A stretch of 64,000 bases of DNA. Origin: an uncultured Eubacteriales bacterium (GTDB taxonomy: Bacteria; Bacillota; Clostridia; Oscillospirales; Oscillospiraceae). Where the stretch lies: positions 1 through 64,000 of the forward strand of contig ONEB01000004.1 in the NCBI GenBank assembly GCA_900316745.1. Direction: 5' to 3'. The notes below the pieces were generated by a model. The model saw nothing but the letters and a program-made list of their open reading frames with translations. It was not told the origin of the DNA and ran no database searches. The translations under genes and the position numbers were made by a program. Shown in pieces: positions 1-64,000 of the stretch; the stretch's first letter is position 1; every line of letters begins with the position of its first letter.

Positions 1-962
1 CACGACTTCAGCGATAACTCTCTGCGGAAAGTGAAAACCGACCGGGCAGATGCCATGAAGATAGCAAATTATGGTTTGTCATTCTGGAATTCTCTGCGCA
101 GATTCGTTCCAGATGATGAGATCCGCACCATGTTGAAGGCTCAAAGCAGACTATACGAAAGGACATCTCATGTCAGTATCGTGATGAGAAACGGACTGGT
201 GACGCTCACAGAGCAAACCTTTCCCGGCATCAACAAGTTGCTGCCCTCTACAACCAGAACAGCATCTGGACATTTCAAATGGGTTGATTTTTGTAAACGC
301 TTCTGGCACCGGGATTGTGTGGCAGGCGTTTCGCTTAAAGCTTTCGCCGAGACCTACTACACTTGGTGTAGACGTGAGGGATATAATTACTCCGATGCAG
401 ATGCAGCGAAGATCCATCGCGCGGCCAGAGAGGTAACTGCCATTCTGCCCAAATGCGAAAGCACAAAGCGACTTGTTGTGCAGTCCGTTGATATGCTGAA
501 TGCTGCATATGATTCTCTGCAGGCAATCCGCACCGAAATGAACCGACTGGCAAGTATGCTCCCGGAGTACAATACAGTGATGAGCATCGATGGTGTTGGA
601 CCAATTACCGGGCCGTGGCTCATTGCTGAAATTGGCGATGTCAGGCGTTTCAAAAACAAATCTGCGCTGGTTGCTTTTGCTGGGTTTGATGCCCCTCCAT
701 TTCAATCCGGCACGTTTGAGTTGAAATCCAGGCACATCTCAAAAAGAGGCTCTCCCCATTTACGAAAAGTAGCATTTCTTACGTGCAGTGCCATCCTGAG
801 GAATGGCAATCTTGAAGATCCAATATTATGGACAAAAAGCGTAATGAAGGAAAGCATTATTACGTTTATATGGTTGCCGGAGCTGCTAAATTGCTTCGAA
901 TTTACTTTGCTCGTGTCAATGAGTGTTTTCTCAAAGAAGAGGCACTCACTGAAGTGCCATAA
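1..962 (+). pseudogene. IS110-family transposase, 5' cut by window edge and frameshifted near the 3' end
   Basis: Reading runs open from base 1 (the frame begins HDFSDNSLRKVKTDRADA, typical of the IS110 DEDD domain), so the N terminus lies outside the window. The C-terminal transposase_20 region is clear: a helix-hairpin-helix-like SIDGVGPITGPWLIAEIGD, then KSALVAFAGFD and SKRGSPHLRKVAFL. Near base 825 the homology jumps frame: MDKKRNEGKHYYVYMVAGAA is encoded in the other frame from base 828 and ends at the stop at 960-962, while the original frame runs on as nonsense to 990. IS110 enzymes catalyse site-specific insertion using a RuvC-like DEDD site. The frameshift makes this copy probably inactive unless frameshifting rescues it. 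Confidence 0.85.
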
Positions 963-1144
963 GCCATTGAATCGCAACGGGTTTGAGTAAAAAGCAGCTA
1001 GAATAAATTTGAATCACTATTCATTTTCAGGCCGCCAAATTGACGGCTTATTGTGCGTTGATGGTAAAACAATCTTGAAAAAACTGCTTGACAAGATTAG
1101 CAGGTTTGCCAAAGATGCTCCACATCCATGGCCGCCCTTGCTCC

Positions 1145-1229
1145 TGTGACGGTTATGACGGTTGTGACAGTACGATTCATGGATACCTTACCCTGCGATC
1201 AAACCGTCACGACTGTCACAACTGTCATC
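1145..1229. repeat. Two inverted arrays of three tandem 9-mers (iteron-like)
   Basis: Positions 1145-1171 hold three head-to-tail 9-mers (TGTGACGGT, TATGACGGT, TGTGACAGT). Positions 1203-1229 hold three more on the opposite strand (CGTGACGGT, TGTGACAGT, GATGACAGT read on minus). They are separated by 31 bp. The second array lies inside the 3' end of the RepA-like helicase gene and encodes its C-terminal DDSCDSRDG; the first lies just past the stop. The arrangement could be an origin/iteron array, a protein binding site, or an imperfect hairpin in the transcript. Confidence 0.6.
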
Positions 1230-2198
1230 CCGCCGAAGCATCAGCAGGCGCGCAGCAGCCGTTTTCTCCGTCCTGTACCGGATGCCGTTCGGCTCGAGAA
1301 ACGAGTGCTGGAAGCGCCCGAGGATCTTCACCACGCGGTACTTCATGCTCTCGTCCTCTCCCATTTCTTCGATGAGCTGCGTGGCTGTGCCCGACCACTC
1401 CCTGCGCTCCTGCAGGAAGCCCACCAGACGGTGCAGAAACTCCGGGATCTCCTCGGCTCGGATGTCGTCCTCGGTTTTCTGTTCCAGCAGCTCCCAGACA
1501 CAGTCGGTCAGCTGCAGCACCAGCTCCTGATACGGGAGGTCGCGCCCGGTCATGAACATGGACACCGTGCCCTGTGAGCGCCGCTCCTTGACCATGACGA
1601 AGGCCGCGTCCGCAGCGCCGAGGATGCCGTTGCTGCCGGAGATCTGGTTGAACGGGTCGCTCTTGTCCTTCTGCTTTCTCAGGTGGTGCACCAGCAGGAT
1701 CGAGATCCCGAACCCGTCCGCGATCTTCTTCAGGGTGGAGACGTCCTCGTAGTCTCCCGCATAGACGCCGACGCCGGAGCCGTGCGCGGTTCGGATCTTC
1801 TGAAACGTGTCGATGATGATGAGCTCCGTCTCCGGGTGCGCTGCCATGTGCGATTCGATCTGTTCCTCCAGACCGGCGCGGAGTTTTCCCGCTGCGACGC
1901 ACAGGTGCAGCCCCGACGGCGCCTCGTCCGGCAGGCGGTACATGCGGTCCTGCAGGCGGGAGAAGGTGTCCTCCAGACAGAGGTACAGCACCTCGCACGG
2001 ATGTGTTTTCAGACCCCAGATCGGGAGCCCCTGGCAGATGCGCATCGCCATCCAGAGCACCAGCCAGCTCTTGCCGCATTTGCTCGGCCCGCACAGCAGA
2101 CTTACGCCCTGCGGGATCAGACCCTCCACCAGAAACGTCGGCGGCACAAAGGGTCTTGCCTGTAATTCTTCTGCATTGATGGTAAACATTCTTTCCAT
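1188..2198 (-). CDS. RepA-type AAA_25 helicase-like ATPase of a mobile element
   Basis: A 336-residue RecA-fold ATPase. Walker A is GPSKCGKSW (residues about 37-45); Walker B is ELIIIDTF (about 125-132); the LLVHHLRK segment near residue 168 matches the sensor strand of RepA/DnaB-like hexameric helicases (AAA_25). Such proteins unwind DNA for replication of plasmids, phages and integrative elements. The C-terminal third (about 220-336) looks like a winged-helix region, common in element-borne RepA. The start at 2198 has an AAGGAG site upstream. It follows an excisionase-like gene on the same strand with a 57-bp gap, and its 3' end is built from 9-mer repeats. The exact element type is unknown. 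Confidence 0.75.
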   Translation of the reverse strand: MERMFTINAEELQARPFVPPTFLVEGLIPQGVSLLCGPSKCGKSWLVLWMAMRICQGLPIWGLKTHPCEVLYLCLEDTFSRLQDRMYRLPDEAPSGLHLCVAAGKLRAGLEEQIESHMAAHPETELIIIDTFQKIRTAHGSGVGVYAGDYEDVSTLKKIADGFGISILLVHHLRKQKDKSDPFNQISGSNGILGAADAAFVMVKERRSQGTVSMFMTGRDLPYQELVLQLTDCVWELLEQKTEDDIRAEEIPEFLHRLVGFLQERREWSGTATQLIEEMGEDESMKYRVVKILGRFQHSFLEPNGIRYRTEKTAAARLLMLRRDDSCDSRDGLIAG

Positions 2199-2255
2199 TG
2201 TGTTTTTTCTCCTTCTAAGTTCTCAAGTGTTGATTTTCACACCGGCCTATCTGTT

Positions 2256-2486
2256 TCAGCCGGCGTCTTTCCATTCCGCTTCGCGGAAAACGTATTCGAT
2301 CACGCTGGCTTTGGGGATGCGAAAGGCGTTGCCGATCTTCAGCCCGTGGATGTACCCGTCGTTGATCAGGTCGTACGCGAGATGGCGGCTCACGCCCAGC
2401 ATCTGTCGAAGCTGCGTGATGTTCACAATGTCCGGGTACTCCGGAAACATCGTCTGGTAGAGCTCTCTAAGTTCTGATTTCTTCAT
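2256..2486 (-). CDS. Excisionase-like helix-turn-helix DNA-binding protein
   Basis: A 76-residue protein with an HTH_17/excisionase fold: NITQLRQMLGVSRHLAYDLIN followed by the wing GLKIGNAFRIPKASVIEYV. This family includes Xis proteins and small regulators that bind element ends or promoters. I place the start at the ATG at 2486, because a GGAGG lies 8 bases upstream; an upstream in-frame TTG would sit over that ribosome binding site. It is the first gene of a two-gene minus-strand operon with the RepA-like ATPase, as expected for an integrative element module. Confidence 0.7.
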   Translation of the reverse strand: MKKSELRELYQTMFPEYPDIVNITQLRQMLGVSRHLAYDLINDGYIHGLKIGNAFRIPKASVIEYVFREAEWKDAG

Positions 2487-2582
2487 GTGCGATTCCTCCA
2501 ATCTGCGGTGTTGTTCTGCTGCGGTTGGTATTCAATTGTTGCGTGCTCTTTTTTCACCTCCAACAGTGTCCGAAAATTGCAA

Positions 2583-2668
2583 CAAAAAAAGCCGGACACC
2601 AAATCGAAATGGACATACCTATCCCGTTGTTTCAGGACTGGTTATGTATTTCGATTTGGTGTCCGGCT
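2583..2668 (-). terminator. Long inverted repeat with minus-strand T-run upstream of the excisionase-like gene
   Basis: Bases 2590-2610 and 2648-2668 are a perfect 21-bp inverted repeat with a 37-base loop. On the minus strand the stem is followed by seven T residues (A-run at 2584-2590), so it has the form of an intrinsic terminator for transcripts heading toward the excisionase-like gene. It may insulate that operon or act as a leader attenuator. Confidence 0.6.
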
Positions 2669-2765
2669 ATTTGGTGACTCATGAAGATACCATCTTCAAG
2701 GACCCGTTGCTCGGTACTTTCGTAATAAAAGATGTATTAGCAGATAGAATCTTTCTGCATATATG

Positions 2766-2808
2766 ACATCCGCATATCTTCGTTTCAGGAGATATGCGGA
2801 TGTTTTTT
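2766..2808 (+). terminator. Intrinsic terminator
   Basis: A perfect 14-bp stem (2766-2779 with 2789-2802), 9-base loop, then a T-run. It would stop plus-strand transcription, but no convincing intact plus-strand gene lies directly upstream, so it probably belonged to a lost gene. Confidence 0.65.
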
Positions 2809-3319
2809 GTTGTTGTGGTATTGTGATATATTTTGCGTTTATGTCGTATAGGCAAGATGATTATGCCATCACCGCTGTATTCTCTCACCCGCAGCGGCCA
2901 GAAAACCAGAGTTCTTCGCAGCTTCGAATATCATATATGGCGTAAAGGGCATCTATTCCAACCCAAAAGGACCATATCTCGCTCCCAAGACGAGCCATGT
3001 TTCCACAGATGTATCATTATCCCCGCTTCCGGTCATGGCCTGCAGCACAGGGCTGAATCTGTGCTGTCCGCTGCAAGGATGGATCGCTCGCTCAATTTGA
3101 GGTCGTGGCGTGCTTGCCCGGGCGGCTTCCCTTTCGGCGAAAGCGGTAACGTTCTCTGGTTCCGATATTCAATTTACAAGGTGCACTCGGCGCAATGCGC
3201 CATTCCGCTTGCTCTGCGGCAATACATGCAGATACAGGCGGGTTCCTGTCAACGCTATAATATATCCCTTTAAACGGTTTGTAAAGGTCGCATTTGTAGA
3301 GTAAAAAGGATAAAAACTG
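2809..3319. other. Gene-free stretch with a decayed coding-like fragment
   Basis: No intact gene recognised. Around 2890-3090 the plus strand can be read as a protein-like stretch (for example GVKGIYSNPKGPYLAPKTS), but it has no start, is interrupted by stops and matches no family I can name. It is probably debris of the mobile element. Confidence 0.3.
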
Positions 3320-3348
3320 TTGACTGTATGAAATCTATGTGATAGGAT
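3320..3348 (+). promoter_or_regulatory. Promoter of the S24 repressor gene
   Basis: TTGACT at 3320-3325, 17-bp spacer, TAGGAT at 3343-3348, 72 bp before the start codon of the S24-domain regulator. Confidence 0.5.
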
Positions 3349-3419
3349 GTTTTTAATGAATACTACTATTTGAAAATGATGATACGTTTTCGCGCTGAAT
3401 CGGAACGAGGAGCTTTGCT

Positions 3420-4232
3420 ATGAAAAACATTGTTAGATTATCCGATCACAGGGATAGGGTACGATATCACCTTGAGGAAGAACGGAATGCCAATGTGATC
3501 GGCAGAAGAATCAAGGAGGCACGCAAGGCGAACGGCTATAGTTTGGAGAAATTCCGCAAACTGCTGGAATGCAATGGCGTGAAGGTGTCTCGTTTTGCCG
3601 TTAATAAATGGGAGCAGGGCGAGACTGTCCCCAGCGCATACCAGCTTGTGGCGATTTTCCATGCGCTCGGGTTGGATGAGCAGGTTCGCTTCTTTATGAA
3701 TGACTACCAGCCGGAGCTTAATTCAGAGGGGTTGAAAAAGGTTCAGGTCTATAAGGAGGATCTGATCGCTTCCGGGAAGTATGTGCCGTCTGTGAAAAAG
3801 ACGGACAACGTGATCCGCTATGTGGATATGCGTGTCAGCAATCTGGCGGTCTCCGCCGGTACCGGAGAGTTTTTGGATGAAGACAGCTTTGAGACTGTTC
3901 CTTTCCCGGAAGGCTCTGTTCCGCACGGCGCAGATTTCGGCATCCGCATTGCCGGCGACTCCATGGAGCCGGTGTACCATGACGGGCAGATCGTGTGGGT
4001 GCAGGAATGCAGCCGCCTCACACCCGGTCAGGTCGGTGTGTTCGTCTATGACGGCGCGGGCTATCTGAAGGTCTACGATGAGCAGGAGCCGGACGCATCT
4101 GTAGCAGAAGAGTACACAGACAGCTACGGTAATGTCAGGCCTCAGCCGGTTCTGGTCTCTTATAATCAAAAATATGCGCCGAAGGTCATCCGCCCGGAAG
4201 CGGCGTTTCAAATCATCGGGCGAGTGCTTTGA
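3420..4232 (+). CDS. XRE-S24 repressor (LexA/CI-like, self-cleaving)
   Basis: A 270-residue two-domain regulator. An N-terminal XRE-type HTH spans about residues 24-80 (RRIKEARKANGYSLEKF, VNKWEQGETVP). The C-terminal S24 peptidase domain has nucleophile Ser181 in AGDSMEP and general base Lys217 in GYLKVY; the Ala-Gly at 146-147 (VSAGTGE) is the expected autocleavage site. By family knowledge such proteins repress phage or integrative-element genes and are inactivated by RecA-stimulated self-cleavage during DNA damage. An AGGAG site precedes the ATG. Probably the lifestyle regulator of the element remnants to its left, or a stray regulator left after decay. Confidence 0.85.
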   Translation: MKNIVRLSDHRDRVRYHLEEERNANVIGRRIKEARKANGYSLEKFRKLLECNGVKVSRFAVNKWEQGETVPSAYQLVAIFHALGLDEQVRFFMNDYQPELNSEGLKKVQVYKEDLIASGKYVPSVKKTDNVIRYVDMRVSNLAVSAGTGEFLDEDSFETVPFPEGSVPHGADFGIRIAGDSMEPVYHDGQIVWVQECSRLTPGQVGVFVYDGAGYLKVYDEQEPDASVAEEYTDSYGNVRPQPVLVSYNQKYAPKVIRPEAAFQIIGRVL

Positions 4233-4252
4233 CAGCAAAGGGTGATCACTGC

Positions 4253-4498
4253 ATGGATACTATCGAACGGTTAAAGGAGATTGCCGCAGACCGCAGCCTC
4301 TCGTTTTATAAGCTTTCTCAGATTTGTGATATTCCATATTCCACGCTGAAAAACGCAGAATCCCGAAATGGACAGCTTTCAATCGATTCCATCGAGCGCA
4401 TCTGCGACAAGTTGGGAATCCCGGTCTATACATTCTTTATGACAGATGAGGATTGGGCGGGGATCGAAGAGCAAAAGCAGCAGAGGCTGAAGGCGTAA
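4253..4498 (+). CDS. Small XRE-family HTH regulator (Cro/C1 type)
   Basis: An 81-residue protein, essentially one HTH: MDTIERLKEIAADRSLSFYK, CDIPYSTLKNAE, ICDKLGIPVYTFF. The start is placed at the ATG at 4253, preceded by GGGTGATC; an upstream TTG overlaps the S24 gene stop. It starts 20 bp after the S24 repressor and probably shares its transcript, so it may be the counter-regulator of the pair. Confidence 0.75.
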   Translation: MDTIERLKEIAADRSLSFYKLSQICDIPYSTLKNAESRNGQLSIDSIERICDKLGIPVYTFFMTDEDWAGIEEQKQQRLKA

Positions 4499-4675
4499 CA
4501 GGGTTTGGAGCAACGTCCACGGGACCTGCATACCGCTTTCAGAGGCGTCCCTGCCTCTGAGCTCCCGGCAGTATCATTGACTTGCTGCTTTGGATTATTA
4601 TTTATAAAGAAGGGAACTGCAACTGTTTCCAAAAAGGAAATAGTTCATCAGGAAATCACAACATTTTGAAATAAG

Positions 4676-5443
4676 ATGAGCGATCATATGAGATTTTATA
4701 TTACAGCAGACACGCACGGATTCTACTCCATCCTGCGAGAAGCGCTGACAGAGGCAGGATTCTTTGCTGAGACAGCTCCACATAAGCTGGTTATCCTTGG
4801 CGATCTGTTCGACAGAGGCACCGAAGCGCGTGAAATGCAGGATTTCATCCTTCAGCTGATGGAGGAAGAGCGGGTAATTTTGGTAAAAGGAAACCACGAG
4901 GATTTGTTTGTAGAAATGGTGACTGAGGATGCAGGATTGCCATACAGCCATCATGTCAGCAACGGCACCTATGATACTGCGTTGCAGTTGACCGGCTATG
5001 ATCCGGCAATGGCACGAATCCGGAACTTCGATTTTGCGGAAGCTGCAAGAAAGACTCCATACTATAAAACTATCATCCCTGCAATAGTTGATTACTACGA
5101 GACAAAACACTACGTTTTTACGCATGGCTGGATTCCCTGTATCCGAGAACGCAGCGGATACAGCTATTATTCCGACTGGAGATCTGCGAAAGAATTGGAG
5201 TGGAAAAGCGCACGATGGTATAACGGAATGGACGCCGCGCAGAGCGCGAATGAGGATAAGACCATTCTCTGCGGACATTGGCATTGCTCCTATGGCCATG
5301 CAAGATATGAGCATGAAGGGTCCGAATTCGGACCGGACGCGGACTTTACTCCATACTATGGCCCTGGTGTGATTGCACTTGATGCCTGCACTGCACGCAG
5401 CAATAGAATCAATGTTGTCGTACTGGAAGATGAACTCAAATAG
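4676..5443 (+). CDS. Calcineurin-like metallophosphoesterase
   Basis: A 255-residue PPP-type phosphoesterase. Metal ligands are visible in order: ADTHG (D12, H14), GDLFDRG (D43), GNHE (N73, H74), THGW and GHWH toward the C terminus. Family members dephosphorylate proteins or small phosphoesters with two divalent metals; the substrate here is unknown. Neither candidate start (4676 or the in-frame ATG at 4688, giving MRFYITADTHG) has a strong ribosome binding site; 4688 fits the usual family start better. It is followed after 26 bp by the EF-hand mini-protein. Confidence 0.8.
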   Translation: MSDHMRFYITADTHGFYSILREALTEAGFFAETAPHKLVILGDLFDRGTEAREMQDFILQLMEEERVILVKGNHEDLFVEMVTEDAGLPYSHHVSNGTYDTALQLTGYDPAMARIRNFDFAEAARKTPYYKTIIPAIVDYYETKHYVFTHGWIPCIRERSGYSYYSDWRSAKELEWKSARWYNGMDAAQSANEDKTILCGHWHCSYGHARYEHEGSEFGPDADFTPYYGPGVIALDACTARSNRINVVVLEDELK

Positions 5444-5469
5444 CAGTTGTATAAAAATAGGAGGTTTTA

Positions 5470-5727
5470 ATGGACGATTTGTTAGGCTTTGGCGGAATGC
5501 TTGACTTGGATGGCGACGGTAGTCTGGACGTAGGTGAAACTGTGTTTGGTCTCATGATGATGGATGACGAGCTGGCAGATGAGAGCACAGAAGAGGAAGA
5601 CTGCGAACTCGAACTGATGACTGGATACAGCCGTGATGATTTGGAACTCATGGATTCGGAAGAACGCGCTGAGGTTCTGGAGGAAGCCGGATATGGGCAG
5701 AATGATTTCGGCTTTGACGATTTTTGA
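5470..5727 (+). CDS. Acidic EF-hand mini-protein, copy 1
   Basis: An 85-residue, strongly acidic protein beginning MDDLLGFGGM, with one textbook 12-residue EF-hand loop DLDGDGSLDVGE (Ca2+ ligands at loop positions 1, 3, 5, 7, 9, 12) at residues about 11-22, then a conserved tail GYSRDDLELMDSEERAEVLEEAGY. I do not know a function. An AGGAGG site precedes the ATG. A paralogue at about 80% nucleotide identity by eye lies at 21065-21319, on the far side of the PT defence operon, in the same orientation. Confidence 0.75.
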   Translation: MDDLLGFGGMLDLDGDGSLDVGETVFGLMMMDDELADESTEEEDCELELMTGYSRDDLELMDSEERAEVLEEAGYGQNDFGFDDF

Positions 5728-5746
5728 CCTGTTCTTCGTTATTATG

Positions 5747-5797
5747 GTTTGAAATACTCAAACTTAAATTGCCATTTCTTAATTTTCCTGCTATAAT
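5747..5797 (+). promoter_or_regulatory. Promoter and adjacent palindrome of the defence operon
   Basis: TTGCCA (5769-5774), 17-bp spacer, TATAAT (5792-5797): a near-consensus housekeeping promoter about 50 bp before the small HTH gene. Directly upstream, 5747-5763 is a perfect palindrome GTTTGA-AATAC-TCAAAC, a candidate operator for that HTH protein. Confidence 0.65.
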
Positions 5798-5846
5798 CGA
5801 TATAACGTGTCTGCTGGACTTTCCATAAGGAATGTGAGGGTGCTCT

Positions 5847-6038
5847 ATGAATTACAATAAATTGTGGAAGCTTCTGATAGACAAGAAGCTTAGAAAGAAA
5901 GATCTCCGAGAGATGGCAGGACTCTCAACTAATGTTATTGCCAAGATGGGAAAAGGTGGCGATGTCTCTACGCAGGTGCTTCGGAAGATTTGTGAAGTGC
6001 TCGAATGCAAGATTGATGATATCGTGGAGCTTGACTGA
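5847..6038 (+). CDS. Small HTH regulator at the head of the PT defence operon
   Basis: A 63-residue Cro/C1-type HTH (HTH_26-like): LWKLLIDKKLRKKDLREMAG, then LSTNVIAKMGKGGDVSTQVL and the C-terminal CEVLECKIDDIVELD typical of this small family. The start has GAGGGTG upstream. It precedes the sulfurtransferase gene by 59 bp in the same direction and follows a consensus promoter with a 17-bp palindrome. Probable role: autorepressor or control protein of the defence operon, analogous to the C proteins of restriction systems (inference). Confidence 0.75.
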   Translation: MNYNKLWKLLIDKKLRKKDLREMAGLSTNVIAKMGKGGDVSTQVLRKICEVLECKIDDIVELD

Positions 6039-6097
6039 GCCTTATTCTGAGAATTCGTAACCTGGTGTATTATTGTTTTAGGAAGGAGGTTTAAGCG

Positions 6098-7813
6098 ATG
6101 TGGTGCAAAAACTGCAATTTGGAGACGAACGAACCAGTCTGCCCTGTTTGTGGATCGGAAACGTCTGAAGATCTGCCGGTTGAGATTTACTGGTGTGACG
6201 ATTGCAATATCCCAATTATCCACATTTCCACTGCGGCTGATAAAGGCATTTGCCCAATCTGTCGTGGGAAAACCCACTATTTAACCACTGATCTTAGACC
6301 AGTTTTTCCTGAAGAGAGGTTACTTCTTGCTATTCTTCTTGATAAATCGACCAATTCCTTTATGGAACACTCGGTATGGGCAGCTGGAAGCAGATATTAC
6401 ATTGATGGGAAATCACTATCTGTTCCAGCAAAAACTTTTGAGATAGCGAACACTGATAAAATCACTTCGCAGATCAACGGTTCTGCGGAAACAATAGACT
6501 ACGCTTATTTTAATGATACTATTCACAAATTTGTTCAGGCAAATCAACACAGACTTGCATATCTTAAAGATGAAGCTTTTTCTTTCGTCAGAAAAGCTGC
6601 AGAGAAATTCAAGGAAGAAAACATTGTTATCTCGTTTTCAGGCGGAAAAGATTCGACAGTAACAGCAGATGTAGTCACAAAGGCCCTCAGCAATCCGAGT
6701 CTAGTACATATTTTTGGAAATACGGCACTCGAATTTCCATCTACTATTGAATACGCAAAACGGTACAGGAACAACCATCCTCTTGCAATTTTCATGGTTG
6801 CACATAACGATGAGCAAGTCTTCTATGATGTATGTGAAGATATTGGGCCACCGGCCAGGATGATGCGCTGGTGCTGCTCGATGTTCAAGACTGGTCCAAT
6901 TACAAGGGTAATTAACAGCCTTTACCGGAACCAGCAGATATTAACCTTCTATGGAATTCGCAAGTCAGAATCTGTTAGTCGAAGCAAGTATAATCGGATT
7001 GAAGATGATGCGGAGTCCGTAAAAATCCAGCAGCAGACAGTTGCTTCACCGATCTTCTTCTGGAAGGATATCGACATTTGGCTATACATGCTTGCGGACG
7101 AAGTTGATTTCAACTATGCATACAGGCTCGGCTATGACCGAGTTGGCTGCTGGTGCTGCCCGAACAATAACCAGCGAGCACAATTCCTTTCACGAATTTA
7201 CATGCCAGAGGAATCAAAAAAGTGGCGAGAGTTTCTGATTGAGTTCGCAAAGAAGATTGGAAAGCCAGATCCGGAAGTATATGTTGATAGCGGAAAATGG
7301 AAAGCGCGGCAAGGAGGGAACGGACTTCCCTCGGCTGGCGACGTAAAGATACGTTTTACGAATTGCACGACAGAGGATCATGCAAAGATCTATCGCTTGG
7401 TTAGACCGTTTGATGATGAACTTACTGGAATGTTTGTTCCTTTTGGGCGTGTCGCACCGGAGCTTGGGAAAAAACTGCTCCGAGAGAGTATAATCCTTGA
7501 TGCTAAAACGAATGTCCCAATCCTCTCAATTCAGCCGTTCAGCCAGGACGGTTACGATTATGCAGTGAAGGTTAGGACAATGAACGTTGCAGACCATGAC
7601 GATTTACAACGCATGGTCGGCTATCAAATAAGGAAATTTAATGCCTGTCGGAAGTGTCTCAAATGCGAATCGATCTGCAGGCAAGGCGCAATCTCCATTA
7701 TCGGGGATAGCTATTTTATTGATCCGAGCAAATGTGTCCATTGCAAAATGTGCATGACCGCCAAATATCTTGATGGCGGTTGCATGATGGACAAATATCT
7801 TCGGACAAAGTAA
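6098..7813 (+). CDS. sspD: SspD/DndC-like PP-loop sulfurtransferase (PAPS-reductase family)
   Basis: A 571-residue protein of the DNA phosphorothioation pathway. Two N-terminal zinc ribbons (CKNC/CPVC at 3-18; CDDC/CPIC at 33-55) precede a PAPS-reductase/ATP-pyrophosphatase core with PP-loop SGGKDST (181-187) and a later CWCCPNN motif. The C terminus (about 517-565) is ferredoxin-like: CRKCLKCESIC and CVHCKMC plus a further Cys. In PT systems SspD/DndC adenylates the DNA phosphate and/or passes sulfur from the cysteine desulfurase. The 2[4Fe-4S] tail resembles archaeal PAPS-reductase-like proteins. AGGAGG precedes the ATG. Called SspD because it is followed by DUF4007 and a giant ATPase. Confidence 0.8.
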   Translation: MWCKNCNLETNEPVCPVCGSETSEDLPVEIYWCDDCNIPIIHISTAADKGICPICRGKTHYLTTDLRPVFPEERLLLAILLDKSTNSFMEHSVWAAGSRYYIDGKSLSVPAKTFEIANTDKITSQINGSAETIDYAYFNDTIHKFVQANQHRLAYLKDEAFSFVRKAAEKFKEENIVISFSGGKDSTVTADVVTKALSNPSLVHIFGNTALEFPSTIEYAKRYRNNHPLAIFMVAHNDEQVFYDVCEDIGPPARMMRWCCSMFKTGPITRVINSLYRNQQILTFYGIRKSESVSRSKYNRIEDDAESVKIQQQTVASPIFFWKDIDIWLYMLADEVDFNYAYRLGYDRVGCWCCPNNNQRAQFLSRIYMPEESKKWREFLIEFAKKIGKPDPEVYVDSGKWKARQGGNGLPSAGDVKIRFTNCTTEDHAKIYRLVRPFDDELTGMFVPFGRVAPELGKKLLRESIILDAKTNVPILSIQPFSQDGYDYAVKVRTMNVADHDDLQRMVGYQIRKFNACRKCLKCESICRQGAISIIGDSYFIDPSKCVHCKMCMTAKYLDGGCMMDKYLRTK

Positions 7814-7831
7814 ACGATGGAGGAAACAGCG

Positions 7832-8746
7832 ATGCCAATGAAATTTCGAGCTCATGATACTTTTTTCATCAGAAAAGGCTGGCTTTCTAAAGGCATGCGC
7901 TGCGTTGCGAGAAAGCCTGACGTTTTTGTTGCTCACGACGAAAACCCAATGGATGTTCTGGGGATCGGCGCCAATATGGTCAAGGCACTTAGATATTGGC
8001 TCCAAGCGGTTGGTCTTACTTCTGAGCCGAGTAAAGGAAAACGGGTTCAGAGCTTCACTGATCTCGGAAAACTAATATATGAGCATGATACTTATATCGA
8101 AGAACTAGGAACGCTTTATCTGCTACAATACAGCCTTGCATCAAAAAAGGAAGATGCAACAGCTTGGTATTTTTTCTTCAACGAATTTTCTATGTCGGAA
8201 TTTTCGAGAGAAGATTTTGTTGCTGCACTGCAAAAGTATATCAAGATGAACGACGCGGAGACCGAGTATGCTATCCGTTCGCTTAATGATGATTTCCAGT
8301 GCATCATCAATACTTACCTTCCACGCTATAAATCGAATCCTAGCAGAGTGAGTCCTGAAAACAACATCGATTGTCCCTTCGGGGAGCTAGGCTTGGTTGA
8401 TACTCTGAATAAGCGAAAGAAAACATACAAGAAAAGCATTCCTGCAAGTGACACGCTGAATCCTTATGTAATACTCGCGGTCATTGCCGATAACGCAAAG
8501 GGTCGCAGAGAGATTAGCTTGAACGAGCTTCTAACAGCTCCATATAATATTGGAAAGGTGTTTAACCTCGATTCAATTACTATGCTCGATGTGCTCTACA
8601 AGATAGAAAAGCTCGGCCAAATCAAGATCAATCGTACTGCCGGTCTTGACGTGATTACACTTCAAGCCGAGATGAGCTTTTTAGAGTGTGTCGAACTGTT
8701 CTATGCATCAATCGATGAACAGGGTCAGGAGGAGCAAAATGCGTGA
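7832..8746 (+). CDS. sspB: SspB-like DUF4007 protein (predicted PT-site DNA nickase)
   Basis: A 304-residue DUF4007 protein, starting MPMKFRAHDTFFIRKGWLSKG, the conserved N-terminal family signature, with LGIGANMVKALRYW and LGKLIYEHDTYIEE following. SspB of Ssp systems is a DUF4007 protein reported to nick DNA, giving SspD access for single-strand sulfur insertion. I chose the ATG at 7832, because GGAGG lies 8 bases upstream and overlaps the earlier in-frame ATG at 7817. The 3' end overlaps the next gene by 8 bp (ATGCGTGA), implying translational coupling. Confidence 0.8.
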   Translation: MPMKFRAHDTFFIRKGWLSKGMRCVARKPDVFVAHDENPMDVLGIGANMVKALRYWLQAVGLTSEPSKGKRVQSFTDLGKLIYEHDTYIEELGTLYLLQYSLASKKEDATAWYFFFNEFSMSEFSREDFVAALQKYIKMNDAETEYAIRSLNDDFQCIINTYLPRYKSNPSRVSPENNIDCPFGELGLVDTLNKRKKTYKKSIPASDTLNPYVILAVIADNAKGRREISLNELLTAPYNIGKVFNLDSITMLDVLYKIEKLGQIKINRTAGLDVITLQAEMSFLECVELFYASIDEQGQEEQNA

Positions 8747-11700
8747 TATGATTTCTGTTGCCTCTGGTTTCCAGTACTCTGTTAACATCGGGTACGATCT
8801 TGGCAGCGATAACAAGCTCAGAAACTTTATTCCGACAAAGTCCGCAATAAGCCTACTCGAAGATATTTTGCTTAGCGTAAATCCAACCTCGACAGACCGT
8901 GCTCGAGTGTTGATCGGCGCCTATGGCAAGGGTAAGTCCCACATTGTGCTGACAATCCTTTCTATGCTGCAGAAACGCGATATTAGGCTGTTTGAGAAGC
9001 TGATGCCGAAGGTTCAAGAGAATCCGAGGCTTTATCAGCTTGTCCAAAATTATTATGAAAGCGAGGATAAGATTCTCCCTGTTGTTATCAGCGGAAGTAA
9101 CACTAGCCTTACACAAGCGTTCTTGCTTTCCTTGCAGCGAACGCTCTCAGAGCACGAGTTGTTGTCGGCAATGCCAGAAACAAACTATAAAGCTGCTATT
9201 AGTGTGATTCGTCGCTGGGAAAAAGATTTTCCGGACGCTTTTAGAAGATTTCAAGAAGAAATTGATGAGCCCGTTGAAATCCTAGTCGATAAGCTGGAAA
9301 ACTATGACGTCATCGCCTACGAGACGTTCGAGAGAATATATCCTGCACTGACGGCGGGAAGCGTGTTTAATCCGTTCCTTGGTTTCGATGTGGTTGAGCT
9401 TTATGAAAGTGTTGCCAAGAGTCTGAAGCCTTTGGGTTATACTGGTATCTATGTTGTTTATGATGAATTTAGCAAATTCTTGGAGGCTAATATTGTTGAC
9501 GCTTCGGTCAGCGATACGAAAATGCTGCAGGATTTTGCAGAAAAATGCTGCCGGAGTAGAGATTTGCAGCTTCATCTGATGCTTATATCCCATAAGGAAA
9601 TCAGCAATTATATCGATGAGCTCCCAAAGGAGAAGACGGATGGCTGGCGCGGTGTATCTGAGCGCTTCAAGCACATCCACATGAACAATAACTTTACACA
9701 GACCTACGAGATCATTTCTTCTGTTATCCAACATAAGGAGCCGCTATGGGGTGCTTTCTGCAACGAGCATTACCGCGATTTTGAGGGGCTTCGTACTCGC
9801 TACCTAAGCCACCAGATGTTTAAGGATGCGCAGGGAGAAATTGAGACTGCGATCAAAGGCTGCTTTCCTCTTCATCCAGTGTCGACATTCATTCTTCCTA
9901 GATTATCTGAGCGTGTAGCGCAGAACGAGCGGACGCTTTTTACATTCCTTTCTGCAGAAGGGAATGCGACATTGGCGTCGTTCCTCGATGTTTATGAGAA
10001 TGACTTTACTCTTGTAACACCGGATCTGATTTATGATTATTTTGAGCCTCTGTTCAGAAAGGAAATATATACAGGAGGAATCCACGATACATTCGTCCTT
10101 ACAAGTGTAATTCTCAATCAACTTCCGGAAGGCACGCTAGGAAGTAAAATTATCAAAACGCTCTCGCTCATCTACATTCTAGAACAGTTTGAGCGCCTTA
10201 ATCCGACAAAGGAACAAATTATTGGCATCTATTCTGGTGCTTACGAAGTCGATGAAATAGAAAAAGCTATCTCCGATTTGATCGAGAAAGAATTTGTCGT
10301 TTATATCAAACGGAGCAACGACTATCTCCGCTTGAAGCAAACTTCTGGCGTTGACATCCAACAGAAGATCCATGATTTGGTGGAGTCTCAGACTGGAAAG
10401 GTTACGACAAAGGAAATCCTTAATGCTTCTAACTTCGATAACTATATATATCCCTCTCGTTACAACGACGAGCGTGAGATGACGCGCTTCTTTGCTTTTC
10501 AGTTTATTGATGGCGGTGAGATTGCCGACGATGTAGATTGGAATGTGAAGAGTGAGAGTGTCCAAGCGGATGGCATTATTTACGGAATCATCCCGGACAG
10601 TGAAGCTCAGCTTAAAGCGATCACACAAATTATCACTCGCACAAGTCAGGGCTTTGATCGGTTTATCTTTGTGCTACCAAAGCACTTTAGGAAGATAGAC
10701 GAAGTGATTCGAGAGTATGCCGCTGTCAAGCAGTTAAGAGATCTTGCCACGGATGATCCTGTCTTGTTCGACGAATACGAAGTTGTGTTCGAGGATTTGC
10801 AAGAGGTGATCAATGGTTTTATCGCTTCTTATACACATCCGGAAAATTATCGCTCGGTTTATATTCACGATGGTGCAGTTATTAATGTGAGCCGTAAATC
10901 TGGTCTCACTGAGGTAATGTCCAAAATCTGTGACAGAGTATTTGGCATGACGCCGATAATCAACAACGAGTCTGTAAATAAAAATGATATAACGAACATC
11001 GCAGCTAATAGTCGTAACAAAATCATCGGCGCGCTGCTTAGGAATGAACTGGAGCCAAATCTTGGATTGTCAGGGACTGGGCAGGAAGTTTCCATCATGC
11101 GCAGCACACTGCTTAGGACTGGAATCTGGAGTGAGGAAAACGGCATTCCTCAGATTAACCTCCATCCAGCGGATCTGGCCATGAGCAATATGTTGTCGAC
11201 TATAGAAAACTTCTTCCTAGAAGCAAGGCAGAATGGACAAATTAGTTTCTCAGTTCTTTATGAGAGACTAATCTCCCCGGAGTATCATGTCGGCCTGCGC
11301 AAAGGACTGATCCCAATCTATGTGGCAGCCGTCATGCACAATTACCGTCAGCAGATCGTGATAAGTAACCGGTTTGGGCCGGTACAAATGGGCGTTGATG
11401 CGCTGATACAGATTAACAGCAATCCTGGATATTTCTCAATCGAATATCTTGATTGGAATCCGGAGAAGGAAGATTACATTGCACGTCTCGCTACAGCGTA
11501 TGGAGATTTTGTTGTCGAAGCGGAGAAAGCTGGAAGCACCTATGATTATGTTGCTAACGCCATGCGACGATGGTTTATGGCACTTCCCAAATTCTCTAAA
11601 GAGTGCAAAGTTCGTCCTAACGGCATTAAAATTGGGAAACGCCAGCAAGAAATGATAAAGCTTCTCCGGTCAAATACCAGCGGTTCAGATTTGCTGTTCA

Positions 11701-12344
11701 AGAAACTTCCGACCATTTTTGCTTATGATGTTTTTACTGCTGATGCTGCTGGAGACGTTATTGGAGCAAAGAACCTTTACGATGGGTTGCTGGATGAGCT
11801 AAAAAAGTATTTAATTGCAGAAACCAAGCTCCGCTTCCTACCAAAGGAGGACAAGGAATCCGGAAAGAAAGCCTCGCTCACGACGGTCGTTAAAGAATGG
11901 TGTGATTCCCTTGATCCTAAAAGTTTCGAGCAACTCTTTTCTGATGGTACAGAACGTTTCCTGCAACACCTTAAGAGTGTGACAAATGACGAGGACTTGT
12001 TTATTACAAGGCTTGCAAAACTTGCTACGGGACTCAGGATGGAGGACTGGGACAGCCAGACGGAAGCGTCTTTCTTTACAGCCATTGAGCAGTTCATAAA
12101 GACTGCTAAAGAATTCCATGAAACGACCGTCGCGGAAACCATAAACGATACATCTAGCTATCAGGTGATCTTCGCTGATGAGGATGGCAAGAATACAGTG
12201 AGACGCTTTGATAAAGTCGAAGTATCGGCCAAAGGCAAGCTGCTGTTTAACCAGATCACATCATCGCTCGAGTCAATGGGGCATTCTATCTCTGAGCAGG
12301 AGAAGCGGCAAATCCTCATGGAAGTCCTGAAAAAACTCTGCTAA
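8739..12344 (+). CDS. sspC: SspC-like giant P-loop ATPase of the PT modification complex
   Basis: A 1201-residue protein with Walker A GAYGKGKSH (residues 60-68) near the N terminus and YVVYDEFSKFLEA as the likely Walker B around residue 240. The long C-terminal part has no domain I can name. Its layout resembles the large ATPases of SspC and BREX BrxC type. In Ssp systems SspC is the ATPase of the SspBCD modification complex. The start ATG at 8739 is preceded by AGGAGG and overlaps the sspB stop. It sits between the DUF4007 and cysteine desulfurase genes, as expected for a PT modification cassette. Confidence 0.78.
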   Translation: MRDMISVASGFQYSVNIGYDLGSDNKLRNFIPTKSAISLLEDILLSVNPTSTDRARVLIGAYGKGKSHIVLTILSMLQKRDIRLFEKLMPKVQENPRLYQLVQNYYESEDKILPVVISGSNTSLTQAFLLSLQRTLSEHELLSAMPETNYKAAISVIRRWEKDFPDAFRRFQEEIDEPVEILVDKLENYDVIAYETFERIYPALTAGSVFNPFLGFDVVELYESVAKSLKPLGYTGIYVVYDEFSKFLEANIVDASVSDTKMLQDFAEKCCRSRDLQLHLMLISHKEISNYIDELPKEKTDGWRGVSERFKHIHMNNNFTQTYEIISSVIQHKEPLWGAFCNEHYRDFEGLRTRYLSHQMFKDAQGEIETAIKGCFPLHPVSTFILPRLSERVAQNERTLFTFLSAEGNATLASFLDVYENDFTLVTPDLIYDYFEPLFRKEIYTGGIHDTFVLTSVILNQLPEGTLGSKIIKTLSLIYILEQFERLNPTKEQIIGIYSGAYEVDEIEKAISDLIEKEFVVYIKRSNDYLRLKQTSGVDIQQKIHDLVESQTGKVTTKEILNASNFDNYIYPSRYNDEREMTRFFAFQFIDGGEIADDVDWNVKSESVQADGIIYGIIPDSEAQLKAITQIITRTSQGFDRFIFVLPKHFRKIDEVIREYAAVKQLRDLATDDPVLFDEYEVVFEDLQEVINGFIASYTHPENYRSVYIHDGAVINVSRKSGLTEVMSKICDRVFGMTPIINNESVNKNDITNIAANSRNKIIGALLRNELEPNLGLSGTGQEVSIMRSTLLRTGIWSEENGIPQINLHPADLAMSNMLSTIENFFLEARQNGQISFSVLYERLISPEYHVGLRKGLIPIYVAAVMHNYRQQIVISNRFGPVQMGVDALIQINSNPGYFSIEYLDWNPEKEDYIARLATAYGDFVVEAEKAGSTYDYVANAMRRWFMALPKFSKECKVRPNGIKIGKRQQEMIKLLRSNTSGSDLLFKKLPTIFAYDVFTADAAGDVIGAKNLYDGLLDELKKYLIAETKLRFLPKEDKESGKKASLTTVVKEWCDSLDPKSFEQLFSDGTERFLQHLKSVTNDEDLFITRLAKLATGLRMEDWDSQTEASFFTAIEQFIKTAKEFHETTVAETINDTSSYQVIFADEDGKNTVRRFDKVEVSAKGKLLFNQITSSLESMGHSISEQEKRQILMEVLKKLC

Positions 12345-12359
12345 GAATGGAGGAAAACA

Positions 12360-13505
12360 ATGGCGTATTTTGACAATGCGGCAACTACATATCCTAAGCC
12401 GGAATGCGTCTATTCCTTCATGGACGAATTCTATCGGAATCACGGCGGCAGTGCCGGCCGAGGCGAATATGCGATGGCAGCATCCGCAAAAGGAATTGTG
12501 GAGGAAACTCGCGCCCTCTTGAAAGACCTGTTGCACTGCCCTGCAAAGCAAGTGATTTTTACACCGACGGCGACGATCGCTTTGAACATGATCGTGCAAG
12601 GACTGATTGCCGAAGGTGTAAAGAATGTTTATATCAGCCCGTTCGAGCACAATGCGGTTACAAGGACACTACATCATTTTGAGGAGATCGGAAAGATCAC
12701 TGTGACGGAACTTAGCGTGACAGAGAAACTCGAATACGATCTTGACCGGATACGATATCAGTTTGATGCTGTGAGACCTGATTTTATTATCGTAAGTCAC
12801 GCTAGCAATGTAATTGGACTAGTGGCTCCAGTTGAAGAAATATTCTCACTTGGAAAAGATTATTGTGCAACTACGCTTGTTGACATGGCGCAGACTGCGG
12901 GGCTCGTCGATCTGAACGTAGGTCTTGAAACTATTGACTTTGCAGTTTTTGCCGGACATAAAACGCTCATGGGACCCACAGGTATTTCTGGTTTTATTAT
13001 GAACCCAGTCTTTGATCTCCCACCTGTTCTTTTCGGAGGGACTGGATATGATTCGGCGAATCAAGATATGCCTGGCAGTCTCCCCGAACGATATGAAATG
13101 GGGACGCTCAATATTGCTGGAGTTGCGGGGTTAAACGCTGCGCTCAAATGGATAAAGGATCATTCTATTGAGGCCATTTTCCTAGAGGAAGAAAAACACA
13201 GGAGAAAACTCCTAACACTACTGGAAGATTACGATTTTCTCAGAATTGTCGGGAATGTCGAAGGAAGAAAGTATATTGGAATAGTCTCAGTACTCCTTGA
13301 TGGGATAAGCAGCGACGGCGCAGGAAGCATCTTTTCTGAGCGTGGTATCTCAGTGCGCACTGGACTCCAGTGCGCACCGAAAGCGCATCAGTTCCTTGGA
13401 ACTTATCCAGCAGGCACAATCCGATTCAGTGTAAATGCATTGACTGCAGATGCAGATTTCACAGAGTTAAGAGATGCATTGGACGATATTGAAGCAAATC
13501 TTTGA
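12360..13505 (+). CDS. sspA: SspA/DndA-like cysteine desulfurase
   Basis: A 381-residue fold-type I PLP enzyme of the NifS/SufS class. Landmarks: YFDNAATTYP at the N terminus, PLP lysine K201 in FAGHKTLMG, and a catalytic-loop Cys near 338 in RTGLQCAPKAH. It removes sulfur from L-cysteine as an enzyme persulfide and, in PT systems, hands it to SspD/DndC. Being embedded between the PT ATPase and helicase genes (15-bp and 12-bp gaps) marks it as the dedicated PT desulfurase and not a housekeeping IscS. GGAGG lies upstream of the start. The order D-B-C-A differs from the textbook A-B-C-D. Confidence 0.83.
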   Translation: MAYFDNAATTYPKPECVYSFMDEFYRNHGGSAGRGEYAMAASAKGIVEETRALLKDLLHCPAKQVIFTPTATIALNMIVQGLIAEGVKNVYISPFEHNAVTRTLHHFEEIGKITVTELSVTEKLEYDLDRIRYQFDAVRPDFIIVSHASNVIGLVAPVEEIFSLGKDYCATTLVDMAQTAGLVDLNVGLETIDFAVFAGHKTLMGPTGISGFIMNPVFDLPPVLFGGTGYDSANQDMPGSLPERYEMGTLNIAGVAGLNAALKWIKDHSIEAIFLEEEKHRRKLLTLLEDYDFLRIVGNVEGRKYIGIVSVLLDGISSDGAGSIFSERGISVRTGLQCAPKAHQFLGTYPAGTIRFSVNALTADADFTELRDALDDIEANL

Positions 13506-13517
13506 GGGGGCGGGTTC

Positions 13518-15710
13518 ATGAGCCTTAAGGACGTTGAACTTAAGAAAGAGTACAGGTCGCTACTCGATAATGTGGTTCAGGATTTTTACATCCCGCTTCT
13601 TAAAGATGCGACACTATATCAGCGAGCTGTGGGATTCTTTTCTTCGTCTTCACTAGTTGAGATTTCTAAGGGCATTGCAGCGATGGCTGAAGCTGGAGGG
13701 AAGATTCAGATTGTAGCTTCACCATACCTGTCCGACGAGGATGTTGAAGCAATTAAGAAAGGCTATTCCGATAGAGATAAAATTATTGAGGGAGCCTTAC
13801 TTTCATCACTCTCGGATGAGCACGTTGACTATTACTCAATGGAAAGGCTCAATCTTCTGGCAAACCTAATAGCAGACGGAGTTCTTGATATTCGTATCGC
13901 TTACACAGAAGACTCAAAAGGCATCGGTATGTATCATGAGAAAATGGGGCTCATTACGGACACTGACGGTAATCGGGTTGCGTTTTCTGGATCAATGAAT
14001 GAATCAGCAACTGCGATGTTGGTCAATTATGAAACAATTGATGTTTTCCGTAGTTGGGGTGATGAGAGCGAACAGGAGCGAGTTACGCTTAAGCAAAACG
14101 CTTTTTACTCCATTTGGAACGACACAGAGCCAAACATCCATGTGTTGGAGTTTCCTAAAGTAACAGAAGCGTTAATCGAAAAATATCGAAAGAAGTCTCC
14201 CAATTTTGGCCTTGACCGGCAGCAGTATTCGGGATCAAAGCGCAGACATACTGGCAGAACTGCCTCTGTTCATTCGATTGGGGCAAGAGTGCCGGAAGAG
14301 ATCGAATTCCACGCATACCAGAAAGAAGCGATCGCCTCATGGGTTGGCGAGAATTACCGGGGCATTTTTGATATGGCAACTGGCACCGGCAAAACCTTTA
14401 CTGGGCTTGGATCTATCGCAAAAATATCTGAAGACTTAGATGATGAACTTGCTGTAATTATTGTTTGCCCTTACCAGCATCTAGTTGAGCAGTGGGTTGA
14501 AGATATAGTTAAGTTCAACATGAAGCCGATTATCGGCTACAGTGCTTCAGCTCAAAAGGACTGGAAAAAGCGCCTCTCTAACGCCATCAGGGATCAAAAG
14601 ATCAGGAGAGACAAACGGTTCTTTTGCTTCGTTACAACCAATGCGACTTTCGCGAGTGACTACGTACAAGAGCAGATAAGTAAAATTAAAATGCCAATTC
14701 TGCTCGTTGTCGACGAGGCACATAACTTCGGAGCTCCGACATACGCTGAGTGCCTTGATGAAAGGTTTACATATCGACTTGCGCTCTCGGCAACGCTCGA
14801 ACGTCATCACGATGATGAAGGAACTTCTTTGCTTTATAGCTTCTTTGGAAAGAAGTGCATTGAATATCCCCTGAGTCGCGCAATTGATGAAGACAAGCTA
14901 ACTCGCTATAAATACTTTCCCATAGTTGTGTATCTTAATAATGACGAGCTGTCTCGGTATGAACAACTGTCATATGAGATGAGTAGATGCCTGATAAAGG
15001 ATAAAAAAGGAAATTACAAGCTCAATAAGCGCGGAGAAATTCTTGCTTTGCAAAGGGCTCGTATTGTAGCAGGAGCTTCAGAAAAACTGGTGTCTCTGAG
15101 GGAGCAAATCCTTCCGTATGTCCATGAAAACAATTTGCTTGTTTACTGTGGAGCAACGAATGTGTTGGACGAAAAAGCGGATCGATCTTCAACAGATGAT
15201 GGTGATGTTCGGCAGATTGAAGCGGTGACCAACATCCTGGGAAATGAATTCGGTATGTCGGTTTCGAAATTTACTGCAGATGAGGACATGGAAACTCGAG
15301 CTCTGATTGTCGATCAGTACCAGAAAAAAGGAAAGCTTCAAGCAATAGTTGCCATTAAATGCTTAGACGAAGGTGTTAATATACCTGGGATCCGCACTGC
15401 TTTTATTCTTGCGAGCACGACTAACCCAAAAGAGTATATTCAGCGGCGTGGACGCGTGCTTCGAAAGGCCCCTGAGAAAGAGTTTGCGGAAATTTATGAC
15501 TTTATAACTCTGCCTCGGCCATTAGACACAGTGTCGTCGATGACTGAGGATCAGGTTAAACGCGACATGTCTCTTGTTAGGAATGAGATTGCAAGAATAA
15601 AGGAATTCGGACGGCTTTCTATGAATCCTATGGATGCGGAAAGCCTAATCTGGGAAATACAAGATGCATACCACATTACGGACGACGAGCCGGGCGAGGG
15701 GGAATTTTGA
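13518..15710 (+). CDS. PLD-nuclease/SF2-helicase fusion, predicted PT-linked restriction factor
   Basis: A 730-residue fusion. The N-terminal quarter is PLD-like (phospholipase D superfamily) with MYHEKMGLITD and FSGSMNESATA, the H-x-K and N/E half-motif of such nucleases. The rest is a superfamily 2 helicase: Walker A MATGTGKTF (about 285-293), VVDEAHNFG (about 398), LSATLERH, and motif VI QRRGRVLRK (about 640). Helicases of this build are recurrently linked to dnd/ssp loci as restriction components acting on unmodified DNA. It may be the SspF-like member of an SspFGH-type module, but I cannot verify the correspondence. Its stop overlaps the next start (TGATG). Confidence 0.72.
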   Translation: MSLKDVELKKEYRSLLDNVVQDFYIPLLKDATLYQRAVGFFSSSSLVEISKGIAAMAEAGGKIQIVASPYLSDEDVEAIKKGYSDRDKIIEGALLSSLSDEHVDYYSMERLNLLANLIADGVLDIRIAYTEDSKGIGMYHEKMGLITDTDGNRVAFSGSMNESATAMLVNYETIDVFRSWGDESEQERVTLKQNAFYSIWNDTEPNIHVLEFPKVTEALIEKYRKKSPNFGLDRQQYSGSKRRHTGRTASVHSIGARVPEEIEFHAYQKEAIASWVGENYRGIFDMATGTGKTFTGLGSIAKISEDLDDELAVIIVCPYQHLVEQWVEDIVKFNMKPIIGYSASAQKDWKKRLSNAIRDQKIRRDKRFFCFVTTNATFASDYVQEQISKIKMPILLVVDEAHNFGAPTYAECLDERFTYRLALSATLERHHDDEGTSLLYSFFGKKCIEYPLSRAIDEDKLTRYKYFPIVVYLNNDELSRYEQLSYEMSRCLIKDKKGNYKLNKRGEILALQRARIVAGASEKLVSLREQILPYVHENNLLVYCGATNVLDEKADRSSTDDGDVRQIEAVTNILGNEFGMSVSKFTADEDMETRALIVDQYQKKGKLQAIVAIKCLDEGVNIPGIRTAFILASTTNPKEYIQRRGRVLRKAPEKEFAEIYDFITLPRPLDTVSSMTEDQVKRDMSLVRNEIARIKEFGRLSMNPMDAESLIWEIQDAYHITDDEPGEGEF

Positions 15711-15877
15711 TGGCAGAAGAAATCAAAGTTAATGGCAAAGCAGTTGAGCGCCTTAAAAGATGGATCATTCTGATGGAAAATCAGAATATCAAAACCCGAG
15801 GTAAAAGCGATCCAGAGATGGTGAAAGCTATCAAAAAGCGGATTGAGGAGGAAGCCAATGCTGCTGAAATCAATTAA
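15710..15877 (+). CDS. 55-residue conserved-position protein in the PT operon
   Basis: A short reading frame starting with ATG that overlaps the helicase stop by one base (TGATG) and running 20 bp into the DndD-like gene. The product is small and basic, with helical character: AEEIKVNGKAVERLKRWIIL, then MVKAIKKRIEEEANAA. Codon use and tight coupling on both sides argue for translation. I do not recognise a family; a small DNA-binding or complex-bridging subunit is possible. Alternatively it is a translational coupler whose product has no role. Confidence 0.55.
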   Translation: MAEEIKVNGKAVERLKRWIILMENQNIKTRGKSDPEMVKAIKKRIEEEANAAEIN

Positions 15878-17858
15878 ACTTGTAAACTTTCGACAGTTTA
15901 TGAATGAAGAGATTGCTTTCGCTTCAGGCGAAAACGGAAAGAATGTTACTATTATTCTCGGCGAAAATGGCACTGGTAAAACTACGTTTGCACAAGCTTT
16001 CTTCTGGTGCCTATACGGGGATACGGAGTTTTCTGATAAGATGATTCTGAACCGGCTGATTGCGAATCGGCTACTTACCGGTCAGAGTGCAAAGGTTGTG
16101 GTTGAACTGCAACTTCTGCATGGAGAAAATGCGTATACGCTCACTAGGGAACAGACTTATACCAAAGACGTAGCAGGAAATATCAAAGGTGCCAACACAG
16201 TGTTTGATATTATGCGCCGCGATAGGTCTGGAAATACAACTATGATCAAACCGACGCTCAGGGAAGCCGAAGTGAATAGTATTCTTCCTAAGGAACTGTC
16301 GAAATATTTCTTTTTTGACGGCGAACGAATTGAGCGGATGAGTAAAGATATTTCTACGCATAAGAAAGCAACAGATTTTGCGGATGCTGTACGTAGCCTT
16401 CTTGGACTTAAGGGAATGGAGAAGGCTATCCAGCATCTTAACCCTGGCAGTAAGTTTAGCGTCATCGGACAATATGAAGCTAGCTATGATTCGAGTAGTA
16501 ATGCCCGCATCGCTGAATTAACAAAAACGATCGAAGAGTGCAATGCGAAGATCGACAAGCTGAATGCCCGCATTGAAGAACTAGATCGACAGATGGAACT
16601 GGCTCAGATTAGAAAAGCCCAGAAAACAGAAGAACTCAAACAATACGAAGATGGGGAGAAGTGGCAGAGCGAGAAAGAAAAACTTGAAAAAGAAATTGCA
16701 GCAGCACAAAGAGCTCGTTCCTCCATGGTAAAGGCAATTTGCTCAGATTTCACCGGAAATATTGGCTCGTTCCTTTCGGTTTGGATGACCCAGAAGGCAA
16801 TGCGAATGCTGCAAGATTGCGACTTTACTGGTAAAGATATTCCACACATGCATGGAGATACAATTGAGTATTTGTTGAAGCAGCGGGTTTGTATTTGTGG
16901 GACTCATCTTACAGAGGGCTCTATGCCATACGAAAAGGTTAAGAGTCTAATCGAATTTTTGCCTCCTAAGTCTTTGAGTTCCAACATTAGCGATTTCAAG
17001 AAGGCGGCAGTCAGACGTGTTAGCGGAGCACAGCAAACAGATTTGCTTGAACAGGTTGGCGAGCGTTTGAGCGTTATCAGCCAGCAAGAAGACGAGATTA
17101 CCAACCTTACCGTGGAACTGCATAGTGTGGAGCAAAAGCTGAGCGGGGATGATGTCAGAGCAAAAGTACGGGCGATCAACGCCGAGGTTCAACGGTGTGA
17201 TAAGGTACTTCGTGATAGTCAACACGAGAGAGATCGGTGTATAAGCGATAGAGGCGATGCATCGGGGCGTAAGGAGCGAGCTGATACTCGTCGTGGTGAA
17301 TTGGCGTTGCTTGATGAAAGCAATAAGAAAACGGAAATCTACAAAGCCTATGCTGAGCGCGTCTATAAAGAACTGGTTGAGTTTTACAAAAAGAGCGAAG
17401 ATGACGTGCGGATGAAACTTCAGGATACCATTAACGAAATCTTCAGACAGATTTATGAAGGTGGTCTGGCGCTAACAATTGATGATAAATATCACATTTC
17501 TGTCTATGCGGACGAATATCATGGCAACGTCGAAACGTCAACAGCCCAAAGTATTTCTGTCATTTTCGCGTTTATCACTGGCATCATCAAAATGGCACGA
17601 GATAATCGCAACGCTACAAATGAAGACGACAAATTGTTGTCCTCTGAGCCATATCCGCTGGTAATGGACGCACCTCTCTCTGCGTTTGACAAGCGTAGAA
17701 TTAAAACTGTCTGTACTGCGCTACCGGAAGTTGCGGAGCAGGTCGTTATTTTCATCAAGGATACAGATGGAGACCTCGCCGAAGAGCACATGGGCGACCG
17801 AATTGGCAGCAGGCATCGTTTTGAAAAACTCAACGAGTTTGAAACAAAATTGGTCTAA
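15858..17858 (+). CDS. DndD/Rad50-like SMC-type ATPase of the PT system
   Basis: A 666-residue ABC-type ATPase. N-terminal LKSIKLVNFRQF and Walker A GENGTGKTT (residues 35-43); signature-type AQSISVIFAF; Walker B LVMDAPLSAFD (about 600). A long coiled coil occupies the middle, with a CICG element near 344 that looks like half of a zinc hook. The KYFFFDGERIERM segment is typical of DndD. In Dnd systems DndD is part of the modification complex; in an Ssp locus that already has SspC it more likely serves interference together with the helicase (inference). The start is the ATG at 15858, with GAGGAGG 6-8 bases upstream; the earlier TTG is less likely. Confidence 0.78.
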   Translation: MLLKSIKLVNFRQFMNEEIAFASGENGKNVTIILGENGTGKTTFAQAFFWCLYGDTEFSDKMILNRLIANRLLTGQSAKVVVELQLLHGENAYTLTREQTYTKDVAGNIKGANTVFDIMRRDRSGNTTMIKPTLREAEVNSILPKELSKYFFFDGERIERMSKDISTHKKATDFADAVRSLLGLKGMEKAIQHLNPGSKFSVIGQYEASYDSSSNARIAELTKTIEECNAKIDKLNARIEELDRQMELAQIRKAQKTEELKQYEDGEKWQSEKEKLEKEIAAAQRARSSMVKAICSDFTGNIGSFLSVWMTQKAMRMLQDCDFTGKDIPHMHGDTIEYLLKQRVCICGTHLTEGSMPYEKVKSLIEFLPPKSLSSNISDFKKAAVRRVSGAQQTDLLEQVGERLSVISQQEDEITNLTVELHSVEQKLSGDDVRAKVRAINAEVQRCDKVLRDSQHERDRCISDRGDASGRKERADTRRGELALLDESNKKTEIYKAYAERVYKELVEFYKKSEDDVRMKLQDTINEIFRQIYEGGLALTIDDKYHISVYADEYHGNVETSTAQSISVIFAFITGIIKMARDNRNATNEDDKLLSSEPYPLVMDAPLSAFDKRRIKTVCTALPEVAEQVVIFIKDTDGDLAEEHMGDRIGSRHRFEKLNEFETKLV

Positions 17859-17871
17859 GGGGGGCGAGAAT

Positions 17872-18405
17872 GTGTTTGATAAACCGTATCGGCTGAGGGG
17901 TATTCACTCAAAAAAGGCCAGAGAGCTCGTAGCATTTTTCGATGGAGCTAGCAAGGCACAGTTTTTTAAGGCTGCAAAAGATGTCTATGCATATGCACCC
18001 CTAGTAGGCTTTCTATACAATCGCCGCGCCGAACTAGACCATACTAAAAGCGAAGAAACCGGAGAGGAATTGGATTACAGCATCATGGCCGAGCAAGTCC
18101 TCTCTGTACAAGAAGAACTTACATTCAATTTCTGCCTTATTATGCTTCTTGACAGCATGTATGAATCTGATGAAGAAGCTCGAATCGATAAAGCTTTTCG
18201 GTATGTTGGAAAGATCCCGGAGGACGAAGCACGCTTCGATGAGTATGTTCGTGGAGGTATAGATGTGCTTTATGAGAAGCTTATTGAGGGTGGAGGCGAG
18301 CCGGAAGACTACGTAAAACGCCTTTATGATTTTCTGGAAGACATTCAGGATCGATATAATCAAGAAGTTGACGCCGACGCTTTAATGAAGCTTTGCGTCA
18401 CCTAA
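17872..18405 (+). CDS. Unrecognised 177-residue protein of the PT operon
   Basis: I do not recognise this family. The frame extends upstream, but the best start is GTG at 17872, with AAGGGGGG 7 bases before it, 13 bp after the DndD-like stop. The product is mostly helical and acidic, with motifs VFDKPYRLRGIHSKKARELV, APLVGFLYNRRAELD and LYDFLEDIQDRYNQE. No transmembrane segment or catalytic motif is apparent. Its position between the DndD-like ATPase and the sigma factor, with tight spacing, makes it a candidate accessory subunit, possibly the third member of an SspFGH-type module. Confidence 0.7.
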   Translation: MFDKPYRLRGIHSKKARELVAFFDGASKAQFFKAAKDVYAYAPLVGFLYNRRAELDHTKSEETGEELDYSIMAEQVLSVQEELTFNFCLIMLLDSMYESDEEARIDKAFRYVGKIPEDEARFDEYVRGGIDVLYEKLIEGGGEPEDYVKRLYDFLEDIQDRYNQEVDADALMKLCVT

Positions 18406-18419
18406 GGAGAAAAAAAGTA

Positions 18420-19499
18420 ATGGAGAGGGATACACGTCAAGCTGCACTTAGACAGCTTCTTGCAATCGCAGCATCAAACGGATATGTTACGTTTGATGAT
18501 GTTATGCGTTGCGCTGACGACAACTCCCTCTCCATTGGCGAATTTGATTGGCTAGCTGAAACTGCTAGCTCAAGGAATGTCATCATTTATGATGAAGCTC
18601 CAAAGCCAGTAAGTTCAGAAGATGATGATTACGATGACTATGCCCAAGTCGACTATGAACAGACATTTTCTGAAGCCGTAGAGATGGCCCCAGAGACAGA
18701 GATGCTCATTGAGGGTATTCGGCGTATCAAGCCTCCTCAAAAGGGTGAAGTTGGTCGACTAAAGTATCAGGTTATAGAAGGTAATGTTCACGCCCGTGAG
18801 CGCATGATAGAAATGTATCTTCGCTTGGCTGTGAGGCTCGCCGTTTCAAGAGCAAAAACTTATGATCTTGCTCTTGAAGAAACAATTGGCGATGCTATTA
18901 TTGGCCTAATAGTTGCCGTGGATAAATATGACCCAGACTATTCTGGGCCGTTCGTTTCATTTGCATCTCTCTGGATTTATCAGAACATGTCTAGAGAACA
19001 AAGCACAAGGAATCCTAACCTCTATTTTCCGGTACATCGTAAGGAATGGTTCTATACAATGTACCCCATGCTCAAGGCAAGAGGGTGCATTGAGTGCGAT
19101 ACTATTTTGCAGTGTGATAAAGTCAATGACATGATCTGCGAAAAAATCCAGTGCGAACAGGAACGAGTTTGTGATGTTTTGAATGCCGCGCTACCTTGCT
19201 TATCCCTAGACGAAATGGCTGAGAATGATGTTGAAGATGAGCGCTATAGTTACCCTGACGCAGATCTGATTGAGGAAGTTGAGTCAAGAATTCGCTCAGA
19301 AAAAGTGAGTAAGGCGCTCGATTGCCTTCGCGAAAGAGAGCGAGAAGTATTAATAGACCGCTACGGCCTAAAGGGTGAGCCGGAAAAAACACTTGAGCAA
19401 GTAGGTCAGAAATACAACCTTACCAGAGAACGTATACGTCAGATTGAGAACAAGGCGCTTAAAAAGCTTCATGCGAACCGACATCTGCGCAATATGTAA
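18420..19499 (+). CDS. RpoD-like sigma-70 factor encoded as last gene of the PT operon
   Basis: A 359-residue sigma-70 family protein. The N terminus (about 1-55, LRQLLAIAASNGYVTFDDVM) resembles a sigma 1.1 domain, followed by an acidic linker. Region 2 (about 125-205) carries the RLAVRLAVSRAKTYDL...FVSFASLWIYQNMSRE pattern equivalent to core binding and -10 recognition, ending in the region 2.4/3.0-like NLYFPVHRKE. Region 3 is divergent and Cys-containing. Region 4 (about 295-355) is strong: CLREREREVLIDRYGLKG and NLTRERIRQIENKALKKL. AAGGAG precedes the ATG at 18420, 14 bp after the previous stop. An intrinsic terminator follows. It probably directs RNA polymerase to specific promoters, perhaps those of this locus. 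Confidence 0.85.
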   Translation: MERDTRQAALRQLLAIAASNGYVTFDDVMRCADDNSLSIGEFDWLAETASSRNVIIYDEAPKPVSSEDDDYDDYAQVDYEQTFSEAVEMAPETEMLIEGIRRIKPPQKGEVGRLKYQVIEGNVHARERMIEMYLRLAVRLAVSRAKTYDLALEETIGDAIIGLIVAVDKYDPDYSGPFVSFASLWIYQNMSREQSTRNPNLYFPVHRKEWFYTMYPMLKARGCIECDTILQCDKVNDMICEKIQCEQERVCDVLNAALPCLSLDEMAENDVEDERYSYPDADLIEEVESRIRSEKVSKALDCLREREREVLIDRYGLKGEPEKTLEQVGQKYNLTRERIRQIENKALKKLHANRHLRNM

Positions 19500-19528
19500 C
19501 CGCGAGAATTTGATACTCTCGCGGTTTT
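19499..19528 (+). terminator. Terminator of the PT defence operon
   Basis: A 9-bp stem (19499-19507 with 19517-19525) followed by TTTT, directly after the sigma factor stop. It closes the collinear run that starts at 5847. Confidence 0.75.
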
Positions 19529-19551
19529 GGTATATTCAGTTGGAGGACTAT

Positions 19552-20121
19552 ATGTGCGGACGCTATCAATTTACCACCGGCTCTGACGACATGTCCGCCG
19601 CCATCGTGGATATGCTTGATCGGCGCTATCCCGGCGAATACAAGACCGGCGAGATATTCCCCGGCGACGCGGCGCCTGCGGTGATCAGCGACGGCGGGCG
19701 GATCGTGGCGGTGCCGGCGATTTTCGGTTTTCCGGGCTATCAGGACGGGAGGCTCCTCATCAACGCCCGCTCCGAGACGGCGGCGCAGAAGCAGACTTTC
19801 TCCGAGAGCCTGCGCGAGCGGCGGATTGTTCTCCCGGCGAGCGGCTTTTTTGAGTGGAGCCGCGACGCGAAAAAGACGAAATATCTCTTCACCGTGGGCG
19901 GTGAGAACCTGATTTACCTCTGCGGCATCTATAAGATCATCGACGGGCAATACCGCTTTGCGATCCTCACGCGGGACGCCAATGCCTCCATGATCGAGAC
20001 GCACGACCGCATGCCGATCATCATCGCTAAGGAATCGGTTCGAGCGTATTTGACGGAGCGTGATACGGCGATGACGCTGATCGATTCGGCGTCTCCGCTT
20101 CTTGATAGGACGCCTGCGTAA
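19552..20121 (+). CDS. SRAP-domain protein (YedK/HMCES family)
   Basis: A 189-residue SOS-response-associated peptidase domain protein. After Met removal the catalytic Cys2 is in MCGRYQFTT; other signature elements are INARSET, GFFEWS and THDRMP. Family members crosslink covalently to abasic sites in single-stranded DNA through Cys2 and protect them. The ATG follows GGAGG. It lies immediately after the PT operon terminator. Single-strand breaks or abasic sites made by PT enzymes could be its context, but that link is only inferred. Confidence 0.88.
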   Translation: MCGRYQFTTGSDDMSAAIVDMLDRRYPGEYKTGEIFPGDAAPAVISDGGRIVAVPAIFGFPGYQDGRLLINARSETAAQKQTFSESLRERRIVLPASGFFEWSRDAKKTKYLFTVGGENLIYLCGIYKIIDGQYRFAILTRDANASMIETHDRMPIIIAKESVRAYLTERDTAMTLIDSASPLLDRTPA

Positions 20122-20162
20122 GCAGGAAACAGACATTCAGCAGACACCGAGGTGAGGCAGCT

Positions 20163-20849
20163 ATGGCAATCACAAAAACAGATTTCATGCGCGGGATGCA
20201 GTGCCCGAAGATGCTGTGGCTGGACAAGCACAAGCCGCGGCTGAAGGTCATTCCTCCGGAGATCCAGGCACGGCTCGATGCGGGAAATGATTTCGGCGAC
20301 GACGCGATGGGCATGTTTGGCCCGTATGAAGAGATGACGGTGTACCGTCCGGGGACGACGATCCCGGATAAGGCCGCGATGCTGAAGAAAACGCAGGAGC
20401 ATCTGGCAGCCGGCACACCGGTCATCTGTGAAGCCGCCTTTTCCAACTACAACAATTACTGCGCGGTCGATATTCTGCGCAAGACGGAGAGCGGATATGA
20501 CTTCTACGAGGTGAAGAACGCTCCGGAGGTACGGCCTCAGTTCGTCAAGGACGCGGGATTCCAGTATTACATCATGACCAGATGCAAGATGAAGATCGGC
20601 AAGGTCTTCATTGTGATCCATGGACAGGATGAAAAAAACCCCTTCGTACCGGTCGATGTGACAGAAGAGGCTAAGGGATATTACAAGTGGATCAACGACC
20701 ACATTTGGGATCTGAACCGGAAGCAGAAGCAGCGGGAAGAAATCGTGGTGGAACCGGGAGAGCAATGCACGAACCCATATGAGTGCTGGTATTACGGATA
20801 TTGCCACGGGGAGAATCCGGCGGACGATCAATACAGAATAACGGAGTAG
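20163..20849 (+). CDS. Cas4/DUF2779-like PD-(D/E)XK nuclease
   Basis: A 228-residue protein with Cas4-like architecture. It has an N-terminal Cys in MRGMQCPKMLWL, nuclease core residues in ICEAAFSNYNNYCAVDIL and YDFYEVKNAPEV (the E-x-K motif), and a C-terminal cysteine cluster CTNPYECWYYGYC that would complete an Fe-S site. Family members are exonucleases in CRISPR adaptation or DNA repair. No CRISPR array or cas gene is seen here, so a solo repair or defence role is more likely. Confidence 0.7.
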   Translation: MAITKTDFMRGMQCPKMLWLDKHKPRLKVIPPEIQARLDAGNDFGDDAMGMFGPYEEMTVYRPGTTIPDKAAMLKKTQEHLAAGTPVICEAAFSNYNNYCAVDILRKTESGYDFYEVKNAPEVRPQFVKDAGFQYYIMTRCKMKIGKVFIVIHGQDEKNPFVPVDVTEEAKGYYKWINDHIWDLNRKQKQREEIVVEPGEQCTNPYECWYYGYCHGENPADDQYRITE

Positions 20850-20857
20850 GGAAGCAT

Positions 20858-21046
20858 ATGGATTTTATCGGCAGTGATCAGAAGAACAGTTGGGGCAGCA
20901 TGTCGTATGCGGAGAAGAACCGAGCGCTGTACCTGAAGCAGAAGCAAACGCTGGATCTGTTTCTGGAGCGAGGGGCGATCACCAAGGCGCAGCACGACAA
21001 GAGCCTGCACGATCTGACCGTGAAAATGCGAGCAGCAGGTTCGTGA
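20858..21046 (+). CDS. 62-residue protein of unknown function
   Basis: A short, largely helical protein starting MDFIGSDQKNSWGSMSY, then NRALYLKQKQTLDLFLERGA and KAQHDKSLHDLTVKM. The ATG at 20858 has a weak GGGAAG site; the frame extends upstream over the Cas4-like gene and is not used. It sits between the Cas4-like gene and the second EF-hand mini-protein with short gaps, so is likely co-transcribed. I do not recognise a named family. Confidence 0.6.
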   Translation: MDFIGSDQKNSWGSMSYAEKNRALYLKQKQTLDLFLERGAITKAQHDKSLHDLTVKMRAAGS

Positions 21047-21064
21047 AGAATCAGGAGGTTCAAA

Positions 21065-21319
21065 ATGGACGACTTCTTAGGCTTTGGCGGATTGTTTGAT
21101 GCGGACGGCGACGGCAGTCTGGACGCGGGTGAAACTGCGTTCGGTCTCATGATGATGGATGACGAGCTGACAGATGATGGCGCAGAAGAGGAAGACAGCG
21201 AGCTTGAACTGGCAACCGGATACAGCCGTGATGATTTGGAGCTCATGGATGCGGAAGAGCGTGCTGAGATCCTTGAGGACGCCGGATACGAGCCGGATGA
21301 TTTTGACTTTGATCTGTGA
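21065..21319 (+). CDS. Acidic EF-hand mini-protein, copy 2
   Basis: An 84-residue paralogue of the protein at 5470-5727, with the same MDD-LGFGG start, one canonical EF-hand loop DADGDGSLDAGE and the tail GYSRDDLELMDAEERAEIL. The two copies flank the PT operon in direct orientation. AGGAGG precedes the ATG. Its stop overlaps the AAA ATPase start (TGATG), so the two are translationally coupled; a Ca2+-dependent partner of that ATPase is conceivable but unproven. Confidence 0.75.
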   Translation: MDDFLGFGGLFDADGDGSLDAGETAFGLMMMDDELTDDGAEEEDSELELATGYSRDDLELMDAEERAEILEDAGYEPDDFDFDL

Positions 21320-22062
21320 TGAATCCCGGATACATTTCTGAAATCAAATATGCCGATCCGGTGGATTGCCGGTCGTATCTTGCGGCACTTCCGGTTGTGA
21401 AGCACCTGTCGCGTCAGAGCATTGTGCTGGAGCGACCGGTCACGATCTTTGTTGGGGAGAACGGCACGGGGAAATCCACGCTGCTGGAGGCAATCGCGGT
21501 CGCGTACGGATTCAATCCGGAGGGAGGCACGAAAAATTTCGATTTCTCCACCAACGCGACGCACTCGGAGCTATACCAGCGTTTGCGGCTTTCCCGCAAG
21601 GCGTATTCGAAGGACGGCTTTTTCCTGCGGGCGGAAAGCCTCTACAACGTCGCAACCAATATCGATGAGCTCGATCGGGCACCGTCCTTCGGCCCGCCGC
21701 TCATTGAATCTTACGGCGGTGTGTCACTGCACGAGCAATCGCACGGCGAGAGCTTTCTCGCGATCGTTCAGAACCGCTTCGGAGGAAACGGCCTCTACAT
21801 CCTCGACGAGCCAGAGGCGGCGCTGTCACCCATGCGGATCCTCACGCTGATTGCCGAGATAGACCGGCTTGTAAAAGAAAACTCGCAATTCATCATCGCG
21901 ACACATTCACCGATGCTGATGGCGATGCCCAACGCGCAGATCCTGGAGCTGCGTGATGACGGAATCCAGGCCGTGCAGTACTCGGACACGGAGCATTTCA
22001 GAACCATGCGGGACTTTCTCAACAATCCGGAAAAGGTATTGCACTATCTGCTGAGGGATTGA
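21319..22062 (+). CDS. AAA family ATPase (ABC/RecF-like head only)
   Basis: A 247-residue ATPase with VTIFVGENGTGKSTLLEAIA (Walker A, about residues 39-58), HEQSHGESFL as the ABC signature equivalent, YILDEPEAALSP (Walker B) and IIATHSPMLMA (H-loop). It lacks a coiled coil and a nuclease domain, so it is a compact AAA_21-type protein. Such proteins occur in repair and in defence gene pairs. The start at 21319 overlaps the EF-hand gene stop by one base. Confidence 0.82.
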   Translation: MNPGYISEIKYADPVDCRSYLAALPVVKHLSRQSIVLERPVTIFVGENGTGKSTLLEAIAVAYGFNPEGGTKNFDFSTNATHSELYQRLRLSRKAYSKDGFFLRAESLYNVATNIDELDRAPSFGPPLIESYGGVSLHEQSHGESFLAIVQNRFGGNGLYILDEPEAALSPMRILTLIAEIDRLVKENSQFIIATHSPMLMAMPNAQILELRDDGIQAVQYSDTEHFRTMRDFLNNPEKVLHYLLRD

Positions 22063-22080
22063 CAGCAAAAGGAGCCTAAT

Positions 22081-22278
22081 ATGAAACAGGATTTATGGAT
22101 TCAGAAAACGCACCTGTTCAGCAAGGACCAGTATATCTGCTCCGCCTGCCGTGCGGTCTGCGACAAGCCCTATCAGGTGTGTCCGGTCTGCGGCACTGAG
22201 AAGACTAAAGTGACCTATGACGCGTCTTGGGTTGACGAGGCAGCGGAAATGTCCATCCTGCTGGGCGAGGACTGGTGA
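22081..22278 (+). CDS. Small rubredoxin/zinc-ribbon protein
   Basis: A 65-residue protein with paired Cys motifs YICSACRAVC and YQVCPVCG, typical of a rubredoxin-like or zinc-ribbon fold; the C terminus is acidic. Starts 18 bp after the AAA ATPase and ends 1 bp before the phosphatase gene, so it is part of the same transcript. Metal (Zn or Fe) and function cannot be told apart from the sequence. Confidence 0.6.
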   Translation: MKQDLWIQKTHLFSKDQYICSACRAVCDKPYQVCPVCGTEKTKVTYDASWVDEAAEMSILLGEDW

Positions 22279-22279
22279 C

Positions 22280-22747
22280 ATGAATGTCACAGTAATGAGC
22301 CGCTGGGACGCGGTGTTCTACTGTTACAACGATCACGCGCAGCCGTCCGTCATGATCTCCATCTCCGACCCGCACATGCAGTATGCGGCAACGCCGTTCT
22401 GCAGCGAGGAGAACCGTGTCCTGCAGATCCTCTCGCTCTGCTTTGCAGACGCAGATCAGCCCGGCCCGGATATCTACGGATATGACGCCAAAGTCGAGGA
22501 TCTGATGCGCGACGAGGACGCGGCGCAGGTCGCGGAGCTTCTGCGAACCTACCCGGACACGGACGTCATCGTCCACTGCGACGCCGGAATCTCCCGCTCC
22601 GCAGGCATTGCCGCTGCGATACTGAAACACACCACGGGCGACGACAGCAGCATCTTTGAAAACGGGCTGTACGATCCGAATATGTGGTGCTATCATAAGA
22701 CGCTGGCAGCACTGAAGGAGGATTCTTATGGAAAACACATTGTATGA
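22280..22747 (+). CDS. Dual-specificity-like protein phosphatase
   Basis: A 155-residue protein with the Cys-phosphatase loop VHCDAGISRSAG (H-C-x5-R) in the second half and an upstream D-containing loop. Homologues are usually annotated as tyrosine/dual-specificity phosphatases of bacteria and phages. The start ATG at 22280 lies directly after the previous stop. The 3' end overlaps the nitroreductase gene by 20 bp. Confidence 0.75.
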   Translation: MNVTVMSRWDAVFYCYNDHAQPSVMISISDPHMQYAATPFCSEENRVLQILSLCFADADQPGPDIYGYDAKVEDLMRDEDAAQVAELLRTYPDTDVIVHCDAGISRSAGIAAAILKHTTGDDSSIFENGLYDPNMWCYHKTLAALKEDSYGKHIV

Positions 22748-23264
22748 GCTTGCCAGAAAGCGCCGCTCTGTTCGGCGGTATGGAACGAAGCATATTGATG
22801 ACAGCGTAATCAAAGGGATCATGAAGGTTGCCCTGACTGCGCCAACCTCATTCGGGCACAAGCCTGTGGAGTATGTGGTGGTCAGAGATCGTGACACGAT
22901 TCGAGAGATCGGCGCCTGCAAGCGCATGGGCGGATCGCAGATCAACGGCGCGGACGCGGTGGTCGTCGTGATGGTGAAGACCGCAGACAAGCGCGAGGCG
23001 GAGTTCTGGATCGAGGACGGCGCGATCGCCTCGGCGTACATTCTGCTTGCCGTGGAGCAGTACGGACTCGGTGCCTGCTGGGTGCACATCCGCAACCGCA
23101 TGGGGCAGAGGGGAACCTCTGATGAAGAGATCCGCGCACTGCTAGGGGTTCCGGACGGGTACACGGTTCTCAACCTGATCGCCATAGGAGAGAAAGCAGA
23201 ACAAAAGAGTGCCTATACAGATGCGGATTTACACGCTGAAAATGTGCACTACGAGACATATTAA
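22728..23264 (+). CDS. Nitroreductase family FMN oxidoreductase
   Basis: A 178-residue nitroreductase-fold protein. RKRRSVRRYGTKHIDD is the N-terminal FMN-phosphate binding signature; GACWVHIRNRMGQ and PDGYTVLNLIAIGE are typical later blocks. The family reduces nitro compounds, quinones or flavins with NAD(P)H as a homodimer. AGGAGG-type site upstream inside the phosphatase gene indicates coupling. Confidence 0.85.
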   Translation: MENTLYELARKRRSVRRYGTKHIDDSVIKGIMKVALTAPTSFGHKPVEYVVVRDRDTIREIGACKRMGGSQINGADAVVVVMVKTADKREAEFWIEDGAIASAYILLAVEQYGLGACWVHIRNRMGQRGTSDEEIRALLGVPDGYTVLNLIAIGEKAEQKSAYTDADLHAENVHYETY

Positions 23265-23294
23265 GACAGGCAAACAGAGAAAGGAGGTGTCACA

Positions 23295-24299
23295 ATGGCT
23301 CGGATTCGGATTGAAGCATATTCGATGACGGCTCAGGCGGATAAAGCGCAGAATCTGGAGCGGTTTCTCTCCTTTATGGAGGAATCCGCCGGGCGCGGGA
23401 CAACGCTGCTGCTGTTTCCGGAGCTGAGTCTTACGGGGCTTCCTGCAACGCTCAGCATGGCGTGGCCGCATCCGGAGAGCCTGCGGTATTTCCACGAAAA
23501 TGCCGAGCCGGTTCCGGAAGGGGAGAGCGTGCAGACGCTGATCGAGAAGGCAAAGGCGCTGGGGCTCTATGTCTGCTGGAGCATGACGGAGCGTGACGCC
23601 GACGGGCATTTTTGGAACACCGCGGTTCTGATCGGACCGGAAGGCTTCATCGGAAAGTATCACAAGCAGAACCTTGCCGGTACGGAAGCCTTCGAGGTGG
23701 AGGCAGGGAACGACCCGTGCCCGGTGTTCGACACCCCCATCGGGAAGATCGGCCTGCTGGTTTGCTATGACAAGGTCTTCCCGGACGTTGTGCGCCGGAT
23801 GAAGCTCGCGGGCGCCGAGATCATTCTCTCGCCCACGGCCTGGCCGGGGATGGATCGCCGGCTCGGCAGTCTGGATTTGATGATGCAGTACCATCGCTGG
23901 AGCGGCACGAACCGCGCGCTCGAAAACGGCGTCATTCTTGTGGACGCGAACCACAGTTCTCCTGCCGGAGAGTACCGCGGCGCCGAGGGCGGCCACAGCC
24001 GCATCATCCATCCGCTGCGCGGTGTCCTCGCCGAGACCGGGTGGGAGGAGGCCTTCGTTGGCGTCGAGCTGGACCCGCAGGCTGCAATTGCGGAATACTA
24101 TGCGAAGCTCGGCGTGACGGAGGAAACGCATCTGCGCAGGCTCCGGGAGGCGCAGACTCGGTACGAAAAGCGCAAACGGCTGCGTGAGATTGCGGCGGTC
24201 AATATCCGGTTCTATGCCCGCGCCGGAGCGGCATTCGCTTCCGACGCAATGTCTGCACTGCACGCGCGTGTCAGAACCGCTCGGGCAAAGAAACGGTAA
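23295..24299 (+). CDS. Carbon-nitrogen hydrolase (nitrilase superfamily)
   Basis: A 334-residue protein with the Glu-Lys-Cys triad of the nitrilase superfamily: E in LLLFPELSLTG, K in GKYHKQNLAG, C in LLVCYDKVFPD. The basic tail after residue 290 (about 40 residues, Arg/Ala-rich) is an extension beyond the catalytic domain. Substrate cannot be assigned; amidase, carbamoylase and N-acyltransferase branches are all possible. AAGGAGG precedes the start. Terminates in an intrinsic terminator. Confidence 0.85.
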   Translation: MARIRIEAYSMTAQADKAQNLERFLSFMEESAGRGTTLLLFPELSLTGLPATLSMAWPHPESLRYFHENAEPVPEGESVQTLIEKAKALGLYVCWSMTERDADGHFWNTAVLIGPEGFIGKYHKQNLAGTEAFEVEAGNDPCPVFDTPIGKIGLLVCYDKVFPDVVRRMKLAGAEIILSPTAWPGMDRRLGSLDLMMQYHRWSGTNRALENGVILVDANHSSPAGEYRGAEGGHSRIIHPLRGVLAETGWEEAFVGVELDPQAAIAEYYAKLGVTEETHLRRLREAQTRYEKRKRLREIAAVNIRFYARAGAAFASDAMSALHARVRTARAKKR

Positions 24300-24357
24300 A
24301 AAAAGCAAGAGTGCAAGGGTGCAACGCACGCACCCTACACTTGCGTGAATGGAAGAA

Positions 24358-24393
24358 TGACGCTCAGCAGTACCAACTGAGCGTCAAGTTTTT
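24358..24393 (+). terminator. Intrinsic terminator after the nitrilase gene
   Basis: Perfect 9-bp stem (24358-24366 with 24378-24386) followed by AGTTTTTT. Confidence 0.8.
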
Positions 24394-24458
24394 TGCGTTA
24401 GTGATTAACATAAATAAATTATGGTAAATCAAAATGAGCGAAATTTCAGAATCAGCAG

Positions 24459-24488
24459 GCAAGACGCAGCCATACGGCTGCGCCTTGC
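24459..24488. other. Hairpin between convergent genes
   Basis: GCAAG-A-CGCAGCC, 4-base loop, GGCTGCG-C-CTTGC: a strong stem without a good T-run, between the nitrilase gene and the convergent CrtC/AttH-like gene. It may be a weak terminator or a transcript-end stabiliser. Confidence 0.4.
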
Positions 24489-24561
24489 TTTGTTGATTGG
24501 ATTTCAGAATCCGTCTGTCAAGATCATTTCAGAATTAATTCTCCTTTGCCGTCTCCGACAC

Positions 24562-25653
24562 TTACAGCACATAGTTCTTAGTGAAGCTTTCAAGCTCATA
24601 CAGAAGTTCTCCGGAGAATTCAAGAACTGTCTCTCCGCCCTTCTTCATGACAAAATCGCCAACCGCAGCGTATCTGCTGTATTTAGTGTCAATGCCCTTT
24701 GCATCGAATACCGCCTTGAGCGGAGCAGGTGCGGCCGCATAGTGATCTGTGTATACGAATTCCTTGCCCGCTGTCAGTGTGTATTCCACTGTGGTATCTC
24801 CCTTGGTGAAGATATACCTGGATACTGCCGGGTATGTCCTTCCGCACTTATCGTGGACCAGAGTCTCAGGTATCTCGACTCTGCATGTCTCAGTATCGGT
24901 ATTGTCGAAGATCACATTGCCCTCCCTGTCTTCGATGAAGAAGATAGGGATGCGTCTGTAATCGTTCGCTGCCGGAGCGACACAGTCGAAGAGTACCATC
25001 GTGTAATCATCGTTCTGCTGCCTTGCCCATACCCACTGATTCCAGAAGAAGAAAGTCTGGATGCTCGGCCACTGGTGGTCATGATAGCCTGTGCCCTTAA
25101 CATCGTATTCCTTTCCATCGACAACGAGAGTTCCGCTAACATCACCTCTCGGAACAGCGCAGAGCCATGTGAAGAACTGATCTGTTTCCCCGTTCAGAAC
25201 ATAACCTGTGCCCGGTCTCCAGGCGCTGGATGTGCTCTTAAGGCAGACGTCGATCTTCGTGCCCTCATCACCATTGATCACTATATGGTAGTTATCGAGA
25301 TCTCCCTCAAATCTGTTATCTCCGATCCTCACATCACATCTGTCCTTGCTTGCTGTCGCGTCATCACTTCCGAACATCATTGGATGATTCTTGACCGTTC
25401 CATCAGGCATCTGTATGTTGAAGTAAACGAACGGGTTATATCCCTGCCCGGATGACCCCATAAGAGGATGATACAGGGCAAAGTTCACCCCAATCTTGAT
25501 ACCGTCCTCCGTATCACAGTCAAAATACCACCACTCAAGGCAGCCCTTGTTACCTTTATTTCTTTCTCCTTCTTCCCATACTTCAACGTGTTCTTTATTG
25601 ATATTCGCCTCAGCATAGTCCTCAGGTCTGTTCATTACTCTGATAGTTTCCAT
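24562..25653 (-). CDS. CrtC/AttH-like lipocalin-fold hydratase-type protein
   Basis: A 363-residue protein with hallmarks of the CrtC/AttH lipocalin-like family: CLEWWYFDCDTEDG near the N terminus, GTGYHDHQWPSIQ in the middle, and a beta-rich remainder. CrtC members add water to double bonds of carotenoids; related AttH-like proteins act on other hydrophobic substrates. No signal peptide is seen, so it is probably cytoplasmic. Divergently transcribed from a TetR regulator, with a matched operator pair between them, so it is the likely regulated target. Nucleotide composition is plain Clostridial and differs from the GC-rich flanks. Confidence 0.7.
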   Translation of the reverse strand: METIRVMNRPEDYAEANINKEHVEVWEEGERNKGNKGCLEWWYFDCDTEDGIKIGVNFALYHPLMGSSGQGYNPFVYFNIQMPDGTVKNHPMMFGSDDATASKDRCDVRIGDNRFEGDLDNYHIVINGDEGTKIDVCLKSTSSAWRPGTGYVLNGETDQFFTWLCAVPRGDVSGTLVVDGKEYDVKGTGYHDHQWPSIQTFFFWNQWVWARQQNDDYTMVLFDCVAPAANDYRRIPIFFIEDREGNVIFDNTDTETCRVEIPETLVHDKCGRTYPAVSRYIFTKGDTTVEYTLTAGKEFVYTDHYAAAPAPLKAVFDAKGIDTKYSRYAAVGDFVMKKGGETVLEFSGELLYELESFTKNYVL

Positions 25654-25667
25654 TGTTTTACCTCCGA

Positions 25668-25768
25668 AAATTATTTGACATCAGTAAATTATTTGGTTAC
25701 ACTATCATTATATTTATTTCATGCAAAAAGAGAAGGCATGAACGCGCTCTCAGAATCAAATAATTTAC
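25668..25768. promoter_or_regulatory. Candidate operators between CrtC/AttH-like gene and TetR gene
   Basis: AAATTATTTG occurs at 25668-25677 and again at 25686-25695 (18-bp spacing); CAAATAATTT occurs at 25757-25766. The second and third extend to a perfect 12-bp inverted pair, GTAAATTATTTG (25684-25695) and CAAATAATTTAC (25757-25768), close to both divergent starts. Likely TetR-family sites. Confidence 0.6.
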
Positions 25769-25790
25769 GCTGGAAGGAAATTCGTCAAAA

Positions 25791-26357
25791 ATGTCAGGCA
25801 CAGATCTCAGGATACAGAAAACATACGCGGCACTGACACGCGCTTTTACCAATCTTCTCAAGACCAAAAGTTTTGAGCAGGTCACAGTCAAAGAGCTATG
25901 CGATGCCGCAATAGTCAGGACTGCGACTTTCTATAATCATTTTTCGGATAAATACGAATTTGCGGACTTTATAATACGCGATATGCTGCAGCGCTATCAC
26001 AGAGATAACGCTGACCTCAGCAGACTTTCCGGTCATGCATACTACGAAAGTCTCATTTCAGGCGCCTTCTCGTTACTGGAGAACAACACGGAACTTCTGC
26101 GTTCTCTGGCCTCAGATTCTATGCTGTGGTCGATCTCAGGAGTGATCCGTACCAGTATGCATGATGATCTGCTGACTCATCTGACAGCCGACAAAGCTGC
26201 AGGACATGATCTTTCTGCAGAGCCGAAACTGCTTACCGAATTGATCATCGGCGGGCTTGAGCAGGCTGCCAGGTGGTGGTTTACTGATGCAGATCCGTTA
26301 CCGCCGGAAATTCTTAAAAAGCAGATGCTAGGCAGCATCCTTCGCCTGATTTCCTAA
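25791..26357 (+). CDS. TetR/AcrR family regulator
   Basis: A 188-residue regulator with N-terminal HTH: RIQKTYAALTRAFTNLLKTK, VTVKELCDAAIVRTATFYNHF, DKYEFADFIIRDML. The C-terminal ligand domain is of the TetR_C_33/DhaS-like type. It probably represses the divergent CrtC/AttH-like gene, and itself, through the 12-bp sites in the shared promoter region; its ligand would then be the hydrophobic substrate of that enzyme (inference). Confidence 0.82.
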   Translation: MSGTDLRIQKTYAALTRAFTNLLKTKSFEQVTVKELCDAAIVRTATFYNHFSDKYEFADFIIRDMLQRYHRDNADLSRLSGHAYYESLISGAFSLLENNTELLRSLASDSMLWSISGVIRTSMHDDLLTHLTADKAAGHDLSAEPKLLTELIIGGLEQAARWWFTDADPLPPEILKKQMLGSILRLIS

Positions 26358-26399
26358 GCAGCCTGCAAAGTATCATTGTCGAGTTCCTTCCCCACGTTA

Positions 26400-26437
26400 G
26401 TACCCAAGCTATGATACAATAGCTTGGGTACTTTTTT
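26400..26437 (+). terminator. Intrinsic terminator after TetR gene
   Basis: Perfect 12-bp stem GTACCCAAGCTA / TAGCTTGGGTAC with 8-base loop, then six T residues. Confidence 0.85.
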
Positions 26438-26460
26438 GCGTATCCCTCTTAGAAACCCCT

Positions 26461-26611
26461 TGATACAAGGGAAAAGCGAGACAGGTGGGTGCAACCTTGC
26501 ATCAAGTTGTCTCGCTTTTTCGCTTTTTTCAAGGTTTTCGCTTTGTTTTGGAGTCTCAAAGATTGCACCCACCCCATATACCTTTTGGCGTTTCTCAAGA
26601 TACGCCAAAAG
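26461..26611. repeat. Structured noncoding stretch with nested inverted repeats
   Basis: A 12-bp inverted repeat AAAAGCGAGACA/TGTCTCGCTTTT (26472-26483, 26508-26519); GGTGGGTGCAA inside its loop is mirrored by TTGCACCCACC about 70 bp later; and CCTTTTGGCGT/ACGCCAAAAGG forms a separate perfect hairpin at the right end. No gene. It may be a decayed miniature element or an RNA structure. Confidence 0.45.
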
Positions 26612-26741
26612 GTTTATTATGGCATCCTAGACACCTTGGAATGGGCTTAATTCTTTTAGCCTCTATTTCTTTGGCAGAATCTTGATTTTAAATAGGCTAA
26701 TTGCGCGGTTTTTTTCTAGCAGAAATGGAGAAGGAAAGATA

Positions 26742-26781
26742 TTGACAAACAATAGTATGAAATGTATGATTTGTATGTCAA
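26742..26781 (+). promoter_or_regulatory. Promoter with overlapping inverted repeat for the AbrB-like gene
   Basis: TTGACA (26742-26747), 17-bp spacer, TATGAT (26765-26770). TTGACA is mirrored by TGTCAA at 26776-26781, flanking the promoter, a possible autoregulatory site. Confidence 0.6.
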
Positions 26782-26802
26782 TAAGAAAGGAGCTGGATTC
26801 AC

Positions 26803-27000
26803 ATGGGAAAGCCGGAAGGAAAATACGCATGGACCGTAACGGTCGGAACAAAGGGACAAATCGTCATCCCTAAAGAAGCGCGCGAAGTATTTGATATTAA
26901 GCCAGGAGATCACCTGTTGATCCTGGCCGATGAAAAACAGGGTATGGCAATCCCCCCGAAGGATTCCTTTGACGATTATTTCAAAAAGCTTTTCGGATAA
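26803..27000 (+). CDS. AbrB/SpoVT-type swapped-hairpin DNA-binding protein
   Basis: A 65-residue protein: WTVTVGTKGQIVIPKEAREVFDIKPGDHLLIL is the AbrB/MazE swapped-hairpin signature. Such proteins are transition-state regulators or antitoxins. No toxin gene is adjacent; the next gene, 24 bp downstream, is an amidohydrolase, so a regulator of that gene is more likely than an antitoxin. AGGAGC precedes the ATG. Confidence 0.82.
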   Translation: MGKPEGKYAWTVTVGTKGQIVIPKEAREVFDIKPGDHLLILADEKQGMAIPPKDSFDDYFKKLFG

Positions 27001-27024
27001 GCGACGGAACAGGAGGTAACAATT

Positions 27025-28974
27025 ATGCCGAGTTTTTTGGGGATGCCCCTTATTGCCTGGATCCAGATCATCGTCGGAACGGGCGTCGTTCTATTTGCCC
27101 TGATCAAATTTCTGCGCCGTCCCAGGAAAAAGGAGACGGACGGGTATCTGATCCGGGACGTCCATGTCATCGTAGGCGACGGCAGCGAGCTGTTTCACCA
27201 GAACGTCCTCATAAAAAACGGCGCGATCCGGACGGTCAGCGGAGAAGCGATCGAGGACGTCGCCGCGGCCGTGATCGACGGGACCGGTTTTACCCTTATG
27301 CCCGGACTGATTGACTCTCATGTTCATATACAGGGTGGATTCAGCTGCCATAACGAGGAAGAGAGCGACGGTTTCCTTCGGGAGAAGATCCCTCAAATTT
27401 TCAGCGAGGGAGTGCTGCCCTACGGCATCACAACGATCAAGGATCTGGATGCGCCGAAGCATTTTATCTACAAGCTGCGCGATAAGCTGAAATCGGGAGA
27501 GTTCACAGGCCCCGAACTGCTGATCGTCGGTCCCAACTTCACGGCTCCCGGCGGGCATCCCGCCAGCACCCTCGGTTCGAACAGTCCCTGGGCGAAGGCG
27601 GAAATGGCCATTGAGGTCTCCACGCCGGAGCAGGTGAGCGAAGGAATCCGGGAGCTGAAAAAAGCGGGCGTCGACTTCCTGAAGTTCACCTATCAGGGCG
27701 GCGACTACTGGTATTTCGATGAAAAGCGGACGATCCGGAAGATCGACCGGGAGCTGATGCGGCAGATCATCCGCGAGGGCAAGGAAAACGGCCTGAACGC
27801 GACGGCGCACGTGTTCTATTACGACGACGTAAAAGAACTGCTCGAGGCCGGGATCTACGGCATCGAGCACGGAATCCTGGACCGGGACATCGAGCCGGGC
27901 GATCCAATCATCGCGCTGTGGAAAGAGTCGGGAGCGCGCTTCGTTCCCACCGTAAACGCCATGACCTACGAAAAGGATCCGGCAAGACTGACGCACAGCC
28001 TGCACAATCTTAAGGTGCTGTACGACGCGGGAATCCCGATCGCCATGGGCACGGACAGCATGCTGGAGAGCATGACAGGCGAAATCGAGCACAAAGAGCT
28101 CGCGTATTACGTGGAAGCCGGACTTAGCCCCATGCAGGCCATCGTCCTTGCCACCAAAAACGGCGCCGAGCATCTGGGGATCGCGGAGCGCAAAGGGCTC
28201 GTGAAGGAAGGCATGGAGGCCGACCTGATCCTGCTGGAAAAGGATCCTGCAGAAGACATTTCCAACATTCAGTTCATCGACAAGGTGTTCCGAAAGGGCT
28301 GCCTTGTATTCTCCCAGAAGGCGATTTCCTCCTATGACATTCCGGATTATACTTACCCTGAAGGCGTTTCTATGTTGGAATACCGGAAATCCGGTGATAC
28401 AGAAACCCGACACGTAGATGTGTCGGGCTATGCAGAAAAAGGCGAGATCACTCAAAGCCTGCTGCGGGACGGCGCCACGTGGTCTGAGGAAACATTTCAG
28501 GTAGAGCGTAATCTGTCATGTGCGCGCTGGCAGTACAAAAGGCCGTCCGACCAGACGGACCTCATTGCGCAAAAAGACGGCGGAACCATCAAGCTGTCTG
28601 GGACCTTCAAAGGCAAAAGCCAGAACAAAACCTTCAAAATCGGCGACGGCCTCTGGTACCAGATGATGGATATGTCCATGCCGGCCTTTATCGCTTCGGA
28701 AGAAAAGCAGATCGTATTCTATTCGATTGGAACAGGGAATAACCGCGGCGCTATGGGTCTCGGCGAATTCTCCGCGGAAAAAGTCGGCGAGGAGACGATC
28801 GAGGTAAACGGCAAGCCTTACGATTGTGTGAAGATCAGCTTTGTTCTCACGGCATTCTCCTGGGCTTGGACGGGCTTCTACTGGTATGAGAAAAAGAGCG
28901 GGCAGCTGGTACAGGCTGGCGAAAAAGGAAAGAATGCCGAAAAAAACGGCTATCAGCTGTTTGATGTCAATTAG
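27025..28974 (+). CDS. Membrane-anchored amidohydrolase with C-terminal extension
   Basis: A 649-residue protein. An N-terminal transmembrane segment (about 7-27) is followed by an Arg/Lys-rich stop. The amidohydrolase domain (about 45-430) shows LIDSHVHIQGG (HxH metal ligands), FLKFTYQGG (Lys), TAHVFYYDD, GIEHGI and AMGTDSM (Asp). The C-terminal 200 residues (from about 440) are a beta-rich domain I cannot name, with several Trp residues. Family members hydrolyse amides, imides or dipeptides (imidazolonepropionase/prolidase-like branch). AGGAGG start. Probably co-transcribed with the AbrB-like gene. Confidence 0.8.
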   Translation: MPSFLGMPLIAWIQIIVGTGVVLFALIKFLRRPRKKETDGYLIRDVHVIVGDGSELFHQNVLIKNGAIRTVSGEAIEDVAAAVIDGTGFTLMPGLIDSHVHIQGGFSCHNEEESDGFLREKIPQIFSEGVLPYGITTIKDLDAPKHFIYKLRDKLKSGEFTGPELLIVGPNFTAPGGHPASTLGSNSPWAKAEMAIEVSTPEQVSEGIRELKKAGVDFLKFTYQGGDYWYFDEKRTIRKIDRELMRQIIREGKENGLNATAHVFYYDDVKELLEAGIYGIEHGILDRDIEPGDPIIALWKESGARFVPTVNAMTYEKDPARLTHSLHNLKVLYDAGIPIAMGTDSMLESMTGEIEHKELAYYVEAGLSPMQAIVLATKNGAEHLGIAERKGLVKEGMEADLILLEKDPAEDISNIQFIDKVFRKGCLVFSQKAISSYDIPDYTYPEGVSMLEYRKSGDTETRHVDVSGYAEKGEITQSLLRDGATWSEETFQVERNLSCARWQYKRPSDQTDLIAQKDGGTIKLSGTFKGKSQNKTFKIGDGLWYQMMDMSMPAFIASEEKQIVFYSIGTGNNRGAMGLGEFSAEKVGEETIEVNGKPYDCVKISFVLTAFSWAWTGFYWYEKKSGQLVQAGEKGKNAEKNGYQLFDVN

Positions 28975-28991
28975 TCCGTTGGATTAGTATG

Positions 28992-29984
28992 TCAAACATC
29001 TCCGGCAGGTTTCTGCTTCGAGGAATAGTGCGTGCTCTTTCTCTTTTTCGTTCCATCCGGGTCGTATTCGATATTGCTGCGATCCATCCGCATCTGCTGA
29101 ACTTTATCAAATGTCTTCGGGGGGATGATTGGAGGATTATTATCTATGGCGCCGAACAGAATATACTGTTCTCCCTTATCGCCCGTTGCGACGATCCCGC
29201 GCCCGCTGTCGGCATCAGCAATACAGTAGGTACGGGCATAGGATGTGCCCGCGTACTTCGCGTTTGTCAGTATCGCTTCAATTGTTCTCTTCGGCCAGGT
29301 CGTTCCGCCGCGCGGCGCCGGGATTTCTTCATTCTCCAGCGCCCGTTTGATTTTCAGCACACTGTTGCCGACTAGATAGAGCATGAAGATTTTTCTGACA
29401 ACAACGGCCTGGTCCTCTCGTATGACCAGATGCCCGTCCGCATCGTGATCATACCCAAAGCATACCCGGTCATAGATTTTGGAACTCCCAGATTCCATCT
29501 GCCGGCGGATGCCCCAGCTGATATTCTCGCTGCGGCTCTCATTTTCCGCCTGGTCTACAGCGGCCGTTATCTCTACAACCAGCGGACCAAGCCTCGAATA
29601 ATACTCATCCGCATTATCGAAATACACATCACAGTGATGGGCAGCCAAATCCCGGCAGGCCTGGATCACCTCCACAGTATCCCGTCCCAGGCGGCTGGAA
29701 CTCTTGACTACGACAAGGTCGATTTTACCCTTCACGGCGTCCTCCAGCATCCTGCGGTATTCCACCCGCTGGCTGTCACTTCCGGAGGCAACATCCAGGT
29801 AAATGTCCTCCAGCTTCCAGAGATGCTGGGTAGCCACCCGCCGGGCCAACCCGGATGCCTGCGCAGCTAGGCTGTGGAGCTGTTTCTTGGATGAGGAACT
29901 GACCCGGCAGTAGATTCCCACATGCTTGAAGGGATCCATGGAAAGCTCACTCTTTGGTGGAATCCTTGTCACCTTTTTCTCCAC
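28992..29984 (-). CDS. Short large-serine recombinase (resolvase/recombinase domains)
   Basis: A 330-residue serine recombinase. The resolvase domain is HVGIYCRVSSSSKKQLHSL with the catalytic Ser in RVSS, then VVVKSSSRLGRDT; a recombinase domain follows (KIKRALENEEIPAPRG, TIEAILTNAKYAGTS). Typical large serine recombinases of ICEs and phages run to 450-550 residues with a zinc ribbon and coiled coil; these are missing, so the protein may be a truncated or minimal form. I chose the GTG at 29984, because VEKKVTRIPP matches usual family starts and GGGGGG lies upstream. It converges on the amidohydrolase gene with a 17-bp gap. Confidence 0.75.
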   Translation of the reverse strand: MEKKVTRIPPKSELSMDPFKHVGIYCRVSSSSKKQLHSLAAQASGLARRVATQHLWKLEDIYLDVASGSDSQRVEYRRMLEDAVKGKIDLVVVKSSSRLGRDTVEVIQACRDLAAHHCDVYFDNADEYYSRLGPLVVEITAAVDQAENESRSENISWGIRRQMESGSSKIYDRVCFGYDHDADGHLVIREDQAVVVRKIFMLYLVGNSVLKIKRALENEEIPAPRGGTTWPKRTIEAILTNAKYAGTSYARTYCIADADSGRGIVATGDKGEQYILFGAIDNNPPIIPPKTFDKVQQMRMDRSNIEYDPDGTKKRKSTHYSSKQKPAGDV

Positions 29985-30155
29985 GGCGCTGCACCCCCCG
30001 AACCAGCTCAATTATGAAAAAGCGGTAAATTTAGCCTACATATACACTTTTCTGCTCAGTGCCAGAGTATCACGAAAAGTCAGAAATTACAAGGGAAATT
30101 CGCTAAATTGTATCATTCCTGGATTCAGCCTAAAGTGATCAGAATACTTTTCGTT

Positions 30156-30252
30156 TATAATCCGGAAAAAGTTCGCTGTTCGAAAAAGAATTCGCTTTTT
30201 GAGGCGATTCGCTGTTTGTGGTAAAGACAATTTGAGATAAACCTGCTATAAT
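30156..30252 (+). promoter_or_regulatory. Promoter region with three TTCGCTNTT repeats
   Basis: TTCGCT repeats at 30172, 30191 and 30209 (spacing 19 and 18 bp) lie upstream of a TATAAT at 30247-30252; another TATAAT lies near 30156. The repeats are candidate operators for the HTH-membrane regulator that follows. Confidence 0.5.
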
Positions 30253-30272
30253 TTTTCCTGGAGGTAATGAAA

Positions 30273-30818
30273 ATGGATCTCTTATCAATCGGTACTTTCA
30301 TCGCGCAACTCAGAAAACAGAAAGAGCTTACTCAGGAGCAGCTTGGAGAACAGATCGGCGTTACAAACAAAACCGTTTCCCGTTGGGAAACAGGCGTATA
30401 TATGCCCCCGGCAGATGCCTTGATGAAAATGAGTGAGCTCTTTGGCATTACGATCAATGAGCTGCTCAGCGGCAAAAGACTCTCCGAACAGGAATACATT
30501 GTGGCCGCAGAGAAAAATTTGAACCAGTTGGTCAAATCAAGTAAATTCGACCAAAAAGACAAGATCGAGTTCTTCAAAAAGAAATGGCTGAAAGAGCATG
30601 CTGCGATCATGGCGCTCATCGGCATTTGTATTATTGCAGTGCTTGCTGCGGGAATAATCATCAGAAACAGTTTGCTGGTAGCGATTACTCCTTTGCTTGT
30701 CCTTACAGCACACGGCTGGAGGAACAACTCCATGATGGCATACGTTGAAAAACATGTTTATGATGAGACAGAAAAAAATAGTTCATTGGGATTTGTAAAA
30801 AAGCAAAAGCACATCTGA
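30273..30818 (+). CDS. XRE regulator with C-terminal membrane segment
   Basis: A 181-residue protein. The XRE HTH is at residues about 5-60: FIAQLRKQKELTQEQLGEQI, VTNKTVSRWETGVYMPPADA. A linker of about 55 residues leads to two hydrophobic segments (IMALIGICIIAVLAAGIII and LLVAITPLLVLTA) and a polar tail. Membrane-tethered XRE proteins of this type are common in Clostridia and link envelope state to transcription. The ATG at 30273 has GGAGG 8 bases upstream; the ATG at 30267 is too close. Confidence 0.78.
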   Translation: MDLLSIGTFIAQLRKQKELTQEQLGEQIGVTNKTVSRWETGVYMPPADALMKMSELFGITINELLSGKRLSEQEYIVAAEKNLNQLVKSSKFDQKDKIEFFKKKWLKEHAAIMALIGICIIAVLAAGIIIRNSLLVAITPLLVLTAHGWRNNSMMAYVEKHVYDETEKNSSLGFVKKQKHI

Positions 30819-31281
30819 TCTGACATGCAATGTAATTATACATAAGCATCCCCCGGAGCGAAGCATCCACGGGGAGGTATTGGGCAAAAAAGCAGGTCGA
30901 AATTTCCGCCAATAAGATACGATTTGATTGGTCAACATAATATTTTGCAAAACAGGGAATCGTTCAATTTGCCCCCCCTGGGCCGAAATTTGCACCCCCC
31001 TTTGAAATTGTATCAAAGTCGAAGGCGGCTCCATTTTCCCTCGAAGACTTATGTCTTCGAGGGCTTTTTTCATTTTAAGTTCTTTATTCCCACGGTCGAG
31101 GAAGAGTACATTCTGGAAGATCCAGACTCGATTCCATTTGATGCGCTGAGACCAGTTTTGCGCTGTCGTCAAGGTGAGCATAGAATTTCAATGTTGTAGT
31201 TACGTCGCTATCGGCATATTACTGAGCAAAGTCTTTCAAGTCTCACTAGTTCAACGAATCAAAGGAGAAATTGACGCGATC
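30819..31281. other. Intergenic stretch without a convincing gene
   Basis: Apart from the terminator at 31038-31070 and C-rich runs near 30975-31005, no gene is supported. A plus-strand stretch near 31090-31170 reads PTVEEEYILEDPDSIPFDAL and looks like a coding relic, but lacks start, context and family match. Confidence 0.4.
31038..31070 (+). terminator. Intrinsic terminator
   Basis: Perfect 11-bp stem CCCTCGAAGAC/GTCTTCGAGGG with a 4-base loop and a six-T run. Confidence 0.8.
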
Positions 31282-31545
31282 AAAAAAAGACAGCCACTTC
31301 AAGTGGCTGCCTGTAGTAGTGATGCGATGAAAAACCTTGGTACCCCTTTCAGGGGGTCAGCAAGTATGCCTTTGTTCGCACGTCCGCGTTACGCGGACGA
31401 AAGCGGATGATAATCCGCCAATGGCGCACGAGATGCGCCAACAGCGAACGACGGCACAACGTGTTCCCCAATCTTTGCTTGTCAGCAAGCAAAGATTGAT
31501 GCAAAACTTCGTTTTGCATGACGCAATTTCATTGCGTGGGAACTA
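31282..31545 (-). ncRNA. Candidate structured RNA: eight consecutive hairpins ending in a terminator
   Basis: Eight different short-loop palindromes follow each other with little space: near 31291-31309 (CAGCCACTTCAAGTGGCTG), 31339-31356, 31380-31398 (CGTCCGCGTTACGCGGACG), 31401-31417, 31421-31440, 31470-31499, 31500-31520 (ATGCAAAACTTCGTTTTGCAT) and 31520-31540. On the minus strand the last hairpin is followed by seven T residues (31282-31288), so a minus-strand transcript, perhaps the 3' UTR of the CPBP gene, would end there. No protein frame fits. Family unknown. Confidence 0.4.
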
Positions 31546-31555
31546 AGTTATATGA

Positions 31556-32227
31556 TTACCCGAACAGAATTGGAACAAGGAAGAATCCGATCATATTATT
31601 CAGGAAATGCGGAATGAAGCTGATCAGGCAGTTGCCGGTCTTGCGATACAGAATCGCAAAAAGGATCGCATCGATAAAGATGGCGCCCAGATCCCAGGCA
31701 ACGATACCAGCAGCGCCTGCAGTATAATGTGCCGCAGCGAAGAGTACGGCGCCGACTATAGCAATCGGCCAGAACGAAAAGTGCTTCATGCCCTTGCCCA
31801 CAAAGAACGCGCGGAATTCGATCTCTTCTCCGAGTACGGAAACGGTCTGACTGAACAGCAGCAGGGGAAGTTGGTCAAGACCGGGCACATCGATCCGTCC
31901 CAGCACATGGTCGATATAGGCACTGCCGAATACTGCCTTGCTCATGAGCATTTCTGCAAGAGTCAAGATAAGCATAAGAAGAATCAGGGGAATCACGCCC
32001 GGCTTTTTCAGATCAGAAAAGAAACGTTTGAAACTGAGACCGGATTCGGAATCGGGCGTTTTTTCGATGCCCTCGACGATGAAGAAGCACGCCAGTCCCG
32101 CGATGTGGATTGCTGCGGCGGCAATCACGGAGGATGTTGCTGCTTTGACTGCGACTGCTATGATCATTGCCGCCATTCCGATGAGCGTAATCATCTTAAC
32201 TCTGTCTTTTTTCGATGAATGAGCCAT
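31556..32227 (-). CDS. CPBP-family intramembrane metalloprotease
   Basis: A 223-residue membrane protein with about six hydrophobic segments and the CPBP (CAAX protease and bacteriocin-processing) motifs: EEIEFRAFFVGKGMKH (EExxxR), a His in AAAHYTAG, and LISFIPHFLNN. Relatives process prenylated proteins or bacteriocins or give self-immunity. AAGGAG lies 8 bases before the ATG. It is the last gene of a minus-strand operon after a TetR regulator and a small membrane peptide. Confidence 0.82.
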   Translation of the reverse strand: MAHSSKKDRVKMITLIGMAAMIIAVAVKAATSSVIAAAAIHIAGLACFFIVEGIEKTPDSESGLSFKRFFSDLKKPGVIPLILLMLILTLAEMLMSKAVFGSAYIDHVLGRIDVPGLDQLPLLLFSQTVSVLGEEIEFRAFFVGKGMKHFSFWPIAIVGAVLFAAAHYTAGAAGIVAWDLGAIFIDAILFAILYRKTGNCLISFIPHFLNNMIGFFLVPILFG

Positions 32228-32263
32228 GGATCTATCTCCTTTTACGCTGATACATGTATTTCC

Positions 32264-32383
32264 TTATTGTTTCTTTGCCGGCCATCTGCGGAAGACACCG
32301 ACCTCAAAGATGGAATTGATCATAAAGAAAATATCTGAAAACCCAATGAAGATGAAGGAGGGAATCAATATGATTCCTTTCAT
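32264..32383 (-). CDS. 39-residue hydrophobic peptide
   Basis: Starts MKGIILIPSFIFIGFSDIFF and ends RRWPAKKQ: one transmembrane helix with a basic C terminus. AGGAGG is 6-7 bases before the ATG and is embedded in the last codons of the TetR gene, whose stop is adjacent. The position between TetR and the CPBP protease suggests a substrate, leader or small partner of the protease (inference). Confidence 0.55.
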   Translation of the reverse strand: MKGIILIPSFIFIGFSDIFFMINSIFEVGVFRRWPAKKQ

Positions 32384-32384
32384 C

Positions 32385-32951
32385 TTATTCCTCCTGAACA
32401 GCCGCAAGAAAAGCACCGTTCCAAGCCTGTTCCAGGTGCTTTGCAACCAGTACTTCATCATACTCCAGACCGTTATTGGCAATGATGCTGGCATAGCCGT
32501 GTGCAAACATCGCAACGGTCAGAAAGACCTGCTTGGTTTTTTCCATGCTCAATCCGGCGCCCTCCTGCATGGCGGCAAGGACCGGGATCAGCGCTTCGGA
32601 ATCGATCATTTCCAGCAGACTGTTCTCCTGCGCGTAGCCGGACTGAAACAGAAATCGGAAAAGCTGCGGTTCCTCTACGGCGAAGCGGATATAATTGAGA
32701 CCGATCCCGAGGAGCGGATCGCGCTGCGGCGAAACCGTCATCATATATTCCGTATGCATTTGATCGACCCGGGCGTAAGCTGCTCGTTTCATGGCATCAA
32801 TGGTTGAAAAATGATACATGACCGGCTGCGTGGAACAGTGCAGCAGCCCCGAGACCGTTCTGGCGTTAATCTTTTCATATCCGCTTTGTTTCGCAACTTC
32901 AACAGCTGCATTTATGATCATGTCTTTCGTGATTCTTGTTTTGGGCGGCAT
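32385..32951 (-). CDS. TetR family regulator
   Basis: A 188-residue regulator: KTRITKDMIINAAVEVAKQS, INARTVSGLLHCSTQPVMYHF, then AMKRAAYARVDQM. The C-terminal domain is helical and of unknown ligand. GGGAG precedes the ATG. It heads the operon with the hydrophobic peptide and CPBP protease and has a consensus promoter overlapped by a palindrome, so autoregulation is likely. Confidence 0.82.
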   Translation of the reverse strand: MPPKTRITKDMIINAAVEVAKQSGYEKINARTVSGLLHCSTQPVMYHFSTIDAMKRAAYARVDQMHTEYMMTVSPQRDPLLGIGLNYIRFAVEEPQLFRFLFQSGYAQENSLLEMIDSEALIPVLAAMQEGAGLSMEKTKQVFLTVAMFAHGYASIIANNGLEYDEVLVAKHLEQAWNGAFLAAVQEE

Positions 32952-32985
32952 GCGCAGTTTCTCCCTTCTGTATTATTATCGTCAT

Positions 32986-33026
32986 TATATAACAACGATT
33001 ATATATATTGCTTCTCGTTTTGTCAA
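32986..33026 (-). promoter_or_regulatory. Promoter and operator of the TetR-CPBP operon
   Basis: On the minus strand TTGACA (33021-33026), 17-bp spacer, TATAAT (32998-33003). A perfect dyad TATATAA-6-TTATATA (32986-33005) overlaps the -10 box, as expected for a TetR operator. Confidence 0.75.
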
Positions 33027-33040
33027 TACAAAGCGTCAAA

Positions 33041-33121
33041 AAGGCGCCCGGAGAACTCCGAGCGCCTTACAGCATGATGCGTCCACAAGCAAACCGCCTC
33101 AACCGTTGAAGGTTGAGGCGG
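33041..33121 (-). terminator. Two tandem hairpin terminators
   Basis: The hairpin CCGCCTCAACC...GGTTGAGGCGG lies about 33098-33121 next to the stop of the 33126 gene. A second one (33041-33068) is followed by five T residues on the minus strand. Together they separate the 33-kb minus-strand gene from the TetR promoter. Confidence 0.6.
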
Positions 33122-33125
33122 CTTT

Positions 33126-33431
33126 TCAGTCTACTAACGCAGCATACTTCACATAGCACCCATCCGGCACGACGAGGACGCCGCCTGACTGTCCGTGCTG
33201 TTTGACAATGATGCAGCGCCAGACTTCGCCCTCACTGCAGAGATCGGCGTAGTCCTCCAGGAATTGCCGGTCTGCCAGCATGTCTGTGATGAAGTTTTCA
33301 TAGGACATGGCGCTCAGCGAAACGGTGTGGACGATCTGATATGGTCTCTCGGAGTTCAGATCATGCGGACGCAGCAGTTCTTCCGCAGTGCGGGGACTGT
33401 AAATAAAGTAGGCTCGGTTTTCTTTTCCCAT
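33126..33431 (-). CDS. 101-residue protein of unknown function
   Basis: Not recognised. It starts MGKENRAYFIYSPRTAEELL and contains YQIVHTVSLSAMSYENFITD and WRCIIVKQHGQSGGVLVVPD; it is mixed alpha/beta, soluble and without membrane segments. An upstream in-frame GTG at 33440 is possible. It is divergent from a small XRE gene and ends at a strong hairpin whose stem sequence is shared with the terminator of that XRE gene, so the two genes look like one cassette. Confidence 0.55.
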   Translation of the reverse strand: MGKENRAYFIYSPRTAEELLRPHDLNSERPYQIVHTVSLSAMSYENFITDMLADRQFLEDYADLCSEGEVWRCIIVKQHGQSGGVLVVPDGCYVKYAALVD

Positions 33432-33486
33432 GGCAATCACGCTTTCTGTTTGTGCTGTAGAGCCAATATATCATAAAAATGTGGAA

Positions 33487-33551
33487 TAGTACAGTTACAG
33501 GGACTAATTGAGCAAACAATCACCATATAATGCTAGTACAGCTACAGGAAC
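33487..33551. promoter_or_regulatory. Direct repeats in a divergent promoter
   Basis: TAGTACAGYTACAGGRAC occurs at 33487-33504 and 33534-33551 (47-bp period), flanking a TATAAT at 33526-33531. Candidate operators for the adjacent XRE protein, governing both divergent genes. Confidence 0.6.
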
Positions 33552-33563
33552 GGTGGTGATTGG

Positions 33564-33803
33564 ATGCAGCTCAATCAGGCAGTCAGCGCGCGGCTCAAAG
33601 AACTGCTGCAGGCGCGTGGCATGACACAATATCAGCTCTACATGAAAAGCGGAGTCCCGAAGTCCACAATCGGCAATGTCATCAACTGCGCTTACGACTC
33701 CGTGAAGCTGCGGATCATCCATGAGCTGTGTCAGGGAATGGGGATATCTATTTCCGAGTTCTTCGCATCATCGCTTTTTGAAGAAACGAATCTGGAACCG
33801 TAA
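33564..33803 (+). CDS. Small XRE-family regulator
   Basis: A 79-residue single-domain HTH: LKELLQARGMTQYQLYMKSG, VPKSTIGNVINCAYDSVKLR, then QGMGISISEFFAS. This compact type is common on Clostridial mobile DNA. It is divergent from the 101-residue gene, with two long direct repeats between them. GGTGGTG lies upstream of the ATG, and a hairpin terminator follows. Confidence 0.82.
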   Translation: MQLNQAVSARLKELLQARGMTQYQLYMKSGVPKSTIGNVINCAYDSVKLRIIHELCQGMGISISEFFASSLFEETNLEP

Positions 33804-33808
33804 TAATA

Positions 33809-33841
33809 CCGCCTCAACCATCATTGGTTGAGGCGGCTTTT
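33809..33841 (+). terminator. Terminator after the small XRE gene
   Basis: Perfect 12-bp stem CCGCCTCAACCA/TGGTTGAGGCGG, 4-base loop, then CTTTT. Its stem matches the hairpin at 33098-33121 on the other side of the divergent gene pair. Confidence 0.75.
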
Positions 33842-34099
33842 GTATGGAGTAGTATAACAGCGCTAAACTATATCGCTACAGCGATATAGTGATATAATAT
33901 TCAGTTTCGTCTGTATTTCGCGAAATCGGAAAAAGCGGACAAAATTGAAGAGAAATATATAGAAAACACGGACAATTATAAATTATCACGAATCATTTTC
34001 AACTTTGTTTCGCATACAAGCGAAATTTAAACGAAATTATTTCGCATAATTTCGCGAAATAGTTGATTCATTTCGCGAAATCGGGTATAATGATTTCGC
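33842..34099. promoter_or_regulatory. Operator cluster and promoter before the HTH-AAA-PDDEXK gene
   Basis: AT-rich and gene-free. The palindrome ATTTCGCGAAAT occurs three times (33915-33926, 34049-34060, 34070-34081; the last two are spaced exactly 21 bp). Related dyads are CGAAAT-T-ATTTCG (34032-34044) and TTTCGC-6-GCGAAA (34008-34025). The promoter TTGATT (34063-34068), 17-bp spacer, TATAAT (34086-34091) holds one palindrome in its spacer. ACTATATCGCTACAGCGATA near 33867 is a separate dyad. Confidence 0.7.
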
Positions 34100-34116
34100 A
34101 AAGGCAGGTGCTAAGT

Positions 34117-35952
34117 ATGACATTTATCAAAATCAGCGAGGCCGCAAAGAAGCTCGGAGTTTCTTCCCGTCGCCTTCAGCAGATGTGCAAAGAAGGCGAA
34201 ATTGATGGTGCAGTCAAAGAAGGGCGTCTGTGGAAGATCCCTGAAAACACTGTGCTTCCAGAGAAACGGGAATCAATCAAATCTTCTTTACCGCTCCCTT
34301 TGCCTGTCGGTGTCTCCAGCTATGTGGAAGCGGTCACGAATTACTACTATGTGGATAAAACGCTGTTGATCCGCGATTTCATTGATACGCTCCCGAAGGT
34401 ATCGCTGTTCACACGCCCGCGCCGCTTTGGAAAAACGCTGAACATGGATATGCTGCGCGTGTTCTTTGAAAAGAGTGACCGTGATACCTCAGTATATTTC
34501 CAAGACAAGGCAATCTGGCGCTGCGGGGAGCATTATCGCGCATTCCAGGGTAGATATCCTGTGATCTACCTCTCCTTCAAGGACGTGAAGTACAGCAACT
34601 GGGAGGATGCTCGGAAGGATATCTCCGAGTGTCTGGCTTCGGAGTTCGCGCGTCATGCGGAGCTCGCGGACAGCTCCAAATGCAACGCGCGTGAAAAGAC
34701 CTATTATCAAAGCATTGTGTCTGGTACGCCGGACGGCGTAGATCTGAGCAGATCTCTTTCAATGCTTTCGTCCATGCTTCACAAGCACTACGGAGAGGCC
34801 GCGGTTATCATTGTCGACGAATATGACACGCCGATCCAGCAGGGGCACCTCAACGGTTACTATCAGGAAGTTGTGGACTTCATTCGCAACCTGTTCTCCG
34901 GTGCGTTCAAGGATAATTCGGATCTGGCTTACGGTTTCCTGACCGGCATTCTGCGCGTGGCCAAGGAGAGCATTTTCAGCGGCATGAATAACCTGAAGGT
35001 ACAGACCATCATGGAGCCCCGCTTCAGCTCGTATTTTGGCTTCACGAAAGACGAGGTCGCTGAACTGCTGGCCTACTACGGAAAGAGCGAAAAGCTGAAC
35101 GAAGTGTGCGAATGGTATGATGGCTATCGGTTCGGTAACAGCGATATTTTCAATCCGTGGTCTGTCATCAATTACGTCGATGAAGGCTGCGTTCCGAAGG
35201 CCTTCTGGCAATCGACGGGCAGCAACGAGATTATCGGAGAAATCGCCGCAGCAGCAACGCCGGAGATCACGGAAAACCTGCGGAGGCTCATGCAGGGCGA
35301 GACGGTGACGACCTACATTGACACCGATGTGATCTATCCTCGCGTGACGGAGAACCCGGCAAGCATTTACAGCTTTCTTCTCATTACGGGCTATCTGAAA
35401 AATGCAGAGATCGTCCCTCAGGCGGATGGCAACTTCATGTGCAGAGTGGAGATCCCGAATAAGGAAATCACATTCGTCTATTCCAAGGAGATCCTCTCCA
35501 AGGTCGTTCCGATTCAATCCCAATCCACGGCTGTAAAGATTCAGCAGGCAATCTTTGAGCGTGACTTCAAAAAGCTGCAAAGTGCGATCGAGGAGTTTAT
35601 AGTTCAGACCATAAGTCACCTTGACGGCAGTAACGAGGGATTCTATCACGGCCTGATGCTTGGTCTGTGCTCGGCTGTAAATAATGCTTATCGGCTCAAA
35701 TCCAACCGTGAAGCTGGGTTTGGACGCTTTGATATTGAACTCCTTCCGCTCTTCCCGGACTTGCCCGGCTTCATCATCGAACTGAAGGCTACCAGAGAAA
35801 AATCTGTGGATCTGGAAAAGCTCGCTGACGAAGCACTTGAGCAGATCAAAGATAAGCAATATTCGCTGGAAATGCAGGAAGCCGGGGTTAAAGAAATCCA
35901 CTGCATTGGAATCGCCTTCCGGGGCAAGGAAGTGTGCATTAAGAGCGAGTAA
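34117..35952 (+). CDS. HTH-AAA-ATPase-like-PDDEXK nuclease fusion
   Basis: A 611-residue protein. An N-terminal HTH_17/MerR-like DNA-binding domain (about 1-50: FIKISEAAKKLGVSSRRLQQ) is fused to the AAA-ATPase-like domain (Walker A RPRRFGKT at 100-107, Walker B AVIIVDEYDTPIQ near 228) and a C-terminal PD-(D/E)XK domain (GFGRFDIELLPLF then GFIIELKATRE). Homologues without HTH are abundant in gut bacteria and of uncertain role, suspected mobile or defence. The start at 34117 follows GCAGGTG; the frame extends upstream into the promoter. The N-terminal HTH makes it the natural candidate to bind the palindromes in front of its own gene. Confidence 0.78.
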   Translation: MTFIKISEAAKKLGVSSRRLQQMCKEGEIDGAVKEGRLWKIPENTVLPEKRESIKSSLPLPLPVGVSSYVEAVTNYYYVDKTLLIRDFIDTLPKVSLFTRPRRFGKTLNMDMLRVFFEKSDRDTSVYFQDKAIWRCGEHYRAFQGRYPVIYLSFKDVKYSNWEDARKDISECLASEFARHAELADSSKCNAREKTYYQSIVSGTPDGVDLSRSLSMLSSMLHKHYGEAAVIIVDEYDTPIQQGHLNGYYQEVVDFIRNLFSGAFKDNSDLAYGFLTGILRVAKESIFSGMNNLKVQTIMEPRFSSYFGFTKDEVAELLAYYGKSEKLNEVCEWYDGYRFGNSDIFNPWSVINYVDEGCVPKAFWQSTGSNEIIGEIAAAATPEITENLRRLMQGETVTTYIDTDVIYPRVTENPASIYSFLLITGYLKNAEIVPQADGNFMCRVEIPNKEITFVYSKEILSKVVPIQSQSTAVKIQQAIFERDFKKLQSAIEEFIVQTISHLDGSNEGFYHGLMLGLCSAVNNAYRLKSNREAGFGRFDIELLPLFPDLPGFIIELKATREKSVDLEKLADEALEQIKDKQYSLEMQEAGVKEIHCIGIAFRGKEVCIKSE

Positions 35953-35993
35953 TGAAGACTAAGCACAATCAACTATAACAAGGAGATCAAGCT

Positions 35994-37007
35994 GTGGACA
36001 ACGTAGAGAGACAAAAGTTTTGGGATACACTGTGTTCTTTGACTGGTGAGGATATTGAGGCCGATGCAAGAACGGTTAAAGACACTATCATTTATCCAAG
36101 ATTCTTATATCGGTTTCGCTCCGTTTCGGTTTCTTCAATTGAAGCACTCCAAACAAATAAGCTTTATTTCTCAAAAGCAAATTATTATGATGATCCTTTT
36201 GACACTCTGATAAAGATCAATTATGATGCGCTTCATCGATATACAAAAGACTTGCTTGCATCTCCATCCTTGTATGATCGCCTAAGCACTTTAAGCGAGG
36301 CAACCGGAATTGCAGAACAAGTTTGGAAAGATTCGATTGATCAATTAAAACAGTTGGATGTCGATGTAATTCTGAGTAGAATCGATGCATTTCTAAAAGC
36401 CAATATTCAATCATATCTGAAAGAAAATATGTGGTCGATTTGCTTCTCCGAGGGTGCAACTAATGAAGCAATGTGGCTGAAGTATGCAGACCAATATAAA
36501 GGATTCTGTGTAATATATGATTTGAATGACGAAAACAATAAGCTATGCGGGAAGCAGGAAAAGTGTAAGAATTGTGTCGTAAATAGTGCAGGGGTATCTC
36601 TATATCCGGTTTACTATTCAGATGAAGGATATGATGCAACAGACTTTGCTAAAAACTTGATGACAGCTGTTCTTGCTTCAAATATGTTTTCGCCGGAAAT
36701 TGCAAACAAAGTCATTGCATCGCTTCCTAATGCGTTGTGGCAACAGGAAAGAATCACGCTTGTTAAATCGAAATGCCATGAATACGATGAAGAATGGAGA
36801 ATGCTGTTAAGAAACAACGCGCGTGGGCAAGTTATGCAGGAGTGGATTCCCTACGGAATCGCCTTCGGATTAAGGACAAGTGAGCGCGATAGGTTAATTA
36901 TTACTAGATCTGCTCAGGTAGCTGGCATTCAGCACTTTTTTGAAACCTTTATCAACGATGAGAACCGATTAGATATTCGTGAGATAACTCTTAATGCTAA
37001 AGAGTAG
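35994..37007 (+). CDS. DUF2971 protein
   Basis: A 337-residue protein with DUF2971 marks: YRFRSVSVSSIEALQTNKLYFSKANYYDDPFD near the N terminus (two shorter pieces: RFLYRFRSV, NKLYFS, DDPFD), then WLKYADQYKGFCVIYD and EYDEEWRM. The biochemical role is not established; homologues are frequent in defence islands and mobile DNA. The GTG start follows AAGGAGAT. It lies 41 bp after the HTH-AAA-PDDEXK gene on the same strand and probably shares its promoter. Confidence 0.78.
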   Translation: MDNVERQKFWDTLCSLTGEDIEADARTVKDTIIYPRFLYRFRSVSVSSIEALQTNKLYFSKANYYDDPFDTLIKINYDALHRYTKDLLASPSLYDRLSTLSEATGIAEQVWKDSIDQLKQLDVDVILSRIDAFLKANIQSYLKENMWSICFSEGATNEAMWLKYADQYKGFCVIYDLNDENNKLCGKQEKCKNCVVNSAGVSLYPVYYSDEGYDATDFAKNLMTAVLASNMFSPEIANKVIASLPNALWQQERITLVKSKCHEYDEEWRMLLRNNARGQVMQEWIPYGIAFGLRTSERDRLIITRSAQVAGIQHFFETFINDENRLDIREITLNAKE

Positions 37008-37010
37008 TGT

Positions 37011-37042
37011 AATCCCGAGATTCAGGATTGAATCTCGGGATT
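37011..37042 (+). terminator. Hairpin after the DUF2971 gene
   Basis: Perfect 14-bp stem with a 4-base loop directly after the stop; no T-run, so termination would be weak or factor-assisted. Confidence 0.5.
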
Positions 37043-37116
37043 GTGATACTCTCGCAGTATATTATTGTTCGCAGCTCTACTCTGTAATAGTAGAAAAGTG
37101 TGAAAGCAGATAGATG

Positions 37117-38583
37117 TCAGTTCAGAAAAAAGTCATCGATTTCTTCCTCGCTCTTAAGAAGATCCTCCAATGGGACTCCAACATATTGCGCAAGCTTAAC
37201 GGAGCCAGAAAATGCATCTTTAATATCAAAAGCAAAGGCGCTTTCGAGGAGCATAAAATACTGTTTCAGTTCGGAATTGATCCTATTAACGTACTCTCTA
37301 TATTGCTTGTCCAGTTGCTTCTCTGACTGTTCGATTTCGCGTAGATATCTCTCAAGAAGCTGACGCTCTTTCTTTTTCAGACTGTCCTTTGCGACTTGAT
37401 ACATTAATGTACCAATCGTATTTCCTATTACTGCTCCAAGGACCGGAATTGGTATCACTGCTTGACCAATAAACGAGGAAAGTGCACTAACAGAAACATC
37501 AACACAAAGCACTTCAGAATTGACAAGAAACTCTGCTTCAGATATTGAGCCGATGCGGAGAAGGTGTGCTTGCTGAGCAATGCCAAACGAAGCGGTAACT
37601 AGAGAATTAGCAACGGCTGCAGGCGTCGCTGTGTAGTTAGTAAGCGCGTAAATGCTTGCGCCGCGGACTCCGCCTTTAGCAAAGCTGACGCCTGATTCTT
37701 TAAGAATTTCGCTCCAGTCGTCTGTTGAGAAGTCCTTGATTTGTTTCCCGTCTCGGATTTTTCGAATAATAGCTGCACAAAAAGTAAATCCGCCCTCAAA
37801 AGCGGCAGCAGTTGAAGTAGCTTTTATTCCTTCTGCTATTGTTGGCTTGCTTTTGGCATAGGCCTGTTTTCTTAGAGCCTTGTCCGTCTCCTTAAGTGAT
37901 GTTTTTTCCGCCTTTAAGGTATCGCTTATTACGCCTTTTTGAACTGCTTTATAGGAGAGTTGGGAGGGCTCAATATCTGACACTCTGATATCGCCTTGCT
38001 CAAAAAAACTGTGAACTTCCTTCCACTGCTTCAGAGAGAACTCACTGTTACTAGTGGGCATTTTATAAGCCTGCTCCTCAGGGATTGAAAGAAGATACAT
38101 TATTTTTTCGTAATGGTCCTGAGGGATTTGATATTTCCTGCCTGTTGAAAGAAACCAAGGATAAGCTTCGAAATGTTGTTTAATTGCTTGTAGAGAGAGG
38201 TGATTGCCAGCATTAACAAACTTCTGCTGAATCTCAATACCATCGCGGATCAAATCTGCAGGACCGTTGTCATTAACCCATATGTAATTAGGAGCTTTTC
38301 CCGCAATTTCTCTGCGCGCATTACCAATTCCGCATTCAGCAATTTCAGCAATAAAGCCATGCATTCCTTTTTCGCCGCCACGATTTCGGATAATTATCTC
38401 ATCTTTTATGGTATTAAAAGTATCATCAATAGTGCTCATCGCTTTTTCGAGATTGGTGTCTTGTGCGTTTAAGGTGCGGGATAGAGTTTCCAACCTCACA
38501 GAATTTAGATAATTGATCCAGGAAGCAATGGCTTGCTCCTGATTACTCTTCTCAAGCCTTTCTCTTTTTCTTGTCTGTATCAT
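37117..38583 (-). CDS. 488-residue protein with central hydrophobic segments, unknown (membrane pair, gene 2)
   Basis: Not recognised by name. The N-terminal part (about 60-190) has GEKGMHGFIAEIAE, YIWVNDNGPADLIRDGIEIQ and GRKYQIPQDHYEKI; the D-x-I-E-x-Q-x-K pattern is reminiscent of a degenerate nuclease core but is not diagnostic. The middle to C-terminal part has hydrophobic stretches (TAAAFEGGFTFCAAI, VSALSSFIGQAVIPIPVLGA, IGNTIGTLMYQV), then a coiled coil (KKKERQLLERYLREIEQSEK). The ATG at 38583 has GAGG upstream and overlaps the preceding gene by 32 bp, so the two are coupled. Confidence 0.65.
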   Translation of the reverse strand: MIQTRKRERLEKSNQEQAIASWINYLNSVRLETLSRTLNAQDTNLEKAMSTIDDTFNTIKDEIIIRNRGGEKGMHGFIAEIAECGIGNARREIAGKAPNYIWVNDNGPADLIRDGIEIQQKFVNAGNHLSLQAIKQHFEAYPWFLSTGRKYQIPQDHYEKIMYLLSIPEEQAYKMPTSNSEFSLKQWKEVHSFFEQGDIRVSDIEPSQLSYKAVQKGVISDTLKAEKTSLKETDKALRKQAYAKSKPTIAEGIKATSTAAAFEGGFTFCAAIIRKIRDGKQIKDFSTDDWSEILKESGVSFAKGGVRGASIYALTNYTATPAAVANSLVTASFGIAQQAHLLRIGSISEAEFLVNSEVLCVDVSVSALSSFIGQAVIPIPVLGAVIGNTIGTLMYQVAKDSLKKKERQLLERYLREIEQSEKQLDKQYREYVNRINSELKQYFMLLESAFAFDIKDAFSGSVKLAQYVGVPLEDLLKSEEEIDDFFLN

Positions 38584-39769
38584 GTTCATCCTCTGTTGCA
38601 AGTACTTTGCTTATCAAAAGGGAGAGCGATTTGGTATTATTTACAACTGCTCCAAGAAGGTGTTTTTGATCATCTGTAAATGCCGTGTAGTCACCGGAAT
38701 GTAAAGCGCAACAAGTGCCAAATTGTTCCAGAAGACTCTTGTTTAGGCTATCGGTTTGAATGGTTATAGCGTCAATCTCTGATTTTAATGATTTGAGTGC
38801 GTGTGTACAGTTTTGAATTCTGGAGACTTCATCTTTTTTGCTTTCCTGAAGATTCTTCCTTTTACGCCAAAGCAATAGAACACTCATTAGCGCAGAACCA
38901 CCTGCTACACCCCAGCCAACCGGCCCAGCAAGAGCAAGGAGAGCTTGACCGGCTGCCATCCCTGAGCCACCTGCAGCCAACGCACCGCCGCCTAGCCACG
39001 CTAATGCAGCATTAGTGGCTGCGGCACCACTGAGTGCAGAAATAGCAGTGCCAGTTGATGCGGTTCCAAAAGTGGTCGCAACCCACATGGCTGCTGTAGG
39101 TGCCATGCTGGCAACAGCAGCTCCAGCAGCAACACCTGCGCCTGCACTTCCAGCAGCGACCTTTGCGGCTTTTTGCTCTCTCAAGCCAAAATCTATTGCA
39201 TCACGAAACTTGTTTTTTTGAACGATGATTTCTTCGATCTCTTTGTCAAATTCCTTCGGATGCTTAGCGATGCTATTTATTAGTATTTCGATTTTTTCAA
39301 TTATCCGGGCAGATTCCTGCCGTGTTTCTAAAAGCAGTTCTCCGGAAGAGTTAACTTCCTGATAGGCATGATTATATTCGCTGGTGGAGCGTTCTAGCTT
39401 CCTGTCTAAGGCTTTTGCAGGATCTAATAGATCTATAGTTTCATCAACCGCCACTTTCAGTCTTTCTTCATCGTCAGTTAAAGAAAGCTTTTTACTATCG
39501 CAATATTGAATATACTCGGTAAAAGCTGCTTCGCTTTTCTCAAAATCCTTTTTGACTTTAAGTTTTTCGAACGTACTAATTTTCTTCCCAATTCCAGAGG
39601 CACGGTTGTATGTAGTCTGGATGTTTGAAATGTGGTTAGATATTGAGTGCTTTTTCCACTTTCTAACCAGTTCCCATATGACATAGGTTCTTTTTGATAA
39701 TACAAGATATGCAAGAATCGCAAAAACAATAGCGCAAACGGCAATGAATGCGATTAGAACTCCGCTCAC
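38552..39769 (-). CDS. 405-residue membrane protein with glycine-zipper region (membrane pair, gene 1)
   Basis: An N-terminal transmembrane anchor (VLIAFIAVCAIVFAILAYLV), a charged coiled-coil stretch to about residue 200, then about 90 residues of Gly/Ala-rich hydrophobic repeats (AGVAAGAAVASMAPTAAMW, GGGALAAGGSGMAAGQALL) ending in GSALMSVLLLWRKRK, then another coiled coil. Glycine zippers occur in pore-forming and membrane-remodelling proteins. GTG at 39769 has AGAGGG upstream; the TTG at 39787 is an alternative. Possibly a membrane effector; no defence family name can be given. Confidence 0.65.
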   Translation of the reverse strand: MSGVLIAFIAVCAIVFAILAYLVLSKRTYVIWELVRKWKKHSISNHISNIQTTYNRASGIGKKISTFEKLKVKKDFEKSEAAFTEYIQYCDSKKLSLTDDEERLKVAVDETIDLLDPAKALDRKLERSTSEYNHAYQEVNSSGELLLETRQESARIIEKIEILINSIAKHPKEFDKEIEEIIVQKNKFRDAIDFGLREQKAAKVAAGSAGAGVAAGAAVASMAPTAAMWVATTFGTASTGTAISALSGAAATNAALAWLGGGALAAGGSGMAAGQALLALAGPVGWGVAGGSALMSVLLLWRKRKNLQESKKDEVSRIQNCTHALKSLKSEIDAITIQTDSLNKSLLEQFGTCCALHSGDYTAFTDDQKHLLGAVVNNTKSLSLLISKVLATEDEHDTDKKKRKA

Positions 39770-39884
39770 TAATATCCCTCTTCTCAAACTATTATCTTAA
39801 TTGTGCATTCATACGACATGGATTATAACCAGTGGCTGATATTAGCTTAATTCATTCATATTTGCCTGTCAAGGCTTGATAAAA

Positions 39885-39932
39885 AAGTGCGGTATCAGAG
39901 TTCCTGTAAGGAATCCAATATCGCACTTTTTG
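39885..39932. terminator. Bidirectional hairpin terminator
   Basis: A-run, AGTGCG stem, interrupted long pairing around a GTTCC/GGAAT core, CGCACT, T-run: works on both strands. It lies upstream of the minus-strand membrane pair and insulates it. Confidence 0.65.
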
Positions 39933-39947
39933 CTGATTTATTAGTAT

Positions 39948-40090
39948 TCACATTTCAGCTAGTCTAACAATCACCCTATCCACATCCTCCGTTTCGAATC
40001 CCTCCGCTGCCAGCTTGTTTCTAAGCTCCATGAGACATTAACGGATGAGCTTTCGTTTGGCGGGGGACAGCAGGACGGCACGGAAAAGTT
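39948..40090 (-). pseudogene. Decayed copy of the 53-residue TnpV-associated protein
   Basis: On the minus strand this reads AVLLSPAKRKLIR, stop, CLMELRNKLAAEGFETEDVD, VIVRLAEM, stop: clearly a paralogue of the protein at 43649-43810, with a Tyr-to-stop change and no start region. It marks an older insertion of the same mobile module near the MFS gene. Confidence 0.8.
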
Positions 40091-40269
40091 GCTAACGCAT
40101 AGCAACCCTATAATAAGACAAAATCCAGTTTGTTGGGGTGAATGGATCAAAAAGAATACTCAGATAAGTTTACATAATATCAGCGCCGTCCTTGACCTAT
40201 TCCACGAAGGAGGGCACTGATCATAACAAGTCTATTATGTATGTGGATTACTTAGAGCCTTTGTGACAT
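40091..40269. other. Short intergenic stretch
   Basis: No gene seen. GCTAACGCATAGCAAC (about 40091-40106) is a small imperfect dyad; the rest holds no recognisable signal. Confidence 0.3.
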
Positions 40270-41445
40270 CTACTTTTGTCTCTGCGTTCCGAGAATGGCG
40301 AGCACAACGCCGAGGGCGGTGATGCCGCAGGCGATCCAGAGGACGGCCGGCACCGGCAGCGCGTCATACAGTTTGCCGGCGGCAAGACTTGCGAGCACGG
40401 CGCCGAGCGTCGTCATACTGAAGGCGAGAGACTGCGCCTTGGCGCTGTCCTCAAACGGAACCGTCTCCGCCACATAGTCCACGATCGCCGCCGTGTAGAG
40501 CGCAAAGCTCGGCGCCTGCAGCAGAAACACCGCAAACAGCAGCGGCACACTGGCCGCGAGCGGCATGGCCGCCGCCTTGAGCGCGAAAAACACGAAGGCA
40601 ATGCGCATCAGATCCGCGCTGCGGCGCCCGCCGCGCAGCCTGCCGAAAAAGACCATGACCGGGATCTCCACCGCCGCCATGAAGCCGTTTAAGAGACCCA
40701 TGGTGCCCGTATCACCGCCGGCATAGCGCGTGACATTGATGAGGAAGTTGGTGGAGGTGTTGTGGCCAAAGAAGATGAGCGCCGCACCGACCAGAAGCAC
40801 GGTAAATCTCGGCTCGCCGCGCAGAAACGCCGCCATCGTGCGGCCGCGGGCGGAAAACGCCTCCGCCTTTTTCTCCCCGGGCACATAGCCCCTGCGTAGC
40901 CATGCGTGCGCCAGCGCCTGCGCAAGCACCATCAAGAGTCCCGCCCACGGCAGCACGCGCACACCGGCGGCCTTGACGATCGCGCCGAGCGCTGTGCTCA
41001 TGAGTACGAAGCAGCCCGAGCCGACGCCGCGAGCCACACCGTAATTCACCGCCTGTCCGCTGTGGACACAGTCCACAAAGAGCTTGAGATTGAGCGAATT
41101 GAGGCTGATGGAAAAGGCGATAAACAGCGCGAAGGCCGCGCTCGTGACCGCACCCATCACCGGATGAAGTGCCAGCGCAAGCAGCGCCGCCGCCTGCAGC
41201 GCCAGCCACGGCCAGATCAGACGCCACGCCGTGAGCGTCTCGCTGCGGTCAATGCGGGCGGAGAGCTCCGGCCCCAGCACCGCGCCGAGCAGATTTCCCA
41301 CCGCCATCACGACGCCGAGCTGCGCATTCGTATAACCAAGCCCCTGCAGATACACCGCGGCGAAGCTGATGCACACACAATAGCCCATCCAGAAAGAGCC
41401 CTGCACGGCGGAGTACCGACCCGTGAGGGCGTTTTTTTGTTCCAT
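40270..41445 (-). CDS. MFS transporter
   Basis: A 391-residue 12-helix major facilitator protein. It begins MEQKNALTGRYSAVQGSFWM, followed by helix 1 (GYCVCISFAAVYLQGLGY), the characteristic loop GPELSARIDR and repeated hydrophobic helices to the end. The build resembles the nucleoside/sugar proton symporter branch. The start at 41445 is chosen because the upstream extension crosses promoter DNA, and AGGGAGAG is present upstream. GC-rich, like the host backbone. Confidence 0.82.
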   Translation of the reverse strand: MEQKNALTGRYSAVQGSFWMGYCVCISFAAVYLQGLGYTNAQLGVVMAVGNLLGAVLGPELSARIDRSETLTAWRLIWPWLALQAAALLALALHPVMGAVTSAAFALFIAFSISLNSLNLKLFVDCVHSGQAVNYGVARGVGSGCFVLMSTALGAIVKAAGVRVLPWAGLLMVLAQALAHAWLRRGYVPGEKKAEAFSARGRTMAAFLRGEPRFTVLLVGAALIFFGHNTSTNFLINVTRYAGGDTGTMGLLNGFMAAVEIPVMVFFGRLRGGRRSADLMRIAFVFFALKAAAMPLAASVPLLFAVFLLQAPSFALYTAAIVDYVAETVPFEDSAKAQSLAFSMTTLGAVLASLAAGKLYDALPVPAVLWIACGITALGVVLAILGTQRQK

Positions 41446-41582
41446 CTTAAAGCTCTCCCTAAAAAAATTGGCAGCGCAAATATTAGCACCCAAATTGTGG
41501 CGTGTCAAGCCGAATTTGCACTCGAAACCCCGAGTATCATTCAAAGACTGCCCATAAACGACAACAATTTTTGCTACAGCAT

Positions 41583-41711
41583 TCAGAACGTTATGGTGTG
41601 CCCGAAGAGCTTCGCGAGCAGGCGATGAAGTATCTGGATGATATGCAAAAGAAGATTCTTCGCGGCTTCCATATTCAGTGCAAATCGCATGAGATTTGTT
41701 TTGAAAACTGA
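41583..41711 (+). pseudogene. Coding relic
   Basis: An open stretch reading ERYGVPEELREQAMKYLDDM then KKILRGFHIQCKSHEICFEN, without start codon or ribosome binding site. It looks like the C-terminal end of a lost gene; family unknown. Confidence 0.3.
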
Positions 41712-41792
41712 TATTTCGGGGAAGAAAGAATAGCTCAAATGTTGAATCCAGTGTTTCTTCAAGTGGAATGCACGGCGATTTCCTGAAAGAAA

Positions 41793-41821
41793 TTGCCGTA
41801 CATTCTTATTTGTGATATGAT
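41793..41821 (+). promoter_or_regulatory. Promoter of the CorA gene
   Basis: TTGCCG (41793-41798), 17-bp spacer, TATGAT (41816-41821). The box sequences and spacer are almost the same as in the promoter at 45841-45869. Confidence 0.65.
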
Positions 41822-41867
41822 GTAAAACAGAGTGTTTTCCGGACATATCAAGAAAGGAAATGGAGCT

Positions 41868-42791
41868 ATGAGCTACTATCTTTTAAGAGAGACCATACAG
41901 CCTTGTGCAAAGCCAGATGTTTTCGGAAATGCCACTACCCAGTTTGTTGCTGTCCTGACAACGCCTGAATGGGAACTTGAGAGGGAGAGCTTCGATATGG
42001 GCATCGAGCTTGATCTGGATACCCGAGACATCCACAACACCAAGGCTGAGGTCAACTATGACTCGCTGACAGGATCCTTTCAGATCCCCGACCGGGAAGA
42101 TCTGAGAGGAAAAGAATCCTGTTTTGCCTTTGCCTTGGACGAAAAAGGCGTCGTTTTTATCGATGACAGCGGCAAGGCGGAACAGATGATCGATTTCATT
42201 CGCCGCACAAAGCGCTGGCGTGAGCCAAGTCTGGAACGTTTCCTGTATGATTTTCTGGAGCAGATCGTTGCGCGCGATTTGTCGATCATGGAGCGCTACG
42301 AATCTGAGTTGAATCAAATCGAGGATGAGGTCTTGTCTTCTGATGGCCAGGGGAATCTGGCCCGAGTCAACGAGATTCGCAGTGATATCCGCAGGCTCCT
42401 TGTTCATTATGAGCAGCTCATGGATATGACACAGGAACTGGAGGAGAATGAAAATGGCTTCTTCAGTGAAGATAACTTGCGCTATATCCACCTTTTCATG
42501 AACTATTTAACCAGACGGCACAGCACGGCAACGTCACTCCGCGATTATACGATTCAGGTACGGGATCTCCATAACACACAACTGGAGGTTCGTCAAAACA
42601 AGACTATGACACTTCTTACCGTCATTACAACCATCTTTATGCCGCTGACTCTCATCGCGGGCTGGTATGGTATGAATTTTCGATATATGCCTGAGCTGGA
42701 GTGGCGGTATGGTTATCTGGCAGTTTTCGTTTTGAGCGTTGCAATAATAGTCTCTTGCCTGATCCTTTTCAAAAGGAAAAAGTGGTTATAA
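41868..42791 (+). CDS. corA: CorA-like divalent cation transporter
   Basis: A 307-residue CorA-family protein. A large cytoplasmic domain with long helices (ERYESELNQIEDEVLSSDGQ) is followed by two C-terminal transmembrane helices; the selectivity motif GMNF is in IAGWYGMNFRY, and the tail is KRKKW. CorA forms pentameric Mg2+ (Co2+/Ni2+) channels in the inner membrane. The start ATG at 41868 follows GAAAGGAAATGGAGC. Single-gene transcript from a clear promoter. Confidence 0.88.
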   Translation: MSYYLLRETIQPCAKPDVFGNATTQFVAVLTTPEWELERESFDMGIELDLDTRDIHNTKAEVNYDSLTGSFQIPDREDLRGKESCFAFALDEKGVVFIDDSGKAEQMIDFIRRTKRWREPSLERFLYDFLEQIVARDLSIMERYESELNQIEDEVLSSDGQGNLARVNEIRSDIRRLLVHYEQLMDMTQELEENENGFFSEDNLRYIHLFMNYLTRRHSTATSLRDYTIQVRDLHNTQLEVRQNKTMTLLTVITTIFMPLTLIAGWYGMNFRYMPELEWRYGYLAVFVLSVAIIVSCLILFKRKKWL

Positions 42792-42839
42792 GACTGTTCA
42801 ACAGCCTCAGAGTGCAAAAAGTATCATGCAGGACAAACC

Positions 42840-42861
42840 GCCGCCTCCAACCGGAGGCGGC
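42840..42861. other. Perfect hairpin after corA
   Basis: GCCGCCTCC-AACC-GGAGGCGGC: a strong stem without a T-run, 49 bp past the corA stop. Confidence 0.45.
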
Positions 42862-42937
42862 TGTGCTGCAGTCTGCTATATCGCTGCACAGTTTCCGCTC
42901 TGCGGGGGGACAGCGGGATCGCAAAGAAAAGATGAGC

Positions 42938-42971
42938 AGCCCTACGCTTCCGGTGATGAAAGTGTAGGGCT
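42938..42971. terminator. Terminator hairpin of the parE operon
   Basis: AGCCCTACGCTT pairs with AAGTGTAGGGCT (one G-T pair), next to the parE-like stop; modest T-run on either strand. Confidence 0.55.
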
Positions 42972-42975
42972 GGTT

Positions 42976-43287
42976 TCAGATCAAATTCAGATAATCCCGT
43001 CTTCCGTCGACAGCGGCGTGGATGATTACGCTCTTTCGGGAATGGTCGATTTTGTAGAAGAACAGGTATTTTTCAATAATCAGAACTCGGTATCCTCTGG
43101 CGCGGAGTGCCGGATATCTGGGCGGAGTGCCGGATTCCGGGAAATCTGCCAGCTGCATCAAGCCGGATTCCAGTTTGTCCAGCAGCTCAAGTGCGGCATT
43201 TGTGCTCCCGGTAAGCTCTGCTCGATATAAGATGATGTCCCGGATCTGCGCCTCGGCTTTGTCGGTTCTCTCAACAAGATATGCCAT
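42976..43287 (-). CDS. ParE/RelE-family toxin
   Basis: A 103-residue type II toxin: AYLVERTDKAEAQIRDIILY at the N terminus, PPRYPALRARGYRVLIIEKY and YKIDHSRKSVIIHAAVDGRR, the ParE-like C-terminal strand pattern. RelE relatives cut ribosome-bound mRNA; ParE relatives poison gyrase. The second branch is favoured by the GYRVLII and DGRRDY motifs. It follows its antitoxin with a 2-bp gap. Confidence 0.85.
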   Translation of the reverse strand: MAYLVERTDKAEAQIRDIILYRAELTGSTNAALELLDKLESGLMQLADFPESGTPPRYPALRARGYRVLIIEKYLFFYKIDHSRKSVIIHAAVDGRRDYLNLI

Positions 43288-43289
43288 GC

Positions 43290-43568
43290 TCAGTCCCTCT
43301 TAAGGAGTTCGGCGCGAAGGGAATCAAAGGTCTCCTGCATGGGCGCCACACGTCCGGCACGAACATCGTCTTCTGCCTCACCGAGCATTTCCAGAAGCTC
43401 GATCTTTGCCTTCATCTGCTGGTATTGCTCATAGCCAAGAGACACTGTGTCACCGCGTCCGTTTACTGTAATGATCACAGCTTCCCGGTTTTCGCGGCAC
43501 TGACGGGAAATCTCGCTGTATCTGCTTCGCAAATCTGCAGACGGGCGAATGCTTTCTGATAACGACAT
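43290..43568 (-). CDS. Phd/YefM-family antitoxin
   Basis: A 92-residue antitoxin: SADLRSRYSEISRQCRENRE, AVIITVNGRGDTVSLGYEQYQQMKA is split here as VIITVNGRGD and SLGYEQYQQM, the Phd/YefM dimerisation and DNA-binding half; the C-terminal part (RAGRVAPMQETFDSLRAELL) would bind the toxin. AGGAGG is close to the ATG. The dyad overlapping its promoter fits autorepression by the toxin-antitoxin complex. Confidence 0.85.
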   Translation of the reverse strand: MSLSESIRPSADLRSRYSEISRQCRENREAVIITVNGRGDTVSLGYEQYQQMKAKIELLEMLGEAEDDVRAGRVAPMQETFDSLRAELLKRD

Positions 43569-43584
43569 ACTAACGCCTCCTTAT

Positions 43585-43619
43585 ATAGTCATATTATACT
43601 CTGATTTGACTATTGTCAA
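43585..43619 (-). promoter_or_regulatory. Promoter/operator of the toxin-antitoxin operon
   Basis: On the minus strand TTGACA (43614-43619) and TATAAT (43593-43598) are 15 bp apart. The inverted repeat ATAGTCA/TGACTAT (43585-43591, 43607-43613) brackets the -10 box. Confidence 0.6.
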
Positions 43620-43648
43620 GAGCCGGTTCTGAATGTAATATGAAATGG

Positions 43649-43810
43649 TCATTTGATTGCTGATAGTCGCAGTATCACCGCATCCACATCCTCTGTATCA
43701 AATCCCTCCGCTGCCAGCTTGTTTCGCAGCTCCAGGAGACAATAGCGGATGAGCTTCCGCTCGGCGGGGGACAGCAGGACGGCGTATTTTCGCTTCGGTC
43801 GAAAAAACAT
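43649..43810 (-). CDS. 53-residue TnpV-associated small protein
   Basis: A short basic protein: MFFRPKRKYAVLLSPAERKL, then YCLLELRNKLAAEGFDTEDV and a short tail. AGGCAGGTG precedes the ATG, which lies 2 bp after the TnpV stop. It is a conserved companion of TnpV in Clostridia as far as I recall; function unknown. A nonfunctional copy lies at 39948-40090. Confidence 0.65.
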   Translation of the reverse strand: MFFRPKRKYAVLLSPAERKLIRYCLLELRNKLAAEGFDTEDVDAVILRLSAIK

Positions 43811-43812
43811 CT

Positions 43813-44169
43813 TCAGCACCTGCCTTCTGTATAGATCAGCTCCGCGAGGACTATTTCCTCGGCACGGTTTCGGATGCTGTTCATCGCCTGCACCCATGCC
43901 ATTTGATCTTCTGCTTTGAGCTGTTCCGTGACGCCCTCGCGCTCTGCCAGCTGCGTCATCAGCAGCTCCGTCATTTCCTCCGCAGCGCGGTCGATCTCCT
44001 CCAGGTGCTCGTTCAGCGTTCTGGTCATCAGCATGCCGCTGTAGATGGGTCTTTGATGCTGCCGCAGATGCGCCAATCGGCGCATGCCCCACGGGCCGAC
44101 TGCAGGCGAATCCGGTGCGATCAGGTCGGGGATCAGATAGCCGTTTTCATCACGATAAGTCAATTTCAT
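43813..44169 (-). CDS. TnpV transposon-encoded protein
   Basis: A 118-residue TnpV family protein: MKLTYRDENGYLIPDLIAP, RQHQRPIYSGMLMTRTLNEH, GVTEQLKAEDQMAWVQAMNS, AEEIVLAELIY. TnpV is carried by Tn4451-like and other Clostridial mobilisable elements; its role is not established. The ATG at 44169 has GGAGG 8 bases upstream. No TnpX-type recombinase is nearby, so this is a partial element. Confidence 0.82.
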   Translation of the reverse strand: MKLTYRDENGYLIPDLIAPDSPAVGPWGMRRLAHLRQHQRPIYSGMLMTRTLNEHLEEIDRAAEEMTELLMTQLAEREGVTEQLKAEDQMAWVQAMNSIRNRAEEIVLAELIYTEGRC

Positions 44170-44210
44170 TGTGCAATTCCTCCAATCGTTCGTATCGAAG
44201 TGGACACAGC

Positions 44211-44834
44211 TCACTTTTCCCGTCTTGCATTTTTACGGGTCGTTCTTGCCTTTTTCGGGCGTTTTCTTGCCTTGTTTTCGTTGTGGATCTCCCAGAGCGC
44301 GTCGATATGCCGGCGGCTTTTTCGGTGGGAGGCCTCGTACTGCTCGGAGCAGATGTAGTCGATCAGACTGGACTTCGGGATGTAGAATTTGTTCGTCCGC
44401 ATGAGGTATTTCAGCCGCCCGCTTTCGATCCAGCGGCAGACCGTGTGGCGGTTGTAGCCGGTGATCTCACAGACGATGCCGACGTCGATCACATCGGGCA
44501 CTAGCTCCAGCTTTTTCGTGTAATAGCAACGCTTTTCGGTCTCGTCCGGCATGGGCGGCAGGACGCGGATGCGCTTCGTGGCGGGGTTGCCCTGGGTCCA
44601 GTTTTGCGGGACGATGTAGCGGTCGGGGTTCTTCTCGCGGTCGAGGATGAAGGCGATTACGTCCTGCTTGCGGACGTGGTAGCAGCGGGTCTTCCTGCCG
44701 GTCATCTCGCAGGGGATCAGTCCGCTCTGCAGCAGGTAGGCGGCGGTTCGTTTCCCGATATGACAGCAGATGCGTGTCTGTTCCAAAGTCATCTCATCGG
44801 GAAGGCATTCGAACTCGGAAGGTTCATAAATCAT
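44211..44834 (-). CDS. Double helix-turn-helix (excisionase-like) protein
   Basis: A 207-residue protein with two HTH_17-type units: MTLEQTRICCHIGKRTAAYL then KQDVIAFILDREKNPDRYI; and IGIVCEITGYNRHTVCRWIE-like VCEITGYNRHTVCRWIESGR then KFYIPKSSLIDYICSEQY. The tail is Lys/Arg-rich. It probably regulates or excises the element together with TnpV, 41 bp downstream on the same strand. The true start is taken as the ATG at 44834. Confidence 0.72.
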   Translation of the reverse strand: MIYEPSEFECLPDEMTLEQTRICCHIGKRTAAYLLQSGLIPCEMTGRKTRCYHVRKQDVIAFILDREKNPDRYIVPQNWTQGNPATKRIRVLPPMPDETEKRCYYTKKLELVPDVIDVGIVCEITGYNRHTVCRWIESGRLKYLMRTNKFYIPKSSLIDYICSEQYEASHRKSRRHIDALWEIHNENKARKRPKKARTTRKNARREK

Positions 44835-45095
44835 ACAGATACCTCGTTTCCTAAAATGGATTGATTTTCAACGGGTTTTGAGGTATGCTTGGTGAAAATG
44901 CCACCGGTTCTTTCCTGCGTTCTTGCATTTGTACGTTGGCAAGAACGAGGCGTCATTTGGCAAGAAAAACGGAAAAATGCCCGATTCGTACTGATTTTTC
45001 AAGGGCTTCCGGATTGCCCTCAAAAAGAGCAAAAAAATGAGGATTTTCAAGGCTCGGACGGCTCGACCCGTATCAGCCTCAAAAACCCTTAATGT
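44835..45095. other. Junction between mobile remnant and truncated transpeptidase gene
   Basis: No gene seen. GGCAAGAA repeats near 44938 and 44959 are the only internal similarity noted. The right end of the mobile module should lie here, but I see no clear terminal repeat. Confidence 0.35.
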
Positions 45096-45695
45096 GCCAC
45101 AATATCAGAAGACTCGAAAGACGCAAAGCAGCTGTTTGTCATCGCAGCGCACGAAAAAACCACCGCATGGGTATCCATGCATGAAAAGGACGAAAACGGC
45201 GAGTGGCGCATGATCATGTCCACGCCGGGCTTCATCGGCAAGAACGGTCTGGGCAAGACGAAGGAGGGCGACGGCATGACGCCCGTCGGCACCTTCACGT
45301 TCAACCGCGCGTTCGGCATTGCGCAAGACCCCGGCTGCGCAATCGCCTATGTGCAGGCGGACGAAAACACCTACTGGTCCGGCGACGTCAACGACGGGAT
45401 GCACTATAACGAGCTCGTGAGCATCCAGGATCTCCCCGATCTGGACACGGAGAACAGCGAGCACATACTGGATTACCCGTATGAATACCAATACTGCCTC
45501 AACATCAGCTACAACGCGGACGGAACGCCGGACGCGGGCTCTGCGATCTTTCTGCGCTGCCTCGGCGATCGCAAGCCCCGCACCGGAGGCTGTGTCGCGA
45601 TCCCGATGGACCAGATGTACTTCGTCATGCAGCATGTGTCTCCTGACTGCGTGGTCGTGATCGACTCGATGGAGAACCTGGGCGCCGACTTCTGA
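45096..45695 (+). pseudogene. L,D-transpeptidase (YkuD) catalytic domain, 5'-truncated
   Basis: From 45096 the frame is open and reads SEDSKDAKQLFVIAAHEKTT, then MHEKDENGEWRMIMSTPGF, KNGLGKTKEGDGMTPVGTF and RKPRTGGCVAIPMDQMYFV: a nearly full YkuD domain with the catalytic Cys in TGGC. Homology begins before the first Met (45177), and the signal peptide expected for a peptidoglycan crosslinking enzyme is missing, with a stop at 45090. So the gene is truncated, most likely by the neighbouring mobile module. Expression of a cytosolic fragment from 45177 cannot be excluded. Confidence 0.75.
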
Positions 45696-45756
45696 TCCCG
45701 ACCCCGGCACAAGCAGCACTTTTTTCAATTGATACCTGAGCTTTATCGTTCCCAAT

Positions 45757-45799
45757 CAGGGACAACCGGTTTGACAGGATCCGGTTGTCCCTGTTTTTT
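45757..45799 (+). terminator. Intrinsic terminator of the transpeptidase gene
   Basis: Perfect 13-bp stem (45757-45769 with 45781-45793) and a six-T run. Confidence 0.85.
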
Positions 45800-45840
45800 G
45801 CATTTCCAAATGATTATGGGCGGGATCTCACGCAAAGCAA

Positions 45841-45869
45841 TTGCCGTACCTTTCTTTTTGTGGTATGAT
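45841..45869 (+). promoter_or_regulatory. Promoter of the PPC-domain gene
   Basis: TTGCCG (45841-45846), 17-bp spacer, TATGAT (45864-45869), nearly identical to the corA promoter. Confidence 0.65.
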
Positions 45870-45908
45870 GAAAAACAATCAGAATAACATCTAAAGGAGA
45901 AAATCTGC

Positions 45909-46334
45909 GTGGAATACAGACAATTTCAGGATACCTATGTGATCCGCATGGATCGCGGGGAAGAGATAGTTGCCTCGCTGACCGCATTCTGTGAGCAGGA
46001 GGGCGTCAAACTCGCCTCCGTCGAGGCGCTGGGCGCGGCGGATCACGCCGTGATCGGACTCTATGACGTCGGTGCCAGACAGTATCACCGTCACGCGTTT
46101 GACGAGCCCATGGAGATTACGTCGCTGCTCGGCAATGTCTCCACGAAGGACGGCAGAACGTATCTGCATCTGCACATCAATCTCTGCCGGGCGGACATGA
46201 GCGTGATCGGCGGACATCTGAACGAATGCCGCATTTCCGCCACCTGCGAGATGTTTGTCCGGAGACTGGACGGCGTCGTGGAGCGAAAGCTGGACGAGGC
46301 CGTGACCGGCCTGAACCTCTACGAATTCCTGTAA
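45909..46334 (+). CDS. PPC/DUF296 domain protein
   Basis: A 141-residue plant-and-prokaryote-conserved (PPC, DUF296) protein: YVIRMDRGEEIVASLTAFCE, ASVEALGAADHAVIGLYD, LHLHINLC and GGHLNECRISATCEMF. PPC proteins are trimers with a possible metal or ligand site; in plants fused to AT-hooks, in bacteria of unknown role. The GTG start follows AAAGGAG. Likely transcribed with the NifX-FKBP gene 56 bp downstream. Confidence 0.85.
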   Translation: MEYRQFQDTYVIRMDRGEEIVASLTAFCEQEGVKLASVEALGAADHAVIGLYDVGARQYHRHAFDEPMEITSLLGNVSTKDGRTYLHLHINLCRADMSVIGGHLNECRISATCEMFVRRLDGVVERKLDEAVTGLNLYEFL

Positions 46335-46390
46335 CGAATTGCCCGATGCACCGGCGATGAGACCGGTGAAACAAAAGAAGGAGAATCAAC

Positions 46391-47224
46391 ATGAGAATTG
46401 CAGTCACTTACGAAAACGGACAGATCTTTCAGCACTTCGGCCATACCGAGGAATTCAAGGTGTATGAGGTCGAAGACGGGAAGATCGTCAAATCCGAGAT
46501 TATCGGCTCCAACGGCAGCGGCCACGGCGCGCTCGCGAGCCTGCTGAACGATCGCGGGATCGACGTTTTGATCTGCGGCGGCATCGGCGGCGGTGCACAG
46601 AAGGCGCTGTCCGAGCGCGGCATCGAGCTCTGTGCCGGTCAGTCGGGCGACGTCGACGAGGCTGTGGAGGCCTACCTGCGCGGCGAGCTCGTGAACACCG
46701 GAGCCAACTGCAGCCATCACGGGGCAGACCACAATTGCGGAGATCACGACTGCGGGGATCACGACTGCGATCATGACAGCTGCCACTCCGGGCCGCAGGG
46801 CAAAAACGTCGGCAAAAAGTGCCGCACCCATTACCGCGGCACGTTCAACGACGGAACCCAGTTTGACTCCTCCTATGACCGCGGGGAGCCTCTGGAGTTC
46901 GTGTGCGGCGCGGGGCAGATGATCCCCGGATTTGACGCGGCGGTTGCAGACATGGACGTCGGCCAGATCGTGGATGTGCACCTCACGCCGTCGGAGGCGT
47001 ACGGTGAGGTCGATCCCTCCGCGATCTTCACGGTCGAGATCGCCCGCCTGCCCGGCGCTGAGGGCGTGTCGGTCGGGCAGCAGGTCTATCTGCAGGATCA
47101 GCTCGGGCGCCCCATTCCGGTCAAGGTCGCTGCAAAGGATGAGACCACGATCACGTTTGACGCAAATCATGAGATGGCGGGCAAGGAGCTGAACTTCAGA
47201 ATCGAGCTTGTGAGCGTCGGGTGA
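46391..47224 (+). CDS. NifX/NifB-C-like domain fused to FKBP-type prolyl isomerase
   Basis: A 277-residue two-domain protein. Residues 1-105 are a dinitrogenase Fe-Mo cofactor (NifX/NifB C-terminal) fold: MRIAVTYENGQIFQHFGHTE, VLICGGIGGGAQKALSERGI. Residues about 105-135 are a His/Cys/Asp-rich linker with several HDC repeats, a likely metal site. From about 140, an FKBP/SlyD-type isomerase: CRTHYRGTFNDGTQFDSSYD, PLEFVCGAGQMIPGFDAAVA, with the inserted-in-flap domain. SlyD proteins also bind Ni and help hydrogenase maturation. AGGAG precedes the ATG. A metal storage or delivery chaperone is a reasonable inference. Confidence 0.82.
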   Translation: MRIAVTYENGQIFQHFGHTEEFKVYEVEDGKIVKSEIIGSNGSGHGALASLLNDRGIDVLICGGIGGGAQKALSERGIELCAGQSGDVDEAVEAYLRGELVNTGANCSHHGADHNCGDHDCGDHDCDHDSCHSGPQGKNVGKKCRTHYRGTFNDGTQFDSSYDRGEPLEFVCGAGQMIPGFDAAVADMDVGQIVDVHLTPSEAYGEVDPSAIFTVEIARLPGAEGVSVGQQVYLQDQLGRPIPVKVAAKDETTITFDANHEMAGKELNFRIELVSVG

Positions 47225-47274
47225 TTCGGCAGGGATCTGCGGCAGGTTTTTTTCTTCGAAAGTGAGGAACGACG

Positions 47275-47772
47275 ATGAATACCATCTATACGAGAGTCAG
47301 CATCCGAAAGTATCAGGACAAGCCCGTGGAAAAGGAGAAGACCGAAGCGATCCTTCGCGCGGCGATGCAGGCGCCTTCCGCTGTCAATCAGCAGCCGTGG
47401 GAGTTTTATGTCGTGACGGCAAAGGAAAAGCTGGAGGCGCTGTCGCAGGTCAGCCCCTATGCCGGCATGACAAAAAACGCGCCGGCGGCGATCGTTTCCG
47501 TTTACAGGAAGGACTGCAGAGTTCCGATCTATGCGCAGATCGACATGTCCATCGCGATGGAAAACCTGTGGCTGGAGACCGTCGCACAGGGGCTCGGCGG
47601 CGTGTGGCTCGGCATCGCGCCGCAGGAGGAGCGGATGCGCGCCGTCGAGGAGGTTCTCGATCTCCCCGATACCGTGCGGGCGTTTGCGATCTTCCCTTAC
47701 GGTTATCCCGCAGAGGAGAGGGCGCAGCAGGATCGGTTCGATGAAAGCCGCATCCACTATGTGGACTGCTGA
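47275..47772 (+). CDS. Nitroreductase family protein
   Basis: A 165-residue nitroreductase: YTRVSIRKYQDKPVEKEKTE (FMN site), APSAVNQQPWEFYVV, LGGVWLGIAPQEERM and FAIFPYGYPAEER. FMN-dependent reduction of nitro or quinone substrates. Starts 50 bp after the NifX-FKBP gene with GTGAGG upstream; same direction. Ends before a bidirectional terminator. Confidence 0.88.
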   Translation: MNTIYTRVSIRKYQDKPVEKEKTEAILRAAMQAPSAVNQQPWEFYVVTAKEKLEALSQVSPYAGMTKNAPAAIVSVYRKDCRVPIYAQIDMSIAMENLWLETVAQGLGGVWLGIAPQEERMRAVEEVLDLPDTVRAFAIFPYGYPAEERAQQDRFDESRIHYVDC

Positions 47773-47808
47773 GCAATTGGTTTACATAATTTAATATCAC
47801 GGACAATC

Positions 47809-47853
47809 AAAAGCTCCTTCGCAGAGATGCAGCCATCCTGCGAAGGAGCTTTA
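47809..47853. terminator. Bidirectional terminator between convergent genes
   Basis: A perfect 15-bp stem AAAGCTCCTTCGCAG/CTGCGAAGGAGCTTT with A-run and T-run ends, separating the nitroreductase and hypA-like genes. Confidence 0.85.
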
Positions 47854-47863
47854 AAATTTGGGT

Positions 47864-48205
47864 TCAGTATCCGATCTCCTTGACCAGAAACTGCTGACCG
47901 CCGAGGATTGTTTTCTCCCGGCTGCCGCATTTCGGGCAGCGCCCCTCCTGTTTCATGACGTTATACAGGCTCTGGCAATCTGCGCACAGCGCCTGCCCGC
48001 GCACCGTCTGGATGCGCAGCTCCGTGCCTTGGAAGATCGGGCGGTCCTCCGTGACCACGGGGAAGTATTTTTCAAAGAACAGCGGTACATATCCCGTGAG
48101 CTCGCCGATCTCCAGCGTGATATAGCCGATGTGATCCAGACCGTTGTCTTTGGCAACGCTCTCCACGAGATCCACTGCCTTCGTCAGTACGCCGATCTCG
48201 TGCAT
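47864..48205 (-). CDS. hypA: HypA-like nickel-insertion/zinc protein
   Basis: A 113-residue HypA/HybF protein: MHEIGVLTKAVDLVESVAKD has the N-terminal nickel-binding His2-Glu, and two zinc-binding pairs are seen in LCADCQSLY and CPKCGSRE. HypA delivers Ni to [NiFe] hydrogenase or urease, but a HypA-like protein beside an iron-sulfur oxidoreductase may have another client. It is 1 bp downstream of the 908-residue oxidoreductase gene, so co-transcribed. No other hyp genes are in view. Confidence 0.8.
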   Translation of the reverse strand: MHEIGVLTKAVDLVESVAKDNGLDHIGYITLEIGELTGYVPLFFEKYFPVVTEDRPIFQGTELRIQTVRGQALCADCQSLYNVMKQEGRCPKCGSREKTILGGQQFLVKEIGY

Positions 48206-48206
48206 C

Positions 48207-50933
48207 TCAGATCTCCTTTTTCACGATCCGGCGGCCGACCTTCTGCGCAGTGGTTTTGAGCACCAGCGGCACGAGCTTTTCATACTCCACTCCCCAGGCG
48301 TCGAACTCCTTGCGGAGATGGATGGCGTCAAATTTGCAGCGCGTGGTGCACAGGCCGCAGCCGATGCAGATGTTCCGGTCGACCTTTGCCGCGCCGCAGC
48401 TCAGGCAACGGGCAGCTTCGGCCCTGACCTGTTCCTCCGTGAACGGCAGACGGTCGTCGCGGAAGGTCTTTACCTTGGTCTCGTCCGTGCCGTGCTTCTG
48501 ACGGGAAGCGGTGTCGTATTCGCCGATGGCGAGATTGTCCTTGTCGATGTAGTGGAAGTTGTCGCGCTTCACGCGGCCGAGCGTCAGACTGTGTCCCTCG
48601 TGCACATAGCGGTGCAGGGAGTCGGCGCCCTCCTTGCCGGCGGCGATGGCGTCGATGACGAAGCGGGGACCGGTGTAAATGTCGCCGCCCACGAAAATGT
48701 CGGGCTCGGCGGTCTGATACGTCCAGCTGTCGGCCTCGGCATAGCCTCGCTTGTTCAGCGCGACCTGAGTGCCTTCCAGCAGCCTGCCCCAGTCGGCAGT
48801 CTGGCCGATCGCGCCGAGGACGGTGTCGACGTCGAGTGTCTCGAATTCGCCGGTGCCGACGGGCTTTCTCCTGCCTTTTTCGTCCGGCTCGCCGAGCGCC
48901 ATGCGCTCGACCTTTAATCCGCAGACTCTGCCGTCCGCGCCGAGGATCTCCACCGGCGCGCTGAGATAGCGGAAGATGACGCCCTCGGCTTTTGCCTCGG
49001 CGACCTCTTCCTTGTCCGCGGGCATCTCGTCTTCACTGCGGCGATAGACGACGGTCACTTCCTCCGCGCCGAGACGCACCGCCGTGCGGCAGACGTCCAT
49101 GGCGACGTTGCCGCCGCCGATGACGGCGACGCGCTTACCGATGGAAGCGTCGCCGCTCTGGTTTACCTGACGCAGGAAGTCGATGCCGCCCTGCACGCCG
49201 AGGAGCTCCTCGCCGGGGATGCGGAGCTTCGAGGATTTCTGCGCGCCGATGGCGACATAGAAGCCCTTGTAGCCCTCCTCGCGCAGCTGCTGGATCGTCA
49301 CGTCCTCGCCGACGTTCACGCCGCACCGGATCTTGACGCCGAGCTGACGCAGCACGTCGATCTCGGCCGCGACGACGTCCTTTTCCAGACGGAAGGAGGG
49401 AATGCCCGTGACCATCATGCCGCCGGGCTTCTGATCTTTTTCAAACACGGTCACGTCGTGACCGAACACGGCGAGATAGTAAGCGCAGCTCAGACCCGCG
49501 GGGCCGGAGCCGATCACGGCAATCTTGTGGCCGTGGTCAAAGAGCTTCTGCGGCACGAAGCGGTGTTCGGCCAGAAGCTCCTGACGGGCGACGAACTTTT
49601 TCACCTCGTCGATGGCGACCGGCTGGTCGATGTCGCCGCGGGTGCAGACCTGCTCGCAGAAGCGCGCGCAGACGTCGCCGCAGACGGCGGGGAAGGGGTT
49701 TTCCTTCTTGATGAGCTCCAGCGCCTCGAGATACTTGCCCTCGCCGGCCTTCTTCAGGTAGCCCTGCACGGCAATGTGCGCGGGGCAGTTTGTTTTGCAG
49801 GGCGCGGTGCCGGTCTCGGGCACGACGTTTTTGCGCTCTGTGAGGAAGTCCGTCTGCCAGTGCGATTTTCCGAAGAAGACCTTGTTGTCCGGGATGACGG
49901 TGTTTTTGATCTCTACGGGGTTCTTCTGGCAGAGCTTCTGCCCGAGCTTGACGGCGTTCTGCGGACATACCTCCACGCAGCCGCCGCAGGCGACGCAGTT
50001 CTTGGGGTCGACCTCGGCGATGTAGTTCGAGCGCGAGAGGCTCGGCGAATGGGTGTACCAGCTGGTCTTGAGCGCCATGCAGGTGTCCCACTGGCAGTTG
50101 CAGATGAACAGGGAGAAGTCCTTGCCGTCGATGTTCGACAGCTGATGGACAGCGCCCCGGCGCTCGGCCTCCAGGATGATGTGCTCTGCCTCCTCGCGGG
50201 TGATCCGGCGGGCTTTTCCGGCGCGGATGCAGCTCTCGGCATACTTGCCCAGATTGATGCAGCAGTCAAATTCCAGATCCGCCGTACCCTCACCGACCAT
50301 GCGGCGCAGCTTGCGGCATTCGCAGGGCGCGACGCCGATGCTGTCTCCGGCCTTGTCCAGCCAGTAGGAGATCTCCTCATACTTCACGCGCTTCGGCTCG
50401 TTCTGGATCGCCTGCTCCACGGGGATCGCGCGCATGAGCGCCTGTCCCATCGGCACGGCCCAGGAGATCTTCTTCTGCAGCTCCAGAACGTAATTGAGAA
50501 ACGCGGGCGCGGTCTCGGGAAAGGCGTCCGTGCGCTCTTTGGTCATGACGGTGCTCTCCATGTTGCCGGGGGCGAACACCGGCAGCATCACGCGGTCCAC
50601 GCCGTCATCGTCGCAGCAGTACTCGAGCAGGCCGATGTGCACGAGCTCGTCCGCCATCTTCGCCGTGTCCTCCACGGACATGCCCTCGCGCTTTGCCAGC
50701 TCCGCAATGTAGTACGGCTTGCGCAGCTTCATCTTCAGCGCGAAGTCCACCTGCTCGTCGGTGAGCTGACGGTCATAGAAGATGTACTCCCAGCTCTTTT
50801 CGCTGGGCATGGGGTTGAACATGTTGATGTGGCGCACAAGCTTGATCAGATTCTTGCGCGGCGTCTTGCTGCATTCTTTCCAGTATGCCTCCAGACACTT
50901 CTTTTCGCCTTCGGTAAAAACATGGTCTGCCAT
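48207..50933 (-). CDS. Large iron-sulfur/FAD oxidoreductase (GltD-like core)
   Basis: A 908-residue multidomain protein. Residues 1-200: helical winged-helix-like region. Around 205-330: Cys-rich block (APCECRKLRR, FDCCINLGKY, ICNCQWDTC) and a ferredoxin motif CVACGGCVEVC. Around 380-470: GltD-type N-terminal Fe-S domain (CKTNCPAHIAVQGYL, CGDVCARFCEQVC). FAD site VIGSGPAGLSCAYYLAVFG (near 475) and NAD(P)H site AVIGGGNVAMDVCRTA (near 610). C terminus: CLSCGAAK and CIGCGLCTTRC. It would move electrons between NAD(P)H and Fe-S partners, as in electron-bifurcating or glutamate-synthase beta-like enzymes; substrate unknown. GGGAGG start. Divergent TetR gene. Confidence 0.82.
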   Translation of the reverse strand: MADHVFTEGEKKCLEAYWKECSKTPRKNLIKLVRHINMFNPMPSEKSWEYIFYDRQLTDEQVDFALKMKLRKPYYIAELAKREGMSVEDTAKMADELVHIGLLEYCCDDDGVDRVMLPVFAPGNMESTVMTKERTDAFPETAPAFLNYVLELQKKISWAVPMGQALMRAIPVEQAIQNEPKRVKYEEISYWLDKAGDSIGVAPCECRKLRRMVGEGTADLEFDCCINLGKYAESCIRAGKARRITREEAEHIILEAERRGAVHQLSNIDGKDFSLFICNCQWDTCMALKTSWYTHSPSLSRSNYIAEVDPKNCVACGGCVEVCPQNAVKLGQKLCQKNPVEIKNTVIPDNKVFFGKSHWQTDFLTERKNVVPETGTAPCKTNCPAHIAVQGYLKKAGEGKYLEALELIKKENPFPAVCGDVCARFCEQVCTRGDIDQPVAIDEVKKFVARQELLAEHRFVPQKLFDHGHKIAVIGSGPAGLSCAYYLAVFGHDVTVFEKDQKPGGMMVTGIPSFRLEKDVVAAEIDVLRQLGVKIRCGVNVGEDVTIQQLREEGYKGFYVAIGAQKSSKLRIPGEELLGVQGGIDFLRQVNQSGDASIGKRVAVIGGGNVAMDVCRTAVRLGAEEVTVVYRRSEDEMPADKEEVAEAKAEGVIFRYLSAPVEILGADGRVCGLKVERMALGEPDEKGRRKPVGTGEFETLDVDTVLGAIGQTADWGRLLEGTQVALNKRGYAEADSWTYQTAEPDIFVGGDIYTGPRFVIDAIAAGKEGADSLHRYVHEGHSLTLGRVKRDNFHYIDKDNLAIGEYDTASRQKHGTDETKVKTFRDDRLPFTEEQVRAEAARCLSCGAAKVDRNICIGCGLCTTRCKFDAIHLRKEFDAWGVEYEKLVPLVLKTTAQKVGRRIVKKEI

Positions 50934-51022
50934 TTTGCATGCCTCCCAATACAGTAAGATAATAATTTAACGGGTTCTGGTTTCACTATACGGGATGCAC
51001 CGGATGAAGTCACGAAACACTC

Positions 51023-51069
51023 TTGCATTTTCGTCTCATTATGATACTATAATATCAAATCGTCTCAAA
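51023..51069 (+). promoter_or_regulatory. Promoter and direct repeats in the oxidoreductase-TetR intergenic region
   Basis: TTGCAT (51023-51028) and TATAAT (51048-51053) lie before the TetR gene. TCGTCTCA occurs at 51031 and again at 51060, flanking the -10 box; candidate operator half-sites. Confidence 0.5.
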
Positions 51070-51082
51070 GGAGGACGCGCCC

Positions 51083-51628
51083 GTGCCGGATCGTACCAGA
51101 AAAGCAATCGTAGCCGCCTTCAACCGCCTGATCGCAAAGTCGGAGATCGAAAAAATCACCACACAGAGAATCGCGGCGGAGGCAGGCGTGAGCAAGGCGA
51201 CCTTCTATCGCTATTTCAAGGACAAATATGATGTGCTGAACTACAACTATCAGGAGCTGCTCGACAGCGCGCTGGAGCAGTGCGATAATTATCGGGATCT
51301 GTTTTTTCTGCTTTACAGCTTTGCAAGGGACGAGTGGACGGATTTCCGCAGGGCTTTCTATACGACCGGCGTGAACTCCTTTGAAAACTTCGTCTACGCC
51401 TATTCAAAATCCGTCGTGGAGCAGATCACCACGCAGAACCGAGCCGGCGCCGCGCTGACGCCGGAGGAAAACCTGCAGGTGGACGTGCTGTGCTACGGGA
51501 TCAGCTATATGTATAAGAAATGGACGCTGGGACAGTATTCGCTTGACCCGGGCGCGGCAGCGGATACGCTCTTCGCCCTGATGCCGGAAAGTCTGAAGCA
51601 TCTGTGGTTTGTCCGGCCGCCGGAATGA
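51083..51628 (+). CDS. TetR family regulator
   Basis: A 181-residue TetR/AcrR protein: RKAIVAAFNRLIAKSEIEKI, TTQRIAAEAGVSKATFYRYF, DKYDVLNYNYQELL. The ligand domain is related to the TetR_C_33 group. AAAGGAGG precedes the GTG start. It is divergent from the large oxidoreductase, its most likely target. Confidence 0.85.
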   Translation: MPDRTRKAIVAAFNRLIAKSEIEKITTQRIAAEAGVSKATFYRYFKDKYDVLNYNYQELLDSALEQCDNYRDLFFLLYSFARDEWTDFRRAFYTTGVNSFENFVYAYSKSVVEQITTQNRAGAALTPEENLQVDVLCYGISYMYKKWTLGQYSLDPGAAADTLFALMPESLKHLWFVRPPE

Positions 51629-51664
51629 CGGTTTCCCGTCCCTGAAAAAAACCGTCATTTCTTG
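51624..51664 (+). terminator. Terminator after TetR gene
   Basis: AATGACGGTTT pairs with AAACCGTCATT, followed by TTCTTG; the stem starts within the last codons of the TetR gene. Confidence 0.6.
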
Positions 51665-51775
51665 TTCCGGGATGAAGAATGTGATATTCTATATGTATCC
51701 AAAAATGGATCAGAAACGAAGAAGAAACATGGACGCAGGTGCTGCAAGCACACGATCATTGTGGAGGAAATGAAC

Positions 51776-51955
51776 ATGGCAAAAAAAGAGAGATTTGAAA
51801 AGACGTATTCTCAGGGAACGCTCACGGTCACTGAAATCTGGGTGGACAAGGAGACCGGTGTGAATTATGTGTTTCATGCAAGCGGGTATGCAGGCGGAAT
51901 GACGCCGCTGCTGGATCGGGAGGGCAAGCCCGTGATCACTGCCGTCATCAACTGA
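51776..51955 (+). CDS. DUF6440-like small protein
   Basis: A 59-residue protein: AKKERFEKTYSQGTLTVTEI, WVDKETGVNYVFHASGYAGG, MTPLLDREGKPVI. This matches the small DUF6440 family of Clostridia as I recall it; function unknown, with a beta-hairpin-rich appearance. The ATG at 51776 has GGAGG 8 bases upstream. Followed after 82 bp by a YdcF-family gene. Confidence 0.65.
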   Translation: MAKKERFEKTYSQGTLTVTEIWVDKETGVNYVFHASGYAGGMTPLLDREGKPVITAVIN

Positions 51956-52037
51956 CGCACCCCGGCCACAAAGAGGAGGACCGCGCCAAACCCCGGCGAG
52001 CGCCGGATGCAGGTCACCAAACGCAGGAGACAAACCG

Positions 52038-53066
52038 ATGCATATTCTGATATTCTTTTTATTCTCTGTCTGCTTCTGGGCAGTGCTTCTGCATTGCTTT
52101 CAGAAGGATCGGAGCCGTTACCGCAACTGCTATCTGCTGTTCCTCGCGCTGCTGAGCATGATCCCGTTTATTCTCAGCCTGTTCGGGGACAACATGGGCA
52201 GCGCCGTGTTTGCCGTGTTCATCACGGTGTCGGTCGCGCTTTTCATCGTCCCGTTTTTCCTGATCCATAACGGGATCATCATGCTCCGGAGAGAGGGAAA
52301 GCACCTTTCGCATCTGCTCTCTCTGGCGCTCGGCGCCGCCATCCTCGTGGGGGAGGCGGCAACGGTTTTTCTCGTGGTGAAGTATTCCACGGCGTTCACG
52401 CCGGATCGGTCGTTCTATCGATCCGGCTGGTTCGTTGCAGGCAGCCTGATCAGCGTGACGGTCATCTACGGATCGATGACGTTTCTCATATTTATGATCT
52501 ACACGCTGTTTTTGCAGATCATCCCCAGAAAGAATGATTTTGACTACGTCATCATCCACGGCGCGGGACTGCTGCACGGCGATCAGCTCTCAAAGCTCCT
52601 GCGTGACCGGCTGGACAAGGCAATCACGGTCTACCGCAGGGATCCGACCCCGCCCAGGATCATCCCCTCCGGCGGCAAGGGCGCGGATGAGACCGTCCCG
52701 GAAGCAGAGGCAATGAAACAGTATCTGATCGGGCAGGGGATCCCGGAGTCGGACATCCTGCCGGAGAGCGCTTCTAAAACGACGCTTGAGAATCTGAGAT
52801 TCTCCAAGCAGATCCTCGACGGACTTGAGGGCAGAAAGTACACGGCGCTCGTCACGAGCAACTACCATGTATACCGCGCGCTCCGCTATTGCCGCAAGAT
52901 CGGTCTGAACTGTACCGGCATCGGCAGCCGCGTGGCCTTCTATTACTGGCCGAGCGCAATGATCCGCGAGTTCATCGCAATCCACGCAGAGAAAAAGCAC
53001 GCCGTGCTGTTTGCGGCCGGATGGCTGCTTTGCATTGCCGCGCTTTTGTGTATCTTGTTTGCCTGA
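52038..53066 (+). CDS. YdcF/ElyC-family (DUF218) membrane protein, copy 1
   Basis: A 342-residue protein. Four to five transmembrane helices fill residues 1-165, then a DUF218 domain: DYVIIHGAGLLHGDQLSKLL, RIIPSGGKGADETVPEAEAM, ESASKTTLENLRFSKQIL, LVTSNYHVYRALRY; a last hydrophobic helix ends the protein. DUF218 proteins (YdcF, SanA, ElyC) act in envelope polymer metabolism. CAGGAGA precedes the ATG. A second paralogue lies at 55563-57029. Confidence 0.85.
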   Translation: MHILIFFLFSVCFWAVLLHCFQKDRSRYRNCYLLFLALLSMIPFILSLFGDNMGSAVFAVFITVSVALFIVPFFLIHNGIIMLRREGKHLSHLLSLALGAAILVGEAATVFLVVKYSTAFTPDRSFYRSGWFVAGSLISVTVIYGSMTFLIFMIYTLFLQIIPRKNDFDYVIIHGAGLLHGDQLSKLLRDRLDKAITVYRRDPTPPRIIPSGGKGADETVPEAEAMKQYLIGQGIPESDILPESASKTTLENLRFSKQILDGLEGRKYTALVTSNYHVYRALRYCRKIGLNCTGIGSRVAFYYWPSAMIREFIAIHAEKKHAVLFAAGWLLCIAALLCILFA

Positions 53067-53149
53067 ACGGATGGGTTTTTCCAAATGGCGCTTGCGGCTC
53101 TGACTGCGGCTGTGGTACACTGCATCCAGTAAGAAGAGAGGTCGAAGTT

Positions 53150-54388
53150 ATGAAGCTTGGCGCTTTGTCCCAGTATCGGGGGCTGCGAAAAGAAATCTAT
53201 ATCCTGTTCTTCGGGCGGGTCGTGACCAACCTCGGCTCGATGGTCTGGCCGATGCTGACGCTGATCCTCAGCCAGAAGCTGGGGCTGAGCGCGAGCGCCA
53301 TCTCGCTCGTTACGGTCGGCTCAGGGCTTTTGATGGTCCCGATGAACTTGCTGGGCGGCAAGCTCGCCGACCGGTGGAACAAAAAGCACATCATCGTCGC
53401 CGGAGACAGCGTGTCGGTCGTGTGCTATCTCATCTGCGGGCTGATCCCGCTCTCGTGGGGCACGATCGTGCTGATGCTGCTCGCGGGCATGTGCCAGAGC
53501 ATGGAGTACCCGGCGTACAACGCGCTGATCGCGGATCTGAGCACGACGCAGGACCGTGACCGCGCCTATTCGCTGCAGTATCTCGGCGGAAATCTCGGCC
53601 TCGTGCTCTCGCCGACGCTGAGCGGCCTGCTGTTTCAAAACTACCTCTGGCTGAGCTTTCTCATCAGCGGCGTTGCCATTGGCTGCTCCACGGTGCTGAT
53701 CGCCTGGCGCATCCGGGACATTCGGCCCGAGACCGACACGAGCGCTGCCTCGGTCTACCAGAGCGCGCAGGAGGAGCTGAGCCTGCTGGAGGTGCTGCGC
53801 CGCAACAGGCTCATCTTGTTCTTCCTCGCAGGGCAGGCGCTGTATTTCGCTGCCTACCAGCAGTATAACTTCCTCATGCCGCTCGAGCTGGGGCGTCTGC
53901 ACGGCGCAAACGGCGCGGTGCTGTTCGGCACGGTCAGCAGTCTCAACTGCATCGTCGTCGTGCTCTTCACGCCGCTGATCACGCGGCTGACCGCCCGCGC
54001 CTCCGAGCCGACGAAGCTCCTCATGGGGCAGGGACTGCTCGCGGTCGGCTATCTCGTGTTTCTGCTTCTGCTCGGCTTCATCCCGGCGTATTATCTCGCG
54101 ATGCTGCTCTTCACCTGGGGCGAGATCGTGAGCACCATTTCCCAGGATCCCTATATGACGCGCCGCATCCCGGCAAGCCACCGCGGGCGGCTCAACGGCT
54201 TCAACTCTGTGCTGAGCTTTGCGCTGCAGAGCGTCTGCCAGGTCACGGTCGGCAGACTTTATGACGGCGCCGGCTCTGCGCCGACCTGGGCGTTCGTGAT
54301 CGGTCTGCTCGCGCTCGCGGCCGGACTCACGCTTGTCCTCGCCAAACGTGACCGCAAGGTCTATCCGAAGCTGTATGAGAGAACATAA
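53150..54388 (+). CDS. MFS transporter
   Basis: A 412-residue, 12-helix MFS_1 protein: FFGRVVTNLGSMVWPMLTLI, the loop-2/3 motif GGKLADRWNKKHIIV, DRAYSLQYLGGNLGLVLSPT, and IPASHRGRLNGFNSVLSF. The branch is that of drug or macrolide efflux permeases; the substrate is not predictable. AGAGAGGTCGAAGTT precedes the ATG; the frame extends further upstream without a good start. Confidence 0.85.
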   Translation: MKLGALSQYRGLRKEIYILFFGRVVTNLGSMVWPMLTLILSQKLGLSASAISLVTVGSGLLMVPMNLLGGKLADRWNKKHIIVAGDSVSVVCYLICGLIPLSWGTIVLMLLAGMCQSMEYPAYNALIADLSTTQDRDRAYSLQYLGGNLGLVLSPTLSGLLFQNYLWLSFLISGVAIGCSTVLIAWRIRDIRPETDTSAASVYQSAQEELSLLEVLRRNRLILFFLAGQALYFAAYQQYNFLMPLELGRLHGANGAVLFGTVSSLNCIVVVLFTPLITRLTARASEPTKLLMGQGLLAVGYLVFLLLLGFIPAYYLAMLLFTWGEIVSTISQDPYMTRRIPASHRGRLNGFNSVLSFALQSVCQVTVGRLYDGAGSAPTWAFVIGLLALAAGLTLVLAKRDRKVYPKLYERT

Positions 54389-54405
54389 TCTTTTAATTTA
54401 ATTAC

Positions 54406-54420
54406 TTATGTAAACCAATA
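54406..54420 (+). repeat. Short motif TTATGTAAACCAATA
   Basis: Found at 54406-54420 and 57022-57036, and on the minus strand at 47774-47789 with one change. Each copy lies 5-20 bp after a stop codon in otherwise GC-rich DNA. Possible regulatory or element-end signal. Confidence 0.4.
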
Positions 54421-54437
54421 CGATGGAGGAAGCATTC

Positions 54438-55559
54438 ATGAAAAAACTCGGTTTCGGGCTCATGCGGCTGCCGCTGCTGAACCCCAATGACGATGCGAGC
54501 GTGGATATTGAACAGGCAAAGCAGATGGTAGATCTGTTCATGCAGCGCGGCTTTACCTACTTCGACACCGCGATCATGTATCACAACTGCGTCAGTCAGC
54601 GCGTGGCGAAGGAGATCCTCGTTGACCGCTATCCGCGCGACAGCTTCACGCTTGCCACGAAGCTCCACAGCGCGTTTTTTGATTCCCTTGAGGATCGCGA
54701 CCGGGTGTTCTCCGAGCAGCTGGAGCAGACGGGCGCGGGCTATTTTGACTATTACCTGATCCACGGCGTGGAGGCGAGCAATTACCCGAAGTACGAAAAA
54801 TACGACTGCTTCAACTGGGTGCTGGAGAAGAAGCGGCAGGGGCTCGTGCGCCATGCGGGCTTCTCGTTCCACGATACGCCGGAGCTTCTCGACAGGATCC
54901 TCACGAAATACCCGGAGCTGGAGTTCGTGCAGATGCAGCTGAACTATCTCGACTGGGAGAGCGAGTGGGTCCAGTCCCGCGCGGTATACGAGGTGGCGGT
55001 CAAACACGGCAAGCCCGTCGTCGTTATGGAGCCTGTCAAGGGCGGCACGCTCGCCAAGGTGCCGGACGCCGTCACGCAGATGTTCAAGACTGCCGCGCCC
55101 GACATGTCCGTGCCGTCGTGGGCGATCCGGTTTGCCGCTACGCAGGAGAACGTCATGATGGTGCTCTCCGGCATGAGCTCGATCCAGCAGATGGAGGACA
55201 ACACCGGCTACATGCAGGACTTCACGCCGCTCACCGAGGAAGAGATCGCCCTCACGCACCAGGCGGCGGACATCATCAACGGCAAGATCACCGTCCCCTG
55301 CACCGGCTGCTCCTACTGCACGGAGGGCTGCCCGAAGCACATTCCGATCCCGAAATACTTCTCGCTCTACAACGAGAATATGCGCGAGGATCTGGAGGAA
55401 AAGGGCTGGACGGTGAATGAGTCCTACTACGAAAACCTGACAAACACGTTCGGCAAGGCATCCGACTGCATCGCCTGCGGTCAGTGCGAAAGCGTCTGTC
55501 CGCAGCATCTGCCGATCATCCGGCTGATGCGTGACGTCGCAAAGCACTTTGAGGGCTGA
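54438..55559 (+). CDS. Aldo/keto reductase with C-terminal ferredoxin domain
   Basis: A 373-residue protein. An aldo/keto reductase barrel (about 1-280) has the catalytic tetrad visible as YFDTAIMYHN (Asp, Tyr), LATKLHS (Lys) and DYYLIHGVE (His). The C terminus (about 290-373) carries two 4Fe-4S motifs, CTGCSYCTEGCPKHIPI and CIACGQCESVCPQHLPI. Such AKR-ferredoxin fusions are common in anaerobic Clostridia and may link carbonyl reduction to ferredoxin. The ATG at 54438 has GGAGG 8 bases upstream; an earlier ATG at 54423 overlaps that site. It is 3 bp upstream of the YdcF-family gene. Confidence 0.88.
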   Translation: MKKLGFGLMRLPLLNPNDDASVDIEQAKQMVDLFMQRGFTYFDTAIMYHNCVSQRVAKEILVDRYPRDSFTLATKLHSAFFDSLEDRDRVFSEQLEQTGAGYFDYYLIHGVEASNYPKYEKYDCFNWVLEKKRQGLVRHAGFSFHDTPELLDRILTKYPELEFVQMQLNYLDWESEWVQSRAVYEVAVKHGKPVVVMEPVKGGTLAKVPDAVTQMFKTAAPDMSVPSWAIRFAATQENVMMVLSGMSSIQQMEDNTGYMQDFTPLTEEEIALTHQAADIINGKITVPCTGCSYCTEGCPKHIPIPKYFSLYNENMREDLEEKGWTVNESYYENLTNTFGKASDCIACGQCESVCPQHLPIIRLMRDVAKHFEG

Positions 55560-55562
55560 CGC

Positions 55563-57029
55563 ATGAGCAGAAAGCAGTTGATCCTGCTGGGTATTGCCCT
55601 TGTGCTGCTCTGCCTTGTTTGGCTCGCCGTCGTCGGCAGAACTTATACACTTGAGGTACCTCTGGACGCGAATTACAGCGCGGACAACTTCACGGTCGGA
55701 TATGACGACGCGATCGTGCGTCTGCGCTCCCAGACCTCGGAGGACGGTGTTCTGCGTCTGACCTTTCAGGCGCAGAAGCCCGGCAAAACCGGCGTGGATG
55801 TCTTTCAGGGCATTGAGGTCAGTTATCCGATTCTGTATGACATGCTCTATGTCCACCCCACGGGCGCCATCACCGCAAATACCTATTTCGGCGAGTGTAC
55901 GGGCGGATATGTCATCCCGATCGCGGCGGCACTGTATGCCGCACTGCTGTTCGTGAGCCTCCTGCGGCGCTATCGGGCGGACATGCGCGAGAACATGTAC
56001 CGGTATCAAAACGTGGTGGAGCTCGGCGTGCTGGTGTTTCTGGCTGCCGTGCTGATCGGACATATCCAGACACTGCTGTCCTTTCATGGGCTGCTCGGCG
56101 CGGCGCGCGGCGCGATGGAATCGGCAAGTCTGCTGTCCATGCTCATGCTGCCCGTGGCGTTCGTGCTCTCCATCCTCATCACCATCAGCAACATCCAGCT
56201 CATGCGGCGCGAGGGACGCACGTGGCGCAACATGCTCGGGTGCATCCTCGGCGCGCTGCTGTGTTTCAGCACGCTCGTGCCCACGTTCCTCGGAGAATTC
56301 CTGCAGCGTACCACGCTTGTCGATGTGCATAACGAGCGGGGCGCGGGCATGTATGTGGAGATGATCGTGGAGCACACGATCTACTCCGTTGTTGCGTATC
56401 TCGAGTGCATCCTGATCGGCACGGTGCTCTTCTGCATCAAGTCCGCGCGGCACATCCCGGCCTTTGACAAGGACTATCTCTTGATCCTCGGCTCCCAGAT
56501 CCGAAAGGACGGCACGCTCCCGCCGATCCTGCGCGCGCGCGTCGACCGCGCCGTAGAATTCTCCGAGATGCAGCGCGAGGCCACCGGAAAGGAGCTCATC
56601 TTCGTCCCGTCCGGCGGGCAGGGGAGCAATGAGGTGATCTCCGAGGGTGAGGCCATGCGCCGCTACCTGATTGAACGCGGCATTCCGGAGGATCGGATCT
56701 TGCCGGAGACGGAGTCGAAGAACACGTATGAAAACCTGAAAAACTCCGCCGCGCTGATCCGCGCGCGCGAGGGCGGGAAGGACGCGAATCTCGCCTTTTC
56801 CACGACGAACTACCATGTCTTCCGCGCGGGGATGCTTGCTGCGGAGCAGGGCATCCGCGCCGAGGGCATCGGCAGCCCCACAAAGCGCTATTTCTGGCTC
56901 AACGCATTCGTGCGCGAATACATCGCCACGCTCTATTCCGAGCGCAGGGTTCACATCCGTCTTCTCGCGGCACTGCTCCTGCTGACCTACGTCACGATCG
57001 GGATCGTCTATCTATCAAATATTATGTAA
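55563..57029 (+). CDS. YdcF/ElyC-family (DUF218) membrane protein, copy 2
   Basis: A 488-residue protein, longer than the copy at 52038. A signal-anchor helix (LILLGIALVLLCLVWLAVV), an extracytoplasmic beta-rich segment (about 25-110), several transmembrane helices, then a DUF218 domain: LLILGSQIRKDGTLPPILRA, FVPSGGQGSNEVISEGEAM, ESKNTYENLKNSAAL, STTNYHVFRAGM, and a last helix. Probably envelope polymer metabolism. Directly after the AKR gene and co-transcribed. Confidence 0.85.
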   Translation: MSRKQLILLGIALVLLCLVWLAVVGRTYTLEVPLDANYSADNFTVGYDDAIVRLRSQTSEDGVLRLTFQAQKPGKTGVDVFQGIEVSYPILYDMLYVHPTGAITANTYFGECTGGYVIPIAAALYAALLFVSLLRRYRADMRENMYRYQNVVELGVLVFLAAVLIGHIQTLLSFHGLLGAARGAMESASLLSMLMLPVAFVLSILITISNIQLMRREGRTWRNMLGCILGALLCFSTLVPTFLGEFLQRTTLVDVHNERGAGMYVEMIVEHTIYSVVAYLECILIGTVLFCIKSARHIPAFDKDYLLILGSQIRKDGTLPPILRARVDRAVEFSEMQREATGKELIFVPSGGQGSNEVISEGEAMRRYLIERGIPEDRILPETESKNTYENLKNSAALIRAREGGKDANLAFSTTNYHVFRAGMLAAEQGIRAEGIGSPTKRYFWLNAFVREYIATLYSERRVHIRLLAALLLLTYVTIGIVYLSNIM

Positions 57030-57048
57030 ACCAATACAGCAAGAAAAT

Positions 57049-57082
57049 CGCCCCGCACTGCACGTTACAGCAGCGCGGGGCG
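57049..57082. terminator. Hairpin between convergent genes
   Basis: An 8-bp GC stem CGCCCCGC/GCGGGGCG with an 18-base loop, between the YdcF-family gene and the hydrolase gene; modest T-run. Confidence 0.6.
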
Positions 57083-57090
57083 TTGTCTCA

Positions 57091-57894
57091 TCAGGCGCGC
57101 AGAAACCGCAGCATCCGCGCGCGGTAGTCCGGCGCGGTGTCAAAGGCGGCGTGCCCGTAGCCGGTATAGAGGAAGAGGGAGAAGCCGGGCTTTTCATCGA
57201 GCTTCACGGCGATCTCCATCGTGGCGTCGGATTCGAGCACCGCGTCCTCGTAAACCCCGATCACGAGCACCGGACACCGGATGCGATCGAGCTGATCCGT
57301 GACATTGAAGCCCCGGATACCCTCGGTCAGAATGATGAAGCGACGGAATTCCTCGTCCGTCACGGTCTCGCCCGCGGAGCGCAGCATGTCGCGGTACTGC
57401 GCATAGACGGCCTCGGGATAGATCGCCCTGCCGAACGCGTCATAGAGCGCTGGACCGTCCTTGGCTCTGGCGAGCCGGATCCATTCGTCGAACACGGGCT
57501 CGTCCTCTGGTTTAACGTGTGCGGTCGTCGAGCCGAGCACCAGCTTGTGCACGAGCTCGGGCGCCTCGATGGCGATCACCTGCGCCATCATGCCGCCCTG
57601 CGACGCGCCGAAGATGTCGCAGTCGCGCAGCCCCAGCGCGCGCATCGCCTCTGCCGTGTCCAGCCCCATCTGGTACACGCTGTAAGGCTCCGGCAGATTC
57701 TCCCGCCGATCAAAGACGTAGACCGTGTAGTCCTCGGCAAAGTCTGCGTACGCATCCGCGACGCCTGCCGCCGCGCCCATCACGCTCTGCACGCTGAGCC
57801 CCGGCAGGATCACAAACGCGCGCGAGCCGCTGCCGAAGCGGAAAAACCGCATCTCAAAATCATGGGTTCTGACAGTTTCAATCGGAATGGACAT
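57091..57894 (-). CDS. Alpha/beta hydrolase
   Basis: A 267-residue alpha/beta-hydrolase: oxyanion-hole region FVILPGLSVQ, nucleophile elbow IFGASQGGMMAQ (G-x-S-x-G), acid in LVIGVYEDAV, and His in YTGYGHAAFD. Esterase, lactonase or haloperoxidase-like; substrate unknown. Divergent from the UbiB-like gene with a shared AT-rich promoter region. Confidence 0.85.
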   Translation of the reverse strand: MSIPIETVRTHDFEMRFFRFGSGSRAFVILPGLSVQSVMGAAAGVADAYADFAEDYTVYVFDRRENLPEPYSVYQMGLDTAEAMRALGLRDCDIFGASQGGMMAQVIAIEAPELVHKLVLGSTTAHVKPEDEPVFDEWIRLARAKDGPALYDAFGRAIYPEAVYAQYRDMLRSAGETVTDEEFRRFIILTEGIRGFNVTDQLDRIRCPVLVIGVYEDAVLESDATMEIAVKLDEKPGFSLFLYTGYGHAAFDTAPDYRARMLRFLRA

Positions 57895-57964
57895 GATGAT
57901 GCTCCTTGTCTGTATGTTCTGGTATCAGCATACCAAAAAACCGGCTTGTTTGCAACAAGAGGGA

Positions 57965-58029
57965 ACATAATATTATATTATGTAAATAAAATTGTTTTTC
58001 TTGCCACAAAATGTGATTTATGGTACACT
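57965..58029. promoter_or_regulatory. Divergent promoter region with dyad
   Basis: ACATAAT-5-ATTATGT (57965-57983) is a perfect dyad that contains the TTATGTAAA core of the repeated motif. TTGCCA (58001-58006), 17-bp spacer, TACACT (58024-58029) is the promoter of the UbiB-like gene. Confidence 0.6.
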
Positions 58030-58063
58030 GATTGCGAATTTTCTGATTCTGTGAGGCGATCCC

Positions 58064-59497
58064 ATGGAAAACAACAACGCTCGGTACGGGCTGCTGGGCG
58101 ACGCCAGACGTCTCGGCGAGATCCTGATGGTGGCCAACAAGCACAAGGTCACGCAGGGGCTCACCCCGGAGAAGGTGGTTGCGATCTTCAAGGAGCTCGG
58201 CACCGCGTTTATCAAGACCGGTCAGCTTCTGAGTTTGCACCCGGAGGTGCTTCCGAAAGAATACTGCAAGGCGCTGGAGGGCCTGCGCAACAGCGCACCC
58301 ACGATCACGACCATGCAGATCCGCGAGATCATTTCCGAGGAATACAGCAGACCGTGGAACGAGGTGTTCACGCGCATCGTGGGCATTCCGGTCGGCTCTG
58401 CCTCGATCGCGCAGGTGCACGAGGCGTTCCTGCCGGACGGCACGCGTGTCGCCGTCAAGGTGCAGCGTCCGGACAGCTACCGCATGATGGAGCAGGACAT
58501 CCGGCTTCTGAAAAAGGCGCTGTCGGTCCTGAAGATCAAGCAGCTTGAGAACATCATGTGGCTTGTGAACAACGCGCTGGACGAGACGTGGCGCGTGGCG
58601 CAGCAGGAGATGGACTTCAACCAGGAGGCGCAGAACATCGACCGCATGCGCGAGATCCTTGCGCCGATGGAGTTTGCCTATGTGCCGCAGGTGTATCATG
58701 AGCTCACGACGAAAAACGTGCTCGTGATGGAGTTTATCGACGGCTGCGAGCTCTCGGATCATGAAGGCATGCTCTCCGCGGGCTATGATCTCAGCGAGGT
58801 CTGCCAGAAGCTCATCCGCAGCTACATCAAGCAGTGGGCGGAGGATCTGTTCTTCCAGGCCGACCCCCACTCCGGCAACATCCGCGTCCGCGACGGGCAG
58901 ATCGTCTGGCTCGATCTCGGCATGATGGGGCAGCTCTCCGATACCGAGGCCGAGGCGCTGCACCACTGCATGCACGGCATCTGGAAAAACGATGTCGCGG
59001 AGTTCACCGAATGGGGCCTGATCCTGTTCGGCTATCCCGGCGACCACCCCTGCCGCGAGCGGCTGCAGGAGGACTTCACCGCCTTTCTGGATAAATACCG
59101 CATCCAGTCCATCCGCGAGATGAACGAGACCGGCGACGTGTTCGTGGACATGTTCACCATCGCGGGAAAGTATGATCTGGAGATCCCCATGTCGCTCACG
59201 ATGTACGGGCGGAGTCTGCTCGTCATGGAGGGCACGGTCTCCAATCTCGATGAGAACACGGACCTTGCCGACATCATCGGCAAGCACCTTGCGGCCTACG
59301 CCATCGGCGAGGGACTGGCGGGCAGAATCGCCCGCAAGCTTTCGCACAAGAAGCTCTGCTCCGGCGCGCGCCTGCGCTATCACGCCAACGCCGGGGAGGA
59401 GTCGCCCGAGGAGCTTTCAGACCGCGAGCTTCTCTCCGACGAGGAGTACAAGATCCTCTCCGAGAGCGGCTCCGACGTCTGGACCGGCGAGGAATGA
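58064..59497 (+). CDS. ABC1/UbiB (AarF/ADCK) family atypical kinase
   Basis: A 477-residue UbiB-family protein-kinase-like protein: KTGQLLSLHPEVLPKEYCKA holds the KxGQ motif, VAVKVQRPD the ATP-binding Lys, ADPHSGNI the catalytic loop and WLDLGMMGQL the metal-binding Asp. Family members support isoprenoid quinone or lipid synthesis as ATPases. Usual length is 450-550; there is no C-terminal membrane anchor here. The start ATG lies 35 bp after the promoter and lacks a strong ribosome binding site. Confidence 0.85.
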   Translation: MENNNARYGLLGDARRLGEILMVANKHKVTQGLTPEKVVAIFKELGTAFIKTGQLLSLHPEVLPKEYCKALEGLRNSAPTITTMQIREIISEEYSRPWNEVFTRIVGIPVGSASIAQVHEAFLPDGTRVAVKVQRPDSYRMMEQDIRLLKKALSVLKIKQLENIMWLVNNALDETWRVAQQEMDFNQEAQNIDRMREILAPMEFAYVPQVYHELTTKNVLVMEFIDGCELSDHEGMLSAGYDLSEVCQKLIRSYIKQWAEDLFFQADPHSGNIRVRDGQIVWLDLGMMGQLSDTEAEALHHCMHGIWKNDVAEFTEWGLILFGYPGDHPCRERLQEDFTAFLDKYRIQSIREMNETGDVFVDMFTIAGKYDLEIPMSLTMYGRSLLVMEGTVSNLDENTDLADIIGKHLAAYAIGEGLAGRIARKLSHKKLCSGARLRYHANAGEESPEELSDRELLSDEEYKILSESGSDVWTGEE

Positions 59498-59500
59498 AAC

Positions 59501-59530
59501 ACGCCCTGTCGTTTTTCGACAGGGCGTTTA
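59501..59530 (+). terminator. Intrinsic terminator after UbiB-like gene
   Basis: Perfect 11-bp stem ACGCCCTGTCG/CGACAGGGCGT with short T loop, then TTATATT. Confidence 0.8.
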
Positions 59531-59693
59531 TATTATGCATATTCGTTCAAAAAAGTTTTACAAAGTTCACGAATTTTTGCGCTTTTCATGTGGAATTCCG
59601 GGGACTCGTATGGTATAATGCGAGCATGTTTTCGCCGGCAAGCTGTGTTTGTCGGCGTTGTGCTGTTGCTTTTTATTTCAGAGGTGATTTTGA

Positions 59694-61697
59694 TTGCTTC
59701 GATTTGAATACCGCAGCAGGCGCGCTGTGCTCGGCGCGGTGCTGGCGCTGATCGCACTGGTGAGTCTGATCCTGTCGCACGAGTCGTTTCTGCTCGTGAT
59801 TCTGATTCCCGCCGGCATTCTGGCCTGCTCGCTGTTCCGCCTGGAGCCCTCCGAGACCGGGAAGTTCACGCCGCAGTGGAACGAGGTCTGTTGCTATCTC
59901 ACGCCGTTTTTCGGCGCGGTGTTCCTCGTGTTTCTCACGCAGTGGGCCATGCACTCCTGGGTGCTCATGCTCTCGCCCGTGAAGCTGCTGCTCGGCATCG
60001 GCATCGGCGGGTTTATCATCATGGTCTGGCTCGTGCTCACGGGGCGCGTGGTGCTCAGCTGCGGGCTCGGCATGGGCTGTGTTATGGCGCTCGCGACCGT
60101 GGACTGGTATGTGTATTCGTTCCGCGGGACGGAGTTTCTGCCGACGGATCTTCTCAGCCTCGGCACGGCGATGAACGTCGCCGGCGGCTACAACTATACG
60201 CCGGGCGTCTCGCTCGTGCGCGCGTGGTCGCTGCTGGCGCTGTTTCTGATGCTCATCTCCGTCATCCGCTATCCGCCGTTTAAGCTGCGCCGCCGCGCCA
60301 TTGTGTTTTTGCCGACCATGGCGGTCGTCGCGCTGATCGTCGCGCTCGGCATGCGCGGTCGTGTCTCGCAGCAGTGGCAGCTCCAGGGCGTGAACAACAA
60401 CGGCTTCATGCTCAATTTCGCCATCGAGGTGCGTGACAGCGTCATCCGCAAGCCCGAGAGCTATGACGCCGAGGCGCTGGAAACGCTCGCCGCGGCATAC
60501 CCCGAGCCGACGCAGGAGGGCGGACCCACGATCATCGTGATCATGGATGAGTCGTTCGCGGATTTCCGCGTCATGGGTGAAGGCTTCCAGACGAACGAGC
60601 CGGTCATGCCGTTTCTGGATTCCCTGCACGAAAACACGATCCGCGGCTATGCCCTGTCCTCGGTTTACGGCGGCGGCACGGCGAACTCCGAATATGAATT
60701 TCTCACGGGCAACTCTCTGGCGTTCCTGCCGCAGGGCTGCATCTGCTACCAGCAGTATGTCCACGGCGGCGCCTGCTCGCTCGTGTCCGAGCTGAAAGGC
60801 CGCGGCTATGAATGCCTCGCCATGCATCCGTACTATGAGTCCGGCTGGATGCGCAACACGGTATGGCCGGGTCTGGGCTTTGACGAGTGCATGTTCCTCG
60901 ATGATTTCCCGCGCGAGAATCTCCTGCGCTCCTTCGTCAGCGACCAGGAGATGTTCGAGATGATCACGCACCGCTATGAGACGCGCGACCCTGAAAAACC
61001 GCTGTTTATCTGGGGCGTCACGATGCAGAACCACGGCGGCTATACCTACGGCGGCTCCGACTTCGTGCCGACGATCGCTCTTCAGGGATTGGAAAACGAA
61101 TATCAGAGCGCCGAGCAGTACCTCTCCGTCATCCATGAGACGGACAAGGCGCTGGAGTATCTCATCAACTACTTCCGACAGGTCAATGAGCCGGTCGTGA
61201 TCGCGTTCTACGGCGACCATCTGCCGAAGCTGCCGGATTCGTTCTATGAGGAGATCCACGGCGGATCGTTTGAGGATCTGACGCAGAAGCAGCAGCGGTA
61301 TACCGTCCCGTTCTTCGTCTGGACGAACTACGATATCCCCGAGCAGGAGATCCAGTATACCAGCATCAACTACCTGTCGAACTTCCTCTATCAGGCGGCA
61401 GGCATGGAGATGCCGCAGTATAATCAGATGCTCGCAACGTTCCAGCAGGCGATCCCCGCCGTGAACTCGCAGGGCTACTACTCCGCCGCGCTGGGCGGCT
61501 TTGTGGAGTTCGACGACGCCGAGGGCGAGGAAAAGGCCATGCTGAATCAGTATTGGCAGCTCCAGTACAACAACATGTTTGACGACGAGCACCATATCTC
61601 GATCTTCCGCGTGCCGGACTTCCTCCTGCCCGAGCAGGAGCAGACCGACGCCCCGCCCGCCACGACGTCCCCGTCGCCGGCCGCAGAGGAGCAATGA
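59694..61697 (+). CDS. LTA-synthase-like membrane sulfatase/phosphotransferase
   Basis: A 667-residue protein. Five to six N-terminal transmembrane helices (to about 200) are followed by an extracellular sulfatase-fold domain: VIMDESFADF (metal Asp/Glu), YGGGTANSEYEFLTGNS with the nucleophile Thr, TMQNHGGYTY and AFYGDHLPKL. LTA synthases transfer glycerol phosphate from phosphatidylglycerol to lipoteichoic acid. The C-terminal tail is Pro/Thr/Ser-rich. The TTG start follows GAGGTGA; a TATAAT lies at 59614-59619. Confidence 0.85.
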   Translation: MLRFEYRSRRAVLGAVLALIALVSLILSHESFLLVILIPAGILACSLFRLEPSETGKFTPQWNEVCCYLTPFFGAVFLVFLTQWAMHSWVLMLSPVKLLLGIGIGGFIIMVWLVLTGRVVLSCGLGMGCVMALATVDWYVYSFRGTEFLPTDLLSLGTAMNVAGGYNYTPGVSLVRAWSLLALFLMLISVIRYPPFKLRRRAIVFLPTMAVVALIVALGMRGRVSQQWQLQGVNNNGFMLNFAIEVRDSVIRKPESYDAEALETLAAAYPEPTQEGGPTIIVIMDESFADFRVMGEGFQTNEPVMPFLDSLHENTIRGYALSSVYGGGTANSEYEFLTGNSLAFLPQGCICYQQYVHGGACSLVSELKGRGYECLAMHPYYESGWMRNTVWPGLGFDECMFLDDFPRENLLRSFVSDQEMFEMITHRYETRDPEKPLFIWGVTMQNHGGYTYGGSDFVPTIALQGLENEYQSAEQYLSVIHETDKALEYLINYFRQVNEPVVIAFYGDHLPKLPDSFYEEIHGGSFEDLTQKQQRYTVPFFVWTNYDIPEQEIQYTSINYLSNFLYQAAGMEMPQYNQMLATFQQAIPAVNSQGYYSAALGGFVEFDDAEGEEKAMLNQYWQLQYNNMFDDEHHISIFRVPDFLLPEQEQTDAPPATTSPSPAAEEQ

Positions 61698-61703
61698 GAA
61701 AAC

Positions 61704-61736
61704 AAAATCCCACGGTTTTGAAAACCGTGGGATTTT
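61704..61736. terminator. Bidirectional terminator between convergent genes
   Basis: A perfect 16-bp stem with a one-base loop core, AAAATCCCACGGTTTT / AAAACCGTGGGATTTT, A-run and T-run at the ends. Confidence 0.88.
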
Positions 61737-61741
61737 TGTGC

Positions 61742-64000
61742 TTATGGAAGTCTCAAACGGATCTCCGAGCCGCCGGTGCGGTTTTTCGTCACGATGATCT
61801 GACGCTCGATGTTCTGCCGCAGCTCCCCGACGTGGGAGATGACGCCCACAAGACGATTGCCCTGCGTCAGGCTCTGCAGAGCGCGCATGACCTGCCGGAG
61901 CGTGTCCTCGTCGAGTGTGCCGAAGCCCTCGTCCACGAACATGCAGTCGAGCTGCACGCCGCCGGCCGCGGCCTGCAGCTCCTCGGAGAGCCCCAGCGAC
62001 AGCGACAGTGCCGCCAGAAAGCTCTCGCCGCCGGAAAGCGAGCGCACGCTGCGCTCCGTGCCGTTGTAGTGGTCTACGACGTTCAGCTCCAGCCCGCTTC
62101 GGGTTCGCAGATCGCCCGCCTCCTCGCGGCGCTTGAGATCATACTGCCCGGAGGACATGCGCATCAGATGCAGGCTCGCGCGGCGCAGAATGCGGTCGAA
62201 GTACGCCATCTGCACATACGTCTCCAGCATTACGCGCGCCTTGCCCGTGAGACTGCCGTTGGCGGTGTCGCTCAGCGCGCGCAGCCACTGCCACTTCTCG
62301 TCGAGCCCGCGCAGCCTGCTGAGCGCGGCATCCATCTCCTGCGCGGCCTTGCGGTCGGCGGCGAGACGCAGGGCGAGCGCGCGGCTTTCGCTTTGCAGGC
62401 GGCTGCGCTCCGCCGCCGCGTCGTCCTTCTGTGTGCGCAGCGCATCAAGATCACAGGGCGCGTCCTGTTCCACCAGCTCGGAGAGCTGCTTGACCCGCGC
62501 GCGGGCGGCTGTGAGCGCGTCCGCAGCCGCGCGGTGCGCGTCCTCTGCCTGCTGCTTTAAGTCGAGCAGGCCGCGCAGCGCGGCGCGGTCTGCGTCCAGC
62601 GCGGCAGCGGCTTCGGCGCGGCTTTGAAAGAGAAGTGCTTCCTGCTGCTGGGCAAGCCGCGCATCTGCGGCGGCGCGGTCCTGCGCCGCCTGCGCCAGCT
62701 CAGATGCGTGCTGCTGCGCCGCCTGTTCGGCAGCCTGGAGCGCCGCCTCCGCTGCCGGCAGCGCCTCGGCGAGCTCCTGCGCGCGATCCCGTCGCGCGGT
62801 CTCGGCGTCGATGTCCGCCTGAAGCTGCGTCAAGGTTTCCTCCAGCGCGGAAAGCGCCCGCTCCGCTGCCGCGTCCGCCTCCGCAAGCGGTGTGCCGGGC
62901 AGGAGCGCGTCTGTCTGTTTTGCGGCGGCGTCCCGGTCGGCCTCCAGCTTGCCGTGCGCGGCGCCCGCCGACTGACTGGCCTCGGTCGCGCGGTCGCGCT
63001 GGGCCTGCGCGGAGGCTTCGGCTTCGTCCACCTCTGCCTGTGTCGGCGCGTCGGTGCTCAGGCAGGCGGGGGAGGGGTGCGCCGTCGAGCCGCAGACGGG
63101 ACAGGGCTCGCCGGGCTTCAGCTCTGCCGCCATCAGTCCCGCCTGCTCGCGGTTGAAGCGGCGGCGCAGAGCTTCGGCCTCTGCGCGCAGAGCGTCCGCC
63201 TTCTCCTCGGCGGCGAGGTAGGCCGCCTGCGCGTCCTGATCGTTCTGTTCGTCCTGCCGGAGCAGAGAGAGCGCCTTTTGGAGCGCGCGAAGCGCATCGG
63301 CGCGATGCTCGTTTTCGGCTTTCTTCCGGCGCAGCTCCTGCAGGGCTTCGCCCGCTGTGCCGAGCTCGGCGTGCTCGTCGCGCATGGCAGTGAGGGCATC
63401 GCGCTGCTGCTGCGCCGCCTGTTCGGCTGCATGGAGTGCGGCGGATTTTTCATCGTGCAGGTCGCTCTTTTCCCGCGCGTCTTTCAGCGCTGCCTCCAGC
63501 GCGTCATAGCCGGGCAGCGCCGCCTCCTGCGCGGCGATGGATTTTGTGAGCGCGTCTCGCTTGTCGTCGTCGCCTGCGCATGCCTCCAGCGCGGCTGCGC
63601 ATTCCGCTTCCGCCAATATGCAGGCGTCTTCTTCTTTCTGTGCGGTCTCAAGCTGGGCGTGCGTCTGCGCCTGCGTTTCGGCGCGGGTGAGGAGGGCTGT
63701 GATTGCCTCATGCGCTTCGTCAGCTTTTTTCTGCGCCGCGTTGTGTTCGGCCTCCGCCTGCTCGTCGCGTGCGATCTGCTCATGCAGCCATTGCAGATGC
63801 TCCGCTTCGAGCAGAGCTTCCTCCGGCGTGTGGGAGGCCGTGCGCGCCGCCAGATTGAACGCGTCCCTGCAATCAGCGCGCGCCTTTTCCAGCGCGGACA
63901 CTTCGTCCCTCAGGCGCTTTTGCAGCGCTTCGAAGACGCGGGTTCCGAACACCTCGCGGAAGATCGACTCGCGCTCGCGGGTGTCGGCCTGCAGCAGACG
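61742..64000 (-). CDS. sbcC: SbcC-like SMC-type exonuclease subunit (5' end beyond window)
   Basis: The open frame runs off the window at 64000 (753 codons here, beginning RLLQADTRERESIFREVFGT, which fits the segment after the SbcC Walker A head). A long Ala/Glu/Gln-rich coiled coil carries a zinc hook CPVCG in PGEPCPVCGSTAHPS; after the second coil come the ABC signature SLSGGESFLAALSLSLGLS and Walker B LDCMFVDEGFGTLDED, then a D-loop/H-loop to IGVISHVGELRQNI. With SbcD it cleaves hairpins and DNA ends. sbcD would lie just upstream, outside the window. Confidence 0.88.
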   Translation of the reverse strand, partial: RLLQADTRERESIFREVFGTRVFEALQKRLRDEVSALEKARADCRDAFNLAARTASHTPEEALLEAEHLQWLHEQIARDEQAEAEHNAAQKKADEAHEAITALLTRAETQAQTHAQLETAQKEEDACILAEAECAAALEACAGDDDKRDALTKSIAAQEAALPGYDALEAALKDAREKSDLHDEKSAALHAAEQAAQQQRDALTAMRDEHAELGTAGEALQELRRKKAENEHRADALRALQKALSLLRQDEQNDQDAQAAYLAAEEKADALRAEAEALRRRFNREQAGLMAAELKPGEPCPVCGSTAHPSPACLSTDAPTQAEVDEAEASAQAQRDRATEASQSAGAAHGKLEADRDAAAKQTDALLPGTPLAEADAAAERALSALEETLTQLQADIDAETARRDRAQELAEALPAAEAALQAAEQAAQQHASELAQAAQDRAAADARLAQQQEALLFQSRAEAAAALDADRAALRGLLDLKQQAEDAHRAAADALTAARARVKQLSELVEQDAPCDLDALRTQKDDAAAERSRLQSESRALALRLAADRKAAQEMDAALSRLRGLDEKWQWLRALSDTANGSLTGKARVMLETYVQMAYFDRILRRASLHLMRMSSGQYDLKRREEAGDLRTRSGLELNVVDHYNGTERSVRSLSGGESFLAALSLSLGLSEELQAAAGGVQLDCMFVDEGFGTLDEDTLRQVMRALQSLTQGNRLVGVISHVGELRQNIERQIIVTKNRTGGSEIRLRLP

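Follow-up and report, generated by a model that had tools for sequence, protein, structure and literature searches.

The locus described here raises the question of what system is formed when DNA sulfurization genes, a restriction cassette and a sigma factor stand together in one operon. In the 64,000-nt window, which is the whole stretch of DNA analyzed, the open reading frames place ten genes between positions 5847 and 19499, all on the plus strand. This location was correctly called by a first-pass annotation, as was the collinear and tight arrangement of the genes. The intergenic gaps lie between -20 and +59 nt (59, 3, -8, 15, 12, -1, -20, 13 and 14 nt in gene order). We propose that these genes probably constitute a phosphorothioate (PT)-based self/non-self defence operon, in which an Ssp modification module is joined to a PbeABCD restriction module. 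The first reading of the DNA had already paired an Ssp PT modification module with a PT-linked interference module, and both protein families and motifs agree with this.

An Ssp phosphorothioation module, with its genes arranged SspD-SspB-SspC-SspA, makes up the first half of the operon. In described Ssp systems the mark is single-stranded and is placed in a short motif (CCA in Vibrio). SspD (6098–7813) is a long, BrxP-like form (PADLOC BrxP, E 8.1e-81; SspD, E 7.9e-12; PF01507, E 3.1e-29) with Zn ribbons, a PP-loop PAPS-reductase domain and a C-terminal 4Fe-4S ferredoxin-like domain. Its PP-loop (SGGKDS) and cysteines 517, 520, 523, 527, 546, 549 and 552 are invariant in 37 of 37 aligned rows, one gene being entered twice. 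SspB (7817–8746) is a DUF4007 protein (PF13182, E 4e-85) that matches the solved SspB structures 6juf and 6lb9 (E 1.4e-24) and would by family be the DNA-binding and nicking subunit. SspC (8739–12344, from a refined ATG start) is an ATPase of 1201 residues (PADLOC SspC, E 2.7e-124); the G/G/G/K/S of its Walker A and the D/E of its Walker B motif are invariant in 45 of 45 sequences. A profile search of PDB sequences returned no match to SspC at the limits set. The SspA-like cysteine desulfurase (12360–13505; PF00266, E 1.2e-66; PADLOC SspA, E 4.5e-38) retains Cys338 and Lys201, as do all 33 sequences compared. SspB, SspC, a PP-loop SspD and a desulfurase thus adjoin each other with intact catalytic motifs. 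The order D-B-C-A, initially thought to be unusual, is that of 28 of the 46 surveyed loci.

HMM searches place the PP-loop and DUF4007 proteins within PT families. The PP-loop protein had been named SspD-like; the family stands, but this long form scores far higher as BrxP (270 bits) than as SspD (43 bits), with DndC at 45 bits. A ferredoxin-type tail on the PP-loop protein is described both for BREX type 4 and for a subset of SspD proteins (PMC12839542). BREX type 4 (BrxPCZL) has in common with our operon a BrxP-like PP-loop protein with a ferredoxin-type domain, a DUF4007 protein, an ATPase and a desulfurase (PMC12839542, PMC11931770). DUF4007 and often a desulfurase are common to this BREX type, and the combination of DUF4007, ATPase and desulfurase can no longer be regarded as specific for single-strand PT modification, as had been assumed (PMC12839542). 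The operon could then be a BREX type 4 variant, in which BrxP and a BrxC-like ATPase persist while PglZ and BrxL have been replaced. The best score of the PP-loop protein and a BrxC match of the ATPase (149 bits) speak for this interpretation. Yet the SspC score of the ATPase is much higher (414 bits), neither PglZ nor BrxL has a match among the ten operon proteins, and the sole PglZ match in the genome falls under the family cut-off and lies on another contig. In addition, the effector genes of the operon are those of Pbe. We therefore consider a BREX type 4 variant very improbable and retain the Ssp assignment. A Dnd core was not found among the operon proteins either: the DndC and DndD models match only the PP-loop and PbeC proteins, in both cases under the respective BrxP and PbeC scores.

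The second half of the operon is the PbeABCD cassette, known in this order (PMC6459918, PMC10853773), followed by the sigma-70 factor. PbeA (13518–15710) carries a PLD/HKD nuclease domain fused to an SF2 helicase (PADLOC PbeA, E 1.5e-244). Residues H140, K142, D148 and G158/S159/N161, the Walker A motif and the D/E/H of the DEAH box are present in 22 of 22 sequences. PbeB (15710–15877) is a small, fast-evolving protein of 55 residues between PbeA and PbeC, and its refined ATG start at 15710 overlaps the PbeA stop by one base. No match to PbeB occurs in the domain and defence profile libraries searched; it is assigned by position and by weak but consistent pairwise matches (19–23 bits) to proteins at the equivalent position of other loci, of which a profile finds more. 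PbeC (15858–17858, refined ATG start) is an ABC ATPase of the CxC type (PADLOC PbeC, E 2.1e-111) that scores 371 bits as PbeC versus 128 bits as DndD. The CxC motif is present in 33 of 33 sequences, and a profile search found no match among PDB sequences at the limits set. PbeD (17872–18405; refined GTG start, 177 aa), the partner of PbeC, belongs to the "DNA phosphorothioation-associated protein 4" family with a TIGR04062 match (E 1.2e-4) that is under the family cut-off. A profile-profile comparison with 12 other PbeD proteins gives a probability of 97 (E 1e-10), and a profile search of PDB sequences had no convincing match (best E 0.067). Since the AlphaFold model from a 6-row alignment is unusable (pLDDT 41), the DndE likeness of PbeD rests on PMC10853773. 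The first-pass annotation had described a PT-linked interference module of helicase and DndD-like genes. The link to PT stands; the supposed mixture with Dnd does not, as the module is PbeABCD and its ATPase is of the CxC type, not DndD.

How does this assembly compare with known systems? The DndCDEA-PbeABCD system of Haloterrigena jeotgali has the same PbeA-PbeB-PbeC-PbeD order beside a PT modification module (PMC6459918). The operon in the window differs from it by an Ssp instead of a Dnd modification module, so that the Dnd coupling of the first-described PbeABCD is not found here, and by the extra sigma factor. In the PbeC tree, which did not include the H. jeotgali protein, PbeC of the window groups separately from three archaeal and cyanobacterial plasmid proteins. 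With SspABCD-SspE and SspABCD-SspFGH the operon shares SspA, SspB, SspC and SspD (PMC8092258); it differs by its Pbe restriction module, the long BrxP-like SspD and the order D-B-C-A. As first reported, SspE is missing from the operon, where no protein matches GmrSD_N or GmrSD_C (DUF262/DUF1524). One GmrSD_N gene occurs elsewhere in the genome, on a different contig.

Both modules were known before, and their association is new here; our literature search found no published description of an Ssp-Pbe pairing. This association recurs. In a sample of 398 genomes of the phylum, DUF4007 is present in 31 and PbeA in 24 genomes, and both in 14 where 1.9 would be expected (Fisher p 1.5e-11). Excluding the genome of the window leaves 13 of 397 (p 1.1e-10). 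Pbe is the commonest resolved effector at the DUF4007 loci of this sample (12 of 28 examined, or 13 with a split case), followed by FGH-like genes with 6. The same gene order was found again in other genomes, and the records of Oscillibacter sp. 1-3 and Flavonifractor sp. An82 contain a full SspDBCA-PbeABCD set from which the sigma gene is absent.

It could still be argued that Ssp and Pbe are separate systems in one operon, and that Pbe acts without a PT mark or with another modification. Pbe does exist without Ssp: among the 24 PbeA-positive genomes, PbeC falls inside the Ssp group in 11 and outside in 10, and 3 have no intact PbeC. In PMC6459918, 165 of 553 PbeAC pairs are without a nearby modification partner. 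Distances correlate strongly within the modules and weakly between them (SspC-PbeC, rho 0.30, a value reached in 85 of 2000 permutations; SspC-PbeA, rho 0.38, 59 of 2000). These values are insufficient to establish a partner-specific co-adaptation of SspC with PbeC or PbeA. Against independence, one group of Pbe cassettes is bound up with Ssp, mostly in tight operons: in the PbeC tree, all 20 rows linked to Ssp lie on one side of a single branch (support 100/100), opposite to 13 others. DUF4007 is present in 11 of 11 genomes with Ssp-group PbeC and in 1 of 10 outside (p 3.4e-5). Furthermore, the published DndCDEA-PbeABCD gives no protection against PT-modified virus (PMC6459918). Two unconnected systems are thus an improbable explanation, and we favor a functional union of Ssp and Pbe.

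Ssp modules are also paired with other effectors. Two sister Ssp modules (L015 and L016) carry differing effectors, and close relatives of the Ssp module in the window stand with SspFGH-like genes, recognized by profile in L015 and by size and place in L017. Together with the strong within-module and weak between-module correlations, these cases indicate that Ssp and Pbe cassettes are exchanged. In one genome (G850, locus L070), about 31 kb of a single contig separate the Ssp half from the Pbe half, and next to either half stands a 440-aa DDE transposase, identical in both places. Adjoining these transposases are the two ends of a small gene that L057 and L083 have intact between sspA and pbeA, and we conclude that the two halves were very probably once a single operon. 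An empty-site search of 16 genomes with the upstream phosphatase found one relative (62%) besides that of the window; 12 further flanking proteins had no match in the phosphatase-bearing stretch. Viral contigs contained no relatives of PbeC or SspB, and only three phage records, all unannotated, contained a DUF4007 relative.

The proposal of one promoter and one terminator for the operon proved sound. A sigma-A-type promoter on the plus strand (5769–5797; TTGCCA-17-TATAAT, TG before the -10 element, 11 of 12 consensus bases) ranks first among 26 promoter-like sites between 4000 and 21000, a class that as a whole is no more frequent than expected by chance (shuffles average 24.4). An intrinsic terminator on the same strand (19498–19528) has a 10-pair stem, a 9-nt loop and TTTT. 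The hairpin itself (19498–19526) is followed by this short T run, two letters of which belong to the stem, and the 51-nt stretch folds with -16.9 kcal/mol (z -3.8; 0 of 200 shuffles equally good). The scanner did not report it, as the loop exceeds the scan maximum of 8. The first gene (5847–6038) encodes a 63-aa Cro/CI-type HTH protein (HTH_26, PF13443, E 4.7e-17) that is probably the operon regulator; 7 of 46 loci have a similar HTH gene immediately 5' of their Ssp genes.

The last gene (18420–19499; refined ATG start, 359 aa) encodes a sigma-70 family factor with regions 1.1, 2 and 4 (Pfam). Is it part of the system or a bystander 3' of the operon? Of the 20 rows of the PbeC tree that are linked to Ssp, 16 have no such gene, and elsewhere the slot 3' of PbeD is occupied by unrelated genes. 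In near relatives this slot holds a protein of about 300 residues, whose AlphaFold model (pLDDT 50) has no PDB match at E <= 0.001. On the other hand, at E <= 1e-33 the sigma family occurs in just 3 of 398 genomes, that of the window included, and each copy is immediately 3' of PbeD (4–25 nt). A fourth case, L057 from the order sample, follows PbeD by 29 nt. The PbeC tree unites these four sigma-bearing cassettes (support 100/98), yet they are scattered in the SspC tree, where L057 and G850 are close together and the window and L092 are placed elsewhere. A bystander is therefore unlikely, and we regard the sigma factor as belonging to this Pbe subtype. Near L062, a low-scoring sigma-like gene looks like a sporulation-type factor and was left out of the count. 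The MZA system likewise has a sigma-70 factor, MzaA, in a defence locus. The sigma factor of the window scores 75.9 bits (PADLOC) and 115 bits (NCBIfam) against MzaA, far under the curated cut-off of 800 bits and similar to its scores with other sigma models.

From these protein families we can sketch how the operon very probably equips the bacterium's own DNA with sulfur marks through Ssp and attacks unmarked DNA through PbeABCD, a cassette that published work has paired with DndCDEA (PMC6459918). SspA would draw sulfur from cysteine and hand it to SspD; using its Fe-S domain, SspD would introduce the sulfur into the DNA backbone at a short motif. SspB would choose this motif and probably nick there, and SspC may serve as the ATPase motor of modification. 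PbeC and PbeD may scan DNA and, where the PT mark is absent, PbeA would translocate on or unwind the DNA and nick or block it, with PbeB restraining or coupling the complex. Regulation of the operon probably falls to the small HTH protein. The weakest step concerns the sigma factor, which during infection would most likely enable RNA polymerase to express either the restriction genes or further genes of the host.

Among 2,678 sspBCD modules surveyed in published work, most (2,211 as printed) had neither SspE nor SspFGH, which led to the question whether further restriction counterparts exist (PMC8092258). An Ssp-Pbe pairing fits this gap as well as that of PbeAC without a nearby partner (PMC6459918). 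Given the co-occurrence, the Ssp-linked PbeC group and the cassette exchange, Pbe is a good candidate for a restriction partner so far missing from "orphan" Ssp modules. More tentatively, we surmise that a dedicated PbeABCD branch may read the Ssp sulfur mark and be the missing partner of many such modules, with the sigma factor of one sub-branch coupling restriction to transcription; this is possible, but we would not call it likely. The sister modules L015 and L016 are naturally suited to show whether a single PT mark can serve several restriction modules. If the broader idea is true, the captured primary-type sigma factor may arm the operon, or redirect RNA polymerase when a phage disturbs the host sigma factor.

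All ten genes of the Ssp-Pbe operon lie on one strand (5847-19499), with successive gaps of 59, 3, -8, 15, 12, -1, -20, 13 and 14 nt. The first gene is preceded by a TTGCCA-17-TATAAT promoter whose end lies 49 nt away; it ranked top of 26 scanned sites, in a scan where promoter-class sites were no more frequent than in shuffled sequence. A hairpin of 10 base pairs, followed by a short run of T, begins within the last stop codon, and a gene for an SOS-response-associated peptidase (SRAP, 19552-20121) begins directly 3' of this terminator. PADLOC profiles identified SspB (2.1e-60), SspC (2.7e-124), SspA (4.5e-38), PbeA (1.5e-244) and PbeC (2.1e-111). SspB also matched Pfam DUF4007 (4e-85) and the solved SspB chains 6juf/6lb9 (1.4e-24). 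The four effector genes correspond, in the same order, to the PbeABCD set described in PMC10853773, where PbeA unites an HKD nuclease with an SF2 helicase, PbeB is small and evolves quickly, PbeC is the CxC ABC ATPase and PbeD a DndE cognate. The 177-aa protein in the PbeD position weakly matched "DNA phosphorothioation-associated protein 4", and a profile-profile comparison of 20 such proteins with 12 encoded at other Pbe loci gave a match with a probability of 97 (E 1e-10).

For the PP-loop protein encoded by the second gene, the PADLOC match to BrxP (8.1e-81, 270 bits) exceeds that to canonical SspD (43 bits). This protein combines Zn-ribbon-type cysteine pairs at the N-terminus with a ferredoxin-type domain at the C-terminus, an arrangement which, according to PMC12839542, is shared by BREX type 4 and by a subset of SspD. 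By these scores, the protein is BrxP-like rather than a canonical SspD. Its SGGKDS motif and the ferredoxin-type cysteines (517, 520, 523, 527, 546, 549 and 552) are kept in 37/37 aligned rows (36 distinct, since loci L069 and L135 hold one identical gene); the first Zn-ribbon pairs are absent in about 10 of them. Cys338 and Lys201 of SspA (33/33 rows), the Walker A/B residues of SspC (45/45) and the CxC motif of PbeC (33/33) are equally invariant, as are H140, K142, D148, G158, S159 and N161 of PbeA together with its helicase motif residues (22/22). The usual HKD spacing is one residue shorter than that of H140-K142-D148. The invariance of these residues favors assignment of PbeA as a nuclease, and is not proof. 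PMC10853773 favors cleavage as the mode of Pbe action on grounds of the HKD domain.

We surveyed 46 loci longer than 5 kb from samples of genomes of one phylum and a few plasmids, 9 found by similarity to the SspC of the window and 37 centered on DUF4007 genes elsewhere in the genome samples; genes were labeled with profiles built on the window's own relatives. In 28/46 loci the Ssp genes stand in the order D-B-C-A on a single strand, with or without insertions between them; 20 have a same-strand PbeC (one cut by a contig end, one in two ORFs), and 7 begin with a small HTH gene immediately before the Ssp genes. These counts are lower bounds, because some loci end at contig ends. In one Ssp locus (L090:8995-18400), SspC and SspA are separated by another DUF4007-like gene and another SspC-like ATPase. 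Of the 398 genomes in the phylum sample, 31 have DUF4007. We examined 27 of the 30 other than the window's, omitting G819, G972 and G1011 with partial or weak matches. Among these and the window, 28 in all, Pbe genes are adjacent in 12 (PbeA remnants only in G999; Pbe before Ssp in G939); in one (G850) they share a contig with sspA at a distance of about 31 kb. SspFGH-like trios occur in 6 (the naming rests on profile matches in L015 and, for the first gene, in L067, and otherwise on size and place), helicase/GHKL/PLD trios in 2 (named after profile matches of L058) and a GmrSD gene as the sole effector seen in one; no effector was assigned in 6. At L058:7971-12424, L080, L082 and L138:21647-26226, the genes after the Ssp module encode a helicase, a GHKL ATPase and a protein of the PLD family, an arrangement that also occurs on plasmid pTS1 of Treponema saccharophilum. 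This trio is likely a further Ssp effector.

An independent search for PbeA in the same 398 genomes (E <= 1e-60, at most 2 candidates scored per genome) returned 24 positive genomes spread over 23 genera. DUF4007 and PbeA occur together in 14 genomes against 1.9 expected (p 1.5e-11, uncorrected for kinship of the genomes), and in 13 when the window's genome is excluded (p 1.1e-10). PbeC lies inside the Ssp-linked group of the PbeC tree in 11 of the 24, all with DUF4007, and outside in 10, of which one has DUF4007 (G1032, about 150 kb away); the remaining three (G971, G999 and G1079) are without an intact PbeC. We found no description of an Ssp-Pbe operon in the passages of open papers examined. 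PMC7464106 tallied "PT-modifying genes and pbeA-D" jointly, so that such pairs may hide within its counts, and PMC10853773 mentions CxC systems without DndD.

In G850, SspDBCA and PbeABCD-sigma share a contig, with about 31 kb between the end of sspA and the start of pbeA. Both halves are bordered by the same DDE transposase (440/440 residues identical; L070:10204-11765 and L124:10263-11973). A small gene that L057 and L083 carry intact, flanked by sspA and pbeA, is found here in two pieces, the N-terminal part beside sspA and the C-terminal part beside pbeA. The two halves were very probably one operon that has since been split. The window operon is flanked by a serine recombinase (28992-30011) on one side and a LexA/CI-like S24 repressor (3420-4232) on the other, which may mark a mobile region. 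Around it lies a 249-nt direct repeat (5469-5717 and 21064-21312, 15.6 kb apart, 85% identical), each copy encoding an 84-85 aa acidic gene; the repeat may be a trace of insertion or duplication of the segment. A search for an empty site lacking the operon, using the upstream phosphatase in 16 genomes, found none.

The sigma-70 factor encoded by the last gene clearly matches Pfam region 4, whereas its matches to regions 1.1 and 2 are barely above cut-off; regions 1.2 and 3 are seen in addition in the RpoD-like factor of this genome. The segments that contact the promoter look conserved beside RpoD. The factor need not drive the operon, because the operon promoter resembles an ordinary sigma-A promoter. 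Among 11 proteins compared, three relatives score 185-205 bits and the next, the genome's RpoD, 94. The family occurs in 3/398 genomes (the window's, G850 and G995; E <= 1e-33, at most 5 candidates scored per genome), and its gene directly follows PbeD in these and in a locus of the order sample, L057. In loci whose Ssp module is closely related to that of the window, this slot is occupied by an unrelated, acidic-tailed protein of about 300-480 aa in which a D-P-x-x-M-x-K motif is conserved (L012:20130-21053, L014:18186-19355, L016:13123-14064, L019:19710-20627 and L020:19717-21162), for which scans gave no match in Pfam (L012, L020) or in PADLOC and NCBIfam (L012). L078 and L087 have a GmrSD-type-looking protein of about 720 aa (L078 scanned). 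Since the content of the slot varies, the sigma gene counts as one accessory among several, and it is fixed in one Pbe subgroup. In Pbe systems without Ssp, a weak sigma-70 region-4-like stretch is present in a protein of 958-1320 aa encoded immediately before PbeA (four of five tested: L132:8532-12002, L134:8091-12053, L125 and L128, not L123), so that Pbe may have acquired sigma-like domains on more than one occasion.

Finally, we asked how the two modules relate by descent. Effector labels on 38 of the 45 rows of a quick SspC tree change 10 times, against a shuffled mean of 12.7 (as low in 4/200), and the Pbe label alone 10 times against 11.6 (as low in 92/500). With values this near the shuffled ones, the effector hardly tracks the Ssp tree at all. 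The sister loci L015 (SspFGH-like) and L016 (Pbe) are 89% identical in DNA over 8.1 kb, stopping inside sspA. The window and L012 share 84% identity in SspC and only 32% in PbeC; for the window and L092 the values are 30% and 48%. Across 18 Pbe-linked loci, pairwise identities correlate by rank within modules (SspC-SspB 0.96, PbeA-PbeC 0.78) and less between them (SspC-PbeC 0.30, as high in 85/2000 permutations; SspC-PbeA 0.38, 59/2000). Modules are thus exchanged close to the sspA/pbeA border. Exchange of Ssp effectors has already been seen for SspE and SspFGH, according to PMC8092258. In a careful IQ-TREE analysis of 33 PbeC rows (omitting the fragment L063, the duplicate L069 and the split L087), the 20 Ssp-linked rows, including G850, all fall on one side of a single branch (support 100/100), "clade" status being root-dependent in this midpoint-rooted tree. 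On the other side are 13 rows, 10 from Bacillota-sample loci without adjacent Ssp and 3 from plasmids. The four sigma-bearing rows are united by one branch (100/98). Judged from this tree, the Pbe cassettes of the examined Ssp modules come, despite the exchange, from one branch.
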